NCBI RefSeq assembly: GCF_011299555.1
Contig: NZ_CP049857.1
Location: 372,001 to 436,000 of the forward strand
Direction of reading: 5' to 3'
Length of the DNA: 64,000 nucleotides
Source: Dysgonomonas sp. HDW5A
Lineage (GTDB): Bacteria; Bacteroidota; Bacteroidia; Bacteroidales; Dysgonomonadaceae
Shown here: in pieces, positions 1 through 64,000 of the stretch
Position numbering within the stretch: position 1 is the stretch's first letter
Layout of the letters: the number at the start of each line of letters is the position of its first letter
Made by a program: the position numbers and the translations under genes
Notes under the pieces: generated by a model
Database searches by the model: none
What the model saw: only the letters and a program-made list of their open reading frames with translations
What the model was told of the DNA's origin: nothing

Positions 1-1245
1 AAGAACTATACTATTGCCAATTACAGTGAGGTAATGAATAACTTTTTTCAGCAATGTATGGATGCGTCTAAGATTGTAGCTGATAGATTTCCTCTGGTAA
101 ATAACAACGGGATTCTTCAACAAACAGTATCCGACCCCGAAAACCCATACCTCAATATGTTTGCTGCTACAGATTTGAAAGGTTATTCGGAAGTTATTCT
201 ATGGAAACAATACGACAGGGGACTAGGTATCACACATAATGTGCCCATTGCTGCACAGACAGGCGGATATGTAAATGGTTTAACAAGAGGGTATGTAGAC
301 AATTTCCTTTTGGATAACGGAAAGCCTATATATGCGGATCCTGCAAGATATGCAGGCGACAATTACATTGCTGATGTTAGAAAAAACAGGGATGGACGTT
401 TATGGTTATTTTTAAAAGAACCAAAACAAAAGAACTTATTATTCAATACCGAAAATGCAGGTCGTGCCAATCCAGTTGAAGCTTACCCCAATATTACCTC
501 ATCTAATGCCGAAGTTGGCTATGGTACAGGCTATGCTATTCGGAAGGGCGGAACTTTCGATGGTGCTCAATTGACCGATAACGGTGGGTGTTATACCGGA
601 TCTATTGTATTCAGATCGGCTGAAGCTTGTTTAAATTATATTGAAGCCAATTATGAAAAAAATAGCTCTCTCGATGGAACTGCTACTCAATATTGGAAAA
701 ATCTAAGAGACCGTGCCAAGGTTAACAATGACTTCAATGCAACCATTGCAGCTACCGATATGAGTAAAGAAGCCCTTAACGATTGGGGTGCATATTCTGC
801 CGGACAGCTTATTTCGCCTACTCTTTACAATATTCGAAGAGAACGCCGCTCTGAACTGATGGCTGAAGGACTAAGAATGGCTGATTTAAGGAGATGGAGA
901 TCGTTAGATCAATTAATTATCAAACCTTATCACCTCGAAGGTATGAAGCTCTGGGGACCTATGAAAGCTTGGTATGTGGACGACAAAGGTGTTTCAATTC
1001 TGAAATATGGAGTGGTAGATGCCAATGTGAGTGCTCCCGACCAAAGTATTTACCTAAGACCTCAGGAAATAAATCCGAACTCTTTAGTTTTAAAACAAGG
1101 TGGATGTAAGTGGGCAATGGCGCATTATCTTTATCCGATAGCCATACAGCATTTTCTTATTACGGCAAATGGCTCTGTAGACAGTTCACCGATATATCAG
1201 AATCCGTATTGGCCTACTACTGCTAATGAAGGTGCAATTCAATAA
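1..1245 (+). CDS. RagB/SusD family outer-membrane nutrient-binding lipoprotein, 5'-truncated
   Basis: The reading frame is open from base 1, so the N-terminal half, including the signal peptide, lies outside the window. About 415 residues are visible. The C-terminal part carries the SusD hallmark NIRRERRSELMAEGLRMADL, where the family places the conserved ERR-E-L-EG-R-DLRRW stretch, and the last part ends in the usual loop-rich tail. SusD proteins are surface lipoproteins that cap a SusC TonB-dependent channel and bind glycans. The SusC partner is expected just upstream, out of view. A strong hairpin follows the stop codon, so this is the last gene of its operon. The family call is secure, but the substrate cannot be read from the sequence. 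Confidence 0.9.
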   Translation, partial: KNYTIANYSEVMNNFFQQCMDASKIVADRFPLVNNNGILQQTVSDPENPYLNMFAATDLKGYSEVILWKQYDRGLGITHNVPIAAQTGGYVNGLTRGYVDNFLLDNGKPIYADPARYAGDNYIADVRKNRDGRLWLFLKEPKQKNLLFNTENAGRANPVEAYPNITSSNAEVGYGTGYAIRKGGTFDGAQLTDNGGCYTGSIVFRSAEACLNYIEANYEKNSSLDGTATQYWKNLRDRAKVNNDFNATIAATDMSKEALNDWGAYSAGQLISPTLYNIRRERRSELMAEGLRMADLRRWRSLDQLIIKPYHLEGMKLWGPMKAWYVDDKGVSILKYGVVDANVSAPDQSIYLRPQEINPNSLVLKQGGCKWAMAHYLYPIAIQHFLITANGSVDSSPIYQNPYWPTTANEGAIQ

Positions 1246-1260
1246 CTAAGTATATTACAT

Positions 1261-1310
1261 AAACAAAAGAAGAGAGGCTTTACAATTGTAAAGCCTCTCT
1301 TCTTTTGTTT
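1261..1310. terminator. Perfect 50-bp palindrome, bidirectional terminator
   Basis: Two 25-nt arms (aaacaaaagaagagaggctt plus tacaa, then its exact reverse complement) meet with no spacer. The A-rich outer arm gives a T-tract in either direction. It sits between the susD stop on the plus strand and the tRNA-Arg on the minus strand, as expected for a terminator that serves two convergent transcripts. Confidence 0.85.
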
Positions 1311-1316
1311 CAAATG

Positions 1317-1388
1317 TGATCCCGAAGGGAATCGAACCCCCATCATAGGAACCGGAATCCTACGTTTTATCCATTAAACTACGGGACC
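1317..1388 (-). tRNA. tRNA-Arg, anticodon CCG
   Basis: On the minus strand the cloverleaf can be drawn by hand. The acceptor stem GGTCCCG pairs with CGGGATC (one G-T), and the D arm is followed by the anticodon stem TAGGA/TCCTA with loop TTCCGGT, which gives anticodon CCG. The T arm contains GGTTCGATTCC. The discriminator base is A and CCA is not encoded. It reads the rare CGG arginine codon. Confidence 0.95.
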
Positions 1389-1532
1389 ATTATGCAATTC
1401 GTTTGCAAAAGTATAAAAATATTTAGAATTCGATTTACTATTTACAGGATTCTATCTTTTTAAACACACTAAATTAATTATTGACACCCATTATTGACAT
1501 AAAAGCCTAGTTTATATTTATCCTATTATTTA

Positions 1533-1540
1533 TATCTTTG
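1533..1540 (+). promoter_or_regulatory. Putative -7 element for ung
   Basis: TATCTTTG matches the Bacteroidales -7 consensus TAnnTTTG and lies 28 bp before the ung start codon. No convincing -33 TTTG is visible at the usual spacing. Confidence 0.5.
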
Positions 1541-1568
1541 TCAAAGTCATCAAAAATATCACACAACT

Positions 1569-2231
1569 ATGGATGTTAAAATTGAAGAGTCTTGGAAAAA
1601 ACAATTACAAAACGAGTTTGAAAAGGATTATTTTATAAATCTCACCAATTTCATAAGGAATGAGTATCAAACAAAACAAATATTTCCTCCTGCTAAATTA
1701 ATCTTCAATGCTTTCGAACATACTCCTTTTGATAAAGTAAAAGTCGTAATTCTGGGGCAAGATCCATACCATAACGACGGGCAGGCACATGGGCTCTCGT
1801 TTTCGGTTAATGATGGTATACAATTTCCTCCTTCATTGATTAATATATTCAAAGAAATAAATAGCGATTTAGGTATTCCGATTCCCCAATCGGGAAATCT
1901 GACACGGTGGGCAGATCAGGGAGTTCTGCTACTCAATGCTACATTGACAGTACAAGCTCATCAGGCAGGCTCGCACCAAAACAAAGGATGGGAGAATTTT
2001 ACTGATGCAGCCATTAAGAAACTGGCAGATGAGAGAGAAAATATTGTATTTCTATTATGGGGATCATATGCTCAAAAGAAAGCGGCGTTTATCGACAGTA
2101 ATAAACACCTCATTTTAAAATCGGTACACCCTTCTCCCCTATCGGCACACAGAGGCTTTTTCGGGAATAAGCAGTTTAGCCAAATCAATGACTATCTAAC
2201 ATCGAAAGGTCTGACACCTATTCAATGGTAA
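1569..2231 (+). CDS. ung: Uracil-DNA glycosylase, family 1
   Basis: It removes uracil from DNA in base-excision repair in the cytoplasm. At 220 residues it has the normal family-1 length. The water-activating loop GQDPYHNDGQAHG lies at residues 63-75 with catalytic Asp65, and the minor-groove loop HPSPLSAHRG starts at His187. Both family-1 motifs are complete. The ATG follows a TATCTTTG promoter element by 28 bp. The Sel1-repeat gene begins 42 bp after the stop, so the two may share a transcript, although nothing suggests a shared function. Confidence 0.97.
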   Translation: MDVKIEESWKKQLQNEFEKDYFINLTNFIRNEYQTKQIFPPAKLIFNAFEHTPFDKVKVVILGQDPYHNDGQAHGLSFSVNDGIQFPPSLINIFKEINSDLGIPIPQSGNLTRWADQGVLLLNATLTVQAHQAGSHQNKGWENFTDAAIKKLADERENIVFLLWGSYAQKKAAFIDSNKHLILKSVHPSPLSAHRGFFGNKQFSQINDYLTSKGLTPIQW

Positions 2232-2273
2232 AATATAAAATTCAACACAATAAAAATTTAAAATAAAACAAAT

Positions 2274-4877
2274 ATGTTCGGATTCTTCAAAAGAAAAAAT
2301 AAAGATAACGGAGCAAGCAAAGAGCAGGCTGTGCGAACGGAAGTTTCATCACAGGGAAGTATAGAAGATCAATATAAAAGCCTATTGAATAATCACAGAA
2401 GCAATCTTTCTGAAATATCCCTTGTTGCTCAAAAGTATATAGATAAAGATAATTATACGGATAAAAATGAATGGCTGGATGCTTTAGCTATTTGTGATAT
2501 TGCTCTACAAGAGAACAAAGTCGATAATACGATCAAAGAACTTTACCGTCAGATATATACCCGTAACTGGAACAAATATGTATCGATGGAATATAACGAC
2601 ACTGATTATAAGTATTGGTTCAACCTGAATAAAGATATCAATGACCGTTTTATTAAAATTGGTCATACCAGAGGTTATTGCGAACAAGCCGATTTATACG
2701 GATCGGCTCGCAGGGGATACCGCAATTTAGAAAAGAAAATCGAATATCTAAAAGAAGGAGTTAAAGCCGAAGATCCCGCTTCATTAGGCGACTATGGATA
2801 TGGATTATATCTAGGTTTGCCTGAATACGGCAAAGAAAATAAAGAAGAAGGCCGTAAATTGGTAGAACGCTCTATTGAATTAGGTTATGAATCAGCAGAA
2901 ATACTTTTACTGTATATTGATTTCTATGATACTGATCTCGATCAAAGTATACTGCTTCAACGTATAAACGAATATATAGAGAAGACAGAATCAGAAAACC
3001 GTAAACCCTATCATCTTTTGGCTGATTTTTATCTGAGAAAAGAAAACGATCTGGATAAGGCTGTCGAAGTTATGAAAAAAGGAATAGCAGTGGGAGGTCA
3101 TTACTGTGAATACCTTTTGGGGATGAATTATCTGAACGGAAGAATAGAGAATGCAGATAAAAATCAAGGAATAAAACTTCTCGAAAGTGCATACAGCTAT
3201 CACACGGTATATGCTGCTAATTTCTTAGGACAGTATTATAACTTTGGAAATGATGAAAATACATCCATCGAAAAAGCTATTCTATGGCACGAAAAAGCTG
3301 CATTATATTGCTACCCTGAATCGTCATTCGAACTAGCTTGTATTTATTTATACAACGAAAACCTAAAAGATATACAGAAAGGCTTAGCTTATCTAGATCA
3401 GGCTATTGAAGACGGAAGCCCCAGGGGTTTAGCCGAAAGAGCATATCTGATATTGGAAACCGAAATATTATCTACCAATATAGATGAAGCTAAACAACTT
3501 CTCGAAAAAGCCATGGACATGGGTAACGAATATGCTCCTTACCGTTTAGGCTTAGGTTATCAAAATGCAGAATTCGTTGCTGAACCCGACTATAAGAAAG
3601 CTCTAGAATTATTTGAGCTGGGAGCTGAAAGAAACCACTTATACAGTATTGAGTTAGCAGGTAACTATTATCGTGTAGGTGTTGGTGGCGAAGATGAAGT
3701 AGCAGCAGAAAAAGCTGTTAAATACCTGACGAGAGCCATCGAAATGGGATCGGATTACGCTCGTATAGAACTCGCTTTTTGCTACGAAACCGGTTTCGGT
3801 GTAGAACAAGATTTCCAAAAAGCATTTGACCTATATCGAGAGGCGGCGGCAAATAACTACTCGTATGCCAACACCAAGATGGCGGTATATTACGAAGATG
3901 GTATATTAGGTGAAGCGAATACAGCCGAAGCATTCAATAATTATATGATTGCAGCCGCAGCAGGTATTCCCGATGCCATGTATCACTTGGGACGTTACTA
4001 TAAATATGCTGTAGGAGTACCTGAAAACCCCGAAGAGGCTCTTAAATTATTCAATCAGGCTGCCGAAGCAAATAGTGCTCCCGGACTTACCGAATTGGCC
4101 ATCAGTTACGAACAAGAGTATGGAGGTTTAGAGTTCGATGCAACTAAAATTTTGCATTATATGTCCAGAGCTGCCGAAATGGGATATACTTATGCCCAAT
4201 ACAAACTGGGATCGTATTACTACTACGGATTGGTCGAAACCGATCTGAATAAGGCTATCGAATGGTACACAAAAGCCTACGAACAAGGTTATCCTTATGC
4301 TGCACTTATGTTAGGCGAATACTACCTGTACAATGTAGGAGGTGGTGAAACCGAATATGATAAAGCATTTGCCTACTTCAAGTTTGCAGAAGAGCAAAAC
4401 GTGATTTCTGAAGGTCTCGGTGTTTGTTATGAATATGGATTAGGAGTTGAGGAAAATGAAACCGAAGCATTCAAGTACTATACTTTAGCAGCTAATGACA
4501 ATTATACGGCTGCAAAATATCGCTTAGGATTGTGCTACAGATACGGGCGTGGTACAACCGAAAACCTCACGGACGCTTATCGCTGGCTGTCCGATGCGGC
4601 TCAAAACGGCAACTACAATGCTCAGTATGAAACGGCAATGATGTTATTAAACGGCGAAGGTGTCAGTATGGATCAGCAACAAGCCATACAAATGTTGACT
4701 AAAATAGCTGAAGAAGATCACGACTATGCTCAGTTTGAACTGGGTAACTGCTACTTAACAGGAAAAGGTGTAGCCGAAGACGAAGTACAGGCGATGTACT
4801 GGTATCAGAAGGCTGCCGATAACGGAAACGAGCAAGCTCAGAAACTAACCGGAAAAAGAGAACGTCGAAAAAGATAA
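2274..4877 (+). CDS. Very long Sel1-repeat (TPR-like) protein
   Basis: The protein has 867 residues. After a basic N-terminal leader (MFGFFKRKNKDN) it is built almost wholly of Sel1-type helical repeats of about 36 residues. The repeats are seen in the recurring pattern A-x-x-x-L-G-x-x-Y-x-x-G followed by A-x-x-W-Y/L-x-x-A-A, for example around EALKLFNQAAE and AMYWYQKAADNG near the end. I see on the order of 15-20 repeats. No signal peptide or transmembrane segment is visible, so it is probably cytoplasmic. Such solenoids are protein-binding scaffolds. The next gene encodes an Hsp90-family ATPase, and TPR-type proteins are common Hsp90 partners, so a functional pair is possible, but this is inference. 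A hairpin after the stop suggests that transcription is at least partly separate. Confidence 0.85.
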   Translation: MFGFFKRKNKDNGASKEQAVRTEVSSQGSIEDQYKSLLNNHRSNLSEISLVAQKYIDKDNYTDKNEWLDALAICDIALQENKVDNTIKELYRQIYTRNWNKYVSMEYNDTDYKYWFNLNKDINDRFIKIGHTRGYCEQADLYGSARRGYRNLEKKIEYLKEGVKAEDPASLGDYGYGLYLGLPEYGKENKEEGRKLVERSIELGYESAEILLLYIDFYDTDLDQSILLQRINEYIEKTESENRKPYHLLADFYLRKENDLDKAVEVMKKGIAVGGHYCEYLLGMNYLNGRIENADKNQGIKLLESAYSYHTVYAANFLGQYYNFGNDENTSIEKAILWHEKAALYCYPESSFELACIYLYNENLKDIQKGLAYLDQAIEDGSPRGLAERAYLILETEILSTNIDEAKQLLEKAMDMGNEYAPYRLGLGYQNAEFVAEPDYKKALELFELGAERNHLYSIELAGNYYRVGVGGEDEVAAEKAVKYLTRAIEMGSDYARIELAFCYETGFGVEQDFQKAFDLYREAAANNYSYANTKMAVYYEDGILGEANTAEAFNNYMIAAAAGIPDAMYHLGRYYKYAVGVPENPEEALKLFNQAAEANSAPGLTELAISYEQEYGGLEFDATKILHYMSRAAEMGYTYAQYKLGSYYYYGLVETDLNKAIEWYTKAYEQGYPYAALMLGEYYLYNVGGGETEYDKAFAYFKFAEEQNVISEGLGVCYEYGLGVEENETEAFKYYTLAANDNYTAAKYRLGLCYRYGRGTTENLTDAYRWLSDAAQNGNYNAQYETAMMLLNGEGVSMDQQQAIQMLTKIAEEDHDYAQFELGNCYLTGKGVAEDEVQAMYWYQKAADNGNEQAQKLTGKRERRKR

Positions 4878-4957
4878 GAGATCGCAAACCTTTTTATTTA
4901 TCTTATAGATCGATAAAATATCGTGTATAACTTAATTAACATTTCGAATACATCTAA

Positions 4958-4989
4958 AATTGGGTACTGTTGAAAAACAGTATCCAATT
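4958..4989 (+). terminator. Hairpin after the Sel1-repeat gene
   Basis: Arms of 14 nt (aattgggtactgtt and aacagtatccaatt, one G-T pair) surround the loop gaaa. A weak T-rich run follows. It separates the Sel1 gene from the Hsp90-like gene. Confidence 0.6.
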
Positions 4990-5077
4990 ATTGTTTAAAT
5001 TTGCAATGTACGATTGTAATCTTTTAAGTCTTAATGAATCTCACTTTATCTGAATAGATTACAACAAAAAATAAATA

Positions 5078-6883
5078 ATGGAAGAAAACAACGAAAATAA
5101 ATACCTCTTTCAAGTGAATTTGAAAGGGATGATCGAATTATTGTCAGAACATATTTACAGTGCTCCAAACGTATTTGTAAGAGAACTTCTTCAAAATGGT
5201 ATCGATGCAAATACAGCAAGGAGATCAATTGACGAGAATCATAAAGGCATTATAAACATTTACCTGAATAAGGTAAATGATACTCCACAACTTATATTCG
5301 AAGATAACGGAATCGGCTTAACGGAAGAAGAGGTACATCAATTTCTTTCTGTTATCGGGCAAAGCTCTAAGCGTGGCGATTTTAACGAAAAAGACTTTAT
5401 CGGTAAATTTGGTATCGGTATGTTATCGTGCCTAGTCGTAAGTCACGAAATTGTAGTTGAAACCCGTTCGCTATTGAAAGACAAATCGGTATGCTGGAGA
5501 GGGAAAGCCGATGGTACATATACTGTCGAAACGATTGATAACATAGAGAATGCAGGAACAAGAGTCATACTATCACCAAAAAAAGAATGGCTTCCGTTAT
5601 TCGAAAAAGAAGAACTGAAAAAGAATGTTCTTCAGTTCGGAAATGCGTTACCTATTACCATTAACTTCATCACCGACGAAGGCACAGAGGTACTGGTTGA
5701 CAAAGATCCTGTATGGCTCAACAAAGAAAGCTCAAAAGAAGAACTGATGGAATATGGTCGGAAAACATTCAACATCAACTTTCTGGATGCTTTTTATCTG
5801 CACTCAGAAAAAGGAGAGATCGATGGTGTTGCTTACATTATGCCCTACAAAGTTCAGTTCTCGGGTGCAAAACAACATAAGATATACCTCAAGAGAATGT
5901 ACCTGTGCGAACAAGCTAACAACTTGTTACCCGAATGGACGTCTTTCGTGAAATGTATAATCAATACAAATGACCTCCGCCCGACTGCATCACGAGAATC
6001 TCTGATGGATGACGATGTTATGAAAGAGGCTAAAAAAGAACTTAGCAACTGTTTCAAAGACTATTTGAAAGTATTGATGCTGAGTGATATCAAAAAGCTT
6101 AGTGAGATCATCAATATACACCATATCTTTATCAAAGCATTAGCGGTTGAAGATCGTGAACTACTGAAAATGTTTATAGACTACATTCCTTTCGAAACAA
6201 ATAAAGGACACATGACATTTTTGTCTATTAAAACATATAATGATATTGTTTATTATACCCCTTCGTTAGACGATTTTCGTCAGATTCGCCGGATCGCCGG
6301 ATCACAGGGTAAAACCGTTATTAATGCGGCTTATTCATTTGAGGTGGATTTGATTCAAAAGATAAAGATTGCTTTTCCTGACATCCGTCTCGAAAAAATC
6401 ACACCGCAAGATATCCTCGATACGCTTTCGGATGTGGTTGTGTCGGATGACGAGCGCTATCAGCAATTTGAAACAAGGGCAAACGAGTTACTTAAAGGTC
6501 AGTATTGCAAAGCTCAACTGAAACAATTTGATCCGATTGACACGCCTGCCATATATGTAGCCAATGATGAAGCTATGAGCAATAAGAATATCCAGAATCT
6601 ATCTAATTCAGGAAATCCTTTTGCAGCCACATTACACAATTTCATCAAGAAAGAGGACAATATGCCTACCCTGTGTTTCAACAAGGACAACGAGATTGTA
6701 CAAAATCTGATTGCCATTGAAGACGAGACACTATTCAATTCCGTAGTACATATCATGTATGTACAAGCGTTGATGCTTGGCGGATATCCTGTAAATAAAA
6801 AAGAAATGACTGTATTTAACGATGCTCTATACCAATTATTGATAATGGGCATGAGTAATTTTATTGGTAAATTTGATTTGTAA
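5078..6883 (+). CDS. HtpG-like Hsp90-family ATPase (GHKL fold)
   Basis: The 601-residue protein has the three Bergerat-fold motifs: ELLQNGIDANTAR (residues 36-48, with Glu36, Asn40 and Asp43), EDNGIGL (75-81) and FIGKFGIGM (107-115). It is cytoplasmic with no leader. Canonical HtpG has ELxSNAxDA in the first motif, whereas here it is ELLQNGIDA. The rest of the sequence departs enough that I would not call it the housekeeping htpG. It belongs to the shorter HSP90 family proteins found beside accessory genes. Its partner may be the Sel1-repeat protein upstream. The lipoprotein gene begins 4 bp after its stop, which indicates cotranscription. Confidence 0.85.
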   Translation: MEENNENKYLFQVNLKGMIELLSEHIYSAPNVFVRELLQNGIDANTARRSIDENHKGIINIYLNKVNDTPQLIFEDNGIGLTEEEVHQFLSVIGQSSKRGDFNEKDFIGKFGIGMLSCLVVSHEIVVETRSLLKDKSVCWRGKADGTYTVETIDNIENAGTRVILSPKKEWLPLFEKEELKKNVLQFGNALPITINFITDEGTEVLVDKDPVWLNKESSKEELMEYGRKTFNINFLDAFYLHSEKGEIDGVAYIMPYKVQFSGAKQHKIYLKRMYLCEQANNLLPEWTSFVKCIINTNDLRPTASRESLMDDDVMKEAKKELSNCFKDYLKVLMLSDIKKLSEIINIHHIFIKALAVEDRELLKMFIDYIPFETNKGHMTFLSIKTYNDIVYYTPSLDDFRQIRRIAGSQGKTVINAAYSFEVDLIQKIKIAFPDIRLEKITPQDILDTLSDVVVSDDERYQQFETRANELLKGQYCKAQLKQFDPIDTPAIYVANDEAMSNKNIQNLSNSGNPFAATLHNFIKKEDNMPTLCFNKDNEIVQNLIAIEDETLFNSVVHIMYVQALMLGGYPVNKKEMTVFNDALYQLLIMGMSNFIGKFDL

Positions 6884-6887
6884 ACGT

Positions 6888-7505
6888 ATGAAAAACAGTA
6901 TCCGTCTAGCCGCATTACTTCTTTGCATTATTTGCCTTTCTTGTAAAAACTCCGAAAATGGAAAGTCGCAAGAATCTATTCAAGAGAAAATGAGTGCATA
7001 CACTGGTTCTCCTGTATCCAATCAATTTCCGGATATAGATAATGATGAAAACGAAGCATCGTATTCGGGATTCTGTTCTCTCCTCAAAAACAAAGATGAT
7101 GGTTATAAGTTTGTTTTAAAGGAGAAAGATCATTTCAAGGAAAAAGGCTATCAGTTGTTTTACTTCGATGATGATGACCACAAGTTCTATCTCGGAGCTA
7201 TAAAGAGTAACGACGAAATGGATATTCTAAGATGGCGTGGAACCAACGGAATCAACTACGATCATACCAATCAAGATGTAATAAACAAACTCGAAGAATG
7301 GAGTAAAGAGAATCCGGTAAGGATTGTCGGAGTCTCTTTTGATTGGGTTTTGTTTAACTTCGAACGTCCAGTCAAAGATATAGAACAACTTGCTAAAGAA
7401 GTATATGATTTCTGCCCCGACGTTGTAGAGCAAGGTGTAGGAACGATGGATGAATTGAAACACTTCATCAAAAAAGAAAATGGAATATACCTTTGGTGGG
7501 ATTAA
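6888..7505 (+). CDS. Small secreted lipoprotein of unknown function
   Basis: I chose the ATG at 6888, 4 bp after the Hsp90-like stop, because it puts a signal peptide (MKNSIRLAALLLCIICLSC) at the very N-terminus. An in-frame GTG upstream (6864) lies inside the preceding gene and would bury the leader. The lipobox-like LSC places the modified Cys at residue 19. The mature part is about 185 residues, acidic, and includes a DNDENE patch and several aromatic blocks (YLWWD at the C-terminus). I do not recognise the family. Tight spacing with the Hsp90-like gene suggests one transcript. Confidence 0.7.
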   Translation: MKNSIRLAALLLCIICLSCKNSENGKSQESIQEKMSAYTGSPVSNQFPDIDNDENEASYSGFCSLLKNKDDGYKFVLKEKDHFKEKGYQLFYFDDDDHKFYLGAIKSNDEMDILRWRGTNGINYDHTNQDVINKLEEWSKENPVRIVGVSFDWVLFNFERPVKDIEQLAKEVYDFCPDVVEQGVGTMDELKHFIKKENGIYLWWD

Positions 7506-7587
7506 CTACTTTCGATATACATAAAGAGCTAATCGCCGACAATACCAATACCTTACAACCTGATAAACTAAAATAAAACCTGATCTT

Positions 7588-9846
7588 ATGACTAGTACCA
7601 ATCGTTTAACCTGTATTCTGATACTCTTTCTGAGCCTTTTCTCTTTTGTGGGAAATGCTCAGACTATGAATAATCCTATTCAGATAATCCCTCAACCCAA
7701 TAGTATAGAATTGGGCAAAGGAGAGTTTAAATGGAATAAGAAAACTAAAATTATTATTACCAACGATAACGAGGAATTAAAAGCAACTGCCGATTATCTG
7801 GCTGATGTTCTTTCCAATATCACTAAATCTCCCGTTAAAGTCACAAAAGGGAAACCGAAAGCCAAGAATGCACTCATCTTGCATTTGGGCAAAGGGCAAG
7901 GAGAGGAATCTTATGAATTGAATATAGATAAAGACCGTATTATCATTGAAGGCCTTAAACCTGCCGGAATATTCTACGGAATACAAAGTTTACTTCAGAT
8001 GATTCCTGTAGAAGGAGGTAAATTTTCTCTTCAATCGGTTCAGATTAAAGATAACCCTCGATTCTCGTACCGGGGAATGCACTTGGATGTATCACGACAT
8101 TTTTATACAAAAGAAGAGGTCAAAAAATTTATTGATCTAATCGCCATGTATAAGTTTAACCGCTTTCACTGGCATCTGACCGATGCGGCGGGATGGCGTT
8201 TAGAAATAAAACAATATCCTCTTTTGACACAAAAAACCGCATTCAGAGCCGAGGCCAACTACAATGACTTTTGGGGTGGCGAAAGAAAGTATGCCGATGA
8301 AGGTGCAGATAATGCTCATGGCGGATACTATACTCAGGACGATGCCAGAGAGATAGTTGCTTATGCGGCTTCTAAATATATTACGGTAATACCGGAAATA
8401 GAAATGCCGGGACATTCGGAAGAGGTATTCGTAGCCTATCCGAATCTTTCATGCTCGGGTAAACCTTATGTTGACAGTGATTTCTGTGCGGGGAACGATG
8501 ATTCTTTTACCTTCCTGAATAATGTACTCGATGAAGTTATAGACATATTCCCGTCTCAGTATATCCATATCGGAGGAGATGAGGCTGGAAAAAAGTCATG
8601 GAAAAAATGTCCTAAATGTCAACAACGCATTGTGGATGAAAACCTGAAAGATGTAGATGAATTGCAAAGCTATTTTATCAAACGCATATCGAAACACCTT
8701 ACATCCAGAAACAGAAACCTCATCGGATGGGACGAAATTATTGATGGCGGTCTGGCTTCTGATGCCACCGTAATGGTATGGAGAGGCAAAGAAAAGGGAG
8801 AAGTTGCCGCACGTCATGGCAACCATGTAATAATGACTCCGGGTAGCCACTGTTATTTCGACAGTTATCAGGCTGATCCGACTACTGAACCCAAAACCAT
8901 CGGAGGATATCTGCCTTTGCAGAAAGTATATTCGTTTGAAGTGACTCCTGCCAATGACTCTCTCGCACCGTTTTATCTGGGTGGACAGGGAAATATATGG
9001 ACAGAGTATATGACCGATTTTAAACGTGTTGAATATATGGCATTTCCACGGGCTATTGCCTTGGCCGAAACTTTATGGTCGAGCAAAGAAAGCAGAAACT
9101 GGAGTGACTTTAAAGCACGTATGGCAAATCAGTATCCCAGATTAGAGTTGTTGGATGTGAATTATCACAGACCTTCGTTTGAGATAGAGATGACAGAAAA
9201 AGTAGATACTGCAAATAAACTTGTGGAAGTGAAATTCGAGTCCGAATTAAATAATCCTGTCATTCGATATACACTCGATGGAACAGAGCCGACCAATGAG
9301 TCAGCTATTTACACAAGCCCTTTTACTATTGATCGGATAGCCCATATCAACGCTGCTGTTTTTGTAGATGACCAAATTCAGAAACCTATTTTAAAAAGAA
9401 AATCGGGATATCATCGGGCAGTGGGTAAAAAAGTGACCTATAATACCAAATGGCAATCGTATCCCGCAGGAGGAGAAACAGCTCTTACGGATGGTTACAG
9501 TGGTAGTTTGACTTATGGTGATGGACGTTGGCAAGGTTTCACATCGAATATGGATGTAGTTATAGACATGGGCAGTATAGTACAGCTAAACTCGCTAAGT
9601 GCCAACTTTATGCAACTTACAGGCCCCGGAGTATATATTCCCAAATACGTGGAAGTTTCTCTTTCGAATGACGGTGTAAATTTTGAGAAAGCTTTTAGAG
9701 TAGAAAGCACTGTTCCCAAAGAATATGACCGTTTAATCTTCCAGGATTTTGTAGGAGGACTAGAGAATAAGCAGGCACGTTATATCAAAGTCTTTGCTAA
9801 AAATAACGGAGGCTTTTTATTCGTTGACGAATTGGTTGTTAATTAA
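7588..9846 (+). CDS. Beta-N-acetylhexosaminidase, GH20, with C-terminal carbohydrate-binding domain
   Basis: It removes terminal beta-linked GlcNAc or GalNAc in the periplasm or at the cell surface. The 752-residue protein begins with a signal peptide ending near residue 25 (GNAQ). It continues with a GH20b domain (about 28-155) and the catalytic TIM barrel (about 158-515), where HIGGDE at 327-332 supplies the Asp331-Glu332 pair. A chitobiase C-terminal-like region follows (about 540-600, PVIRYTLDGTEPT), then an F5/8 type C-like lectin domain (about 620-752). It is the first of three co-directional glycan genes (GH20, DUF4838, GH28). Likely substrates are host or microbial N-acetylated glycans. 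Confidence 0.95.
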   Translation: MTSTNRLTCILILFLSLFSFVGNAQTMNNPIQIIPQPNSIELGKGEFKWNKKTKIIITNDNEELKATADYLADVLSNITKSPVKVTKGKPKAKNALILHLGKGQGEESYELNIDKDRIIIEGLKPAGIFYGIQSLLQMIPVEGGKFSLQSVQIKDNPRFSYRGMHLDVSRHFYTKEEVKKFIDLIAMYKFNRFHWHLTDAAGWRLEIKQYPLLTQKTAFRAEANYNDFWGGERKYADEGADNAHGGYYTQDDAREIVAYAASKYITVIPEIEMPGHSEEVFVAYPNLSCSGKPYVDSDFCAGNDDSFTFLNNVLDEVIDIFPSQYIHIGGDEAGKKSWKKCPKCQQRIVDENLKDVDELQSYFIKRISKHLTSRNRNLIGWDEIIDGGLASDATVMVWRGKEKGEVAARHGNHVIMTPGSHCYFDSYQADPTTEPKTIGGYLPLQKVYSFEVTPANDSLAPFYLGGQGNIWTEYMTDFKRVEYMAFPRAIALAETLWSSKESRNWSDFKARMANQYPRLELLDVNYHRPSFEIEMTEKVDTANKLVEVKFESELNNPVIRYTLDGTEPTNESAIYTSPFTIDRIAHINAAVFVDDQIQKPILKRKSGYHRAVGKKVTYNTKWQSYPAGGETALTDGYSGSLTYGDGRWQGFTSNMDVVIDMGSIVQLNSLSANFMQLTGPGVYIPKYVEVSLSNDGVNFEKAFRVESTVPKEYDRLIFQDFVGGLENKQARYIKVFAKNNGGFLFVDELVVN

Positions 9847-9869
9847 AATCTCAAAATAAATTAATCAAC

Positions 9870-10091
9870 AGGCTTTTCGTTTTATCTATCTATTATAGGC
9901 ATAAGGAGTTATGCTAAAAGTAACAGGATAGAAAAAAGAAAAGCCTCAAAAAGTGTCACTTTTGTAACCTTTGTAACCTTTTTAGACATACACATCTAAT
10001 AATCAAACAATTGTCAAACACTCAAAAGTTACACACAGTAGTCACCTTTGTAACCTTAGTGATTACCTTTTGTTGCCAATGTTACCTTTCG
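9870..10091 (+). repeat. Intergenic TTTGTAAC-rich element, copy A
   Basis: The left part is a long imperfect hairpin (aggcttttc near 9870 against gaaaagcct ending at 9946). It is followed by aagtgtcacttttgtaac at 9951 and by further GTAAC, GTTAC or GTCAC words up to 10085. The same order of parts recurs at 50574-50785 and, on the minus strand, at 58950-59105. It fills the gap between the GH20 and DUF4838 genes. Confidence 0.55.
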
Positions 10092-10121
10092 TAGAATTGG
10101 ATAGACCAAATCCTTAATACC

Positions 10122-12341
10122 ATGAACATGAAAAATAAAATATTCTTATTTCTATTATTCTTTATACCTTTTACTATTTCGGCACAACTGTCAATAGTAA
10201 AAGATGGTAAATCGCAAATACGGATTATTGTTGATAAAAAAGACAGTACCGATATGAAAGCAGCCAATCTGATACAGGATTTTGTAAAAAGAATATCGGG
10301 TGCAGAAATAGCTATACTGGGAAGTGATTCGAAAATAAAAAAGGGAGATATCCTTATAGGAGATTTTCAGCTACCGATCAAAAACCTCGATCCATCGCAG
10401 ATAAAAGAAGATGGTTTCCTCCTTTCGACACAAGACGGATATGTACGTATTGTCGGTGGAAAAGGAAACGGTACAATCTATGGAGCTGTCACATTATTGG
10501 AGGATTATTTAGGTGTTCGGTACTATGCCGAAAACCTGCCTAAGTATACTCCTTCTAAAAATATGGTACTGCCCGACACAATCCATAAGATTGACAACCC
10601 CTCTTTTCGTTACCGTCAAACCCAAGCATATAGTATAAAAGACCCGATCTATAAATTATGGCATCGTTTGGAAGAACCTAAAGAAGTCTTTGCGGGTAAT
10701 CTTTGGGTACATACTTTCAATAGTATCCTTCCCGCTGCGAAATATGGTAAATCGAATCCCGAATATTACGCTTTTATCAATGGTGAACGCCGTCCCGGAA
10801 CAGCTAGTCAATGGTGTTTGACCAATCCCGATGTATTGGAAAAAGTGGTGATTCAGATAGATTCTATTTTCAAGACTAATCCCGATAAGAAAATTATTTC
10901 CGTAAGTCAAAACGATAGTCAGAATCATTGTCAATGCGATAACTGCAAAGCAATAGACGAAAGAGAGGGCAGCCCTTCGGGAACTCTGGTTTACTTCTTG
11001 AATAAGTTAGCGGAACGTTTCCCTGATAAAGAATTTTCGACATTGGCTTACCTGTATTCGGTTGCTCCACCGAAGTATATCAAGCCGTTGCCCAATGTAA
11101 ATATTATGCTTTGCGATATCGATTGCTACCGGGAGGTTACTTTACCCGAAAATACATCAGGACAAACATTTGTGAGAGACATGGAGGGATGGTCTAAAGT
11201 CTCGGATAATATATTTGTATGGGATTACGGTATCAACTTCGACAACTATGTTTCGCCGTTTCCTAATTTCCATATCCTGCAACCCAATATGCAACTCTTC
11301 AAGAAGAATAATGCGACCATGCACTTTTCTCAAATAGGAGGTGTAAAAGGAACCGACTTTTCGGAATTACGTTCGTATCTGGTTGCTAAACTTTTGTGGA
11401 ACACGGAGGCTGACACAGAGGCTATAATCAAATCTTTTCTGAACGATTATTACGGAGAAGCTGCTGCTCCGTATTTATATCAGTATTTGAAATTACGTGA
11501 GGGTGCATTGATAGGTAGTAACAAACCTCTTTGGATATATGATACTCCCATCACTCACAAAAACGGGATGCTGAATGCCCCCATGATGAAAAGGTATAAA
11601 CAACTTTTTGATGCTGCAGAAAAAGCTGTTGACAATAATCCGGAATATTTGAATCGAGTAAAAGAGGCTCGCTTACCTATTCAGTATGCAGAACTAGAGA
11701 TAGCACGTACAACACCTATTGATAATGTAAATGAACTTAAAAGCAAACTGAACGCATTCAGAAATACAGCTAAGGAGTTGAATGTGATATACCTCAACGA
11801 ACGTAATAATACAATCGTAGATTATTGCACTTTGTACGAACAACGCAACTTACCAAGAGAACGAAAGAGTCTGGCACACAATGCGAAAATAACATACATA
11901 ACTCCCCCATCCTCTCCTTACGATAAAATCGGAGATACTGCCTTAACCGACGGTTTGTATGGCGGTGCCACTTTCAACGAAAGCTGGGTAGGATGGATTG
12001 ATAAAGATGCCGAATTTGTAATTGACCTTGGACAAGTAAAAGAAATAGAAACCGTAGAGTTCGATTTTCTACATCAATTAGGTGCATGGATCTTGTTGCC
12101 TAAAAGCGTTACTTGTAAAACCTCGGTTGATAACGAGAACTTTGTATTGATGGGACACAAAGACATTCCCGAAGATCGCAACACGGAAGTGAAATATGTA
12201 AATATCCCTATCCAATCAGATAAAAAGATACAGGCTCGCTATATCAAAGTAAAGATAGAATCAATCGGACTTTGCCCGCCATGGCATTACGGAGTTGGTT
12301 TTCCTGCATGGTTCTTCTTAGATGAAGTATCTGTATATTAA
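10122..12341 (+). CDS. DUF4838 glycoside-hydrolase-like protein with C-terminal discoidin domain
   Basis: The 739-residue secreted protein has a signal peptide ending at SAQ (residue 21). The N-terminal part (about 22-135) has the alpha-glucuronidase or GH20-type non-catalytic fold. The DUF4838 core (about 140-430) contains the diagnostic NDSQNHCQCDNC stretch with clustered Cys residues. The end (about 590-739) resembles an F5/8 type C domain. Members of this family occur in polysaccharide-utilisation loci, but their reaction is poorly defined. A downstream ATG at 10128 is an equally good start. The pair of discoidin-ended enzymes (this one and GH20) suggests that both act on the same complex glycan. 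Confidence 0.85.
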   Translation: MNMKNKIFLFLLFFIPFTISAQLSIVKDGKSQIRIIVDKKDSTDMKAANLIQDFVKRISGAEIAILGSDSKIKKGDILIGDFQLPIKNLDPSQIKEDGFLLSTQDGYVRIVGGKGNGTIYGAVTLLEDYLGVRYYAENLPKYTPSKNMVLPDTIHKIDNPSFRYRQTQAYSIKDPIYKLWHRLEEPKEVFAGNLWVHTFNSILPAAKYGKSNPEYYAFINGERRPGTASQWCLTNPDVLEKVVIQIDSIFKTNPDKKIISVSQNDSQNHCQCDNCKAIDEREGSPSGTLVYFLNKLAERFPDKEFSTLAYLYSVAPPKYIKPLPNVNIMLCDIDCYREVTLPENTSGQTFVRDMEGWSKVSDNIFVWDYGINFDNYVSPFPNFHILQPNMQLFKKNNATMHFSQIGGVKGTDFSELRSYLVAKLLWNTEADTEAIIKSFLNDYYGEAAAPYLYQYLKLREGALIGSNKPLWIYDTPITHKNGMLNAPMMKRYKQLFDAAEKAVDNNPEYLNRVKEARLPIQYAELEIARTTPIDNVNELKSKLNAFRNTAKELNVIYLNERNNTIVDYCTLYEQRNLPRERKSLAHNAKITYITPPSSPYDKIGDTALTDGLYGGATFNESWVGWIDKDAEFVIDLGQVKEIETVEFDFLHQLGAWILLPKSVTCKTSVDNENFVLMGHKDIPEDRNTEVKYVNIPIQSDKKIQARYIKVKIESIGLCPPWHYGVGFPAWFFLDEVSVY

Positions 12342-12344
12342 ACC

Positions 12345-12387
12345 ATCAAAATCGGGATGCTTAGCTAATAGGTATCCCGATTTTGAT
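12345..12387 (+). terminator. Rho-independent terminator after the DUF4838 gene
   Basis: Perfect 14-bp arms (atcaaaatcgggat and atcccgattttgat) enclose a 15-nt loop and are followed by a T-rich tract. The GH28 gene downstream therefore has its own promoter. Confidence 0.8.
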
Positions 12388-12475
12388 TTAAGAGGATAGC
12401 AGAAACAATATACAATTGATCATTTTCAGTAGTCTTTTTCGCAACACGAACAGTCGCACTACAAAAGTTAATTGA

Positions 12476-12483
12476 TATGTTTG
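12476..12483 (+). promoter_or_regulatory. Putative -7 element for the GH28 gene
   Basis: TATGTTTG fits TAnnTTTG exactly and lies 24 bp before the GH28 ATG, downstream of the terminator at 12345-12387. Confidence 0.5.
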
Positions 12484-12507
12484 TAATCTTAAAATCTTCA
12501 ACTTACT

Positions 12508-13839
12508 ATGAAAAGAAACAATCTGATATTATTAGCATTCATATTTTCGCTTATCTTTCAAACGAATGCAATTGCACAGAAACAAGATTTATTTCCCGAT
12601 GGGACACCTGTTCCCGATTGGTTTCGACAAGTGCAGGAGACAAATATAAAGACATTGGGTAAAAGCTTTGTGATTACCGATTTTGGTGTGCTTAACGATA
12701 GTACCATTGTACAAACCGAAAAGATACAAGCAGTTATCGATAAGGCGTCACAATCGGGAGGAGGAGTACTGGTTATTCCCAAGGGAACTTTCCTGAGTGG
12801 CTCTCTGTTTTTCAAGCCCAACACACATCTTCATCTCGAAGAGGGGGCAACACTCAAAGGGAGCGATGATATCAGCAACTTTGCAATTGTCAATACTCGC
12901 ATGGAAGGGCAAACATTAAAGTATTTTGCCGCCCTTGTTAATGCCGACAAAGTGGACGGATTCACAATATCGGGCAAAGGGACAATCAATGGAAATGGTT
13001 TGCGTTACTGGCAATCTTTCTGGCTACGCAGAGAGGTGAATCCGAAGTGTACAAATATGGATGAGTTGCGTCCCCGTTTAGTTTATATATCCAACAGCAA
13101 GGATGTACAGCTTTCGGGAGTAAGATTGATAAACTCGCCTTTCTGGACTACACATATCTACAAATGTGAGAATGTAAAGCTCTTGAATCTTTATATATAT
13201 TCTCCTTCCGAACCGGTGAAAGCTCCCAGTTCTGATGCTGTTGATCTGGATGTATGCATCAATGTACTTATCAAAAACTGCTACATGTCGGTCAATGACG
13301 ATGCAGTGTCGTTGAAAGGCGGAAAAGGCCCTCTTGCCGATAAAGACGAAAATAATGGAAGTAACCGAAACATTATTATTGAAGACTGCGTTTACGGTTT
13401 TTGTCATGGTGCTCTAACTTTGGGTAGTGAATCGATTCACAACCGTAATATCATACTCAGGCGAACCCGTGTAGATAATGCAAAGCGTTTGCTATGGCTA
13501 AAAATGCGTCCTGACACTCCTCAAAATTATGAGTACATTCTAGTTGAAGACATTACAGGAAATGCTTCTAACTTTTTATTTATACAACCGTGGACACAGT
13601 TTTTTGATCTGAAAGGACAAACCGAGATACCTCTCTCTTATTCGAGCCATGTAACCATGCGTAATATCAATTTTAAGTGTAATACTCTTTTTAATGTAAG
13701 CAATTCGGATCAATACAGATTATCCGATTTTACATTTGAGAACCTGAACATCGAAGCTCAGAAAGCAACTATTCATACCGATTATATAAAGAACTTCGTT
13801 CTAAAGAATTTAGTCATCAACGGTGAAAAGAAATATTGA
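12508..13839 (+). CDS. GH28 family (polygalacturonase-like) beta-helix enzyme
   Basis: The 443-residue secreted protein has a signal peptide ending near AIAQ (residue 24). The parallel beta-helix carries the GH28 catalytic set: SSDAVD at 241-246 (Asp243), NDDAV at 263-267 (Asp264-Asp265) and FCHGAL at 298-303 (His300). The GH28 family hydrolyses galacturonan or related alpha-linked uronic backbones, although some Bacteroidales members act on other sugars. I chose the ATG at 12508 because the leader starts there and the promoter element precedes it. A strong terminator follows. Confidence 0.9.
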   Translation: MKRNNLILLAFIFSLIFQTNAIAQKQDLFPDGTPVPDWFRQVQETNIKTLGKSFVITDFGVLNDSTIVQTEKIQAVIDKASQSGGGVLVIPKGTFLSGSLFFKPNTHLHLEEGATLKGSDDISNFAIVNTRMEGQTLKYFAALVNADKVDGFTISGKGTINGNGLRYWQSFWLRREVNPKCTNMDELRPRLVYISNSKDVQLSGVRLINSPFWTTHIYKCENVKLLNLYIYSPSEPVKAPSSDAVDLDVCINVLIKNCYMSVNDDAVSLKGGKGPLADKDENNGSNRNIIIEDCVYGFCHGALTLGSESIHNRNIILRRTRVDNAKRLLWLKMRPDTPQNYEYILVEDITGNASNFLFIQPWTQFFDLKGQTEIPLSYSSHVTMRNINFKCNTLFNVSNSDQYRLSDFTFENLNIEAQKATIHTDYIKNFVLKNLVINGEKKY

Positions 13840-13853
13840 TCTGCTCATAAAGC

Positions 13854-13882
13854 AAAACCGCCGCAATATCAGCGGCGGTTTT
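13854..13882. terminator. GC-rich hairpin terminator between convergent GH28 and PL8 genes
   Basis: Arms aaaaccgccgc and gcggcggtttt (11 bp, perfect) enclose the loop aatatca. A/T tracts on both sides let it work in both directions. Confidence 0.9.
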
Positions 13883-13926
13883 ATCCATTTTTGAAAGCTT
13901 TAAGGTCTGTGACCTTATTTTATCTA

Positions 13927-16095
13927 TTACAAAGAAACGTCTAAGCTAAGCGAAGTACCACGTTTCTCACCCTTGGGTAAATTAAGGTTGTATTTTTTCT
14001 TATTTATTTCCAGCTTAACTGTTTCCAGTTGCTGGGTAGGATCGGCAAAAGTAATTTTTAATTTCTTTCCATCCTGTTTTATAAGGAAAAGCCCTGTTTC
14101 GTTACTTTTCAAATGAATGTCTTTTGAAATTTGTATATCAGCAGGAATATAAGATGCTACCAATGCCATATTCTCTTTTGACAGCCATACGGCTTGGATA
14201 TCTTTTGTATTACTAAGTATTTGGATATCTTCGACATTAAACGTCTTTACTTCCTCCTGAGATTTTGCAGGCAGAATAAAGTATTTATAAGTACTACTTT
14301 CGGGATCTTTACCATGATCGATCCATAAAGAGACCACCTCTTTATTTTCAATCATATCTTTAGGATACATACTCATAACATCGTTCCATTTACCGGTTCG
14401 GGATTCCAAAATGGCTTTTCCTTTTTGTGGTTCGAGAATAATATATCCTTTGTTCCCACTAAAGAAACGAACCTCATTTTGGGGAGTAAATTCGACAAGA
14501 TTTGTTTTATCCCAAGCATTATTCCTGAGTTGAAACAAGTCTCCTTTTTTAACTTGCTGTTCTATTGATGTAGTGACTACACATCCGCTATCGGCAGAGA
14601 TTGCTGCACCTAAACAAAGAACATAATCATCTGTAAATATCCATGCTTTGCGTGCTGTGATGCCATCCCTGTAAAAATCCATTGCAGTTATCCCAAAGTG
14701 TCCGTTGTTGACATTGCCTACAAAATTACTGCTATTGTGATAGCCTCCCCATGAGAGTTCTTTTAATGGTGTATCAGTTTCATAGCTGGTAATTCCGGGT
14801 AGTTTCCGCCAATCCCAACAGGGATAGATATTCGAATATTCATCCCCATCAACATATGTATAGGTGGCTCCATCTGCCAGATAATAACCTTTCAGGTTAT
14901 CTCCGTTTCCTGCCTCAGCTCCTATAACTCTATCGGATGACATTTTAACGGAAGCCATCCACAAAGGACGACGTTGTACTGTCATATCGGACATCCAGAA
15001 ATGATATAATCCTGTTAAAGAGGTCGGCTGTCCTCTGTTCTCAAAATTATCTTTTATCAAGTCATTGTATTTATTCGCATTCACTTTATCAACCTCCGAA
15101 AGCATAAGGGCGGAAAATCCGACACTAAATGCTTTATGAATTTGTGCCATCCTGAAGAACTGCCTTCCTAAGGCGTTTACATCCATATAACCATTCCAAA
15201 GAATACGTCGGTATCCATTATTGATCAATCCACTTAAGATGTCCAGTTGTGACTGATCGAATCCAATAGCAGTTCCCGAAAACATCTGAGCCCAAAAACT
15301 CATACTCGAAATATAAGCAGCTCCATAATTTCCAAACTGCTGTTGTGCTCCATGCTGATGAAAGCTGTTATCGTATTTGATCCCTTCCTGATCGCCTATC
15401 TTAATCTCGGAAACAATAGTATCTCTGGCAGATGTAACGAGGTTCAAATCGTTTTCCAGAAGTCCTCTCACCAGAACATTTCCGGCAAGCCAAACTTTAT
15501 TCTGACCTGTCAGACCAAACTTGGCATTCTTCATTATGCCCAAAGCTCCTTCTTTTTCTTGTGGTGTTAGTTTAGATTCAAACAGAATCAAAGCTCCTCC
15601 CAGTGTTTTAGGAATTCCGATTTGATTGTGCCACCAATTGAGACTTACCAGTTTTCTGTCAATCCAATATTCGAGCGATTTATGAATGGCTGCCTCAACG
15701 TCTTTAGATTCAAAGTATCCCGAAGAAGGAAGCCTGTATGCTTTAGTCAAAATAAGAATACGCTCAACGTGGGTCTTTGGTGACCACCCCGAACGGTTCT
15801 GATTATTATAGTCGACATCTTTCCACGAACCATCGGTTTGAAGACTTTCCAACAATCCGGCAACATCACTCGATGTGATATGGTAGCGATCCATGAGTTC
15901 AACTACCATTTGATCCGATACTGCCAATTCTTTGGGAAATGCTATGAGTCGGGCTACCAACTCCTGCTCTTTTTCGTTTTCTGACAACAAGAGGCGAATG
16001 TAGTTTTGCTTAATTGTATCAATCTCATCGGCATGAGTATAGAAAGATACGGAGACAAGCAAAGACAAAAAAATAATAGATAAGGTCTTTTTCAC
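13927..16095 (-). CDS. Polysaccharide lyase family 8 (chondroitin AC/hyaluronan lyase type)
   Basis: The 722-residue protein has a signal peptide ending near HAD (residue 23). It begins with the alpha/alpha toroid (to about 360) and ends in beta-sandwich domains. The PL8 active-site landmarks are present: the aromatic patch with Asn in SLNWWHNQIG (151-160), SFHQHG (244-249) and YGAAY (257-261), matching the family's catalytic His and Tyr. PL8 enzymes cleave chondroitin, hyaluronan or xanthan by beta-elimination. It is separated from the GH76-SusCDE operon by a terminator and so is probably transcribed on its own. The substrate within PL8 cannot be fixed by eye. Confidence 0.9.
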   Translation of the reverse strand: MKKTLSIIFLSLLVSVSFYTHADEIDTIKQNYIRLLLSENEKEQELVARLIAFPKELAVSDQMVVELMDRYHITSSDVAGLLESLQTDGSWKDVDYNNQNRSGWSPKTHVERILILTKAYRLPSSGYFESKDVEAAIHKSLEYWIDRKLVSLNWWHNQIGIPKTLGGALILFESKLTPQEKEGALGIMKNAKFGLTGQNKVWLAGNVLVRGLLENDLNLVTSARDTIVSEIKIGDQEGIKYDNSFHQHGAQQQFGNYGAAYISSMSFWAQMFSGTAIGFDQSQLDILSGLINNGYRRILWNGYMDVNALGRQFFRMAQIHKAFSVGFSALMLSEVDKVNANKYNDLIKDNFENRGQPTSLTGLYHFWMSDMTVQRRPLWMASVKMSSDRVIGAEAGNGDNLKGYYLADGATYTYVDGDEYSNIYPCWDWRKLPGITSYETDTPLKELSWGGYHNSSNFVGNVNNGHFGITAMDFYRDGITARKAWIFTDDYVLCLGAAISADSGCVVTTSIEQQVKKGDLFQLRNNAWDKTNLVEFTPQNEVRFFSGNKGYIILEPQKGKAILESRTGKWNDVMSMYPKDMIENKEVVSLWIDHGKDPESSTYKYFILPAKSQEEVKTFNVEDIQILSNTKDIQAVWLSKENMALVASYIPADIQISKDIHLKSNETGLFLIKQDGKKLKITFADPTQQLETVKLEINKKKYNLNLPKGEKRGTSLSLDVSL

Positions 16096-16200
16096 AATAG
16101 TATTATATTAAAAGTTAAGGATAGCTTGCTGAAACTCTCTATTGCGAAAATATAAAAATAAGATTACATAGTTGCTTATTTCTCATCTATATATCATAAA

Positions 16201-16232
16201 AAAGAAAGTCCGACTAATGCCGGACTCTCTTT
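16201..16232 (-). terminator. Terminator of the SusC-SusD-SusE-GH76 operon
   Basis: Arms aaagaaagtccg and cggactctcttt (one mismatch) enclose an 8-nt loop just past the GH76 stop on the minus strand. An A-run on the plus strand to the left gives the U-tract. Confidence 0.75.
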
Positions 16233-16263
16233 AAATCTGAAATCTAATTTTCACTGAAGCCTC

Positions 16264-17388
16264 TTATTTCGATTTCTCGAATAAAGCTTTAGCCTCTATC
16301 ATCATACAAGCACTGGCTTGCGATGTTAATTGGGTAGCACCTACAGGAGGATTATTCCATGAAGTACCAAACAAAAGATTCTCTTTATAACAACCCTTTC
16401 TCCATAATACATCTGCGTTATTATTAAAGAATGTAACATACTTATTCTTGAATGACGGATCAACACCATCGGTCAGAATAAGCTGCAAGAAATAACGCAT
16501 AAATATACCTTTGAAGAGACCATTATCGCCATTGCCCTCATCTCTGAGGATATTATTACTTGTATCGATTAGCTTTATAATCGTAAAATTGGCGGCTTTC
16601 TGTGCATCATTTATATAAACAATATTGCCTGTTATTTTGTATAACTCTACGGCTGCACCAATAAATGTTCCCTGATTATATGTCAACGAAAAATCGGCAA
16701 TCACTCCCGTATCTCCATTTATATTATCATACACAGCTCCTGTAGATTGGTTATACAAAGTATTCTTTTCCCAATCGTATATATCCAGTGCCCATTGTTT
16801 ATATGCCTCTTCTTTGGTCAGTTGATATAATCTGGCGGCAATAATAGCTGCAGGTCCGTTCGAGCAAGCATTTTTGCTATACAATTGATATTTTACCCAA
16901 GCAATACCTCCTCCTGCTTTATCGTTCCAACCGGTTTCAATATCAGCCCATAGTTGTTTGACTGTAGTCAGATATTTTTCATCTTTGGTAATATCATATA
17001 AACGCAGCATGGTAAGTGCATTCCACTCCATATCATCATAAAAATCATTGTAGTATGTATTACCGTTTTTGACTTTTACGCCTGCATACCATTGGTCAAA
17101 ATACGCCTTATATTTGGCATCATTTGTTCGTACGTATGCATCGATAATAACATCCATTGCATGTGCATTGGGCCAGTAATGAAAATCGAGCAACGAGCCA
17201 TCACTTCCATAATTAAAGTAATGATCTGTAGGATTCCAGAACTGATCAATCAGTGCCATACTGCTACTATCTGCTGCTGCATTCCAGTCGATAGTATACG
17301 AATTCTGATCATATCCATATACATCTTTGGGATCATCGCATGATTGCAACAAAAGTAGTATTAAGGGAAATAAAATTAGTTTTTTCAT
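16264..17388 (-). CDS. GH76 family alpha-1,6-mannanase-like surface lipoprotein
   Basis: The 374-residue protein has a lipoprotein leader with lipobox LQSC (Cys17). The (alpha/alpha)6 barrel contains the GH76 signature FYDDMEW with the catalytic Asp118-Asp119 pair. GH76 enzymes cut alpha-1,6-mannan backbones, such as those of fungal mannan. It is the last gene of the operon susC-susD-susE-GH76 read right to left, 61 bp after the SusE-like gene. As a predicted surface endo-enzyme it would feed the SusC/SusD complex. The family call is strong. Confidence 0.9.
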   Translation of the reverse strand: MKKLILFPLILLLLQSCDDPKDVYGYDQNSYTIDWNAAADSSSMALIDQFWNPTDHYFNYGSDGSLLDFHYWPNAHAMDVIIDAYVRTNDAKYKAYFDQWYAGVKVKNGNTYYNDFYDDMEWNALTMLRLYDITKDEKYLTTVKQLWADIETGWNDKAGGGIAWVKYQLYSKNACSNGPAAIIAARLYQLTKEEAYKQWALDIYDWEKNTLYNQSTGAVYDNINGDTGVIADFSLTYNQGTFIGAAVELYKITGNIVYINDAQKAANFTIIKLIDTSNNILRDEGNGDNGLFKGIFMRYFLQLILTDGVDPSFKNKYVTFFNNNADVLWRKGCYKENLLFGTSWNNPPVGATQLTSQASACMMIEAKALFEKSK

Positions 17389-17449
17389 ATCTTAAGGTAT
17401 TATCGAAACAAAGGGCGGGCAATTGTCAGCCCTTTGCTCCAGTATAATT

Positions 17450-18595
17450 TTATAAATTAGAAACCTTTTTCACTGTATGAGTGTATTCTTTATCACCTTG
17501 TAAGAACATAGAAATACTCACTACGGCTTTATCCATCTCACTTGTAAATTTCCACTTATCATTCCATTGATCCAGAGAAACTATTTTAACATAGAAATAA
17601 GACTCGGGACTTGTTGATGTCGGTGGCTCATCAGTTCCGTTTTTAGTACCCCACTGTTGAGTTACATTAACTCCCGAAGCATTAACGGTTTCCATTTGGA
17701 ATTTGTAACGTTGATCTCTACCCCATCCTTCTTGTTTAAAGGTCACATTACCTTGTCCGGTAAAGATTCCTTTTCCTACATAATCAAGATTGAACAATAC
17801 TACATTGGTAGGACAGAAAAACAGACCTATACTTTTTATCTCGGTAAATGTACCTGTTCCTGTATTATAGTCGATATTGATGCGATAAACACCTGTTTTA
17901 TTTGCTGTTGTGCTTCCGTTCTCAACTAATTTAGTACCATCGACATAGAACGTACGCGGTGTTCCATCTTTACGATCAACAAACTGATATGTTTTACCTG
18001 CTGTTAATTTTGTATAGATCTCGAACTCTCCGATAGCAGTCAGTTTTAATGGAATAGCCTCAGATAAGTTTGTTCCGGCTTCCGAAGCTTCACCTGTAAT
18101 AAATACTTCATCAGGAATCTCTGTAAATCCAGCTAAACGCGTAATCACCAATTTGCGTGACTCTTTTGCTTTTGCTTCATTCAAACCACGTGAAGAAATA
18201 ACAGTCCAGATAACTGTACCAGTTTCTTGTGCTTCTATTCCAGCTAATCCGGCTATTTTGTTCAAGTCTTTATGCAGTATAGTTGCATGACCCGAAAATC
18301 CACTGTTATCGGATACTACCTTATAAATAGGACTCGAAAAATCTCCACCTTCTTTGTCAAAGACTACTTCATATAATGGTGATCCGCTATCTTCGGCTTT
18401 GGATGCTTCCCACTCAAAAAATAAAGATGCAGTTGCCGAACTTAGTAATTTTACGGCTCTCCCATCGGTTGGTTCATACAGCTTATTTACAGGAGTTATA
18501 TTGGCATCCGAATAATTCATATCATCACTTTTACAAGATGATACAAGGAAAATAATTGATAATAATAGTATTGTATTATTTAATATCGTTTTCAT
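17450..18595 (-). CDS. SusE-like outer-membrane glycan-binding lipoprotein
   Basis: I chose the ATG at 18595. The frame is open further upstream to 18697, but that extension overlaps the susD gene and would hide the leader. From 18595 the protein has 382 residues and a textbook lipoprotein leader with lipobox VSSC (Cys21). It continues with a SusE-type N-terminal Ig-like domain (NKLYEPTDGRAVKLLSS onward) and two further beta-rich modules, as in SusE/SusF-type proteins. It probably binds glycan at the surface. It lies between susD and the GH76 gene in the same operon. Confidence 0.85.
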   Translation of the reverse strand: MKTILNNTILLLSIIFLVSSCKSDDMNYSDANITPVNKLYEPTDGRAVKLLSSATASLFFEWEASKAEDSGSPLYEVVFDKEGGDFSSPIYKVVSDNSGFSGHATILHKDLNKIAGLAGIEAQETGTVIWTVISSRGLNEAKAKESRKLVITRLAGFTEIPDEVFITGEASEAGTNLSEAIPLKLTAIGEFEIYTKLTAGKTYQFVDRKDGTPRTFYVDGTKLVENGSTTANKTGVYRINIDYNTGTGTFTEIKSIGLFFCPTNVVLFNLDYVGKGIFTGQGNVTFKQEGWGRDQRYKFQMETVNASGVNVTQQWGTKNGTDEPPTSTSPESYFYVKIVSLDQWNDKWKFTSEMDKAVVSISMFLQGDKEYTHTVKKVSNL

Positions 18596-18624
18596 AATTG
18601 TTCTTGTTTTGGTTAAAGGTCTGA

Positions 18625-20256
18625 TTAGTTGGCATAGCCGGGATTGTTGGGTTTCAGATTCGGATTTAAGTCGATCTGAGAAAGAGGAACCGCCCACAGA
18701 TAATCTCTACTTTCTACAAATTGCCTGTTATCAAGACGAATATTCTCGGTATTATTACTTGCAAATTTTGCACCGAACACATATCCGTTAAGGTATTTAG
18801 TTCCTGCTTTCCAACGTTTGATATCATAATATCTTAAACCTTCGAGAGCCAGCTCCGACCTGCGTTCGTTCCTTACAATTTCACGCAAAGCATCGGTTGA
18901 TGCAGCCGATGGATAATCTAAAGCTGCAGAATCTGTAAATCCGGCACGTTTACGAATCAGTTTTATTGTATTATCCCAAACAGCAGAAGTTAATGCTCCC
19001 TGTTCAAGTTTTGCTTCGGCATACATGAGTAATACATCTGCATAACGGAACATGATGATGTTTAACGCCGACTTCAAATCAGCCTCGGCCTTAGGATCAA
19101 AATACTTCTTCACATAATATCCGGTAGAAGTTGTATTGGCACTCGAACTAACATACATATCAACTTTATTATCGTTACTTCCGGGTTTTATGTAAATTGT
19201 TCGCTTTGTACCGTCTGTATTAGTCCACTGGAAACCATGATATACAACCGTAGCACTCAATCGAGGGTCGCGGTTCACATACGGATTGTTTGCATTATAA
19301 TCGGGATCTTCTGTGATTTTTTTGCCATTAAGAGTTATGTAATTATCAACCAGTGATTGTGTCGGTGCTTTGGCGTTTAACCTTGCTCCGGCTGACAAAG
19401 GAGCCATATCATACATTTCTTGCCATGTTTTTACCGAAGGGACATAAGCATAGTCAAGGATGACTTCGGTATTATACTCATTATCTTGAAGAAACATATC
19501 CGGGTAACTTGAAAATAAGCCGTAAGTTCCATACTCTCCTTGCACACTGATTAGCTTGTTGCAATATTCTTCGACTTTTGCCCAATCACTATCGTATAAG
19601 TAGGCTCTAGCTTGTAAAGCACATGCTGCACCTTTGGTTATACGGCCATTGTCGTCTTTTGATAGATTATCTCTTTTAGGCAAAAGAGGCATTATTTCAT
19701 CCAATTCTTTATGAATAAATTCGATTACCTGCGCACGAGGAGTTCGACTGATGGTTCTTGATTCTGCAATGGTCAAATCTTTGGTAAAGAAAGGAACGTC
19801 ACCATAGAAATTGGTCATACGGAAAAACAGATATGCACGGATAAAGCGAATTTCGGCTTTACGCTTTTCTTTCAACGAAGCATCCATATCGGGTACTCTT
19901 TCCACATTATCAAGATAAGCATGACATGTTTTGATTCCTTCATACGCCCATTTCCATTCATCGGCAAAACGTCCTAAAGAGGGATCGGCTAGACCATTAC
20001 GAATCACACGTTCGGCAGTATTAGATCGTCCGTCAAACATATTATCACTTAACGATTCGTCCTGCCACATTTTTTCGGATTTATACATCTGGCTATATGC
20101 CATATTTACCACCAACTCCGAATTGTCTGTCGACAGCCAGAAGGTTTCATCGGTAAATCTATCGGTGGGCACCTGATCAAGATCATTGCAAGCTGACAGG
20201 CTAAATAGTCCTATACAACAAGCAATTAATATATTTTTTAGATTTATCTTTTTCAT
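18625..20256 (-). CDS. RagB/SusD family lipoprotein (SusD-1)
   Basis: The 543-residue protein has a lipoprotein leader (lipobox LSAC, Cys23) followed by NDLDQVPTDR, typical of SusD. Helical TPR-like segments scaffold the binding face. The C-terminal NERRSELALEGLRYYDIKRW block is the family hallmark. It starts 20 bp after the susC stop and so is cotranscribed. It caps the SusC-1 channel and recruits oligosaccharide. Linkage to GH76 suggests mannan-type ligands, but this is inference. Confidence 0.95.
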   Translation of the reverse strand: MKKINLKNILIACCIGLFSLSACNDLDQVPTDRFTDETFWLSTDNSELVVNMAYSQMYKSEKMWQDESLSDNMFDGRSNTAERVIRNGLADPSLGRFADEWKWAYEGIKTCHAYLDNVERVPDMDASLKEKRKAEIRFIRAYLFFRMTNFYGDVPFFTKDLTIAESRTISRTPRAQVIEFIHKELDEIMPLLPKRDNLSKDDNGRITKGAACALQARAYLYDSDWAKVEEYCNKLISVQGEYGTYGLFSSYPDMFLQDNEYNTEVILDYAYVPSVKTWQEMYDMAPLSAGARLNAKAPTQSLVDNYITLNGKKITEDPDYNANNPYVNRDPRLSATVVYHGFQWTNTDGTKRTIYIKPGSNDNKVDMYVSSSANTTSTGYYVKKYFDPKAEADLKSALNIIMFRYADVLLMYAEAKLEQGALTSAVWDNTIKLIRKRAGFTDSAALDYPSAASTDALREIVRNERRSELALEGLRYYDIKRWKAGTKYLNGYVFGAKFASNNTENIRLDNRQFVESRDYLWAVPLSQIDLNPNLKPNNPGYAN

Positions 20257-20276
20257 ATAAGTTAGCTTATTATCGT

Positions 20277-23200
20277 TTAAAATTCGACGTTAAGTCCAAA
20301 ACCATAATACTTAAGTAAAGGATAGTTTCGTGCACTATTAGCTGATCCGGACATATTAGAGTCATATTCCGAAGATTCGGGGTCGATGAATGAGTTCTTG
20401 CTTAAAGTCAATAAGTTTTGAGCATTGATAAATGCACGCACTCTATTGATTCCCATTTTTCCTGTGATATTCTTAGGAATAGTATAGCCTATCTGAATAT
20501 TTTTAAGTCGAATGTATTTTCCATCCAATAGATTCAGGTCTGAACCCATTCCGTAGTTATTCTTTGTTGATGCCGAACCTGTAGCTGTTAGTCTTGGCCA
20601 TGTAGGATTGGTATTTGTAGGAGTCCAGAAATCAAGTTGATGCTTGTATATCACATAAGAATAGTTGGAATGGAAAGGCTCCAGTAATTCACCACGAATC
20701 ATCATATCTCTTTTGCCCACTCCTTCAATCAACATATTGAAATCGAATCCATGATAAGAAACATCATAAGTGACTCCAAATGTATAACGGGGAAACGCAT
20801 TTCCTAGAACAAAACGGTCTTTTGCATCAATCACTCCATCGTCGTTTCGATCTACAAATTTCAGATCACCGGGCTTAAGATCCGAAGGACTTATTCCTAC
20901 AGGAAGGGCTGATGCTTCTATCTCGGCAGCACTTTGAAAGAATCCGTCTGTCTTATATCCATAATATGAATTGAAAGGAAGACCAACTCTCAGAATCCTG
21001 CTAATCTCATCATTTGTTGAAATTTGCTCATATCCTTCGAACTTTAGAACTTCGTTTTTAGAATCACCAACAGTCAAACCGAAGTTGTGATTAAAATCAC
21101 CTGTTTTCAAACGGTAATTCAGCGTAACTTCCCAACCTTCGTTTTTCATCTCTCCTGCATTGTAGTTCTTTAAACCTCCTCCAAAAACAGAAGGTATAAC
21201 AGGAGTAATTAATATATCGGTAGTTTTCTTGTGGAAATAATCAAACGTAGCAGTTAGAGAGTTATTTAGGAAAGTAGCATCAAATCCAATATTGAAACTG
21301 GCTGATTTTTCCCATCTCAAATCGGGATTCCCAAAAGTAAATCCGGCACCTGATACTGCGTTATTATTGAATCCATAAATATTAGTATGCGGCTCGTATA
21401 CCGTAAGATATTGGTATGGATCAATCGACTGATTTCCCAAAATTCCGTATGAGCTACGCAATTTTAAATCACCTACATTTTCCCTATATTTTCCCATAAA
21501 CGATTCCTCAGATATTCTCCATCCGACTGAACCTGAAGGGAAAAATCCCCAACGATTTTCTTTGGCGAAAATAGAAGAACCATCGCTACGAAAGCTGAAT
21601 TCGGCATAATACTTATCTTGGAAAGCGTAATTAACACGACCTAATATAGAGTTTATGCTTGTTTTCCGAGTTCTTTGCAAAGATACAACGCTACCATCTT
21701 CAACAATCTCGGTACCTGTAGTAGGAGTACCCAAAATAGGGTCGGTATACTTCATCTTTATCTCGTTTTGAGTACGAGTGTAGGACTCATTGGTCGCACC
21801 AAAAACTCCTGTAATATGGTGTTGTCCGAATGTACGATCGAAATCCAGTAATATCTGAGAATTTAATAAATATGTTTTTTCATTAAAATCTTCGGTATTT
21901 CGTTCTGCATTTACAAATACACGTGGCTTTATATCGTCTGCATTGCTGTACAGAGGCACTTGTATTCTTCGGGTAAACCTATGATCTGAAAAAATATCAG
22001 CACCAAATACTCCTCGAAGTTTAAGTCCTTCCATGAGTTTCAGGTCTGCCCCCAAATTGACATTGAAATAATCATTGTCGTTTTGGATATATCCACCTTG
22101 TTCAAGTTCTGCCAAAGGGTTTTGATCTGTCAATATATCATTTACCAGATACTTTCCATTAGAAGCCTGCATCTTAGTGGTATAATACGGAGGCACACGA
22201 GAAGCATTTATAATAGCATTGCTGGCTGTTGTAGCTTTAGAGTTGGTTCTTGTATAAGCAAGAATAGAGGTTATCTTAAGCCTTTGGAACTCTGTAACTA
22301 TATTGGAACGTAAGTTATAGCGTCTTATACCAAAATCGGGACCGACGAAGTTGCTTTCCTGATCGTAAAATCCTCCTGAAAATAAATACGTGGTATTGGC
22401 ACTACCTCCCGAAACACTTACATTGTAATTTTGTTGCAATGCTGTTCTTAGGATTCTGTCCAAATTCCATTCTTCCTCACCTTGATGAGCAGCCAGATCA
22501 CGAATCTGATCGGGAGTGTATTGAGGATTAGCTCCAATATTAGTTAAGGCTAAATTTTTAAGTGTTGCATTTTGATAACCTGCAACCGGAGAAAACAAAA
22601 CTTTAGGATCTTGTAACCCGATCATTCCATCGAGACGCACTACGGGAGGAGCGTTCTTCTTCCCTCTTTTGGTTGTTACCAAAAGGACTCCATTTGCCGA
22701 ACGAGATCCGTAAATTGCTGCTGTTCCTGCATCTTTCAATACCGAAATACTCTCGATATCGGCAGGATTTAATTTATTTAAACTCGAATTATCAGAAACT
22801 AAACCATCAATTACAATCAAAGGACTATTGTTATTCATAGTAGATATACCACGAATATTAATATTTAACTGATTGTCATTCGGATTCATGCTTCGTTGCT
22901 GAATACTCAAACTACCTGATGCTCCTTGAAGAGCCTGTGTAAGATTCGATACAGGACGGTCTTCAATAAAGCTTGCACCTACCTGGTCTACGGCACCTAC
23001 AACACTTCGTCGGGTAGTGGTTCCATATCCGATAACGATTACGTCATCAAGTACTTTCGAATTTTCTTTTAATACAATTGCCAGAGATGTTCTGTTATTC
23101 ACAGCTATTTCTTCTGTTGTAAAACCAATATATGATATTTGCAATATATCATTGCTATTACACGATATAGAAAAGCGACCATCTATATCGGTTACTGTTC

Positions 23201-23420
23201 CATTACTAGCGTCGTTTTTCACGACCACACTTACTCCAATCAATGGTTCTCCATTATTATCTTTAACTGTTCCTGTAACAGTTATCTTTTTAGATGAAGG
23301 ATCCTGCTGAGATGTATTCAAGGTACCAGTTTGCTCTGCACGTAACGTACAGGGAGTTCCCAAGAAAAGGGAAGACATAATCAAACTAGCCAAAGTTACT
23401 TTGTACTTTTTCCTAATCAT
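20277..23420 (-). CDS. SusC/RagA TonB-linked outer-membrane protein (SusC-1)
   Basis: The 1047-residue protein has a signal peptide and a CarboxypepD_reg-like domain (about 45-125, VTGTVKDNNGEPLIGVSVVV). A TonB-box-like VIVIGYGTTTRR precedes the plug (with VDGLV and the NPADIESISVLKDA block) and the 22-strand barrel, which ends in a terminal aromatic (FGLNVEF). It imports oligosaccharides with energy from TonB. It heads the operon susC-susD-susE-GH76. The divergent hybrid regulator 345 bp away is the likely controller. No N-terminal STN domain is present, so anti-sigma control is not suggested. Confidence 0.96.
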   Translation of the reverse strand: MIRKKYKVTLASLIMSSLFLGTPCTLRAEQTGTLNTSQQDPSSKKITVTGTVKDNNGEPLIGVSVVVKNDASNGTVTDIDGRFSISCNSNDILQISYIGFTTEEIAVNNRTSLAIVLKENSKVLDDVIVIGYGTTTRRSVVGAVDQVGASFIEDRPVSNLTQALQGASGSLSIQQRSMNPNDNQLNINIRGISTMNNNSPLIVIDGLVSDNSSLNKLNPADIESISVLKDAGTAAIYGSRSANGVLLVTTKRGKKNAPPVVRLDGMIGLQDPKVLFSPVAGYQNATLKNLALTNIGANPQYTPDQIRDLAAHQGEEEWNLDRILRTALQQNYNVSVSGGSANTTYLFSGGFYDQESNFVGPDFGIRRYNLRSNIVTEFQRLKITSILAYTRTNSKATTASNAIINASRVPPYYTTKMQASNGKYLVNDILTDQNPLAELEQGGYIQNDNDYFNVNLGADLKLMEGLKLRGVFGADIFSDHRFTRRIQVPLYSNADDIKPRVFVNAERNTEDFNEKTYLLNSQILLDFDRTFGQHHITGVFGATNESYTRTQNEIKMKYTDPILGTPTTGTEIVEDGSVVSLQRTRKTSINSILGRVNYAFQDKYYAEFSFRSDGSSIFAKENRWGFFPSGSVGWRISEESFMGKYRENVGDLKLRSSYGILGNQSIDPYQYLTVYEPHTNIYGFNNNAVSGAGFTFGNPDLRWEKSASFNIGFDATFLNNSLTATFDYFHKKTTDILITPVIPSVFGGGLKNYNAGEMKNEGWEVTLNYRLKTGDFNHNFGLTVGDSKNEVLKFEGYEQISTNDEISRILRVGLPFNSYYGYKTDGFFQSAAEIEASALPVGISPSDLKPGDLKFVDRNDDGVIDAKDRFVLGNAFPRYTFGVTYDVSYHGFDFNMLIEGVGKRDMMIRGELLEPFHSNYSYVIYKHQLDFWTPTNTNPTWPRLTATGSASTKNNYGMGSDLNLLDGKYIRLKNIQIGYTIPKNITGKMGINRVRAFINAQNLLTLSKNSFIDPESSEYDSNMSGSANSARNYPLLKYYGFGLNVEF

Positions 23421-23717
23421 ATCATAACTCTTTAATGTTTATTTCTATAGGTTAACCGATTTATTGCTGTTATATGAAACAGCGAGAATAATTTTTCTTA
23501 GACGTAGAAGATTTAAATTACTTTTAGCTTTTTACATGGTTTTTAAATTTAAAGGTTCGTATTCCCAACAAATGTAATCAGATCAAAATATATGGTAACT
23601 AGAAAGAATCTCCTATTTTAGGCGCATGGCTCGAATCTGCACTACAATGTCTCAATAATGAACCCGACAATACTTTATTAGCAATCTTCGAGTAAAGCCA
23701 AATAAATATATTTAATC

Positions 23718-23725
23718 TATATTTG
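23718..23725 (+). promoter_or_regulatory. Putative -7 element of the hybrid regulator gene
   Basis: TATATTTG fits TAnnTTTG and lies 39 bp before the ATG at 23765. It overlaps an in-frame TTG at 23723, which argues against that TTG being the start. The 344-bp gap 23421-23764 otherwise holds only the divergent susC promoter region, and I see no clear operator. Confidence 0.5.
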
Positions 23726-23764
23726 TCTGAATTTATTAGCTTAAATGTCTCAACCTGCAAAATC

Positions 23765-26700
23765 ATGAAAGTTCACAAATCAGCCATAATAGTACTTATA
23801 TTGTTCTGCGCCATTGTCTCAAAACTTAATGCCTATAATCTTCGTCAGATATCAGACAAAGAAGGACTATCGAACAGCTCTATTCTTTCGATGTCTCAGG
23901 ATACAGATGGGTTTATGTGGTTTGGCTCATGCGACGGACTAAACATATTCAACGGTATCAGCATTGATGTCTATAAACCGACTACCGACAATAATAATAT
24001 ATCGGGGAATCTTATAGAAAGCATCCTAGAAGCTGAAAACGGAATCTTTTGGGTTCATACAAATTACGGGCTAGACAGGTTCGATAAAAGAAAAAAGACG
24101 GTAGAGCATTTCGATAATTTTAATGGGAGATACTTTTTTTGTAAGAATACGGAGAATGACATATTCATTCTGACAGAAGACAACAAACTGTTTTATTATC
24201 ATAGCCCATCAAAGACATTTAAAAAGCTGGATATAGGAGGTATAACATTTAACAATGTACTCTGCATCAATGTAGATACAAACAATATCCTATGGATATT
24301 CACAAATGATAAGAAGACCAAAAGTTATTCGATACAAAAATCGGATGCGGGAGATATTAAGCTGAATCCGATACAATTGTTCGAACATGAAAATAAGTTA
24401 CAAGGCTGTTTCTCTGAAAAAAATGTTGTGTATTTCGTAGATGATACTTATACAATGTATGAGTATAATTTATCGGATAAAAAGAAATATTATATCGGAA
24501 ATATAAAAAACGAAATACAGCACAAAGGAAAAATCTCTTCTATTATAAAATATCATAACGATTATTTTATCAGTTTCCAGACAGACGGGCTTATTCGTTT
24601 AAAAAATACTCCTGAAAAACAAATCAATTATGAGGTAGAAGATATCAACATTAAATGTGGTGTATTCTGCTTATTAAAAGATAAATATCAGGATATTATA
24701 TGGATAGGAACTGACGGGCAAGGAGTATATATTTACTCGAATGATGCTTACTCTATAAAGTCAACCTTATTCAGCAGTTTTGCTAAAAATATTGCTAAAC
24801 CAACAAGGGCTCTTTTCTTAGATAAAGAAAAAACGTTATGGGTAGGTACCAAAGGTGATGGAATTTTAAGAATACTTGATTATAATTTCAGTAAACAGAT
24901 TGAAAATAATAAAACAGAGTACCTGACATCTGAAAACAGCCCTCTTTTTGACAATTCGGTTTACTCATTGGCTTCCAGTGCTAAAAATATCCTGTGGATA
25001 GGAAGCGAAGAGGGAATTAATTATTATTCGTATTCTGAAAAGAAGATAAAAACGATTTCGATACAGGACAAAGGTGCCAGTATACAATATGTTCACGATA
25101 TTCTAGAACTGAACGACTCGGTATTATGGGTAGCAACTGTAGGTACGGGTGTTCTCAAAATAAATATATCATGGAAAAACGATACACCCGTTTTTGACAA
25201 GGTAGAAAGGTTTACAATAAAAGGGGGAGATCTTTACTCCAATTATTTTTTTACTATCTACAAAGAAAGCGATACATCTATATGGCTCGGCAATCGTGGT
25301 TCAGGTGCATTTAACCTAAATACAATAACATCGCAACTGACTTCGTTAGAATTTGATAAGAAATATAAAATCAGGACTCTTAACGATATATTTTCCATTA
25401 TAAAAGACGATAAGGGTAATATGTGGTTCGGGACAAGCTATGGATTGATAAAGCACTCTCCCGGAAAAGAGGATATTGTGTATAACGAAAAGATCGGTTT
25501 TCCGAATAATACGATACATGGCATACTCAGCGATTCTCAACAAAACCTTTGGCTAAGTACCAATCAGGGAATAATAAAATTTAATACTGAAAATGAAACC
25601 TTTCTGACTTTTAATCAATTAAACGGATTAAAGGTTACCGAGTTTAGTGATGGTGCTTATTATAAGGATAATACTACGGGCAACCTTTTTATGGGGGGTA
25701 TCAACGGCTTTGTTACTATTGCCGAAAATAACGCCCTCTCCGAAGAATATCTCCCTCCTATACATTTCAATAATCTCGGAATTTTCGGCAAGGAATATAA
25801 TATTTTCGATTTTCTTCAATCGAATAAAGACCGGGATGAACTTGAGCTGAATTACAGCCAGAACTTTTTTTCGATTTCATTCGTTGCCATTGACTATCTG
25901 AATAACAATAATTATACTTATCTCTATAATTTAGATGGGTTAAGTGAGCATTGGATTGATAATGGAGCTTCCAATACAGTCTACTTCACGAATATAGCTC
26001 CTGGAGAATACACTTTACATGTAAAGTACAAAAATCGAGTTACAGGTCAGGAAAGCCCTGTATATTCTATTACAATCAAGATTACACCTCCTTGGTATAT
26101 GTCATTCACGGCATATACATTATATACATTAGGTATCTTGCTTGCTTTGGTTTTCGGGTTAAGAGCATTCTTAGAGCGTAATCGAAGAAAAAGATTGCTG
26201 GCTATTGATAAGCTCAGGCAGGAACATCAGGCTGAAGTATATGAGTCGAAACTTCGTTTTTTCACCAATATTGCTCATGAGTTTTGTACTCCTCTTACGC
26301 TTATTTACGGTCCGTGTAATCGAATTCTGACATATAAGGGGGCTGATAAATATATAATCGAATATACACAGTTGATACAGCGGAATGCGCAACGTTTAAA
26401 TGATCTTATTCAGGAGCTTATCGAGTTTAGACGCATAGAGACAGGTAATAGAAAACCTCAAATAGAATCTATTCAGATTACTGAATTTACTCAGGATATT
26501 GCCGATACATTCAATGATCTGGCAGAATCAAAAGGTGTTGTATACGAGAAAAACATACTGCCTTCTCTTAGCTGGAATTCCGATAAAGGATTTTTAATTA
26601 CCATTATCGTAAATCTCATATCTAATGCTTTTAAATACACTGATAGAGAAGGAATTGTTACTGTATCTGTCTGCATCGAAAATGATTCTTTATGTATAGT

Positions 26701-27790
26701 GGTTGCCAATACGGGAAAAGGTATCAAAGAAGAAAATATAGATCAGGTATTTGACCGTTACAGTATTTTAGATGATTTTGAAAATCAGGATGAGAAAACT
26801 ACGATTTCGAGAAACGGGCTGGGTTTGGCCATTTCATACAGTATGATAAAACTCCTTGACGGCGATATTAAAGTTCAGAGTAAACCGTTTGATAAAACTG
26901 AGTTTATTGTTAACCTACCTTTACTACAAGTAACCGATAGTAATACTAATAACTCATTACCAGCCATTAACATAAAAAAAGATTATGCCAACACATTGGA
27001 GTTACCTAAATATACATTCAACGAACTAAAACCAACCATTCTGATTATTGATGACGAAATAGAGATGCTCTGGTTTATAAGTGAAATATTTACTGCCGAC
27101 TTTAATGTTATTTCTATAAACAAACCCTCTGAAACTCAACAAGTACTTAATGATATCCATCCCAATATCATTATTTGCGACATAATGATGCCCAAAGTAA
27201 ATGGATTGGCTCTGACCAAAGAAATTAAATCGAATCCCAAGACGGCACATATTCCCATGATTCTGGTTTCTGCTAAATATCAGGTGGAGGAGCAAATCGA
27301 AGGTATTACTGCAGGAGCTGAAATGTATATTACTAAACCTTTCAACGTTGACTATCTCAAAGCATCAGTTAAACAACTAATAACCAAGAAAGAAACTCTC
27401 AAAGATTATTTCAGTTCTCCCATGAGTGCTTTTGACTTGGCAAATGGTAAATTAACGCATAAAGAACATCGGAAATTTATTCAAAAGATATTGGATATCA
27501 TTAGTAATAATGTGACAAATAAAGAACTATCATCGAAACTAATTGCTGACGAATTAAATATGAGTACGCGTCACTTGTACCGAAAATTAAGTGATATCGG
27601 TACAAACAGTATTGCTGATATGATTCGTGAATACCGTTTGCATATAGCTAAAGATTTACTGCTGAATACAACGATGACTATCGATCAGATAATTTACAAA
27701 TCGGGATATGCCAATAGAGGTCCTTTCTTCAAAGCTTTTGCCGAAAAATACGGATGTACCCCTAAAGAATTCAGAGATAAAATGAAATAA
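23765..27790 (+). CDS. Hybrid two-component system regulator (HTCS)
   Basis: The 1341-residue protein combines sensor kinase and response regulator. A signal peptide or first membrane segment is followed by a periplasmic beta-propeller of Reg_prop repeats (recurring LWIGT/MWFGT, about 25-690), then a Y_Y_Y domain and a transmembrane segment (about 778-800). HisKA follows with HEF-TPLTLI and phospho-acceptor His838, then HATPase, a receiver domain with DIMMPK (Asp1139) and a C-terminal AraC-type HTH (about 1240-1341). HTCSs bind glycan fragments directly and activate nearby PULs. It lies between two SusC/SusD operons, divergent from SusC-1. I use the ATG at 23765 because an upstream TTG overlaps the promoter element. 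Confidence 0.95.
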   Translation: MKVHKSAIIVLILFCAIVSKLNAYNLRQISDKEGLSNSSILSMSQDTDGFMWFGSCDGLNIFNGISIDVYKPTTDNNNISGNLIESILEAENGIFWVHTNYGLDRFDKRKKTVEHFDNFNGRYFFCKNTENDIFILTEDNKLFYYHSPSKTFKKLDIGGITFNNVLCINVDTNNILWIFTNDKKTKSYSIQKSDAGDIKLNPIQLFEHENKLQGCFSEKNVVYFVDDTYTMYEYNLSDKKKYYIGNIKNEIQHKGKISSIIKYHNDYFISFQTDGLIRLKNTPEKQINYEVEDINIKCGVFCLLKDKYQDIIWIGTDGQGVYIYSNDAYSIKSTLFSSFAKNIAKPTRALFLDKEKTLWVGTKGDGILRILDYNFSKQIENNKTEYLTSENSPLFDNSVYSLASSAKNILWIGSEEGINYYSYSEKKIKTISIQDKGASIQYVHDILELNDSVLWVATVGTGVLKINISWKNDTPVFDKVERFTIKGGDLYSNYFFTIYKESDTSIWLGNRGSGAFNLNTITSQLTSLEFDKKYKIRTLNDIFSIIKDDKGNMWFGTSYGLIKHSPGKEDIVYNEKIGFPNNTIHGILSDSQQNLWLSTNQGIIKFNTENETFLTFNQLNGLKVTEFSDGAYYKDNTTGNLFMGGINGFVTIAENNALSEEYLPPIHFNNLGIFGKEYNIFDFLQSNKDRDELELNYSQNFFSISFVAIDYLNNNNYTYLYNLDGLSEHWIDNGASNTVYFTNIAPGEYTLHVKYKNRVTGQESPVYSITIKITPPWYMSFTAYTLYTLGILLALVFGLRAFLERNRRKRLLAIDKLRQEHQAEVYESKLRFFTNIAHEFCTPLTLIYGPCNRILTYKGADKYIIEYTQLIQRNAQRLNDLIQELIEFRRIETGNRKPQIESIQITEFTQDIADTFNDLAESKGVVYEKNILPSLSWNSDKGFLITIIVNLISNAFKYTDREGIVTVSVCIENDSLCIVVANTGKGIKEENIDQVFDRYSILDDFENQDEKTTISRNGLGLAISYSMIKLLDGDIKVQSKPFDKTEFIVNLPLLQVTDSNTNNSLPAINIKKDYANTLELPKYTFNELKPTILIIDDEIEMLWFISEIFTADFNVISINKPSETQQVLNDIHPNIIICDIMMPKVNGLALTKEIKSNPKTAHIPMILVSAKYQVEEQIEGITAGAEMYITKPFNVDYLKASVKQLITKKETLKDYFSSPMSAFDLANGKLTHKEHRKFIQKILDIISNNVTNKELSSKLIADELNMSTRHLYRKLSDIGTNSIADMIREYRLHIAKDLLLNTTMTIDQIIYKSGYANRGPFFKAFAEKYGCTPKEFRDKMK

Positions 27791-27795
27791 CTTAA

Positions 27796-27855
27796 GGATA
27801 GCTATAAAAAAGAAGAGGAAACGAATATGTTTCCTCTTCTTTTTTATAGCTATCC
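27796..27855. terminator. 60-nt bidirectional hairpin terminator between HTCS and SusD-2
   Basis: Perfect 27-bp arms (starting ggatagctat and ending atagctatcc) enclose the loop gaatat. The genes on both sides converge on it. Confidence 0.9.
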
Positions 27856-27860
27856 AATAT

Positions 27861-29567
27861 TTATGGATTTTGTGTTAATGGACCCGGATAGGCATTTATA
27901 TCTGCTTGAGGTATAAAGTGTACCACCCTTAAATCTGTCGCAAGAATAGGAGTCATTGCATCATGCGGTCCCGGATAATTGCGAATCATTGCATTTCCAT
28001 TGCGATATACGTCATAAGTTCGATGTGCTTCAAAAGCCAGTTCCAACTGGCGTTCTTCATCTATTAATTGGGCGGCATTCGTAGCATTTAGCGAGGTATA
28101 TCCACCTCCAATTATAGATCTCTCCCGTATCTTATTAAGATTTGTCAGAGCACTGCCATAATCGCCTTTTTTAGCATATGCTTCTGCCATATTTAAATAC
28201 AGTTCGGCTAATCTCGATATTATAGGTGAATGCAGGTGCGAGTCATTATCCTGCAACGAACATTTTATAATATAAAACATGGGATATACGCGGTTCAATA
28301 ACATTAGGTACTCCTTTTCTCCGACATACGTTTTCCCCTGATAAACAATAGAATATTGGTTTTCAACGGAATTTACTAATGTTAAAGGATAGCTGTTACC
28401 TGCAATTTTAATGTATAACGATTTATCGGGATTAATCCTTAATGTATCCTGTATATAGCTATAACCCGTTTGCACACCCGAAGCATTTTTCAAATCAGCA
28501 ATAAAACGAAAAGCAGGTATCTTTTCACCTTTAGTATCTTTTACATATTGAGGATCAATAAACGCCCAACGAGCATCGTTCTTTTGTCCGGCTTTCCTTA
28601 ACAAATCAAGGTACTTTGCACTGGCATACATTTCACCCCATCCTTGGCCTTGAAGATTGGCATACATACCTCCAATTCCGTAATAATGATCGTATCCCGA
28701 AAATTCGGAAGCCAGCCTTTTAACTGCGAAAATAGTCTCGGTCTGCCCTGTTGCATCTGGAGCGAAAGTATTATACCTCATGAAATTCACCCTATCAAGC
28801 AATTGATACTTTCCACTATCTATTACTTTCTTTGCATATGCAATCGCCAAATCGGCATAGGTAGTATTAGCATTTTCATAAGTACCACTCATGTACAAAT
28901 ATATTCGTGACAACATAGCTTGTGCTGCCTCTTTTGTAGCATAAGACGCCGTACTTTTGAGGGTCATCAATTCTTCTCCTTTTTTCAAGTCACTAATAGC
29001 CTGTGCATACGTATCCTTTACACTCGATCTGTCAGGCAGATGTAAATTACTTACGTCTGCAGGTGTACCGTCTAATAAAATCGGAACTCCCAGATTTGTT
29101 TCGGGCGATTGATAATATGGGCGTCCAAAAACACGGCACAAATAGAAGTAGCACATACCTCTCAAATAATATACTTCGCCCAATTTCTGATCTTTTTCGG
29201 CACTAATACCTTCGTCCGATATCTTAATCAGATCACTAGCCTGAGATATAATCCTATAACTTGAATTCCAAAAGGTTGTAAGCCGTCCGTTGTCGGTTAT
29301 ATGTTGGTAAGAGATAAAAGGATAAAACGAATCGGTAGATGTCCCTCTTATCATTATATTATCCGCCGGATACTCTCCTACCCTGTGCATAACATCAGAC
29401 CATGCTTTCAGTTCAGCATAGCATCCATTCACTAATATCTTAAAAGCTGCGTCTTTATCCGATTCTATCTTATCTTTTGTATATGCATTATCAGGAAATC
29501 TGTCTAAATCACAAGATGACAGGACCAATAAGCAAATTGCTGTAAATATTATATGTTTTAGTTTCAT
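27861..29567 (-). CDS. RagB/SusD family lipoprotein (SusD-2)
   Basis: The 568-residue protein has lipobox VLSSC (Cys19) followed by DLDRFPDNAYT. The SusD hallmark appears at the C-terminus as DEERQLELAFEAHRTYDVYR. It starts 14 bp after the SusC-2 stop and is cotranscribed. The operon ends at the hairpin directly after it, so no SusE-like protein or glycan enzyme belongs to this pair. The ligand is unknown. Confidence 0.94.
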   Translation of the reverse strand: MKLKHIIFTAICLLVLSSCDLDRFPDNAYTKDKIESDKDAAFKILVNGCYAELKAWSDVMHRVGEYPADNIMIRGTSTDSFYPFISYQHITDNGRLTTFWNSSYRIISQASDLIKISDEGISAEKDQKLGEVYYLRGMCYFYLCRVFGRPYYQSPETNLGVPILLDGTPADVSNLHLPDRSSVKDTYAQAISDLKKGEELMTLKSTASYATKEAAQAMLSRIYLYMSGTYENANTTYADLAIAYAKKVIDSGKYQLLDRVNFMRYNTFAPDATGQTETIFAVKRLASEFSGYDHYYGIGGMYANLQGQGWGEMYASAKYLDLLRKAGQKNDARWAFIDPQYVKDTKGEKIPAFRFIADLKNASGVQTGYSYIQDTLRINPDKSLYIKIAGNSYPLTLVNSVENQYSIVYQGKTYVGEKEYLMLLNRVYPMFYIIKCSLQDNDSHLHSPIISRLAELYLNMAEAYAKKGDYGSALTNLNKIRERSIIGGGYTSLNATNAAQLIDEERQLELAFEAHRTYDVYRNGNAMIRNYPGPHDAMTPILATDLRVVHFIPQADINAYPGPLTQNP

Positions 29568-29581
29568 AAGTATTGTTTGTT

Positions 29582-32500
29582 TTAAAGTGTAACATTTATA
29601 CCCAATACAAATCTACGGGTCTGAGGATATACCGATGTAGCCACCCCGGTTATAGTAGATGTTTCGGTTACTCCATTATATCTTGGAGGAATTTCAGGAT
29701 CAACACCCGAAAAGTGTGTAATCGTAAATAAATTCTCACCCGAAACAAATATCTTCAAGTTCGATACATAACGAATTTTACCGGTCAGATTATAACCTAA
29801 AGTAAGGTTTCTCATTTTCAAATAAGTTCCGGTTTCAAGGAAACGGGATGAAACTTTATTGGAATTACTCGAATTATTATATTTTGCCAATGGATGAGTC
29901 GCAATATCTCCTTCTTTTTCCCAACGGCTCCATCCGCTATGAAGATTCATTTGATTACGGTCTGTGTAAGCCCCATCAGAATCAAACTCGGCACGGGCAT
30001 AATTATAAATCTTACCTCCGACTGAATAGTTAAATATTGCTGACAAATCGAAGTTCTTATAAATAAGATTGGTTGCAAACCCTCCGAAAAAGTCCGGTGT
30101 ATAAGCACCCATAGCAACCTGATCGGCTTCACTATACTTAGATGTCGTCACACGGTTACCATCTTTATCCGTTTTAAACCATAACGGGTTACCATTAGCA
30201 GGATCTACCCCAGCCCATTCTTTCAGGAACCAAGTATCTGCATCTTTTCCGGGCGTTATCAGCTTGGATGCCGATCCTGCAATATTCGATCCGTCTCCAA
30301 CTATCATCTCTTGCTTTTGTCCGTATAGCTTAGTAATTTTATTTCTGTTGAAACCTATATTTGCATCTACACTCCAATACCATTCTTTATTTTTTATAAT
30401 ATCGACACCAATAGTTGCTTCAAAACCTTTATTTTGCAGTTCACCTTCATTTCGCCATATTCCTGTTACACCGATAACTCCCGGTAAGGGAACATAATAC
30501 AACAGATCAGAAGTTTTTTTAGCATAATAGTCTAATGTTACATTTACTCTATTAAATAGAGATACATCAAGGCCCACACCTGTCACAAACGACTTTTCCC
30601 ATGCTAAATCCGAATTGCCAAGTTGAGAAATAATAGCTCCCGGCTCTCCATTATAGCTAAGCGGTTTTTGATTTGAGCCACTACCTGTTGTAAGAGCATA
30701 CAGAGCTAAATGAGGATAAAGAGCTGTAGGTCGGTTACCCACCGATCCATAACTAGCTCTTAGTTTCAGATTATTTACATAGTCCAGTTTAAAAAATTTC
30801 TCCCTATGAATATTCCATCCTCCACTTATCGAAAAGAAGGTTCCATATCTCTTATTTGCACCAAAATTAGAAGCACCATCCCGACGGATTGAAAACTGAG
30901 CCAGATATTTGTCATCAAACGAATAATTTATATTAGATAAATATGACTGTACAGCCCATGACGAACGCCAGCTTATTGCCTTTTCGGCTTTAGCAGCTAC
31001 AGTTCCCACTTCGAAACCCGGAGCAAAGCCGGTAGACATACTTTCGGTATTTTTAGAATTAAATTCGTTCCACTCATAACCTGCAACCGCATTAATATAG
31101 TGTTTGTCAAATGCCTTATTGATACGAATCAGTTGATTTGTATACAACCTGTTATTTGAACGCATACCTTCGGTTATTCGACCATTCACAGACTCTCCTC
31201 CTGAGGAGCGTGGATCTTCGTACGATGTGGAGTTTTTCTGAAAAAACTTATAACTATTTACAGATGCAAAAGTCATCCAGTCGGTAATCTTAATATCAAA
31301 ATCAAAATTACCCATTACTTCATAAGCCTCCGATTTAGCATAATTCCATTGCAAATCGTACAAATAATTCGAACCCGTTGTATTTACCCATGTTGGGTTA
31401 GGTGCATTTCCAACCAAGCTGCCATCCTTATTGTAAGGGCTATCCCAAGGCAAGTTACCATACATGGCTCCTACTGAATGTTCCTTATCGTGAACATCTT
31501 TTCGAGAACCCATTATCTGTGGTTTTATTGTTAAACGATCCGAAACCTTATATTCAACCTTTAACAGAGCATTATATCGGGTGTAGTCGTATCCTTTTAT
31601 GGCTCCTGTCTCGTCATACACTCCTAAAGAAACATATGATCTCAGCTTTTCGTTACCGCCATTTACCGATACATTATAGTCTTGAGCAAAGCCTGTTTGG
31701 GTTGCATTGTCCCACCAATCGAAATTCTTATTCCTTAAATCGGGAGTCCACCACCAGTTATTTGAAAATGCTTCGGGATTAGAAAATGAATCATATAAAT
31801 CGTAAAGCTCTTCACCATTCATTATCTTAAATCTACCCGTATTCAAATCTGTTGCAGCAAACTTAGCCAACACATTTACAGATGGTTTACCAATCTTACC
31901 TTTTTTAGTTGTTACCAAAATTACACCGTTAGCACCTTGCGAACCGTACACAGCAGTAGAAGCTGCATCTTTTAACACAGTTAATGTTTCTATATCATTC
32001 GGATTGATATCTGTAGCACTACTGCCCATAATCACACCATCAACTACCCAAAGAGGGTCGGTACTTCCATTAATAGTGCTTTTACCACGAATTACAATTT
32101 TTCCGGCCTCACCGGGTTGCCCTGATCCCGGGCTTACATATACTCCCGGAGATTTTCCGGTTAGCAGATTTTCGACTGCCGGAGTAGTTGCATCTAATAG
32201 CTGTTTACTGTCTAATGTCTGTAAAGCTCCGGTAAGACTCTCACGTCTAATTGTGTTATATCCAACAACTACTACTTCGTTTAGGGCTTGCGAGTCGTCT
32301 TCCAATGCTACATCAACTGACGAACGTGCTCTAACCGCTATTTCCTGTGTTTTATAACCCAGAAAGGAAAAGATAAGTACTGCATTGTTTGCATCAGGCA
32401 CCGATAGTTTATAATTTCCGTCAAAGTCGGTAACAGTTCCAATAACCGATCCTTTAACTTTCACACTAACCCCAATCATTGGTTCTTTTTTGGAATCCGT

Positions 32501-32626
32501 CACTGTACCTGTAACTGTCGTTTGTGCTAATATGCTTCCCGTCGAAAGGAAAAACAATAGCATCAAAAAAGATACTTTAATAAAGTAACTCTTTGCAAAG
32601 TTTTTCTGTCTAATCATGTTTTTCAT
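29582..32626 (-). CDS. SusC/RagA TonB-linked outer-membrane protein (SusC-2)
   Basis: From the ATG at 32626 the protein has 1014 residues. The frame is open to 32683, but that start is a TTG just after a promoter element, and 32617 is another possible ATG. A signal peptide (ends SILAQ) is followed by a CarboxypepD_reg-like domain (TVTGTVTDSKKEPMIGVSV), the TonB-box-like VVVVGYNTIRRESLTGAL, plug and barrel. It imports an unknown ligand with SusD-2. It has no local enzyme partner and shares the neighbouring HTCS as the only candidate regulator. Confidence 0.95.
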   Translation of the reverse strand: MKNMIRQKNFAKSYFIKVSFLMLLFFLSTGSILAQTTVTGTVTDSKKEPMIGVSVKVKGSVIGTVTDFDGNYKLSVPDANNAVLIFSFLGYKTQEIAVRARSSVDVALEDDSQALNEVVVVGYNTIRRESLTGALQTLDSKQLLDATTPAVENLLTGKSPGVYVSPGSGQPGEAGKIVIRGKSTINGSTDPLWVVDGVIMGSSATDINPNDIETLTVLKDAASTAVYGSQGANGVILVTTKKGKIGKPSVNVLAKFAATDLNTGRFKIMNGEELYDLYDSFSNPEAFSNNWWWTPDLRNKNFDWWDNATQTGFAQDYNVSVNGGNEKLRSYVSLGVYDETGAIKGYDYTRYNALLKVEYKVSDRLTIKPQIMGSRKDVHDKEHSVGAMYGNLPWDSPYNKDGSLVGNAPNPTWVNTTGSNYLYDLQWNYAKSEAYEVMGNFDFDIKITDWMTFASVNSYKFFQKNSTSYEDPRSSGGESVNGRITEGMRSNNRLYTNQLIRINKAFDKHYINAVAGYEWNEFNSKNTESMSTGFAPGFEVGTVAAKAEKAISWRSSWAVQSYLSNINYSFDDKYLAQFSIRRDGASNFGANKRYGTFFSISGGWNIHREKFFKLDYVNNLKLRASYGSVGNRPTALYPHLALYALTTGSGSNQKPLSYNGEPGAIISQLGNSDLAWEKSFVTGVGLDVSLFNRVNVTLDYYAKKTSDLLYYVPLPGVIGVTGIWRNEGELQNKGFEATIGVDIIKNKEWYWSVDANIGFNRNKITKLYGQKQEMIVGDGSNIAGSASKLITPGKDADTWFLKEWAGVDPANGNPLWFKTDKDGNRVTTSKYSEADQVAMGAYTPDFFGGFATNLIYKNFDLSAIFNYSVGGKIYNYARAEFDSDGAYTDRNQMNLHSGWSRWEKEGDIATHPLAKYNNSSNSNKVSSRFLETGTYLKMRNLTLGYNLTGKIRYVSNLKIFVSGENLFTITHFSGVDPEIPPRYNGVTETSTITGVATSVYPQTRRFVLGINVTL

Positions 32627-32697
32627 TGATAGATGGTTTAATAATACAAGATTGTGTTCTCTAAAATTGTTTTTTTTTAACAAAAAAAACTAAAAGA

Positions 32698-32705
32698 CAA
32701 ATATA
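32698..32705 (-). promoter_or_regulatory. Putative -7 element for SusC-2
   Basis: On the minus strand TATATTTG matches TAnnTTTG, 72 bp before the ATG chosen at 32626. The 300-bp gap 32684-32984 contains this and the element at 32871. No other structure is evident. Confidence 0.45.
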
Positions 32706-32870
32706 GTAAGTTGCAGGTATGGTTTTGTGAAATTTATGTTAAAAAAGACATTAAGTTTAAAAAGTCTAACATCAAAAGAATATTATCTGACTTCATATAA
32801 GTCACATATTATTTTAATCCTGATTATAAAAAAGATCATTCAGACTAGGTTTTAAACCTTTTGTTTTTCG

Positions 32871-32878
32871 TATTTTTG
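32871..32878 (+). promoter_or_regulatory. Putative -7 element for the GNAT gene
   Basis: TATTTTTG matches TAnnTTTG on the plus strand, about 107 bp before the GNAT start. This leaves a longer leader than usual. Confidence 0.35.
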
Positions 32879-32984
32879 TCTTAGTTCAAATAATTCGGGT
32901 GTCATCCCTTTTTAATATTTCGGTAAGGCTAACCATTGTCCGTTGCAATTCTGAAATACATCATTAACATTTTGCATACTTTAA

Positions 32985-33485
32985 ATGAATATAATACAAG
33001 CCAACTCAAGCCATATACCTGAGATACAACAAATAGCCATTAAGTCATGGGAAGTAACTTATTCAGATATCTTATCTCAAGAGCAATTCGATTATATGAT
33101 TGAGATGATGTACAACCATGCTGCTTTAAATAAGCAAATGGCTGAGCAAAAGCATCATTTTCTTTTGATTCAAGAGGAGTCTACATCTGATTATTCGGGA
33201 TTTGTTTCTTATGAACTCAATTATAAAAATCAAGCTAAGACTAAGATACATAAGCTTTACCTGTTACCGGAATGCAAAGGCAAGGGTATGGGACGCCTGT
33301 TAATTGAAAAAGTTATATCATTAGCTCAATCTGCTGATAATAGCCATTTGTCTCTTAATATGAACAGAGACAATAAATCTCTAGGTTTTTACAAGCAAAT
33401 GGGTTTTGAAATTGTAGGTGAAGAAGATATTAATATCGGAAACGGATATCTTATGGAGGATTATATTTTCGAAAAAAAAATATAA
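32985..33485 (+). CDS. GNAT family N-acetyltransferase
   Basis: The 166-residue cytoplasmic protein has the acetyl-CoA-binding GNAT core. Motif A reads LYLLPECKGKGMGRLLIEK (about 92-110), where Q/R-x-x-G-x-G/A appears as CKGKGMG. It is followed by the beta-strand LSLNMNRDN and the GFYKQMGFEIVGEE motif B. The length is typical. The acceptor substrate is unknown. The HAD gene follows after 69 bp in the same direction, possibly in one unit. Confidence 0.9.
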   Translation: MNIIQANSSHIPEIQQIAIKSWEVTYSDILSQEQFDYMIEMMYNHAALNKQMAEQKHHFLLIQEESTSDYSGFVSYELNYKNQAKTKIHKLYLLPECKGKGMGRLLIEKVISLAQSADNSHLSLNMNRDNKSLGFYKQMGFEIVGEEDINIGNGYLMEDYIFEKKI

Positions 33486-33554
33486 AACCTTTTATCTCCG
33501 ATCTTAAATAAAGAAATAAACAAATAGGGCATTGGCCTAATAAAAAATAGAATA

Positions 33555-34193
33555 ATGGAAAATAATATTTGCGTTTTATTCGACATGGATGGTGTAATGA
33601 TCGACACCGAACCTCAATACGACGTATTCTGGAAACATGCCGGAGACAGATATAATACAGGAATCGCTAATTTCGAAAAAGTAATCAAAGGTACTACCTT
33701 ACCTAATATCCTCAAGAAATACTTTTCTCACCTGACTCAAGAGGAATTGAATAATCTTTCGGATAACCTCGACAAGTTTGAGGCAAATATGAACTTCGAA
33801 GAAATAACGGGTTCTGTTAAGTTTGTCAAAGAATTAAAGGCTAAAGGTATAAAAGTCGGATTGGTTACCAGTTCGACCGACACTAAATTAATTGCTGTAA
33901 ATAAAGCGAAACAATTCGATCAACTATTTGATACGGTAGTATCTGCTGCCCGTGTAACTGAAGGCAAACCTAATCCCAGATGTTTTTTACTGGCTGCCGA
34001 AGATTTAGGAGTTAAGCCTAAGGATTGCATCGTTTTTGAGGACTCGTTTGCAGGAATAGAAGCAGGGATAGCTGCCGGAATGAAGGTGATCGGTTTGGCA
34101 ACAACCAACTCAGCAGATTCACTTAAAGATAAGTGTTGTAAAGTAATACCTGATTTTAAAAACTTCTCTGTCGAAGATTTATTGTCTATATAA
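33555..34193 (+). CDS. HAD-superfamily hydrolase, beta-phosphoglucomutase-like subfamily
   Basis: The 212-residue cytoplasmic protein has the complete HAD motif set: VLFDMDGVMIDTE (motif I with both Asp), VTSSTD (motif II), EGKPNPRCF (Lys, motif III) and VFEDSFAGIEAG (motif IV). The cap is the helical type of the beta-PGM/phosphatase subfamily. It probably hydrolyses a small sugar phosphate, but the exact substrate cannot be predicted. A strong terminator follows. Confidence 0.9.
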   Translation: MENNICVLFDMDGVMIDTEPQYDVFWKHAGDRYNTGIANFEKVIKGTTLPNILKKYFSHLTQEELNNLSDNLDKFEANMNFEEITGSVKFVKELKAKGIKVGLVTSSTDTKLIAVNKAKQFDQLFDTVVSAARVTEGKPNPRCFLLAAEDLGVKPKDCIVFEDSFAGIEAGIAAGMKVIGLATTNSADSLKDKCCKVIPDFKNFSVEDLLSI

Positions 34194-34240
34194 ACTCTAA
34201 GAATAACAGCTATAGGCTTTATTTAATTGAGCCTCTCTAT

Positions 34241-34285
34241 AAAATAGAAGACGCCTTTGATTAACTCAAAGGCGTCTTCTATTTT
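34241..34285. terminator. Perfect 20-bp hairpin terminator after the HAD gene
   Basis: Arms aaaatagaagacgcctttga and its exact reverse complement enclose the loop ttaac. It lies between the convergent HAD and 192-aa protein genes and can serve both. Confidence 0.92.
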
Positions 34286-34322
34286 AATAATACAAATATT
34301 TAATTTTGAAGTAACAGCAGTA

Positions 34323-34901
34323 TCATCTAACGACAAATACTATATTCATATAGGCATCTAAATTAGCATTCCGAAGTACAGTATAACCCATAAGTCCATT
34401 AGCATCAATACTATTTATAGTCAACAGAGTGGGATCATAATAAGTTATATAATAATACAAATCGGTAGCAGCAGCGAAGCTAGGAATTGATGGCGATGCT
34501 CCGGGACTACTGTTTAAGGGGTTAGTAAACTGATCTTTATATATTTGATACAAATCTATCTGGGCACTACCAAGAACAGTAGTTTTGATATTAATAGAAG
34601 GCATATATAAAAACTTTCGGTTAAAGAGAGTTAGGCATGTCCAAGCAGGAGCAGCTTCCGACCCTAAATTCTGAGAGATACAATTTAGATCCGTATCATA
34701 TACTAAAAGGCTATTAGCTGGATTTACAATTGCATTTTTCTCATTGGTTGTCATGGTAGGTAAAAGCAAGCCCTTATCATTATTAGATGCATTAATATCA
34801 AGTGCTGCACTTGAATCGGGGACTTCCGTATATATTCCTATTTGAGAATACACGGATAAATTGAGCCATAATAAAAAGAATACTATATATAATTGTTTCA
34901 T
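34323..34901 (-). CDS. Secreted protein of unknown function, paralogue of the 197-aa protein at 36467
   Basis: The 192-residue protein has a signal peptide ending near YSQ. The first part (IGIYTEVPDSSAALDINAS, GLLLPTMTTNEKNAI, SLLVYDTD) matches the short module often found at the start of Bacteroidota surface proteins. The second part has YITYYD and ends NIVFVVR. It aligns end to end with the protein encoded at 36467-37060. The two flank a PKD-domain protein in one minus-strand cluster. It is probably surface-exposed. No enzyme motif is visible. Confidence 0.7.
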   Translation of the reverse strand: MKQLYIVFFLLWLNLSVYSQIGIYTEVPDSSAALDINASNNDKGLLLPTMTTNEKNAIVNPANSLLVYDTDLNCISQNLGSEAAPAWTCLTLFNRKFLYMPSINIKTTVLGSAQIDLYQIYKDQFTNPLNSSPGASPSIPSFAAATDLYYYITYYDPTLLTINSIDANGLMGYTVLRNANLDAYMNIVFVVR

Positions 34902-34931
34902 AATCTGATCAGCATTAAATTATTCCGAACC

Positions 34932-36470
34932 TTATTGTTGTAAGTCCGAATTTAGTAACCTTGTTCGAACCATACGATTGGTCATAATACTGCAGTCCAA
35001 AATCCTCACCGAATATACGAGTGATTTCAATGGTGTATTATCCGATTTATAGGGTGTTACCGTGAGTGTATATGCTCCTACTGCAGAAAAAATGTGAGAT
35101 TGCTGATAAATAGTAGTACCCAAAGTCACAGACTGCTCAATGGTAGGACTTCCATCTCCAAAATCCCATATCAATTTGACTGCATTTTCATCAGGTGTAC
35201 CCGACATGGTTATTTCAACCGTATATTTTGCGGTATTTCCCATACAGGCAAATGATTGTCCTTTCACATCTGCTACAAAAAAAGCAGACATGAAATTAGG
35301 TAATCCAAAAGAGGCATTATTTATTAAATAATTGGGAAAAAAGCGTACATCTGCCGCAGCATAATCTTCCTCGGGATTCATAATGGCCACTATCTCTTTA
35401 CGGCCTACTCTGACTCCATATATCCGACCATCGGCTGCTAGTTGCAAACTTGATACATATACGGTATCGGCAGGTATATATGTTGCACTATTTGTTGTAT
35501 TTCGCAAATCATTCCACGTTATTTGTTGCAAAGGTGTACGATTAGTCGTTGGAGAATAATTTTCTCCGGTAATAAACAAATTTTTTCCGGAAGGAGAAAA
35601 ATCAAAATTATACCAATTTGTAGAGGAAGAGGGACTTCGAAATCTCACATCAGAAGGTACTCCCGTCTTAGGATTAAATATACCACTTAGGATTCCTGTG
35701 CGGTTAATATTTGAGTCATCTATAGCGGTCGCAAATTTAGTTCCATCGGGTGAAACCTTAATATATCCGGCAAAATTACGGTAAAAAGTAATCCCCGGTG
35801 CTGTTGGTTGTATAGCAAATGGATAAATATTATGATTTACTATTCCTGTAGAGGTTATTTCCCAAACATGAATAACACAGCCCTCTGTAGCCGAAGTAGA
35901 TAACCGGCGATGAATCAACCAGAAATTAGGACTATCTCTCTTACGTGTAGCTGTGATATTTTCGTCTGTAGGACCGGCTAACAACTCTACATTTTTAGTA
36001 CTTGTTACAGCTCCGTTTCCTCCATTAAGAGAAATATCTACTATAGAATAAGTTATACCGGCAGGCTGTTCATTATTAATCACAGAGATTGCATAAAATA
36101 AACTATCGCTACCTGGTACAGGCACTATAATTCCCGATTGAGTAGAAGACGATCCTCCCAACATACCTGTTCCATTTGCCATAACTGCATTAAGCCGGTT
36201 ATAAATAGTAACTCCATCTCCCGACATTAAAAGATTTCCATCAGAATCAGAAAGTGTAAACGACCCTTCACTTGTATTTAGAGGTCCTATAACAGGACTA
36301 GGCATATCGGGTGTTGAGAGGCCTTTTGATGAAATTACTGTTTGTAAATTATTGAAATTCAATCCCGAATTAGCACCAAAATACCACCAGTTTGCTTCTT
36401 TCTGAGCATATGTGGTGAAAGCAAAAACGAAGAATAGTATGGATATTATGATAGATTTCATGAGTCTCAT
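34932..36470 (-). CDS. Secreted PKD-domain protein with beta-propeller-like region
   Basis: The 512-residue protein has a signal peptide ending TYAQ. A long beta-rich region begins EANWWYFGANSGLNFNN, a typical opening of Bacteroidota proteins of the gliding or adhesion type. A PKD domain (about 405-490) carries LIWDFGDGSPT. No type 9 secretion C-terminal domain is recognisable. Its ATG overlaps the stop of the upstream 197-aa gene by 4 bases (ATGA), so the two are translationally coupled. A role in the envelope or adhesion is inference. Confidence 0.75.
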   Translation of the reverse strand: MRLMKSIIISILFFVFAFTTYAQKEANWWYFGANSGLNFNNLQTVISSKGLSTPDMPSPVIGPLNTSEGSFTLSDSDGNLLMSGDGVTIYNRLNAVMANGTGMLGGSSSTQSGIIVPVPGSDSLFYAISVINNEQPAGITYSIVDISLNGGNGAVTSTKNVELLAGPTDENITATRKRDSPNFWLIHRRLSTSATEGCVIHVWEITSTGIVNHNIYPFAIQPTAPGITFYRNFAGYIKVSPDGTKFATAIDDSNINRTGILSGIFNPKTGVPSDVRFRSPSSSTNWYNFDFSPSGKNLFITGENYSPTTNRTPLQQITWNDLRNTTNSATYIPADTVYVSSLQLAADGRIYGVRVGRKEIVAIMNPEEDYAAADVRFFPNYLINNASFGLPNFMSAFFVADVKGQSFACMGNTAKYTVEITMSGTPDENAVKLIWDFGDGSPTIEQSVTLGTTIYQQSHIFSAVGAYTLTVTPYKSDNTPLKSLVYSVRILDCSIMTNRMVRTRLLNSDLQQ

Positions 36471-37060
36471 TTGATTACAAATACAACATTCATAAAAGAA
36501 TCATAGTCTGCTTCCTGCAATATGGTATATGATACCTTTCCATCAGTAGACATACTATTGATTTGTATTACCTGATTATCGTAATAGGTGATATAATAAT
36601 ATAAATCGGTTGCCGACTGAAAATAAGGGATAGTATTGGGAGCTCCTGCACTTTTAAAGAAGTGTGTCGGATCGGCTCCTGTAAATTGATTCTTATATTC
36701 GGTGTACAGATCAATAGTAAAAGTACCTTCTGTTGAAGCATCAATAGCAATGGAGGGCATATAAAAAAATGATGACTGATTGTCCTTAGCGGATAAGGGA
36801 ACCCACGATGGTACAGCGGCTGTTCCGGCATTTTGATAAATACTCTTTAGAGAGCTATCGTAAACAAGTAAACCGGGTGCCGGATTAGCAATAGATAACC
36901 GCTGCGAACTGGTCATTCGAGGAATAAGGACACCTTGTGTAGTAGAAACAATATCTAATGCTGCGCTGGCATTAGGTGTAGTTGTATTAATACCAACCTG
37001 AGCATTGCATAGACTTATAGCAAGAAGGCTGAAGAGTAATAAAAGTATCTTTTTTGTCAT
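36467..37060 (-). CDS. Secreted protein of unknown function, paralogue of the 192-aa protein
   Basis: The 197-residue protein has a signal peptide ending CNAQ. It has the module VGINTTTPNASAALDIV, then GVLIPRMTSSQRLSI and GLLVYDSS, then FFYMPSIAID and YITYYD, and ends MNVVFVIK. It is the first gene of a three-gene cluster. Its stop overlaps the next ATG. No function can be assigned. Confidence 0.7.
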   Translation of the reverse strand: MTKKILLLLFSLLAISLCNAQVGINTTTPNASAALDIVSTTQGVLIPRMTSSQRLSIANPAPGLLVYDSSLKSIYQNAGTAAVPSWVPLSAKDNQSSFFYMPSIAIDASTEGTFTIDLYTEYKNQFTGADPTHFFKSAGAPNTIPYFQSATDLYYYITYYDNQVIQINSMSTDGKVSYTILQEADYDSFMNVVFVIK

Positions 37061-37577
37061 CGTTGTCTTATATATAACTAAGTTTTATCGAATAGCAGGC
37101 ACTAAACCGAAGCATATACTATAAAAGCACATAACTACCAGATTTAGTTTAATTTTTCAATGCATTTAAAAACACAAATCCTTTAATTATTGTTTAGGAT
37201 TTAACAACATTTTATTACGAAAGATAGAAAATAACTGTAGTTCAAAAATAAAATCATATTACCTCTTTAAGATACACAAAAAAAAAAATCAAAACACACT
37301 TATACAGCAGCTTAACTCATCCACTCACACCTAAAACACAAAAAAGAAATTATGTATATTCAACACTATTTCTTTAAATGTTATTTTATAAAAAGTTAAT
37401 AAATACCTAATATTTTAACAATCTGTCGTTCTGTTTGAGAGTACAAATATATAATATTTTTAATCAAGAATATATTACAAGAAATAAATTAATTATACTT
37501 ATCCGGTACTATTTTAACAAAAATTCAGTAATAATTATACGATTATTCAGTTTATATAAAATAGAGAAAGTAAAAAA
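37061..37577. other. 517-bp AT-rich gap without a visible gene
   Basis: It is very AT-rich with homopolymer A runs. It lies between divergent genes, so both promoters must be here. I found no open frame, stable GC-rich hairpin or perfect TAnnTTTG that I would defend. Confidence 0.6.
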
Positions 37578-38204
37578 ATGAAAATAGAAAAAGAACTTCT
37601 AGAAATAGCTCAAAAAATACGAGCTTTGTCACAAACCGGATTGGTTTATTCTGATAATGAATACGATACCGAACGCTATGAAGAATTACTTCATCTAAGC
37701 AATTCTATGACTGCACTCATTAGCGGTAACGAAGTGTCCGTTATTGAAGGATGCTTTCGGGTAGAGGACGACTATGTAACGCCCAAAGTAGATGTAAGAG
37801 CTGTTGTATTCAACGATAAAGATGAGATACTACTTGTACAGGAGAGAGCCGATGGCGGATGGGCTATCCCCGGAGGTTGGGCCGACGTAGGATATTCTCC
37901 TACAGAAGTAGCCGTAAAAGAGGTAAAAGAAGAAACAGGTCTGAATGTGGAACCGATACAATTATTGGCTGTATTGGATAAGAAGTGCCACAATCATCCC
38001 CCTGCTCCACATTATGCCTATAAAATATTTATACTTTGCAAATGGATTGATGGAGAGTTCACCTCTGCTTTTGATATTTTAGACAAGGGATTCTTCAAAC
38101 AAAATGAACTTCCTCCGCTCTCGGAAGAAAGAACATTGAAAAGTCAAATTGACCTGATGTTTGAATATAAAAATAACCCCGACAAAAAAGCAATCGTTGA
38201 TTAA
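37578..38204 (+). CDS. Nudix hydrolase with N-terminal Nudix_N-type helical domain
   Basis: The 208-residue cytoplasmic protein has an N-terminal helical segment (about 1-60) typical of Nudix_N proteins and then the Nudix fold. The Nudix box reads GWADVGYSPTEVAVKEVKEE followed by TGL. The KEVKEE part supplies the metal-binding Glu residues, while the first conserved Glu of the consensus is Tyr, which is usual in this subfamily as I know it. Relatives hydrolyse ADP-ribose or CDP-choline-like substrates. It is a single-gene unit. Confidence 0.88.
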   Translation: MKIEKELLEIAQKIRALSQTGLVYSDNEYDTERYEELLHLSNSMTALISGNEVSVIEGCFRVEDDYVTPKVDVRAVVFNDKDEILLVQERADGGWAIPGGWADVGYSPTEVAVKEVKEETGLNVEPIQLLAVLDKKCHNHPPAPHYAYKIFILCKWIDGEFTSAFDILDKGFFKQNELPPLSEERTLKSQIDLMFEYKNNPDKKAIVD

Positions 38205-38218
38205 GATCTCAGACCGAA

Positions 38219-39085
38219 TCATTGCATAGCAGCTATCATTATTTCTCTTGCTTCTTTTGCTTGAGGTATATTAAAAAGCGGAAAAAGGTGAACCATATTT
38301 TCGTATTCATAAAAAGAAAGGTTTACTCCTTTTTCTTTGCAAATTTCACTGAATTTATGACAATCGGGATATAACAGATCGAGTGTGCCAACAATTAAAG
38401 TCATGGGCGAAGCATCGGTATAATCACCATAAATCGGACTGACTAATGGACTTTGCAAATCGCCCATCGAATAAACTTGTCCTGCATATTTAAGACCTTC
38501 ACAATCGAGGCTTGGATCAATCGGTTGAAGTGTTTCTATTTCAGGATTTGCCATAGCAACGTCCATCCACGGACTAATCATTATCAGATGTTCCGGTTTT
38601 CGCAGGTTATGCTTAGTTATTAATTGTGATAATCCGAGAACTAAACTTGCACCTGCCGAATCTCCGACAACAAAGATGCGTCCCTTGTTTTTGCTTACTT
38701 CTTTATATAGGTTTAAAATAAAATCGTATATTTCTATATAGTCTGATTTAGGGATTAAAGGATAATCGGGTATAACAATCTTATAGCCTAACTTATCTGC
38801 AAAATAAGTAACTATCTCCCAATGAATCAGAGATAACCCACATGCAAAGCCTCCTCCATGCAAATAGTAGATTGTATCGGTAGTTATCTGGTCTTTTACG
38901 GATAGGGTGTACACTTTCGATCCGTCTATAATAACCGTTTCTATATCATATTTGTTGAAGAGTCGATTGGGGGGCGGAACACTGTCATAAAAAGCTCCTC
39001 CCTTATACATATCTGTTTCAAGATTAGCTATTAACTTTTTTGTTCCTAATTTCCATAAAGCAGCTTCCAGAGCATCACTCGTCAT
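38219..39085 (-). CDS. Alpha/beta hydrolase, hormone-sensitive-lipase-like esterase
   Basis: I start at the ATG at 39085 (288 residues, MTSDALEAALWKLG). The frame continues to 39133, but that region is the terminator of the gene upstream. The oxyanion motif HGGGFACG is followed by GDSAGASL (nucleophile Ser), and Asp and His come late (GTLDLLYPD, MVHLFPLF). This is the complete HSL-family triad. It probably hydrolyses short acyl esters in the cytoplasm, since no leader is present. Confidence 0.88.
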   Translation of the reverse strand: MTSDALEAALWKLGTKKLIANLETDMYKGGAFYDSVPPPNRLFNKYDIETVIIDGSKVYTLSVKDQITTDTIYYLHGGGFACGLSLIHWEIVTYFADKLGYKIVIPDYPLIPKSDYIEIYDFILNLYKEVSKNKGRIFVVGDSAGASLVLGLSQLITKHNLRKPEHLIMISPWMDVAMANPEIETLQPIDPSLDCEGLKYAGQVYSMGDLQSPLVSPIYGDYTDASPMTLIVGTLDLLYPDCHKFSEICKEKGVNLSFYEYENMVHLFPLFNIPQAKEAREIMIAAMQ

Positions 39086-39123
39086 ATCTATATTTTCTTT
39101 GATTAAACTACAAAAATAGAAAA

Positions 39124-39153
39124 AGTCCGACAATAAACATTTATTGTCGGACT
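39124..39153 (-). terminator. Terminator after the aldo/keto reductase gene
   Basis: Arms agtccgacaataaa and its exact reverse complement (14 bp) enclose a 2-nt centre (ca). An A-run on the plus strand to the left provides the U-tract for minus-strand transcription. Confidence 0.85.
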
Positions 39154-39181
39154 ATCTCCTTATTTATCTATATAAAGTGGA

Positions 39182-40132
39182 TTAAATCTTACTTATTGAA
39201 TTCAACTTTTCAAGAGCTTCCTTTCTCAAATTAATATCCACGCATTTAAGAATATCCAATTGGCTTGCTTCAGATACACTTGCAATAGGTGCGGTTACCG
39301 ATGGACGAGCCAATAGCCAGGCTAATGCTATTTGAGCAGGGGTTGCTTCGTATTCTTTTGCAACTTCGTGCAAAACTGTCAGAATCTTTTGCCCTCTGTC
39401 GTTTATATATTTCGAAAGGGCATCTTTTCTTTTGCTTTGAGCAATATCTTCAATCGAATTGTATTTGCCTGTCAAAAAACCACTTGCTAACGAGTAGTAA
39501 CTAACTACACCTAAGTGATATTCTTTTGCTAAATCCTCATATTCTGTTTCATATTGTTTACGATCATACAGATTATATTCGGGTTGCAGACATATATATT
39601 CAGGGAAATTATTTTTACGGCTTACTTCTATTGACTCACGAATACGGGCTGGAGTCATATTAGAGGTCGCTATATAACGTACTTTTCCTTCTTTCACCAA
39701 TTGAGCATAAGCTTCGAGAGTTTCTTCTATAGGGGTCGACAGGTCGTCATAATGCGTAAAATACAAATCGATGTGATCGGTTTGGAGTCTTTTCAAAGAC
39801 TCCTCAACTTCATTCAGAATATACGATTTCTTTAAACCACGGTGTGTTTCAGAGATTTGAGCTCCTACTTTTGTGGCAATTGTAAGCTGCTTTCTCTTTC
39901 CCGTTTTTTTCAGCCAATTACCGATAATGGTTTCTGACTCACCTCCTTTATTTCCGGGAAACCATACCGAATATATATCTGCCGTATCAATAAAATCGAA
40001 CCCTGCATTTACATATTTATCTAATATTTCAAAAGAAGCTTTTTCATCAGCCGTCCATCCGAATACATTACATCCTAAAGCAAAAGGTATAACTTCTAAA
40101 TCCGATTTTCCTATTTTTCTCTTTAACCCCAT
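39182..40132 (-). CDS. Aldo/keto reductase
   Basis: The 316-residue cytoplasmic protein is an NADPH-linked TIM barrel. The AKR landmarks are GFDFIDTADIY (catalytic Asp and Tyr), a Lys in IATKVG and His in YFTHYD. The cofactor end reads ARPSVTAPIASVSEASQL. It is closest to the YhdN/Tas-type AKRs. The substrate is unknown. It lies 43 bp downstream of poxB on the same strand and so could be cotranscribed. Confidence 0.92.
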   Translation of the reverse strand: MGLKRKIGKSDLEVIPFALGCNVFGWTADEKASFEILDKYVNAGFDFIDTADIYSVWFPGNKGGESETIIGNWLKKTGKRKQLTIATKVGAQISETHRGLKKSYILNEVEESLKRLQTDHIDLYFTHYDDLSTPIEETLEAYAQLVKEGKVRYIATSNMTPARIRESIEVSRKNNFPEYICLQPEYNLYDRKQYETEYEDLAKEYHLGVVSYYSLASGFLTGKYNSIEDIAQSKRKDALSKYINDRGQKILTVLHEVAKEYEATPAQIALAWLLARPSVTAPIASVSEASQLDILKCVDINLRKEALEKLNSISKI

Positions 40133-40175
40133 ATTTAAATCTTTTAAGTATTACATCATTAAAAATCAATTGAGT

Positions 40176-41912
40176 TTAAAGCACATCACGCCAGTGTTTC
40201 AAATTACTTTTGGCAGTATCCCAAACTTCGTCTACTCGTCCTGAAAGAATCAGTTTTGTCATCGATTTGGCGAATCCTGTCATTTGAGATAATTCTAATT
40301 TTGGAGGCATTGCCAAAGCATTAGGATCTGTTTGCACTGATATCAAAACCGGACCCGCAATGGCAAAAGCTTCACGTAATGTTTCTTCAACCTTAGAAGG
40401 TTCATTAACTCTGAACGACTGCATTCCCATAGCTGTAGCTATTGCTGCAAAATCGGGATTAAACATATCGGTTTCATAATCGGGTAATCCTGCAACTTCC
40501 ATTTCGAGCTTTACCATCCCTAACGATCTGTTATCAAAAACAACTAACTTAATAGGAAGCTTATACTGAACTATAGTAGCTAAATCACCCATCATCATAG
40601 AGAGACCTCCATCGCCGCAAAAAGCAATAATTTGCTGATCGGGACGGGCAAAAGCTGCCCCTATTGCCATAGGCATAGCATTAGCCATAGAACCATGACT
40701 GAATGAACCCAGCATTTCGCGCTCGCCTGTTGCTTGCAAATAACGGGCACCCCATACGCAACACATACCTGTATCTACGGTGAAGATAGCATCTTTATTG
40801 GCAATCTTATCAATTACTGTTGCCAAATATTCGGGAGCAATGGTGTCTTCGCTTCCCGACCGATTAGCAGCCCTTGCCAAGTGATCTTTCACTTTGGCAT
40901 ATACTTTAAGCTGTGTTTGTAAAAAGTCATCGTCCTTTTTCTCATTGATTAAAGGAAGCAAAGATTCCAGCGTATCTTTTACATCGCCACCTAAAGCCAT
41001 ATCGACTTTCGCACGGCGTCCGATACGTTCGGGGCGAACATCTACCTGAACAATCTTGCATTTTTCGGGCATGAAGGTTTGGTAAGGAAAATCAGTACCT
41101 AATAAGATCAACAAATCGGCATCGTGCATAGCTGCATAGGCAGATGGCAAACCCAACAAGCCGGTCATACCGACTTCATAAGGGTTATCGTATTGAACCG
41201 CCATCTTACCGCGAAAGCTATATCCGACCGGAGATTTAATCAAAGATGCTAATTTTACGACCTGATCGTGAGCCCCTTTTGCTCCGATACCACAATATAT
41301 AGTAACTTTTTCGGTCGAATTTATTAATTCAGCCAAAGCTTTCAGCTCCGAATTTTGAGGACGATATATACCTTTCGATGGTAAAAGATTTGCAGTTGTC
41401 GGACCTTCTACGGCATCACCTGCAGCAATATCGCCGGGTAGCCCTAATACGGCAACCTCTTTTTTATGGATAGTGTGCTGTAAGGCTGCCTGCAGCATTC
41501 TCGAAAACTGAACGGGTGTGGTAGCAATTTGATTATAGCCACTACAATCGTCAAATAACTTTATGGTATTAGTTTCCTGAAAATAAGACATGCCAAACTC
41601 CGAAGTTGCACATGTTGATGCTATTGCCAATACCGAAGCGTTACTCCGATGGGCATCATACAATCCGTTTATTAAATGCACATGCCCAGGTCCGCTACTA
41701 CCGGCACAACATCCGATGCCATTCAACTCAGCCTCAGCAAGAGCTGCGTAAGCTCCAACTTCTTCGTGACGGACATGCACCCATTTTACTGTATTATGAG
41801 TTCTTACTGCATCATTTACTTCATTCAAACTATCACCGGTTACGGCATAAATATGTTTTATACCTGCTTCGTAAATCGTTTCGATTAACTGGTCTGCTAC
41901 TTTTCTTCCCAT
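40176..41912 (-). CDS. poxB: Pyruvate oxidase / pyruvate:quinone dehydrogenase (PoxB-type)
   Basis: The 578-residue enzyme needs thiamine diphosphate and FAD and converts pyruvate to acetate and CO2. E. coli PoxB is 572 residues and similar along its whole length. The catalytic Glu is in HVRHEEVGAYAA (residues 46-57). The shared stretches include FQET, HGSMANAMP and GDGGLSMMMGDLATIVQYKL (ThDP-Mg binding, GDG...N). The C-terminus (LSGRVDEVWDTAKSN) corresponds to the PoxB membrane-binding tail region. Presence in an anaerobe-type genome suggests microaerobic electron transfer. Confidence 0.93.
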   Translation of the reverse strand: MGRKVADQLIETIYEAGIKHIYAVTGDSLNEVNDAVRTHNTVKWVHVRHEEVGAYAALAEAELNGIGCCAGSSGPGHVHLINGLYDAHRSNASVLAIASTCATSEFGMSYFQETNTIKLFDDCSGYNQIATTPVQFSRMLQAALQHTIHKKEVAVLGLPGDIAAGDAVEGPTTANLLPSKGIYRPQNSELKALAELINSTEKVTIYCGIGAKGAHDQVVKLASLIKSPVGYSFRGKMAVQYDNPYEVGMTGLLGLPSAYAAMHDADLLILLGTDFPYQTFMPEKCKIVQVDVRPERIGRRAKVDMALGGDVKDTLESLLPLINEKKDDDFLQTQLKVYAKVKDHLARAANRSGSEDTIAPEYLATVIDKIANKDAIFTVDTGMCCVWGARYLQATGEREMLGSFSHGSMANAMPMAIGAAFARPDQQIIAFCGDGGLSMMMGDLATIVQYKLPIKLVVFDNRSLGMVKLEMEVAGLPDYETDMFNPDFAAIATAMGMQSFRVNEPSKVEETLREAFAIAGPVLISVQTDPNALAMPPKLELSQMTGFAKSMTKLILSGRVDEVWDTAKSNLKHWRDVL

Positions 41913-41930
41913 AATTTATTTTAAAATTTA

Positions 41931-41965
41931 TATCATGCGTATGATACTATAAACAATCAAAAGTA
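41931..41965 (-). promoter_or_regulatory. Putative poxB promoter with small dyad
   Basis: On the minus strand TACTTTTG (41958-41965) fits TAnnTTTG. Between it and the ATG is a 6-bp dyad, tatcat-gcgt-atgata (41931-41946), which could be an operator. Confidence 0.4.
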
Positions 41966-42094
41966 TGTTTTAGATAAACGGTCTCCGACTTTTTAACCTT
42001 TATTAATCCAACAAAAAAGTAGGCTATACCTTTATTTAGTGGAAAATAGTTCAGTATTCGTGAACATAGAAATTTCAAATTTCAAAGGATTTAT

Positions 42095-42102
42095 TATCTT
42101 TG
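42095..42102 (+). promoter_or_regulatory. Putative -7 element of the Ter cluster
   Basis: TATCTTTG fits TAnnTTTG and lies 70 bp before the first terD ATG. It is the best promoter candidate for the long co-oriented cluster that follows. Confidence 0.5.
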
Positions 42103-42172
42103 TCTGTATTAGCTCCTTGTCTAAGAATTTATTTTTGACAATAATTTTAACTGAATAAAATACATTAGCAAC

Positions 42173-42727
42173 ATGGCAATTAATTTAACAAAAGGACAGC
42201 GAATTGATATCGGTCTTTCTAAGGTAGGTGTTGGACTTGGATGGGATCCTAACGAAAGTACAGGATTTGATTTTGACTTGGACGCATCGGCTTTTATGTT
42301 AGGTGATAATAAGAAACTTCCTGCTGACGAATTTTTCGTATTCTACAATAATCCTAAATCACCGGATGGTTCGGTTGAATCCTCGGGCGACGATTTAACA
42401 GGAGGTAATAGTGACGGTGATGACGAAACTCTAACTGTAGACTTAACCCGTGTGGATCCTAAAGTACAGGAAATAGTGTTTACGGTAACCATTCACGATT
42501 ACGAAACCCGCAAACAAAACTTCGGACAAGTACGTAATTCGTTTATTCGTATATACAATGCTCAGACTAATGAGGAAATTGCCAAATACGAATTGGATGA
42601 GGACTTCTCGATAGAAACAGCTGTGGAATTTGGTCGTTTATACAAACGCAACGGCGAATGGAAGTTCGAAGCTATGGGTATCGGATATAAAGGTGGCCTT
42701 GAATATTTCGTTAATAAATTTGCATAA
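42173..42727 (+). CDS. terD: TerD family protein, copy 1
   Basis: The 184-residue cytoplasmic protein is full length for the family. The calcium-binding TerD signature is complete: FDFDLDASAFMLGD (about 36-49), GGNSDGDDETL (about 81-91) and VTIHDYETRKQNFGQVRN, ending in YKRNGEWKFEAMGIGYKGGL. TerD proteins work in the Ter stress response (tellurite, colicin, phage, DNA damage), probably on the inner face of the membrane. It is the first gene of the cluster. It is paralogous to the next gene, with an almost identical 72-nt stretch near the 3' end. Confidence 0.93.
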   Translation: MAINLTKGQRIDIGLSKVGVGLGWDPNESTGFDFDLDASAFMLGDNKKLPADEFFVFYNNPKSPDGSVESSGDDLTGGNSDGDDETLTVDLTRVDPKVQEIVFTVTIHDYETRKQNFGQVRNSFIRIYNAQTNEEIAKYELDEDFSIETAVEFGRLYKRNGEWKFEAMGIGYKGGLEYFVNKFA

Positions 42728-42770
42728 ATACAGCAAGCCAGTAACAGTGAGCAGTTAACTTTAAACAAAC

Positions 42771-42815
42771 TGATAACTGACACCGGATAACTGTTAATTG
42801 ATAACTGATAACTGA
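42771..42815 (+). repeat. Short tandem GATAACTG repeats between terD copies
   Basis: GATAACTG occurs at 42772, 42786, 42800 and 42808, spaced 14, 14 and 8 bp, in a 96-bp gap between two terD genes. Confidence 0.6.
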
Positions 42816-42823
42816 TTATAATT

Positions 42824-43378
42824 ATGGCTATAAATTTAGAAAAAGGACAACGCACCGAGGTGAAATTGCCGAAATTCGTTGTAGGTCTTGGATGGGATAC
42901 CAATTCATCAAGTACAGGAGTCGATTTCGACTTAGATTGCTCGGTTTTTATCTTAGGTGATAATAAGAAGATTCTTTCTGACGAGTTTTTTGTATTCTAT
43001 AATAACCTTAAATCACCCGATGGTTCTGTAGAGCATACAGGCGACAATCTTACCGGTGAAGGGGATGGAGATGACGAAACTATAAAAATCGATTTGTCGA
43101 AAATAGATGCTAAGGCGACTGAAATATGTTTCATCGTAACGATTCATGAGGCAGAAAGCCGCAAACAAAATTTCGGACAAGTTCGTAATTCATTCGTCAG
43201 AATATACAATCCTGAAAATAACGAAGAGCTTCTGAAATACGAATTAGAGGAAGATTTTTCGATAGAAACAGCTGTGGAATTTGGTCGTTTATACAAACGC
43301 AATGGCGAATGGAAATTCGAAGCTGTGGGTGTCGGTCAAAAAGGAGGTTTGGCAGATTATTTACAGAAATATAGCTAA
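42824..43378 (+). CDS. terD: TerD family protein, copy 2
   Basis: The 184-residue protein has the motifs VDFDLDCSVFILGD, GEGDGDDETI and VTIHEAESRKQNFGQVRN, and the same C-terminal YKRNGEWKFEA. All calcium-ligand Asp residues are present. It is likely to act beside copy 1, perhaps as a hetero-oligomer. That is inference from tandem duplication. Confidence 0.93.
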   Translation: MAINLEKGQRTEVKLPKFVVGLGWDTNSSSTGVDFDLDCSVFILGDNKKILSDEFFVFYNNLKSPDGSVEHTGDNLTGEGDGDDETIKIDLSKIDAKATEICFIVTIHEAESRKQNFGQVRNSFVRIYNPENNEELLKYELEEDFSIETAVEFGRLYKRNGEWKFEAVGVGQKGGLADYLQKYS

Positions 43379-43486
43379 GGTCTCTAACCCAACTTATTAT
43401 TACTAACGAAACAGATTGTGTGTTTTAAGAAATTACACAATCGAAGCCTACAATAACTTATAAAATAACATTAATAAAATACAGCT

Positions 43487-44173
43487 ATGGCAATTAATTT
43501 ACAGAAAGGTCAACGTATAAATCTAGAGAAAAGTTCAGGAGCAAAACTGGTTCAGTTTTGTGTGGGTGTGAACTGGGGAGCAATCGAATATCAAGCTGAA
43601 GAAGGCGGTTTTCTTGGCTTCGGCAAAAAGACTGTAACCAAAAGCAAAGATGTAGACTTAGATTTGAGTTGTGTAATGTATGACGAAAATGGTAATTTGG
43701 TGGATCACCTGTATTCTCCATTATACAGACCCGAACTTCTTGCTCAATTCGGATTAAATGCCGGAAAGCTTGTTTCAATTACAGGAGCAATGCGTCACAC
43801 TGGTGATGATCTTGAAGGAGATAAAGGTGGAGACGATGGTTTGGATAACGAAATTATCACTGTAGACCTTTCTAAATTAGGTACTAATGTACACCGTATT
43901 TTCTTCTTTCTGAACAGTGTGGGCGAAGAAGATTTCTCTCAGGTTCCTTATGCGAAAATAAGAATGTACGAAGGTACCCCTGTCAAAGTTGATAGCGTAT
44001 ATGCTGAATATAATGTAGTTTCTGAACCTCAATACAGAGGTAAAAAAGCTCTTATTATGGGTGAACTTTATAAAAAAGGTGACGATTGGAAGTTCAATGC
44101 GATTGGTGATGCATTCGAAGATGTATTCCTTGGACAAACCATCCAACGTATCACGCAAAACTATGCTAAATAA
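43487..44173 (+). CDS. TerD family protein, longer variant
   Basis: The 228-residue protein has the TerD fold with an insertion near residues 30-55 (EEGGFLGFGKKTVTKSK). The Asp-rich motifs KDVDLDLSCVMYDENG and HTGDDLEGDKGGDDG are present. The end, GELYKKGDDWKFNAIGDAF, is the family C-terminus. This longer type resembles TerZ/TerX-like members. It is the third TerD paralogue in a row. It starts 108 bp after copy 2. Confidence 0.9.
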   Translation: MAINLQKGQRINLEKSSGAKLVQFCVGVNWGAIEYQAEEGGFLGFGKKTVTKSKDVDLDLSCVMYDENGNLVDHLYSPLYRPELLAQFGLNAGKLVSITGAMRHTGDDLEGDKGGDDGLDNEIITVDLSKLGTNVHRIFFFLNSVGEEDFSQVPYAKIRMYEGTPVKVDSVYAEYNVVSEPQYRGKKALIMGELYKKGDDWKFNAIGDAFEDVFLGQTIQRITQNYAK

Positions 44174-44197
44174 TTTTTAAGCATAATATATTCCTAT

Positions 44198-44287
44198 CCT
44201 TTTTGCTTTTTTGTAACTTTATCAAGATTACATTTGAGCAAAAAGGATTTTAAGGTCTAAGACCTTTTTGTTACTTTGGCAAGATTA
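44198..44287 (+). repeat. Direct repeat pair and hairpins between terD-3 and telA
   Basis: The 23-nt units at 44208-44230 and 44265-44287 differ at 3 positions and share TTTTTGT-ACTTT--CAAGATTA. Between them lies a small hairpin, aaggtc-taa-gacctt (44252-44266). A 9-bp arm pair, cctttttgc/gcaaaaagg (44198-44206, 44238-44246), overlaps the first unit. The TTTGTAACTTT word links it to the dispersed element at 9870 and 50574. Confidence 0.6.
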
Positions 44288-44320
44288 AATACAACAAATA
44301 GTTATAATTGAAAATACAAT

Positions 44321-45418
44321 ATGGATACTACTAATAATAACATCCCGACTCCATCTCTTCAAAGAATAGACAATCAAGGAAATATAAATCTGGAGAATCT
44401 CGATCAAAATGAAATAAGCAGGTTATCAGAATTAAATAAAAGCTTAGTAGTAACCGATGTAAACTCAGTTCTAAACTATGGAGTCGATTTACAATCGACA
44501 ATGGAAAAATACAGTAATGACTTTCTGAACTCGGTCAGAACATTTAATTCAGGTGAAGTTGGCACACATATAAGCGACCTTCTTACCGAACTGAATTATA
44601 TAGATGTAGACGAGTTGAATCAGAGTGGATTCAAAGCTTTTCTGAGTAAAGTTCCATTATTGAAGAATTTAGTTGTTAACGTAAAGAGAATATTCCAGAA
44701 ATACGACACTGTTATTTCGAATGTCGACAAGATATCAAATAAAATTAAAGCCGGTCGCATCAATTCATTGAAAGACAATACGGCTCTACAGACTATGTTC
44801 GACAACAATGTTGAATATATCAAACAAATAGAACAACTTATAATTGCAGGTCAATTGAAATTTCAGGAACTGCAAGTGAAATTGGCAGAGATGGAAGGTA
44901 ATCCTGCTAACTACAAAGATTATGAGATTGCCGATCTTAGAGAATATATCATGCGTCTCGACAAACGTCTTGCCGACATGAAAATCATTCGCTATGTAAT
45001 GATGCAATCGCTTGCACAAATACGTGTGGTTCAAAACAACAATACAGCCATAGCAGACAAAGCTCAATCGATTATTTCTACAACAATACCTGTTTGGAAA
45101 AATCAATTGACTATTGCCGTTGCGTTATACAGACAGAAAGCAAATGTGGAAATGCAACGTAAGGTAGCAGAAACCACTAACACTATATTAGAGAAGAATG
45201 CTGAACTACTTCGTCAAAACAGTATTGAGGTAGCTCGCGAAAATGAAAACACGGTAGTATCTATCGATACATTGAAAAAAACAACTCAATCGCTTATCAG
45301 CACATTAGACGAAGTGAAAAAGATTCACGAAGAAGGTATGCGTAACCGTCAGGTGTTAGATAAAGAATTGCAAACATTAGAAACAGAATTAAGAAAGAAC
45401 GTTCAAGGAATTCGTTAA
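44321..45418 (+). CDS. telA: TelA/KlaA family toxic-anion-resistance protein
   Basis: The 365-residue, mainly helical cytoplasmic protein has no leader. The TelA family pattern is visible in the middle: LADMKIIRYVMMQSLAQIRVVQNNN, then IISTTIPVWKNQLTIAVALYRQK. The length fits. TelA proteins occur in tellurite-resistance and Ter loci, and their biochemical role is not established. It lies between the TerD block and the unknown helical protein, with all genes in one direction. Confidence 0.92.
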   Translation: MDTTNNNIPTPSLQRIDNQGNINLENLDQNEISRLSELNKSLVVTDVNSVLNYGVDLQSTMEKYSNDFLNSVRTFNSGEVGTHISDLLTELNYIDVDELNQSGFKAFLSKVPLLKNLVVNVKRIFQKYDTVISNVDKISNKIKAGRINSLKDNTALQTMFDNNVEYIKQIEQLIIAGQLKFQELQVKLAEMEGNPANYKDYEIADLREYIMRLDKRLADMKIIRYVMMQSLAQIRVVQNNNTAIADKAQSIISTTIPVWKNQLTIAVALYRQKANVEMQRKVAETTNTILEKNAELLRQNSIEVARENENTVVSIDTLKKTTQSLISTLDEVKKIHEEGMRNRQVLDKELQTLETELRKNVQGIR

Positions 45419-45463
45419 GGCAACAAACCTTATTTTATTTCTTGGAAAGGACCCCATTTATAA

Positions 45464-46426
45464 ATGACCGATAACAGAACAGAGATATTAGATGCTTCGG
45501 ATAAAATAATTCAGAGATTATATGACCTCATTACTTTCTTTGAGGATCAGACAATCATGAAAATTTATTTGCAAAGTCAGGTCATTCATAAACTTTTTGA
45601 GGAAAACCCCGACATGGATATTAATAAGCTTGAATTGTACCATATTCAATTTACAAGCACACTTATCGACCTTCTGGATAAAATCAGAAAGAAGAATGAG
45701 CGCATTGTAAATAGTATGGAAAATGAGATTGAGCTAAATAATGATATGATTGGCAAACTCAGACAGGCTATTACTCAGGAGGGGGGATTTGAGGCTGAGA
45801 AGTTACAACAAGCTCAACGCATCACCAGGTCTATCTATAATTTGCATAAGGCATTATCATCTCAGTCTTCAGAATATCCTTATACCGATAATATTAATGC
45901 CTTCAGTATTAAATATTACAAGGATTACTTCTTTGATGCTGATCCTCAATTGTTAGATTCATTAACATCCTATAATCATTCGGACGCTTATAGAAACACA
46001 TTCGGGGTTATAAATAAAAAACTATTGACAGCTCTTGTAAAAGAAAGTTATAAAGTACAGTTTTGTTTCGGTATAAGAATCAATAATACATTGATGGAGA
46101 TTTATAAGATACAGAACGAGGAGAGTTACTTTTCGTTTCAACCCACTAGAAATAATTTTCTCCCTTGCGATATAAACGTATTCCCATACAAGGAATGGGA
46201 AAGCGAATCATCTAAGAAGGAACGATCGATAAAGGAACTTATGCAGAAAAATCTTCAGCTGGAAAGAGATATCAAATTCAATCTGAGACATATCGATTCT
46301 GATATTAATTTGCTTTTAGGCGAGAATCTGAAAAGGATAACTGAGCTTGATTTTCTGGCAGACCTAGAGAATATTGATATTCAAGCCAATACGCTTCGAA
46401 CGATGATCGAAACAAAAATGATATGA
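45464..46426 (+). CDS. Helical protein of unknown function in the Ter cluster
   Basis: The 320-residue protein has no leader or membrane segment. It is rich in charged heptad-like helices, with coiled-coil candidates at about 60-130 (LLDKIRKKNERIVNSMENEI) and 245-300 (SIKELMQKNLQLERDIKFN). I do not recognise a family. The gene starts 45 bp after telA, and its stop overlaps the transposase ATG (ATGA, 46423-46426). Its fixed place between TelA and the vWA array suggests a structural partner of TelA. That is inference. Confidence 0.75.
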   Translation: MTDNRTEILDASDKIIQRLYDLITFFEDQTIMKIYLQSQVIHKLFEENPDMDINKLELYHIQFTSTLIDLLDKIRKKNERIVNSMENEIELNNDMIGKLRQAITQEGGFEAEKLQQAQRITRSIYNLHKALSSQSSEYPYTDNINAFSIKYYKDYFFDADPQLLDSLTSYNHSDAYRNTFGVINKKLLTALVKESYKVQFCFGIRINNTLMEIYKIQNEESYFSFQPTRNNFLPCDINVFPYKEWESESSKKERSIKELMQKNLQLERDIKFNLRHIDSDINLLLGENLKRITELDFLADLENIDIQANTLRTMIETKMI

Positions 46427-46962
46427 CAACCGATACATTACCAAGCCGGCGAACAATTCGATTACAGGGATATGATTATTCCTCATCGGGAATGTATTTT
46501 GTTACCATATGTACACAAGATAGAATATGTTTATTTGGTGAGGTTATCGGAAAAACTGTAGGGGCTGGGCTCTGCCTTGCCCTCAATGATTATTATATTA
46601 AGTTATCTCAATATGGTGAGATTATCGAAGAACAATGGATATCATTGCCTAACCTTTTTCCTAATATTATTTTACATGAATATGTCATTATGCCCAACCA
46701 TTTTCATGCAATAATAGAAATAGATACATGGGCAGGGCAGAGCCCAGCCCCTACACTCGGCAACATAATAGGTTCGTTTAAATCTATTTCTACAAAAAAA
46801 TGTAATAAAATGGATAATATATCCGGACAAAAAATCTGGCAACGCAATTATTACGAACATATTATCAGAAACGAAAAATCATATAATAATATTACCGATT
46901 ATATAGCCAATAATCCTATAAATTGGCAATCGGACGATTACTATATAAATAAAACCATATGA
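46423..46962 (+). CDS. REP-associated tyrosine transposase (RAYT, Y1 HUH family)
   Basis: The 179-residue single-strand DNA nuclease or transposase is related to IS200/IS605 TnpA. The N-terminal pattern RRTIRLQGYDYSSSGMYFVTICTQ is a RAYT opening. The metal-binding HUH motif is PNHFH (91-95), and the conserved helix WQRNYYEHIIRNE (139-151) carries candidate catalytic Tyr residues. It looks intact. It overlaps both neighbours by ATGA, so it is translationally coupled inside the Ter cluster, which is unusual for a mobile gene. The coding sequence contains a REP-like inverted pair encoding VGAGLCLAL and WAGQSPAPT. Confidence 0.9.
   Translation: MTTDTLPSRRTIRLQGYDYSSSGMYFVTICTQDRICLFGEVIGKTVGAGLCLALNDYYIKLSQYGEIIEEQWISLPNLFPNIILHEYVIMPNHFHAIIEIDTWAGQSPAPTLGNIIGSFKSISTKKCNKMDNISGQKIWQRNYYEHIIRNEKSYNNITDYIANNPINWQSDDYYINKTI
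46558..46754. repeat. REP / inverse-REP pair inside the RAYT gene
   Basis: A 25-nt left arm (46558-46582) starts GTAGGGGCTGGGCTCTGCC. The right arm (46730-46754) is its reverse complement with one mismatch, 147 nt away. Each arm has the REP layout: GTAG followed by a hairpin of outer GGGC/GCCC and inner GGC-TCT-GCC. The GC content is far above the surroundings. Confidence 0.75.
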
Positions 46963-47600
46963 GACGACTTCCTGTATATTTGCTTCTGGATACTTCTGCC
47001 TCTATGAAAGGTCAGCCTATCGAAGCCTTAAGAAAAGGTATCGATACCATGATAAAGGCATTGCGTAAAAATCCACAAGCGATAGAAAGCGTATATATAA
47101 GTATTATTACATTCAGTAATACGGCACAGGTATTGGTACCATTAACTGATCTGGGATCATTTCAGATGAGTGAATTGCAAGCTACGGGACAAACTGCTCT
47201 TGGGGCTGCCCTTAGATTGGTTACAGACAGAATAAATTCGGAAATCAAAAAAAATACAATGGAAGAAAAAGGTGACTGGAAACCTATTGTATTTATTATG
47301 ACGGATGGAGTTCCGATTGATGACTGGAAAAAAGGAGCTGATTATTTTTCGACCTGTAAAACTGCGTATACTGTTGCTTGTGCAGCAGGAAGCCATGCTG
47401 ACACTTCTACATTGAAGCAAATAACCCCTCATGTTATCAGTCTAGAGAAAGCCGATGAAGACAGTATGTCTCGTTTTTTCCTGTGGATGTCATCTTCTAT
47501 CGGAACAACTTCGCTGAAAGTCGAAACAAATGGAGATACTCTTGGCATATCGAGCTTGGATGAACTGCCCCCTCCTCCACCCGATATCAATATTCTTTAA
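46959..47600 (+). CDS. TerY-like vWA domain protein 1
   Basis: The 213-residue cytoplasmic protein is a single von Willebrand A domain. The MIDAS is complete: DTSAS near residue 9, Thr in GQTALG, and Asp in MTDGVPIDD. It ends with a Pro-rich tail, LPPPPPDINIL, shared with the next two paralogues. TerY-type vWA proteins are adaptors that work with a PP2C phosphatase and a kinase, both found downstream. Its ATG overlaps the transposase stop (ATGA). Confidence 0.9.
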   Translation: MRRLPVYLLLDTSASMKGQPIEALRKGIDTMIKALRKNPQAIESVYISIITFSNTAQVLVPLTDLGSFQMSELQATGQTALGAALRLVTDRINSEIKKNTMEEKGDWKPIVFIMTDGVPIDDWKKGADYFSTCKTAYTVACAAGSHADTSTLKQITPHVISLEKADEDSMSRFFLWMSSSIGTTSLKVETNGDTLGISSLDELPPPPPDINIL

Positions 47601-47715
47601 AGTCACATATTTTTCTATATTGCTTTTGAAGATATAAAGCGGGGGTAGCTATCTTTTATAAAATATTGAAATAAATAGTTGAAATTACTTGAGACAAACA
47701 TAAAACCTAAATAAC

Positions 47716-48354
47716 ATGAGAAGATTACCTGTTTACTTAGTTTTAGATACATCGGGATCGATGCACGGTGAGCCTATTGAAGCGGTAAAGAATGGCGTAC
47801 AAGTTCTGATCTCAACCTTACGTCAAGACCCATACGCTTTAGAAACTGCTTATTTGAGTATAATCACTTTTGATTCTTCGGTAAAACAAATAGTTCCATT
47901 GACCGAATTGTCGATGTTTCAGATGCCTGACCTTAAAGCTAACGGAACAACAGTTTTAGGAGAAGCTTTAGGCGTATTGTCTAAAACAATAGATAAAGAA
48001 GTTGAAAAAACAACAGTCAAACAAAAAGGTGATTGGAAACCTCTCGTATTTATTATGACAGATGGTGCTCCAACCGACGACTGGCAAAAAGGACTGAACG
48101 AATTCAAAAAGCAGAAATATGGTATGGTTATAGCTTGTGCTGCCGGTCAGAATGCAAACACTTCCATACTAAAACAAATTACAGAAACAGTAGTACAATT
48201 AGATAATACCGATAGTGCAACCATTAAAGCATTTTTCAAATGGGTATCAGCATCTATAAGCTTCGGTAGTCAGAAAATAGAATCAGGCGGACAGGAAATC
48301 TCAGGTTTGAGCGAATTGCCTCCTCCACCTCCTGAAGTAAATATTGTATTATAA
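47716..48354 (+). CDS. TerY-like vWA domain protein 2
   Basis: The 212-residue protein opens MRRLPVYLVLDTSGSMHGEP with the MIDAS DTSGS. Thr is in NGTTVLG and Asp in MTDGAPTDD. The tail is LPPPPPEVNIVL. It is a tandem duplicate of the preceding and following genes. A 115-bp gap separates it from copy 1. Confidence 0.9.
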   Translation: MRRLPVYLVLDTSGSMHGEPIEAVKNGVQVLISTLRQDPYALETAYLSIITFDSSVKQIVPLTELSMFQMPDLKANGTTVLGEALGVLSKTIDKEVEKTTVKQKGDWKPLVFIMTDGAPTDDWQKGLNEFKKQKYGMVIACAAGQNANTSILKQITETVVQLDNTDSATIKAFFKWVSASISFGSQKIESGGQEISGLSELPPPPPEVNIVL

Positions 48355-48384
48355 TAGTTACACTAACATAAGATATAAATAGAT

Positions 48385-49020
48385 ATGAGAAGATTACCTG
48401 TATATTTATTATTAGATACATCGGGATCGATGCGTGGTGAACCCATCGAGTCGGTAAAAGTAGGGCTGGAATCTATGGTTTCGAGCCTTAGACAAGATCC
48501 TTTTGCTCTTGAATCGGTTTTTATGAGCATCATTACTTTCGACAGAGAAGTAAAGCAAATACTTCCTCTAACCGAGTTGGAAAATCTGCAACTACCCGAA
48601 ATAGTTACACCGGAGTCGGGACCAACACATCTGGGTGAGGCTCTTGAAATGCTATGCAAAAAAGTTGATGCGGAAGTAAAACTCAGCACTTCGGACGAAA
48701 AAGGTGACTGGATGCCTCTACTATTTATTATGACAGATGGTAAGCCTTCCGATTTGCAGAAATACAACCAGATGATACCTGAAGTAAAGAAACGCAATTT
48801 TGCAAGTATCATAGCTTGTGCTGCCGGAGTAAAAGCAGATACACAGCCATTATTGGCTCTTACCAATCAGGTATATTCTTTAGATACAACCGACAGTTCA
48901 ACATTCCGTCAGTTTTTCAAATGGGTATCGGCTTCGGTAAGTGTTGGAAACAGAAGCGTTGGAACAAGTAATGACATAGCATTGCCACCTCCACCTCCCG
49001 AAATACATACTGTTATTTAA
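48385..49020 (+). CDS. TerY-like vWA domain protein 3
   Basis: The 211-residue protein opens MRRLPVYLLLDTSGSMRGEP with the MIDAS DTSGS. Thr is in SGPTHLGEA and Asp in MTDGKPSD. The tail is LPPPPPEIHTVI. It starts 30 bp after copy 2. Its nucleotide sequence near the start is very close to that of copy 2, which indicates a fairly recent duplication or conversion. Confidence 0.9.
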   Translation: MRRLPVYLLLDTSGSMRGEPIESVKVGLESMVSSLRQDPFALESVFMSIITFDREVKQILPLTELENLQLPEIVTPESGPTHLGEALEMLCKKVDAEVKLSTSDEKGDWMPLLFIMTDGKPSDLQKYNQMIPEVKKRNFASIIACAAGVKADTQPLLALTNQVYSLDTTDSSTFRQFFKWVSASVSVGNRSVGTSNDIALPPPPPEIHTVI

Positions 49021-49045
49021 TTATTTTTTCAAACCAAGCACACCT

Positions 49046-50110
49046 ATGAGACGACTACCTATATACTTTTTAATTGATGTTTCCGAATCGATGATCGGAG
49101 AACCTCTTCAGCATGTACAATCGGGTATGGAAGCCATTATAAAAGAGCTTCGCACCGATCCGTATGCATTGGAAACCGTTTGTATTTCCATTATTGCTTT
49201 TGCGGGCAAAGCTAAAAAGCTCAATTCAATGGAGGAATTGTATAATTTCTATCCTCCTAAATTACCGATTGGAGGTGGTACCTCGCTTGGTAACGCAATG
49301 AGTTTTCTGATGAATGATATGGATCTTTCGATAAGAAAAACGACATTGGAAGCCAAAGGTGACTGGAAGCCCATTGTATTTTTATTTACAGATGGAGCAC
49401 CGACCGATTTCACGGATACAGCCTTTAGCAAATGGAACGAGAAGTTTCGAAAAGGAGCCAACTTAATAGCAATCTCCATAGGTGATAATATGGATACCAG
49501 AATATTGACTCAGATTACGGATAATGTTCTTCAATTAAAAGATACAGACGAAGTTTCATTTAAGGAATTCTTTAAATGGGTTACTGCCTCTATCAAAACA
49601 ACCAGTATGAGTATCAGCGATCTGAGCAGCGATGACTTAAAGCTTGCTCCTTTCTCGGATGATATACTCAACAAAATAGAGATGGAGATGAATGCTCCCA
49701 TAAAGGTAGATGAAAATTTTGCCGTTATATTAGGTAAATGTCAAAAGACATCACAACCTTATCTTCTGAAATATCAAAAAAGATTAGCCTCTAATGATTT
49801 TTCTCATCTAACCAGATTGGGAGGTCATAAATTTAAATTTGTAGGAGCTTACCCTATTGATAATTCGTACTTCGATATGGTAGACGGTTATGCAAATGGC
49901 AGCTTAAGCGGAAGCAAAATAAGTACGGATGAGCTGATTGGATTTCCATCTTGCCCTTGTTGCAGTAATCATATTGCCATAGGGCTTTGTATGTGCGGAA
50001 GTATCATGTGTGTAGGTGATGAACCGATGAGCCATTGTCCATGGTGTGGAATTCAGGTTTCATTTAAAGGCTCAGACGGAGGAATGGATATAGGACGCAC
50101 CAGAGGTTAA
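49046..50110 (+). CDS. TerY-like vWA protein 4 with C-terminal zinc-ribbon (TerY-C) domain
   Basis: The 354-residue protein has an N-terminal vWA domain (about 1-200) with the MIDAS variant DVSES, Thr in GGTSLGNA and Asp in FTDGAPTD. A linker and a C-terminal domain follow, with CPCC (about 303-306), CMCG, a further Cys and CPWCG (about 332-336). This is a zinc-ribbon-like pattern matching the TerY-C domain. Unlike copies 1-3 it lacks the PPPPP tail. It is probably the regulatory member of the array. Confidence 0.88.
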   Translation: MRRLPIYFLIDVSESMIGEPLQHVQSGMEAIIKELRTDPYALETVCISIIAFAGKAKKLNSMEELYNFYPPKLPIGGGTSLGNAMSFLMNDMDLSIRKTTLEAKGDWKPIVFLFTDGAPTDFTDTAFSKWNEKFRKGANLIAISIGDNMDTRILTQITDNVLQLKDTDEVSFKEFFKWVTASIKTTSMSISDLSSDDLKLAPFSDDILNKIEMEMNAPIKVDENFAVILGKCQKTSQPYLLKYQKRLASNDFSHLTRLGGHKFKFVGAYPIDNSYFDMVDGYANGSLSGSKISTDELIGFPSCPCCSNHIAIGLCMCGSIMCVGDEPMSHCPWCGIQVSFKGSDGGMDIGRTRG

Positions 50111-50139
50111 GAAATATTTAATAAAAGCAAACAGCAGAA

Positions 50140-50565
50140 ATGAGATTACAAATAATATTTACATCAATACTTACAATAATATTATCAAGTTGTTCAACCT
50201 ATCAAATTCCACTTGATAGTTTTGAAGAACAATTCAGAGACAATGATCCTGGACAATTAAATAGGGTAAAAACAAACACTCCGGCTTGGGGTACAATAGA
50301 ATATCAAACAAATAAAGCAGATGTCATTTTCTGTGTAGATAAAAATAATAAAGCTAAAATCTTAAAAAAGAGTCCTTCTCTAGAAATAAGAATTACAGAA
50401 AAAAGTAAAAAGAAAACAGTATTTTATGCAGATCAGGTTTTTGTCAGAGATTCCCTTATTTGTGGAGAAAGATCAAGAATAATAAACTCAAATAAGTGTA
50501 TTCCATTAAAAAATGTCAAACTGACCGAAATACAGGATGGACATAAAAATTATAAATATAAGTAA
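50140..50565 (+). CDS. Small lipoprotein of unknown function in the Ter cluster
   Basis: The 141-residue protein has a lipoprotein leader with lipobox LSSC (Cys18). The mature part is about 120 residues, basic and beta-rich, with no family motif I know. It lies 30 bp after the vWA-4 gene and before the repeat-bearing gap. If it belongs to the cluster, it would be the cluster's only envelope lipoprotein. Confidence 0.65.
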   Translation: MRLQIIFTSILTIILSSCSTYQIPLDSFEEQFRDNDPGQLNRVKTNTPAWGTIEYQTNKADVIFCVDKNNKAKILKKSPSLEIRITEKSKKKTVFYADQVFVRDSLICGERSRIINSNKCIPLKNVKLTEIQDGHKNYKYK

Positions 50566-50573
50566 ATAGTTAA

Positions 50574-50785
50574 ATTCGGCTTTTATCTATTGAAAATAAG
50601 TATAACTCGTTGATATAAATAAAAAAAAGAAAGCATCTAAAAAGTGTTACTTTTGTAATGTTTTCAACCTTTAAAACCTATATATCAACAATTTACAAAA
50701 ATTACAAAAACAGACATAATTAATCGAATTGTAATCTGGTTTTGTAACTTTATTGTTTAGTTTTTGTAAGCTTCGTAACCTCTCT
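50574..50785 (+). repeat. Intergenic TTTGTAAC-rich element, copy B
   Basis: It begins with ggcttttatctattg and an A-rich segment, then aagtgttacttttgtaat at 50642. GTAAC/GTAAT/GTAAG words follow to about 50780. The order of parts is the same as in copy A at 9870-10091. It lies between the lipoprotein and PP2C genes. Confidence 0.5.
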
Positions 50786-50810
50786 ATATAAATATTTTAG
50801 ATGATTTACT

Positions 50811-52352
50811 ATGGATTTTGAAAAGATGATTTCTTATCTGAATATTCAAACTGAATATAAAGAGAAACTCCCTGAGTTCTTCGAACAGGAAGATGTCAGA
50901 GAATTTCTTTTACTGAAATGGAAAGAATATGTAAACAACCTGTCCTTAGAATCAGAAGATGAGGTGGTTGATAGCGATGAGCCGAATTTAAATAACACCG
51001 ATAATGATATAAATATGGCAACTATACCCAATATACCCGAGGACGAAGAAACTAAAGCTCGTCAAACAGTTAATCCCTACATTGATTCTAAAGACAATGA
51101 CCTGGACCGTAAACTGAAAGCTAAGCATATACAGCTTCAAAACGGAAAAGTGAACCAACCTTACCAATGTCTGTTCGACATTACCGTTTTTGGAATAGCA
51201 GATATCGGAGATTTTGAATTGATCGGTTTAGACGAAATCGGATTAAAATTCAATCCATCAACTGATCTGATCGAAGGTATACCCAATAAGGCAGGGGATC
51301 ATCGTATCACCCTTAAATGCAAACGCAACGAATGGAGCGAAGGCGATCCCATATTCGAACGTACGATCACTCTTATTATTAATCCCGATCCTCGTTCTTT
51401 ATGGAATAACATCCCTACTCCGGCTAATATTGAATACTATAAACCCGATTCGGATTGCAAATACATAAAGGTAGAAAAGACCAAAGGGATTTTCGGCTTA
51501 GGCAAGAAGGAACAAAAAGATATAGTTGCTGCAAGTCAACGTGGACGCTCTCATGCACATGAAGGTACTCCTCGAGATGATGATTTCAGCATCTTACATC
51601 AGCAAAATGAAGGATGGTACATTATGACCGTTGCCGATGGTGCAGGCTCTGCCAAGTATTCGCGACAAGGGTCTTTCATTGCTTGCCAAACGGTATCCGA
51701 TATATGCAACACTCAATTTGCTAAGTACAATAAAGAGGTTGATGAGCTTATCAAGGATTTCGAAAAAGACAGCTCTGATGTGAAGCGTAAGAAATTAGGT
51801 GATGCTCTTTACAACATTATAGGGTCTGCCGTATTCAAAGCTTATAAGAATATTGAAAAAGAAGCAGAGGAAAAAGAAAACCAGATAAAGGATTATGCTA
51901 CTACCTTATTGGTGACGGTTTCTAAAAAATTTAAGTTCGGATGGTTTGTTGCTGCTTTTTGGGTAGGCGATGGCGGTATTGGAATCTATAATAAGGATAC
52001 CCAATACCTGAAAATTATGGGTGAACCCGATGGAGGAGAATTTGCAGGTCAAACCCGTTTTCTTACGATGTCGGAAATAATGCAACCTACCGAGATTTAC
52101 AAACGCTTACGTTTCGAAATTGTAGAAGACTTCACGGCCTTGGTACTTATGTCTGACGGCATAACCGATCCCAAATTTGAGACTGATTCGAACTTGAATC
52201 GAATCGAAAAATGGAATAAGCTTTGGGAAGACATTACATCAACTGTTGATTTGACCGATGATAATGTTGATTCGGCACAACAATTATTACAGTGGCTCGA
52301 TTTTTGGTCGCAAGGTAACCACGATGACAGAACGATAGCAATACTTTATTGA
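50811..52352 (+). CDS. PP2C-type Ser/Thr protein phosphatase of the TerY-P triad
   Basis: The 513-residue protein has an acidic N-terminal region (about 1-90). An Ig-like segment of about 95-185 residues (QNGKVNQPY ... IEGIPNKAGDHRI) resembles a cell-surface-protein Ig fold, although no leader is present. The PP2C catalytic domain (about 235-513) carries RDDDFSI (about 254-260), VADGAGSAKYS (about 274-284), GDGGIG and LMSDGITDP for metal binding. It dephosphorylates targets of the adjacent kinase. The kinase ATG comes 2 bp after its stop. Confidence 0.9.
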   Translation: MDFEKMISYLNIQTEYKEKLPEFFEQEDVREFLLLKWKEYVNNLSLESEDEVVDSDEPNLNNTDNDINMATIPNIPEDEETKARQTVNPYIDSKDNDLDRKLKAKHIQLQNGKVNQPYQCLFDITVFGIADIGDFELIGLDEIGLKFNPSTDLIEGIPNKAGDHRITLKCKRNEWSEGDPIFERTITLIINPDPRSLWNNIPTPANIEYYKPDSDCKYIKVEKTKGIFGLGKKEQKDIVAASQRGRSHAHEGTPRDDDFSILHQQNEGWYIMTVADGAGSAKYSRQGSFIACQTVSDICNTQFAKYNKEVDELIKDFEKDSSDVKRKKLGDALYNIIGSAVFKAYKNIEKEAEEKENQIKDYATTLLVTVSKKFKFGWFVAAFWVGDGGIGIYNKDTQYLKIMGEPDGGEFAGQTRFLTMSEIMQPTEIYKRLRFEIVEDFTALVLMSDGITDPKFETDSNLNRIEKWNKLWEDITSTVDLTDDNVDSAQQLLQWLDFWSQGNHDDRTIAILY

Positions 52353-52354
52353 TA

Positions 52355-53854
52355 ATGAGTGATAAGATTATAACTATAAAAGCAACTGACGGATCAACGG
52401 TTCAGTTTGTGGATAAGATAATAGGTTCGGGAGGAATGAAGGATGTATACTTCAGCCCCGATAAAACATATGTAGTTGGTTTTTTCAGAGACAAGCAGGA
52501 TTTTAATGCTAAAGACCGACTTCAAAATATAACAGGTATATATCGCGAACGCATATTTCAACAAGAAGGTGGCGACTACTGGCAAGACCTATATTGTTGG
52601 CCGACTAAAATAGTTGAACATAATGGTAAATTAGGCTTGGTATGCCCAACTTATCAGCCTTGCTTCTTTTTTAAATACGGATCGGTGAATGATGACTTCC
52701 TTGGAATAAAAGGTCGTGAGAAAGAAGGCAAATGGTTTGCTTCGGCAAAAAATCAAAATCGATTTCTGGCTCCCGAGGAAAGAGGAGACTGGTTTAAATA
52801 CCTGCAAATATGTATTCGCATCAGCCGTGCCGTAAAACGTATGCACGCAGCAGGTCTGGCTCACTCCGATCTTTCATACAAAAACGTATTGGTAGATCCG
52901 ACTTCGGGCAGAGCTGCCATTATTGATATTGACGGACTTGTTGTTCCCGGAAAATTCCCCCCCGATGTATTGGGGACACCCGACTTTATAGCTCCCGAAG
53001 TAATTGCTACAAAACATCTGAAAATAGATGATCCTAATCGTAAATTGCCAAGCATTACTACCGACAGGCATGCTCTGGCAGTGATGATATATATGTATTT
53101 ATTATACCGTCATCCACTGCGAGGTGGAAAAGTTCACGATTTGGATTCGGGCAGAGATGAAGAACTGTCGATGGGAGAAAAAGCATTGTTTATTGAGCAT
53201 CCTACCGATGCATCCAACAGGGTTAAATCGGCTCAATTACAAGCAAGCCAATTACCTCAGGCTGATCCGGCAAAGATACCTTATACGGTCTGCGGTCCTT
53301 ATCTGAAAGAATTATTTGATAAGGCATTTATAGACGGACTACACAATCCCTTTGTTCGCCCAACAGCCAATGAATGGGAAGATGCATTATTAAAAACGGT
53401 TGATCTTTTACAACCTTGTCAAAACTCAAGATGCTGGCATAAGTGGTTTGTTTTTGATAATAGTACAAAGCCCAAATGTCCGTTCTGCGGAACTGATTAT
53501 AAAGGACAATTACCGGTATTAAACCTATATTCGTCACGTCACGAAGGAACATTTACCCCCGACAATTATCGGTTGATGGTTTATAATAATCAGTACCTTT
53601 ATATGTGGCATGCTAATAGGAATATTTGGCCTAATGAAAAATTAACCGACGATCAGAAAAAGCCTGTTGCGTATTTTGTTTTCCATCAGAATAAATGGCT
53701 GCTTATCAACCAGCGATTGAAGGATCTGGAAGATAAAACCGAAGGGAAAAAGATTGGAATAGGTGAAGCGGTAGAATTAACCGACAATAAACAAATACTC
53801 CTTTCTAAAGAAAATGGAGGTCGGCTAATTGTGGTTCAAATGTTAAATAATTGA
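52355..53854 (+). CDS. TerY-P triad protein kinase with C-terminal zinc-finger
   Basis: The start is the ATG at 52355. An in-frame TTG 6 bp earlier overlaps the phosphatase stop. The 499-residue protein has a G-loop GSGGMKDVYF (24-33), a catalytic loop HSDLSYKN (170-177; HxDLxxxN) and a metal site DIDG (191-194; the DFG equivalent). The position expected to hold the beta-3 Lys reads VVGFFRDK, so the ATP-contact Lys is moved or absent. After the kinase domain are Cys pairs (CQNSRC ... CPFCG, about 356-380) and a short C-terminal module. The stop overlaps the HAD ATG by 1 bp. Confidence 0.88.
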   Translation: MSDKIITIKATDGSTVQFVDKIIGSGGMKDVYFSPDKTYVVGFFRDKQDFNAKDRLQNITGIYRERIFQQEGGDYWQDLYCWPTKIVEHNGKLGLVCPTYQPCFFFKYGSVNDDFLGIKGREKEGKWFASAKNQNRFLAPEERGDWFKYLQICIRISRAVKRMHAAGLAHSDLSYKNVLVDPTSGRAAIIDIDGLVVPGKFPPDVLGTPDFIAPEVIATKHLKIDDPNRKLPSITTDRHALAVMIYMYLLYRHPLRGGKVHDLDSGRDEELSMGEKALFIEHPTDASNRVKSAQLQASQLPQADPAKIPYTVCGPYLKELFDKAFIDGLHNPFVRPTANEWEDALLKTVDLLQPCQNSRCWHKWFVFDNSTKPKCPFCGTDYKGQLPVLNLYSSRHEGTFTPDNYRLMVYNNQYLYMWHANRNIWPNEKLTDDQKKPVAYFVFHQNKWLLINQRLKDLEDKTEGKKIGIGEAVELTDNKQILLSKENGGRLIVVQMLNN

Positions 53855-54531
53855 TGAAAATAAAAAATATTTCATTTGATCTTTGGATGACTCTTATAAG
53901 ATCACATCCTGAGTTCAAATTAAAACGTGCCGAATTAATAGCCGATACTTTTAATATAAAAAATATCTCCCCAAAGGAGATCGATTCTTTTATACGCTCG
54001 GTAGATAATGTTTTTGATCGTTACAATATGATTAGCGGAAAAAAACTATCTGCGAATAAGATGTATCAGAAACTTTTAGAAAAGTTAGTTCCTAAGGAAA
54101 CTTCTGTTACGTTGGACATAGCTATTAGCCTGCGTAAAGAAGCTGACGATCTCTTCGGGCAATATCAGCCTGTCTTTTTGAATGAAAATATCCCTCAAAT
54201 ACTCTCTCAGCTAAAAGAAGAGGGGTATGTACTGAATCTGTCGAGCAATACAGGCTTTATTGAAGGAGAAACACTTCGAAAAACATTGGCAAATATGGAT
54301 ATTCTTGAGTACTTCGATTTTCTAATATTTTCGGACGAGATAAATGCTTCTAAGCCTTCCTCGCATTTCTTCCAACATGTTTATGACCACATAAACGTTC
54401 CTAAAAATGCAGTTTTACACATTGGGGATAATCCTAAAGCAGATTATCAAGGGGCAAAGAACTTCGGTTTTAATGCTTTATTAATTACAGATCCTAATTA
54501 TACGATTAATGATATCAGAACAAAATTATAA
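53854..54531 (+). CDS. HAD-superfamily protein with non-canonical motif I
   Basis: From the ATG at 53854 the protein has 225 residues. The HAD motifs are FDLWMTL (Asp9, with Trp11 in place of the usual second Asp), SSNTG, a Lys in NASKPSS and HIGDNPKADYQGA. The helical cap is of the C1 type. The missing second Asp is seen in haloacid-dehalogenase-like members and may mean weak or different phosphatase chemistry. It is coupled to the kinase and to the PRTase gene, which overlaps its end by 23 bp. Confidence 0.85.
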   Translation: MKIKNISFDLWMTLIRSHPEFKLKRAELIADTFNIKNISPKEIDSFIRSVDNVFDRYNMISGKKLSANKMYQKLLEKLVPKETSVTLDIAISLRKEADDLFGQYQPVFLNENIPQILSQLKEEGYVLNLSSNTGFIEGETLRKTLANMDILEYFDFLIFSDEINASKPSSHFFQHVYDHINVPKNAVLHIGDNPKADYQGAKNFGFNALLITDPNYTINDIRTKL

Positions 54532-55345
54532 AGGTACTATCACCCACTTTAGTGGCTTTCTTATTGATAACGAAAATGAGTTTGGATTCTCAGCAGTCGA
54601 TTACTCTAAATTCAAATACGGAGCAATTAATATTGCAAGAGAATTCGGGTATCTTCTTGCTGATCGTTTCATTGAAAATTGCTTCAAAGATCATTATAAC
54701 GGAAAACAGATTGTTGTACTGCCTAGTGCATACTCATACATTCCTACTGCTTCATTCTTTATGAAAGTATTTTTCGTTGAAAAACTCAATTTATTTTTAT
54801 ATAAAAATGGATATCCTATTGTTCAGGAGACTAAAATAAACAGGACTGTTACCTATCGTGAAGATTATGGCGAGATGTCGGCACAAGATCGGTACAACCT
54901 AATCAGTGGAGATAGTTTTCATGTAGATAAAGCCTATGTCGAAGATAAGCAGTTATTGTTTCTGGATGATATAAAAATAACCGGGACACATGAACGAATT
55001 ATCATTAAAATGCTCAATGATGCACAGATCAGTAATGATTGTTACATGTTATATTTTGCAGAACTAATAAATTCGAATATTTCTCCAAAATTCGAAAACT
55101 ATTTGAACAACTATTTTGTTAAAGATTTGGAGAAAGTGAACGACATCATCAAAAATGAAAATTTCATTTTCAACACCAGAGTTGTTAAATACATATTAAA
55201 TGCAGATCCAGCGGAATTCAAAGCATTCATTAGCAATCAAACGACTGATTTCAAAAGAGATATACTCTTTCAGGCGATAGGTAATGAATATTTTAAATTT
55301 GAAAACTACTTGGAGAATATTGATATGTTAATGAAGCTCACCTAA
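54509..55345 (+). CDS. Phosphoribosyltransferase-like protein of the Ter cluster
   Basis: The 278-residue protein has a type I PRTase core. The PRPP-binding loop is LLFLDDIKITGTHE (149-162), and an upstream beta-strand reads IVVLPSAYSY. A C-terminal helical extension follows (about 200-278). PRTases next to HAD proteins in Ter loci have been proposed to make a nucleoside-like metabolite. I do not see the ATP-grasp partner here. The start overlaps the HAD gene by 23 bp, and no nearer ATG would keep the fold. Confidence 0.75.
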   Translation: MISEQNYKGTITHFSGFLIDNENEFGFSAVDYSKFKYGAINIAREFGYLLADRFIENCFKDHYNGKQIVVLPSAYSYIPTASFFMKVFFVEKLNLFLYKNGYPIVQETKINRTVTYREDYGEMSAQDRYNLISGDSFHVDKAYVEDKQLLFLDDIKITGTHERIIIKMLNDAQISNDCYMLYFAELINSNISPKFENYLNNYFVKDLEKVNDIIKNENFIFNTRVVKYILNADPAEFKAFISNQTTDFKRDILFQAIGNEYFKFENYLENIDMLMKLT

Positions 55346-55430
55346 ATACCTAATTTATTACTATTTAGAATAAATGTTTACTCTAATTTAACGGAATTTA
55401 ATTTAATTAAAAACAGATTAATCTCCGGTC

Positions 55431-55465
55431 TTTGTTCATTAATGCAAATATTATTTTTAATTTTG
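55431..55465 (+). promoter_or_regulatory. Putative promoter for the HU/LysM gene set
   Basis: TTTG at 55431-55434 and TAATTTTG at 55458-55465 match the Bacteroidales -33/-7 pair, with 23-bp spacing, slightly long. It lies 49 bp before the 93-aa gene. It suggests that the HU-type genes are separately transcribed from the Ter cluster. Confidence 0.5.
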
Positions 55466-55513
55466 CACTGAGTTGATCAAGTCAAATTATAACTTATAAT
55501 AAAAAAACAAAAA

Positions 55514-55795
55514 ATGGCAAGCAGAACGTCCTATAATTACCAGAAGGAGTTATTAGTTAAATTAAAAGAAACATTAGAAGTGTTTAGAGAAGACATGTCG
55601 AATGTAGCTAGAAATTATAAGAATTCAGTACAAAATCTTCATGATCAGGAAGGCTTAATGGATGAAACTTATGATGAATACTACATCAACTACTTAAACC
55701 CTACGGTTGAAATTCTGAATAGTATATTAGAACGTATCGATACTGAAGATGTAGCTTTTATTGAAAAAGAAATCAATTTCTTATCTAGCCGTTAA
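55514..55795 (+). CDS. Small helical protein of unknown function
   Basis: The 93-residue protein has no leader. It appears as two long amphipathic helices split near DQEGLMDETYDE, so it is probably a helical hairpin that oligomerises. There is no WxG or other known motif. It is the first gene of a four-gene set with HU-like and LysM-like partners, 12 bp before the HU-like gene. Confidence 0.7.
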   Translation: MASRTSYNYQKELLVKLKETLEVFREDMSNVARNYKNSVQNLHDQEGLMDETYDEYYINYLNPTVEILNSILERIDTEDVAFIEKEINFLSSR

Positions 55796-55807
55796 TAGAC
55801 TTAAATT

Positions 55808-56062
55808 ATGATGGACGAATCCAAATTGTGTGATAATATTAGAAATAGCTTAAAAGCAAAGGGAATAGATCTCTCTGAGAGGGATATCAGTAATCTCTAT
55901 GCTTCGACCATGTCAAATATGTATACCATACTTGACGAGGGTAAGACTATAGACATTTCTGATTTCGGCTCATTTTGGAGAAAAAAAACAGAACCGGCAT
56001 CGGTTACTTTTTTTAAACCTATAGAGAGGCTTCTTGAGCGTATAAATACCAGAAAGAAATGA
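55808..56062 (+). CDS. HU/IHF-like DNA-binding protein
   Basis: The 84-residue protein has HU-like helices at the start and the family's beta-saddle KTIDISDFGSFWRKK, then VTFFKPIERLLERIN, which match the HU consensus I-x-GFG-F and F-P-S-L-x-x-x-IN. The DNA-gripping arm seems short. It is the free member next to a membrane-anchored HU protein. The next gene overlaps its stop (ATGA). Confidence 0.75.
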   Translation: MMDESKLCDNIRNSLKAKGIDLSERDISNLYASTMSNMYTILDEGKTIDISDFGSFWRKKTEPASVTFFKPIERLLERINTRKK

Positions 56063-56949
56063 GTAAACAGACGGATCAATCGGAACTAAGTCAGATTATT
56101 GCACTGCAAACCAGATTGGATCAACATATTGTTGACGCATTTATTGGTCAACTATTTAATGAGATAGAAAAGAGTCTCGTTGTGGATTCTCATATCAAAG
56201 TGGATGGGCTTGGGCTTTTCAGGGTAATAAAAAGCGGCAATTCGCACCGTATTTTATACTTAGGGAGTAATGCACCAATAGATAAAACTATTGATCTGTC
56301 TCATTTAAACAATGAGTCAAAAAAAGAACAAACAATAGAAGATCATCCAAAAGAAAATGAGATGCAATCTTCTTTGGCTATAGAAGAAAGTTCTGACCAC
56401 ACCAAGCCTGAAATGCTAAACGTGGAAAAAGAACTTATTTCAGATAACGAAATAAGTGAATCAGATGCAATAGTAATTCGAAATTTTCATAAATCAGAAA
56501 AGGGTTCAAATAGGATTCAAAGCCCTGTTGTTAATCCCCGCAAATCCAATTTAGTAAAGACCTGTATTATTACTCTGATCGTTTTAGCTGTATTGGGCAT
56601 TGGATATATTATTCTATCCGGCTCTACAATCAAACACAAGGAGAAGTTATCACAAAAAATAACCTTCAAGGAATTAGATAATACGGACACTCTCACTTAT
56701 AGCCGTATTATAATTCCCGAATCAGATGTGTCTCTGCAATATATTGCTAAGATTTATTATGGAGACGATGTGTATTGGCCATATATATACAATGCGAATA
56801 ATAATATCGTAAATAATTTATTGATAATACAGGCAGGTTCTATAACTAAAATCCCTAAAATTTCAGTTGATCTTGTAAATTTGCACAACGGAAAAGAGGC
56901 ATCTACAGCTAGAGTTTTAGGTGATGAAATTTATAAAGAGATTCGATAA
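56059..56949 (+). CDS. HU-domain / transmembrane / LysM-like fusion protein
   Basis: The 296-residue protein has an N-terminal HU-like domain (about 7-70, KVDGLGLFRVIKSG), an acidic linker (about 80-160), one transmembrane helix (about 167-187, ITLIVLAVLGIGYIILSG), and a C-terminal LysM-like domain (about 215-268, LQYIAKIYYGDDVYWPYIY). The charge pattern puts the HU end inside and the LysM end in the periplasm. It could link DNA to the cell wall. That is inference. Confidence 0.75.
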   Translation: MSKQTDQSELSQIIALQTRLDQHIVDAFIGQLFNEIEKSLVVDSHIKVDGLGLFRVIKSGNSHRILYLGSNAPIDKTIDLSHLNNESKKEQTIEDHPKENEMQSSLAIEESSDHTKPEMLNVEKELISDNEISESDAIVIRNFHKSEKGSNRIQSPVVNPRKSNLVKTCIITLIVLAVLGIGYIILSGSTIKHKEKLSQKITFKELDNTDTLTYSRIIIPESDVSLQYIAKIYYGDDVYWPYIYNANNNIVNNLLIIQAGSITKIPKISVDLVNLHNGKEASTARVLGDEIYKEIR

Positions 56950-56996
56950 TCGGACATTTCTTTTACATTTATATTTTAATATTCTAATAAGCAAAG

Positions 56997-57455
56997 ATGG
57001 GAAAATCTGGCAAATCGAGACATAAAAGGAGAAACTCTGGGACAAAACAATTATTAATTTTATTATTCGTTTTGTGCGTCTTAGGCGGGGGATATTATTA
57101 TATCAAAATATATTCTCATGAAGAGATAGCACCCAATCCTACCCTGGATAATACTGCTCAATACAGCATTTTAGAGAATAATGATTCTATAAACTACTTA
57201 GCTGTTATCATATACAAAAACAATGTTAGCATAAATAATATCTCAGCGACCTTCTATAAAGATGAAATGTTCTGGCCTTACATCTATATAGAAAACAAAG
57301 CTGTGATTGTAAATCCTCTCAATATAGCCAAAGACGTAGTCCTTAAAATACCACGTCTTTCAGACAGAATACTGAACATAAATGATACTGCCAGCGTAAG
57401 AATAACTAAAGAACTAGCCGACAGCATTCTGAACAACGTTACAGATCCAATTTAA
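56997..57455 (+). CDS. Transmembrane / LysM-like protein, paralogue of the HU fusion
   Basis: The 152-residue protein has a very basic N-terminus ([14 protein letters not shown]) and a transmembrane helix (about 18-36). The periplasmic domain has the same pattern as the preceding protein, with FWPYIY in the shared WPYIY position. It has no HU domain. Its last 17 bp overlap the 3' end of hisS on the opposite strand. Confidence 0.7.
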
Positions 57456-58797
57456 GACACTCTTCGACAGTAAGTAATTGCTGATCACCCGATTGCATAT
57501 TCCTAAGAGTGACTTTACGCTCTCTCATCTCATCTTCTCCCACGATAATAACATAAGGAATTTTATTAGAGTCAGCATAAGACATCTGCTTCTTCATTTT
57601 AGCAGCTTCAGGATAAATCTCAGCCGAAATACCTCGTCCTCTAAGCTGACTTATGATGGGTAATATATAATCCTCCTCTGCACTTCCAAAATTCACGAAT
57701 AGAACCTTAGTCCCCTGCGTAGAATCCTCGGGATATAGTTCCAATTGATTGAGAACATCAAAGATTCGGTCTGCACCAAAAGAGATACCCACACCCGAAA
57801 CATTGGGAAGACCAAAGATACCTGTCAGGTTATCATAACGTCCACCGCCCGTAATACTACCTATCTGCACATCTAAAGCCTTCACCTCAATAATTGCACC
57901 TGTGTAATAATTAAGGCCTCTGGCTAAAGTCAGATCCAACTCCACTTCCGAAGCAATATTCAGCAGTTTTGCCTTATTCAATATAAACTCTATCTCTTCA
58001 ACTCCCTTAAGGCCTATTTCAGAACCCGAAAGACTTTCCTTTAGAGTTTCCAATTTAGAGGTATTATCACCCTCAAGAAGAATAATAGGTTGAAGCTTTT
58101 CGATAGCCTCAGCAGGTATACCTTTCGATTGCAATTCTTCATTTACTTTCTCCAAGCCTATCTTATCAAGCTTATCGATAGCTACTGTGATATCCACAAT
58201 CTTTTCGGGCTCACCTATTATTTCGGCTATACCCGATAATATCTTGCGGTTATTAAGCTTGATGCAAACCCTTATTTTCAAACGTCTGAAAACCTCATCG
58301 ATAATTTGAAGCAATTCAACTTCATTGATTAATGAGTCGGAGCCTACCACATCGGCATCACATTGAAAGAATTCACGATAACGTCCTTTCTGAGGACGAT
58401 CGGCACGCCATACCGGCTGTATTTGATAACGTTTGAACGGGAAAGTGATCTCATTGCGGTGCATTACCACATAGCGGGCAAAAGGCACAGTAAGATCGTA
58501 GCGTAAGCCCTTTTCCGATATTTTTGTTGTCAGGCGGCTCGAGTTTTTCTCTGCCAATTCATCATCCGTTATATTCGAAAGATAATCGCCCGAATTAAGG
58601 ATCTTGAATAATAGTTTATCACCCTCTTCTCCGTATTTACCCATCAGAGTCGATAAACTCTCCATTGCCGGAGTCTCAATTTGTTTGTAACCAAACAATT
58701 TATATACTTCTCTGATTGTATCGAAGATATAGTTTCTTTTTGCCATTTCCTCTGGCGAGAAGTCTCGTGTTCCTTTAACTATCGAAGGTTTTTGCAT
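57439..58797 (-). CDS. hisS: Histidyl-tRNA synthetase
   Basis: The 452-residue cytoplasmic class II synthetase is normal in length. The N-terminus [11 protein letters not shown], motif 2 in FQCDADVVG, and the HisRS-specific [10 protein letters not shown] (HisA) and GGGRYDNL (motif 3 region) are all present. The C-terminal anticodon domain runs from about 360. It charges tRNA-His and is essential. Its 3' end overlaps the converging LysM-like gene by 17 bp. Confidence 0.97.
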
Positions 58798-58852
58798 CAG
58801 TTGTTATATAAGTAAGTAAAAGAATATATATTTATGCGGATACGCACAAATG

Positions 58853-58860
58853 CAAAGGTA
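58853..58860 (-). promoter_or_regulatory. Putative -7 element for hisS
   Basis: On the minus strand TACCTTTG matches TAnnTTTG, 56 bp before the hisS ATG. The rest of the 403-bp gap 58798-59200 holds repeat copy C and nothing else I recognise. Confidence 0.45.
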
Positions 58861-58949
58861 TATAAAAAGATACAACCAGAGAATAGTTTCAAAACAGCGA
58901 ATGCACTAAAAATACACATTAATCCTGTGCATTGGAGCAATCAGCATTT

Positions 58950-59105
58950 ACGCTTACAAAAAAGTTACAATTAAGATTACAAAATCAAACATAAGTGTAC
59001 ATTTTCGGGTATATTTTGTACACTTTTTGTCACCCTATTAAATCATTGTTATTCAAACAATAAACTCATAAAAGATTACAAAAGTGACAAAAGTGACACT
59101 TGCAC
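58950..59105 (-). repeat. Intergenic TTTGTAAC-rich element, copy C
   Basis: On the minus strand it reads aagtgtcacttttgtcac, then ttttgtaatctttta. A GTGAC word and two GTACA words (a gtgtaca pair) follow, then ttttgtaatc and ttgtaactttt. This is the same core and order as copies A and B. It lies between the EamA and hisS genes in the same orientation as both. Confidence 0.5.
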
Positions 59106-59200
59106 ATACATGCTTACTTTTGTCTCAAAAATGATTGATTTATTTCCGCCTGAATTTATTCTATCGTTCATCATAAAGCTTTACTTTATAGATAAAACGG

Positions 59201-60103
59201 TTATTTCTTTTTAAACCAATTAACACCAAGTACACCTATAAAGATAAGTATAGAACTGACAATATGTATCCAAGTGATTGAGTCGCCAAGAATGGTGACT
59301 CCCGCAAATATGGCGACAACAGGCACGAAGTTTGCGAATATACCTAACTTTGAAGCTTCTACACGGGCATACGAATAATTGCTGAGTATCAATGTAAGGG
59401 AAGATGACAAAACTCCAAGATACAAGATAGTGACCACGTATTCGAGTGACAATAATGGTTTCAAAAAGCTACTTTCAGATTCGGAATATATATATTTCCC
59501 GGCAGCTAACAAATTGAAAAACAAAGCCCCCAAAGCAATACAGAAAAATGCTAACGGAAACGGGGTAAAGCGCTCCCGAAGCTTTCGGGCAAAGACACCG
59601 TATGAAGACAATGCCAAGCTGGAAATCAACATCAATATATAGCCTAACACCGATCCGTCAGATCCAGCCCCGAGCATAATGGGTATGAATACAACGCCAA
59701 AGACTGATAACATGGCAAAGAGAGACTGTATGAGCGATATTTTTTCTTTTAAAACAAGAGCGGCAATAGCCATAGTCATCAACGGGAATACGGCATGTAT
59801 TAATCCGGCTTCGGCAGAGCTAATATAACTCAATGCCCATATTTGTAATCCGAATGTAAGTGTAGGATAAAGCAACGCCATAAAAAGACCCCACGAAAGG
59901 TCTTCTTTTTTTAGCGACAATTTATTTCTTCCCCAAATTGCTATTGGCAGCAAGGCTAAAAACGCAATACCAAATCGATGAGCCAAAGCATCCAAAGGAT
60001 GTGCGTGTGCCAATGATATTTTCACGAATAGAAATGAGAATCCGATTATAAGGGTGATAGCAACTGTTGCCATGTATCCTTTTGAAGTTTCTGATAGTTT
60101 CAT
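59201..60103 (-). CDS. EamA/DMT-family transporter
   Basis: The 300-residue protein has about ten hydrophobic helices arranged as two five-helix halves, the EamA (drug/metabolite transporter) layout. The first half opens GYMATVAITLIIGFSFLFVKI, and the second repeats at about 150. It is an inner-membrane exporter of unknown small molecules. It forms a single-gene unit here. Confidence 0.9.
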   Translation of the reverse strand: MKLSETSKGYMATVAITLIIGFSFLFVKISLAHAHPLDALAHRFGIAFLALLPIAIWGRNKLSLKKEDLSWGLFMALLYPTLTFGLQIWALSYISSAEAGLIHAVFPLMTMAIAALVLKEKISLIQSLFAMLSVFGVVFIPIMLGAGSDGSVLGYILMLISSLALSSYGVFARKLRERFTPFPLAFFCIALGALFFNLLAAGKYIYSESESSFLKPLLSLEYVVTILYLGVLSSSLTLILSNYSYARVEASKLGIFANFVPVVAIFAGVTILGDSITWIHIVSSILIFIGVLGVNWFKKK

Positions 60104-60217
60104 ATGCTCTTCATTTTAGTGATAATAAAAACACTTCTTCTCGATTCCTGATAAACACCTACATTTATTCTCTTTTCGCAAAAGAACCATGTACTCAGTT
60201 TCTTTATTTAAAAACTT

Positions 60218-60625
60218 TTATTTAGACGCTTCCTCCGGCATCTCCATTTTGGAAGCAAGCAAAGCCATAGCCAATAATCCGCCTACAATAGCTGTATTTT
60301 GAATAAAGTCTAGAAATGAGGTTTGGAACATCATCCCTTCCATTGTCCAAAAATTGTGCATCATAAAAGTTAGTGCCAACATAAAACCCGCCAAAATTAC
60401 AGATACCCATTTAGTCTTTAAATTTATAATTAACAGCACTGCACCTGCCAGTTCCAGAAAAGTTGCGATTGCCAATAAAACATCTACCATTGGCAACCCT
60501 TTGGATGCCATCCACATTGCAGGCCCATCCCATGCTACAACTTTGTGAATACCTGCTACTAAAAATGTTATGGCAACGAGAAATCTTGCTATAAAATAAA
60601 CCGGTTTTATAAATGAATTATTCAT
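60218..60625 (-). CDS. DoxX family membrane protein
   Basis: The 135-residue protein has four transmembrane helices. The DoxX pattern FIARFLVAITFLVAGIHKV starts near residue 10 and continues with LELAGAVLLI. Members sit in the inner membrane and are linked to quinone or thiosulfate redox work in some bacteria. It is 20 bp downstream of the porin-like gene on the same strand. Confidence 0.88.
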   Translation of the reverse strand: MNNSFIKPVYFIARFLVAITFLVAGIHKVVAWDGPAMWMASKGLPMVDVLLAIATFLELAGAVLLIINLKTKWVSVILAGFMLALTFMMHNFWTMEGMMFQTSFLDFIQNTAIVGGLLAMALLASKMEMPEEASK

Positions 60626-60645
60626 AATGATTTTTATTAAAGAAT

Positions 60646-61902
60646 TTAAAACATAAAACTTGTACCTAATGCTATCTGATCAGCACTTGTTCTTTTGATT
60701 TGAGCAACTTCATTATTCACGGTATTCCATTTTGTCTGTGCTCTGAAATACTCTAATGAGATATTAACCGGACCCAAATTGTATTTGAGCATCGGCACAA
60801 AGATTTGATTATGCAGACGTGAATCTCCTGTGACAGCTTTCTTGACATCACCATCATTCGGATTATCATACCCATACATAAACCAGGCACTAAGCCTTTT
60901 GTTGAACGCATAACCTGCTTGTGCCCACGCCCCATTGCCTCTTATATCACCAAACTGAAGCAGATTTCCCCATATTTGTCCAATCGATCGCCCTGTGTAT
61001 GCACTGCCTTGCAGTGTTATATTATCATATGCAAGTATGGTTCCCAACTGGACAGCTTTGCCTGTCAGCCCCGTGTAATCTTTTGTTAAAGGATTGTAGA
61101 TTTGCTTTCTGTCGTAATGACCTACCAAGCTTACTTCCCATTTGAAAGCTTTAGAGCGATTTTCTATAAAAACTCCTACTTCAGTTTGTGGAACCCCAAT
61201 TTCTCCGGCATCGCGACCATAAGGCTCACTTGCAGCTCCTAACCAACTACCTCTAAAGATGGCAGCATCAAGCCTGATTTTTGTTGATGCTTGTTTAGAG
61301 TTAAGATTTTGATATACAAACAATCCGGGATTTCTGAATCCGATTCCTCCGGCAGAACCGTATCCCATTGCAAAATGGGTTACCGATGCCGGAAATGTAG
61401 CAACCATAGGAGTCCAAGCCTGTCCTAAACGGATTCGGGTTTGATTTTTATGCAGTTCCACATAACCGACTCTCAATCGAGGTAGCAAATTCTCGTCTGC
61501 AAACCCTCCCTGCCCGGCATATCCTCCTAGAAAATCAATCTCGACCCTTCCCGAAGCAGTCCAATTGTCTGGCAGATTATAGGCTGTAGCCTTCAGTATG
61601 ATCCATGTCTTTCTCAAATCTCCTCCAAATTGATTCTTTTTATCTGCCGGTTGTGAGGCATTTGCCCACATGGTAATAGAACCGTCTCCCATACCGAAAC
61701 TGCCATTCTGATAAAATCCTGACGCTGTAATTACACCGTTCAATGATGTTTTAACAATAGGCTTGTTACCTGCTTTGGCAAACTCGGCGGAATCGGGTCT
61801 TTGCACTATTGGAAAATTAATATCTATCTGAGCTATAGCTTCTGTACTTATCAATGCCAAGAGCATTATTATAAATAAGTATCTGACTTTATTTTGTATC
61901 AT
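60646..61902 (-). CDS. Outer-membrane porin-like beta-barrel (DcaP-like)
   Basis: The 418-residue protein has a signal peptide ending near AIAQ. It has alternating amphipathic strands and many Gly/aromatic turns (RVGYVELHKNQTRIRLGQAW) and ends in a terminal Phe (GTSFMF), typical of outer-membrane barrels. It resembles DcaP-type trimeric porins. It is probably cotranscribed with the DoxX gene. The solute is unknown. Confidence 0.7.
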   Translation of the reverse strand: MIQNKVRYLFIIMLLALISTEAIAQIDINFPIVQRPDSAEFAKAGNKPIVKTSLNGVITASGFYQNGSFGMGDGSITMWANASQPADKKNQFGGDLRKTWIILKATAYNLPDNWTASGRVEIDFLGGYAGQGGFADENLLPRLRVGYVELHKNQTRIRLGQAWTPMVATFPASVTHFAMGYGSAGGIGFRNPGLFVYQNLNSKQASTKIRLDAAIFRGSWLGAASEPYGRDAGEIGVPQTEVGVFIENRSKAFKWEVSLVGHYDRKQIYNPLTKDYTGLTGKAVQLGTILAYDNITLQGSAYTGRSIGQIWGNLLQFGDIRGNGAWAQAGYAFNKRLSAWFMYGYDNPNDGDVKKAVTGDSRLHNQIFVPMLKYNLGPVNISLEYFRAQTKWNTVNNEVAQIKRTSADQIALGTSFMF

Positions 61903-62128
61903 AATGAGGCTGTTTTTAGTTTAATAAATTGATACTGCAAAGTTCGTGTATGAAGAATAATAGTATGTTACAATATTTTGGAGTTAATTTATATTATTTC
62001 AAGGATAAGTAAGCCATGAAAAAGATTCGTGAAATAGTCTAACATATAAACGATCTTTTTGAGTAGATTTGTGTTTAATAAATAAATGACGGTATTAGTT
62101 CCAAGTTAATAAATACCTATTTTTATAT

Positions 62129-62689
62129 ATGAAATATTACGTAAAAAACATGGTCTGCGACCGTTGTAAGATGGTGGTTAAACAGGAAATCGAAAAACTC
62201 GGTTTGCAAGTATTATCTGTATCCCTAGGAGAGATTGAATTGATTGAAGATTTAAACTCCGAGCAAAAACAGCACGTAAAAGAAGTTTTAGAGACTTTAG
62301 GTTTTTCATTAATTGACGACAAAAAAAGCCGGCTGATAGAACAAGTAAAGACTATACTCATAGAACTGGTACATCATGATAACAGTGAGTTGAAAATAAA
62401 TTTATCCGATTATCTGAGCGACCGCCTGCACCTCGATTATAATTATATAAGCAATCTGTATTCGGAGGTAGAGGGTACGACTATCGAAAAATACTATATA
62501 GCCCAAAAGATAGAGAGGGTAAAAGAATTAATCGTTTACGATGAACTCACTTTAAGTGAAATAGCTTTTAAACTAAACTACTCGAGCGTAGCTCATCTTA
62601 GTAGCCAGTTTAAGAAAACAACGGGACTGACTCCGTCTTACTTCAAAAACATTAAAGCTGAGAAACGTAAACCTTTGGATAAGGTGTAA
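62129..62689 (+). CDS. AraC-family regulator with N-terminal HMA-like domain
   Basis: The 186-residue protein has an HMA-like part (about 1-65) with MVCDRC, a CxxC metal-binding candidate, and an AraC-type double HTH at the C-terminus (about 85-180, LTLSEIAFKLNYSSVAHLSSQFKKTTG, given here only to locate it). The combination is known in Bacteroidota and suggests metal sensing. It is divergent from the porin/DoxX genes, which are its likely targets. The 226-bp gap between them shows no clear operator. Confidence 0.85.
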   Translation: MKYYVKNMVCDRCKMVVKQEIEKLGLQVLSVSLGEIELIEDLNSEQKQHVKEVLETLGFSLIDDKKSRLIEQVKTILIELVHHDNSELKINLSDYLSDRLHLDYNYISNLYSEVEGTTIEKYYIAQKIERVKELIVYDELTLSEIAFKLNYSSVAHLSSQFKKTTGLTPSYFKNIKAEKRKPLDKV

Positions 62690-62763
62690 AGGATAAAAAA
62701 CGTCAAAAAACAGTACAACTTATCCGCTTAATTAGATACAAAGCAGGTGAAAATATATCTTTT

Positions 62764-63432
62764 TTATAAGGAGTGGATTTTGTCGGACTCGTAGATATGG
62801 AATCCTTCGGTTGCAGCCTGAGCTACAGTATACATGGCTTGTGCCACCCGGCGAGCTTGTATAGGTTTGTATTTTTTTAGTTTTCCGACTAAGCAGAACG
62901 AGAAAAGTTTCATCACCACTTCCCCCACTTTCTCCATAGGTCGTACATCTTTACGTTTGCCCAAAAGAGAAGACGGACGAAAAACTGACGTAGATGGTAT
63001 ATTTATTCCTCGCACCGAATCTTCGCATTCGCCCTTCGTTTTCAGATAGAAAACAGACGAGCCGGCATTAGCCCCTATCGAAGTAACCATTAAATATTGC
63101 TTAACTCCGTTTTCTTTTGCTGTCGCAGCAAATTTCACGGGGTAATTGTAATCTACCTTTCTGAAAGCTTCACGCGTCTTAGCCTGTTTAATGGTAGTAC
63201 CCAAACAGCAAAACAAATCATCGCCCTTTACCAAACCGACATAGCTATCAGGTTTGTCAAAGTCAATAATATGCTGAATCAGCTTAGGATGATTTCGGGA
63301 TATTTCTTTACGAACAAAAATAACGACAGAGCTATATTCTTCACTATTGAGTAAAATATCAAGTAAGAAGCTTCCGATCAATCCGGAAGCTCCTAACAAT
63401 ATAGCAGTTTTATTATTTCTGTTCATCTTCAA
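62764..63432 (-). CDS. NAD(P)-binding Rossmann-fold protein (atypical SDR / NAD(P)H-binding)
   Basis: The 222-residue cytoplasmic protein has the nucleotide-binding motif AILLGASGLIGSFLLD (about 10-25). It continues with LFCCLGTTIKQAKT and MVTSIGANAGS, the usual pattern of atypical SDRs of the HTATIP2/TIP30 kind. The substrate is unknown. A second ATG (63426) is also possible. It lies 12 bp past the stop of the GltD-like gene and so may share its transcript. Confidence 0.85.
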   Translation of the reverse strand: MKMNRNNKTAILLGASGLIGSFLLDILLNSEEYSSVVIFVRKEISRNHPKLIQHIIDFDKPDSYVGLVKGDDLFCCLGTTIKQAKTREAFRKVDYNYPVKFAATAKENGVKQYLMVTSIGANAGSSVFYLKTKGECEDSVRGINIPSTSVFRPSSLLGKRKDVRPMEKVGEVVMKLFSFCLVGKLKKYKPIQARRVAQAMYTVAQAATEGFHIYESDKIHSL

Positions 63433-63444
63433 AAAATTTCGGGA

Positions 63445-64000
63445 TTATACCCCTAATAATTTTACGGCATCTACATATTGCGATATACCCGAAGCCACAC
63501 GTTTTGCTTCGCGCATTGCCAATACTACCGTTTGAGGTGTATGAACCACATCACCGCCAGCAAATACACCTCTGCGAGATGTCATTCCGTAAGGATGCTC
63601 TTTGGTTGTAATGTATCCACGCTCATCCACGTCAATACCCAAAGAAGTAGATACAATTTTATTTGCAGGCTTAGAACCTACCGCCATAAATATCCGGTCT
63701 ACGGGCAGAGTTATTTCACCCTCGGCAGTATCCACCTTCAAGCCCGATAATATGCGGTTACCTTTCACCTCTTTTCCTACAAATTCTTTGGTACTCGCTT
63801 CCAGCAAGAACTGAACGCCCTCGGCTTTTGCCTCCATGAATTCGGAGCGTAAAGCAGGCATATCTTCCTCTTTTCTGCGATAAACAATAGTAACACTCTC
63901 AGCTCCCATTCGCAAAGCTGTACGGGCGGCATCCATGGCTACGTTTCCGGCTCCGATAATAGCAACTTTATCGCCTTTCCGTAAAGGAACCTCCTGACGG
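63445..64000 (-). CDS. GltD-like NAD(P)/FAD oxidoreductase (glutamate synthase small-subunit family), 5' end outside the window
   Basis: The frame is open to the window edge, and 185 residues of the C-terminal part are visible. It contains the second Rossmann motif VAIIGAGNVAMDAARTA, the YRRKEEDMPA stretch that recognises NADP-type cofactors, and FAGGDVVHTPQTVVLAMREA near the C-terminus. This family includes the glutamate synthase beta subunit, sulfide dehydrogenase SudA and NfnB. The N-terminal Fe-S part is outside the window, so the exact member cannot be told. Confidence 0.88.
   Translation of the reverse strand, partial: RQEVPLRKGDKVAIIGAGNVAMDAARTALRMGAESVTIVYRRKEEDMPALRSEFMEAKAEGVQFLLEASTKEFVGKEVKGNRILSGLKVDTAEGEITLPVDRIFMAVGSKPANKIVSTSLGIDVDERGYITTKEHPYGMTSRRGVFAGGDVVHTPQTVVLAMREAKRVASGISQYVDAVKLLGV

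What the first reader, a model, noticed from the sequence alone, without database searches (positions are those of the whole stretch)
42173..55345. Extended Ter stress-response cluster with complete TerY-P triad and HAD/PRTase module
Seen directly: 14 co-oriented genes with short gaps or overlaps, namely three TerD-family, TelA, an unknown helical protein, RAYT, four vWA, a lipoprotein, PP2C, kinase, HAD and PRTase. Known: TerD/TelA/TerY clusters and the vWA-PP2C-kinase triad were described by comparative genomics and proposed to sense metals or phage and to make a nucleoside-like metabolite. Inferred: this version is unusual in having four vWA copies and no TerC, TerB or ATP-grasp gene in the window. 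It is the best candidate here for a little-studied phosphorylation-controlled defence or stress system.
Basis: partly seen in the sequence, partly recalled or inferred. Interest (0 to 1): 0.72.

Follow-up and report, generated by a model that had tools for sequence, protein, structure and literature searches.

The report
Two-module Ter stress-signalling gene cluster
A Bacteroidota bacterium carries a run of fifteen genes that joins two stress-response modules, one built around protein phosphorylation and one that probably makes a small nucleotide-like signal, together with an unnamed partner protein and a lodged transposase-like gene; the kind of system is known, but how it works is still untested.

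Summary
In detail: 15 (not 14) co-oriented genes, 42173-55345, all families confirmed by Pfam except the unknown protein and the lipoprotein. The genome is a Dysgonomonas relative. Comparison splits the run into two separable modules. (1) TerY-P: vWA2-vWA3-vWA/TerY_C-PP2C-kinase match one to one the corresponding genes of plasmid R478 (71/56/42/40/66% identity), so three vWA genes are standard; the fourth was found only in the window and two close relatives. (2) HAD-PRTase-TelA-unknown 320-aa protein plus TerD, which stands alone, with TerC, in other genomes of the phylum. The unknown protein and the PRTase occur in the same 15 of 395 phylum genomes (strong hits), but a Hymenobacter plasmid has HAD-PRTase without it. 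The HAD has an invariant Trp where classical HAD phosphatases carry the second Asp (22 of 22). The RAYT is a guest: two lineages entered at two sites, and relatives sit as tightly in unrelated operons. The downstream HU/LysM genes are independent. Best reading: a phosphorylation-switched stress or phage response coupled to a nucleotide-like signal, not a tellurite-resistance operon. The kind is published; the variant, the partner family and the odd HAD look new. No function was testable here.

The parts
42173..42727 (+). TerD family protein 1
   Evidence: Pfam TerD 2.6e-73; PDB relatives 3ibz, 2kxt
42824..43378 (+). TerD family protein 2
   Evidence: Pfam TerD 2.9e-73
43487..44173 (+). TerD family protein 3 (longer, divergent)
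   Evidence: Pfam TerD 1.8e-28
44202..44236 (+). possible Bacteroidota-type promoter (TTTG-N-TANNTTTG) before TelA; no better than chance
   Evidence: 3 matches in window, 3.75 expected by chance
44321..45418 (+). TelA (module B)
   Evidence: Pfam TelA 2.5e-95
45464..46426 (+). unnamed 320-aa protein ('unk320'), probably mostly helical, partner of the HAD-PRTase-TelA module (module B)
   Evidence: no convincing family or PDB relative; same 15 of 395 genomes as PRTase_3
46423..46962 (+). RAYT (REP-associated tyrosine transposase), guest gene, overlaps both neighbours by 4 bp
   Evidence: Pfam Y1_Tnp 2e-7; NCBIfam REP_Tyr_transpos 5.2e-20 but 71.8 bits, under the 80 cut-off; tree; junctions
46558..46576 (+). 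GTAG-tagged REP-like unit inside the RAYT gene, first of an inverted pair
   Evidence: genome 418558-418576
46736..46754 (-). GTAG-tagged REP-like unit, second of the inverted pair
   Evidence: genome 418736-418754
46959..47600 (+). vWA1: extra TerY-like vWA, only in window, L014, L017 among loci mapped
   Evidence: Pfam VWA 1e-12; distribution; dN/dS 0.04
47716..48354 (+). vWA2 (71% to the first vWA of the R478 block, TerY3 by recall) (module A)
48385..49020 (+). vWA3 (56% to the second vWA of the R478 block, TerY2 by recall) (module A)
49046..50110 (+). vWA4 with C-terminal TerY_C metal-binding domain (42% to the R478 TerY-C protein) (module A)
   Evidence: Pfam TerY_C 8.9e-41
50140..50565 (+). 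small lipoprotein (LSSC lipobox by eye), only in the window among loci mapped
   Evidence: no Pfam or NCBIfam hit; no match in relatives
50811..52352 (+). PP2C phosphatase with long N-terminal extension (module A)
   Evidence: Pfam PP2C_2 1e-42 at residues 244-496; 40% to R478 over residues 143-513
52349..53854 (+). Ser/Thr-type kinase with C-terminal zinc-ribbon-like cysteines (by eye) (module A)
   Evidence: Pfam Pkinase 1.1e-9; 66% to R478 kinase
53851..54531 (+). HAD-fold hydrolase with motif I FDLW instead of DxD (module B)
   Evidence: Pfam HAD_2 9.2e-17; 22 of 22 proteins compared keep D-L-W
54509..55345 (+). PRTase_3 (ComF-like phosphoribosyltransferase), PRPP loop DDIKITG intact (module B)
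   Evidence: Pfam PRTase_3 8.2e-79

Best explanation
A two-module Ter/TerY-P stress-signalling system. Module A (vWA2, vWA3, vWA4-TerY_C, PP2C, kinase; vWA1 is a lineage-specific extra copy) sets the phosphorylation state of client proteins: the kinase and phosphatase oppose each other and the vWA proteins, through their metal-dependent (MIDAS) site, act as adaptors that pick clients; TerY_C and the kinase's zinc-ribbon-like tail bind metal. Module B (HAD, PRTase_3, TelA, unk320) makes or remodels a PRPP-derived nucleotide-like signal, with TelA and unk320 as helical, probably membrane-side scaffold or effector proteins. The TerD proteins accompany both modules and probably sense Ca2+ or the signal, linking the two. 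The output is a change of membrane transport under stress or phage attack. Shown: gene content, intact motifs, conserved order, co-occurrence of the modules, purifying selection. Inferred: adaptor role, signal, targets, output. Not shown: co-transcription or any phenotype.
For: Families. Module A matches the R478 block one to one; of 2340 plasmid records with a kinase match, 2315 have it at 60-80% identity. Modules co-occur: 9 of the 10 phylum genomes with TerY_C also have module B, which is in 15 of 395 (P 8e-14 counting genomes; 5e-6 counting genera, 4 of 5; relatedness only partly removed). Six of the nine hold both in one locus. unk320 and PRTase_3 in the same 15 of 395. MIDAS DxSxS in all four window vWA proteins. 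PRPP loop kept in 22 of 22 PRTases. TerC beside module B in 9 of 9 stand-alone loci. A P-type cation ATPase (L018, L019, L036, L037), a Na/Ca exchanger (L044) or TerC (L040-L043, L045) follows the cluster in 10 loci of relatives. Triads act against phage in other hosts (passages).
Against: The modules are separable: 3 of 9 genomes with both hold them apart, 6 have only module B, 1 has only TerY_C. In a congener an inversion moved HAD-PRTase about 8 kb from the kinase onto the other strand (L015, L120). The Hymenobacter plasmid has HAD-PRTase and a vWA-vWA-PP2C-kinase block without TelA or unk320, and its two vWA proteins are short, without room for TerY_C. No transporter adjoins the cluster in the window or L014-L017; the ATPase homologue (71%) and TerC lie elsewhere. 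In L036 the vWA3 protein has lost the MIDAS Asp. The HAD lacks the second motif-I Asp, against a plain phosphatase. No expression or phenotype data.
Confidence: 0.6

Rival explanations
1. It is primarily an anti-phage TerY-P system; module B and TerD are accessory and the phosphorylation switch itself stops phage growth.
For: TerY-P triads act against T7-like phages (commentary passage) and Autographiviridae in P. aeruginosa (passages). The Hymenobacter plasmid copy lies about 8 kb from a SIR2-Piwi pair.
Against: In the genus the cluster sits at one chromosomal place: a TPP-enzyme gene before it in 5 of 5 genomes, hisS (by eye) after it in 4 of 5, with no visible defence island. The stand-alone anti-phage kinases are said to carry an OB-fold, whereas other TerY-P versions have a zinc ribbon (PMC11090510 passage); the window kinase looks zinc-ribbon type by eye. 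PADLOC-DB, given 10 of the proteins, returns only weak kinase-domain hits and one for TelA at 0.007.
Confidence: 0.25
2. It is a Ca2+/Mn2+ homeostasis controller: TerD senses Ca2+ and the phosphorylation switch regulates cation exporters.
For: Neighbours in relatives: P-type cation ATPase (L018, L019, L036, L037), Na/Ca exchanger (L044), TerC (L040-L043, L045 and 9 stand-alone module B loci). TerD Ca2+ binding is recalled, not seen in a call.
Against: No transporter adjoins the cluster in the window or in L014-L017. The vWA array and the PRTase are not needed for simple homeostasis.
Confidence: 0.15
3. It is a tellurite or toxic-anion resistance operon.
For: TerD and TelA family names; the R478 block lies beside terZ-terC-terD genes on the plasmid.
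Against: In Klebsiella an intact terZ-F operon is needed for tellurite resistance, and terZ-F in trans suffices in E. coli (passages); the window cluster has neither TerC nor a recognisable TerB.
Confidence: 0.08
4. The RAYT is a working DNA-processing part of the system rather than a guest.
For: Four of the five RAYT matches in the seven cluster-bearing family genomes lie inside the Ter cluster; the fifth is weak and partial. HUH and Tyr-region motifs kept in all four; 4-bp overlaps with both neighbours in the window.
Against: Absent from three of seven family clusters; two lineages at two positions; 6 of 14 RAYT loci elsewhere sit as tightly between co-directional genes, and 12 of 14 lie at three recurring sites in unrelated gene pairs; no RAYT hit in the fetched clusters outside the family.
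Confidence: 0.07

Closest known systems
vWA-TerD-vWA-TerY_C-PP2C-kinase block of IncHI2 plasmid R478 (NC_005211; gene names TerY3-TerX-TerY2-TerY1 are recalled, the record gives domain names)
   Same: vWA, vWA, TerY_C, PP2C and kinase in the same order on one strand; 71/56/42/40/66% identity.
   Different: R478 has a TerD-like gene between the first two vWA genes and, nearby, a different biosynthetic set (a PRTase with no detectable similarity here, HpcH/HpaI aldolase, StiP) and terZ-terC-terD genes; no TelA or unk320 match in the 24 kb compared.
Stand-alone HAD-PRTase_3-TelA-unk320-TerD-TerC module of other genomes of the phylum (L121-L129)
   Same: Same families; HAD-PRTase adjacent and TelA-unk320 adjacent in 9 of 9.
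   Different: No TerY-P triad in the locus; TerC present in 9 of 9; HAD-PRTase lie upstream of TelA, whereas in the window they lie at the 3' end.
TerY-P anti-phage system (Gao et al. 2020, not read; seen through passages of a commentary)
   Same: vWA, PP2C, kinase triad.
   Different: Here several vWA genes, a TerY_C domain, a zinc-ribbon-like kinase tail, and a second module attached.
CoCoNuT systems type II/III-A with TerY-P (PMC11090510, passages)
   Same: TerY-P triad; vWA duplication with genes placed between vWA copies.
   Different: No McrB-type GTPase, helicase or HEPN family among the cluster proteins.
TnpA_REP (RAYT) subclass 2.4 (PMC6006769, passages)
   Same: NHFH, WQ and YIANNP motifs; REP units inside the gene; Bacteroidetes.
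   Different: Lodged in a Ter cluster with 4-bp overlaps on both sides.

Membership tests
TerY-P triad | TerY-like vWA protein | tested here: met
   Four VWA proteins; 71/56/42% to the three R478 vWA proteins
TerY-P triad | PP2C-type phosphatase next to it | tested here: met
   PP2C_2 1e-42
TerY-P triad | Ser/Thr kinase with C-terminal zinc ribbon or OB-fold | tested here: inconclusive
   Kinase domain 1.1e-9, 66% to R478 kinase over nearly its length; zinc-ribbon cysteines only by eye in the translation
TerY-P triad | anti-phage activity | not testable with these tools
   needs plaque assays
terZABCDEF tellurite-resistance operon | TerC and TerB in the operon | tested here: not met
   Neither among the 19 cluster and downstream proteins scanned; TerC lies at C1:3720233; TerB not searched genome-wide
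Ter biosynthetic module | PRTase plus HAD | tested here: met
   PRTase_3 8.2e-79, HAD_2 9.2e-17
Ter biosynthetic module | ATP-grasp or aldolase partner | tested here: inconclusive
   None among the 19 cluster and downstream proteins or 20 other window proteins; 6 of the 25 ORFs, the genes after 57455 and the rest of the genome were not scanned
HAD phosphatase (classical) | DxD motif I with second Asp | tested here: not met
   D-L-W in 22 of 22; role of the second Asp is recalled
CoCoNuT type II/III-A | McrB GTPase / CnuH helicase / HEPN nuclease core | tested here: not met
   no such family among the cluster proteins
RAYT (TnpA_REP subclass 2.4) | HUH, WQ, YIxNNP motifs and REP inserted in the gene | tested here: met
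   definition from PMC6006769 passages; NCBIfam model scores below its cut-off

The most novel reading that the evidence does not exclude
Module B is an unrecognised signal-making system in its own right: a PRTase_3 and a HAD that has lost the usual acid/base Asp (so it either cleaves a bond other than a phosphate ester or holds a long-lived aspartyl-phosphate) make a PRPP-derived signal that is read by TelA and the unnamed 320-aa family, and the TerY-P switch is a separate control unit that several lineages have attached to it, with the vWA genes as sockets beside which lineage-specific, often envelope-type proteins are plugged in.
Probability: 0.15. Interest if true: 0.65.

Novelty: new variant of a known kind. 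Interest (0 to 1): 0.42.

Why it matters
Close relatives of the kinase are on 2340 of 72,556 plasmid records, mostly of enterobacteria, yet the published texts seen here leave the product of the Ter biosynthetic genes and their link to the rest of the locus as a prediction or unclear (passages of PMC8115787, and PMC7824862). Showing that the two halves exist apart and together, that a nameless protein travels with the PRTase, and that the HAD is atypical turns a vague cluster into two testable units. [quoted passage not shown]

Tried and rejected
Structure of unk320: AlphaFold2 with the three sequences allowed (window, L011, L012) gave mean pLDDT 45.1, so no fold search was made. Searches of unk320 against Pfam (12 members), NCBIfam and the PDB gave nothing convincing; profile comparison with TelA and 11 R478 proteins gave nothing. 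No unk320 in plasmids or phages by single-sequence tblastn or in viral contigs. The Bacteroidota promoter motif is no more frequent than chance, and sigma-70-like sites were 71 against 61.9 expected, terminator-like sites 13 against 8.3; none is used as evidence of operon structure. A RAYT role in the system was considered and rejected after the control loci. Small proteins in L036 and L044 that looked TerB-like, and one in L019 that looked TerD-like, have no Pfam match at 0.001, so they are not named so. The single genome-contig scan used one protein and found only two close relatives; wider distribution comes from the genome search. The HU/LysM genes after the PRTase were considered as part and rejected: in G090 the HULysM relative lies on contig C1 and the TerY_C gene on C14. 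Of the 395 phylum genomes, 2 weak partial unk320 hits and 3 weak sub-cut-off PRTase_3 hits were dropped before counting. L048 (cut by the contig end), L039 (3 kb contig), and L049 and L050 (only distant TerY_C matches) were not counted as complete clusters; the sub-cut-off TerY_C hit in G195 was not fetched. PMC7159879 and PMC12839542 were looked at by passages and not used; all papers cited were seen as listings and passages only, none read whole.


Full report
What is there. The window lies at G000:C1:372001-436000 of a 4.30 Mb single-contig genome whose nearest named relatives for the fourth vWA protein are Dysgonomonas sp. HGC4 and D. alginatilytica at 92 and 91%. Pfam confirms three TerD, TelA, a Y1 transposase, four VWA (the last with TerY_C), PP2C_2, a protein kinase, a HAD and PRTase_3. 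The 320-aa protein at 45464-46426 ('unk320') and the 141-aa lipoprotein at 50140-50565 match no family convincingly. The three TerD genes are the only TerD matches in the genome.

Conservation. TerY_C occurs in 7 of 101 genomes of the family, and in 5 of 6 of the genus, own included; the sixth is 62% complete. Mapping the window's proteins on the six family relatives gives the order TerD-TerD-TerD-TelA-unk320-vWA2-vWA3-vWA4-PP2C-kinase-HAD-PRTase in L014, L016, L017, L018 and L019, with extra genes between. In L015 the part up to the kinase is the same, but HAD-PRTase, together with the downstream h93-HU-LysM genes, have been moved by an inversion to about 8 kb away on the other strand. Thirteen genes compared with L017 and L014 show dN/dS of 0.008 to 0.051 wherever dS could be estimated; against the more distant L016 only two values were obtained, 0.020 and 0.098; dS is often above 1.

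Two modules. In 395 genomes drawn from the phylum, TerY_C is in 10. Strong unk320 matches are in 15 (two weak partial matches dropped) and PRTase_3 above its cut-off is in 15 (three weak ones dropped). These are the same 15 genomes. The two genes lie within 3 kb of each other in 14 of the 15 and about 8 kb apart in the window. Nine genomes have both TerY_C and the unk320/PRTase_3 module, six only the module, one only TerY_C. The overlap is far above chance (P 8e-14 by genomes; 5e-6 by genera, 4 of 5 TerY_C genera); counting genera removes relatedness only in part. In six of the nine the two lie in one locus; in G697 they are 1.9 Mb apart on one contig, and in G750 and G762 on different contigs. 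Nine loci where the module stands without the triad were fetched (L121-L129; six from genomes without TerY_C, three from genomes where it is elsewhere). Six read HAD-PRTase-TerD-TelA-unk320-TerD-TerC, two HAD-PRTase-TerD-TerD-TelA-unk320-TerC, one TerD-TerD-HAD-PRTase-TelA-unk320-TerC. The TerC gene was confirmed by Pfam in four of the nine and by 88-97% identity to those in the other five. In clusters with both modules, HAD-PRTase lie near the 5' end in L040-L043 and L045 and at the 3' end in the window's family. A counter-example to a strict link is a plasmid of Hymenobacter monticola (NZ_CP094537): HAD and PRTase diverge from TerD x3-vWA-vWA-PP2C-kinase-DUF475, with no TelA and no unk320 by profile search, and with two short vWA proteins only.

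Module A is the R478 block. On plasmid R478 the order is vWA-TerD family-vWA-TerY_C protein-PP2C-kinase (the names TerY3, TerX, TerY2, TerY1 are recalled). Window vWA2, vWA3, vWA4, PP2C and kinase match these at 71, 56, 42, 40 and 66%. The kinase has matches on 2340 plasmid records, 2315 of them at 60-80% identity, mostly Klebsiella, Escherichia, Salmonella and Enterobacter. So three vWA genes are the standard set. vWA1, 53% to vWA2, is in the window, L014 and L017 only, among loci mapped. The MIDAS pattern DxSxS is present in all four window proteins; of the vWA proteins listed only vWA3 of L036 has lost it. The PRTase, by contrast, finds only 17 plasmid records, 15 of them Rhizobium, and no similarity to the R478 PRTase was detected.

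The HAD. In 22 of 22 HAD proteins from these loci, including the Hymenobacter one, motif I reads D-L-W, while motif II (S-N-T), the motif III Lys and motif IV (G-D-N...D) are kept. From general knowledge, the second Asp of DxD is the acid/base of HAD phosphatases, and HAD enzymes without it include dehalogenases and phosphonatases. The closest solved relative is a probable phosphoserine phosphatase (2om6); the printed alignments mostly do not cover motif I. A published text calls the Ter HAD a phosphoesterase (PMC7824862 passage); this branch may not be one.

The RAYT. Within the seven cluster-bearing family genomes the RAYT profile finds five matches, four full-length ones inside the Ter cluster and one weak partial one elsewhere. 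The window, L016 and L019 copies, all between unk320 and the first vWA, form one clade (99/97); the L014 copy, between vWA3 and vWA4, belongs to another lineage. The site without RAYT is seen in L014 and L017. In the window the RAYT overlaps both neighbours by 4 bp, in L016 the upstream one and in L014 the downstream one. As a control I looked at 14 RAYT loci outside Ter clusters (of 18 fetched for the tree): in 6 of 14 both neighbours are co-directional and within 70 bp, and in 12 of 14 at least one side is within 70 bp. Twelve of the 14 lie at three recurring sites: aminotransferase/DAHP synthase (5), MoxR-type ATPase with an 86-aa gene (4), Mur ligase with a 243-aa gene (3). Tight lodging at a few operon sites is therefore this transposase's habit, not a Ter feature, although within cluster-bearing genomes the Ter cluster is where it is. 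The inverted GTAG REP-like pair inside the gene, with two further near-copies in the genome, matches the published description of subclass 2.4, where REPs are inserted in the gene (PMC6006769 passages).

Accessory genes. Extra genes (ORFs of 60 aa or more) lie mostly next to vWA genes. Over 18 Bacteroidota clusters with vWA, PP2C and kinase, R478 and the Hymenobacter plasmid (20 loci, read by hand), a non-vWA insert stands directly before the first vWA in 7, between vWA2 and vWA3 in 4, between vWA3 and vWA4 in 7, between vWA4 and PP2C in 1, and between PP2C and kinase in 1 doubtful case (a 62-aa ORF in L015). They include a SUKH-family lipoprotein (L014), a bPH_2 protein (L036), a YGGT-like protein below its cut-off (L036) and the TerD-like gene of R478. 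Many of these loci are close relatives, so no test is offered. Cation transporters follow the cluster in 10 relatives: P-type ATPase in L018, L019, L036, L037, Na/Ca exchanger in L044, TerC in L040-L043 and L045. The window, L014, L015, L016 and L017 lack them there; a homologue of the ATPase (71%) lies at C1:475118 and the only TerC at C1:3720233.

Boundaries. The 55514-57455 genes (a 93-aa protein, two HU-like proteins, LysM-like membrane proteins, the last two by eye) follow in the genus, but in G090 the HULysM relative lies on contig C1 and the TerY_C gene on C14, so they are not part of the system. Upstream is a TPP enzyme on the other strand, downstream hisS by eye.

Function. Published anchors, all seen as passages: TerY-P triads act against T7-like phages (commentary) and against Autographiviridae in P. 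aeruginosa with survival of most cells; in Klebsiella an intact ter operon is needed for tellurite resistance and terZ-F in trans suffices in E. coli, which implies that the terXYW side is not required; the PRTase and HAD are proposed to make a nucleotide-like signal read by TerB/TerD, with TelA and a vWA protein in sub-membrane structures. The window cluster lacks TerC and a recognisable TerB, so tellurite resistance is unlikely. The best reading is a phosphorylation-switched stress or phage response joined to a nucleotide-like signal module. Each mechanistic step beyond gene content and motifs is inference.

Novelty. The kind is known: the 2012 study that defined it is not held, and only its title was seen in reference lists; it may already show a similar Bacteroidota arrangement. 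In the listings and passages of the searches made I did not see the stand-alone HAD-PRTase_3-TelA-unk320-TerC module, the unk320 family or the DLW HAD described; that is a limited search. Hence 'new variant of a known kind', with moderate interest.

Noticed in passing
window 55514-57455: Four genes after the PRTase: a 93-aa protein (91-99% identical in L014-L017 and L120), an HU-like protein, an HU-like protein with a membrane segment and LysM-like tail (by eye), and a second membrane/LysM-like protein; a DNA-binding fold tied to a cell-wall-binding tail. Independent of the Ter cluster.
   Followed up: partly
window 46558-46754: Inverted pair of GTAG REP-like units inside the RAYT coding region; two further near-copies in the genome (C1:3379656, C1:3619137), neither inside an ORF of 60 aa or more.
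   Followed up: partly
L015 and L120 (G031 contig C9): An inversion in a congener separates HAD-PRTase (with the HU/LysM genes) from the kinase, a natural break of the run.
   Followed up: yes
window 2274-7505: Sel1-repeat protein (867 aa), a divergent Hsp90/HATPase protein (601 aa) and a DUF4253 protein in a row; unusual neighbours, perhaps a small conflict or chaperone locus.
   Followed up: no
L132 (NZ_CP094537, 67592-92833): Plasmid-borne Ter/triad-like cluster of Hymenobacter monticola lying near umuD/Y-family polymerase and a SIR2-Piwi pair.
   Followed up: partly
L055-L068: In the family, 12 of 14 RAYT genes outside Ter clusters lie at three recurring sites (aminotransferase/DAHP synthase; MoxR ATPase; Mur ligase), often within a few bases of a neighbour.
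   Followed up: partly
L014 7008-7661: A SUKH-family lipoprotein (Pfam SMI1_KNR4 5.7e-26) lies between vWA2 and vWA3 of the D. alginatilytica cluster.
   Followed up: no
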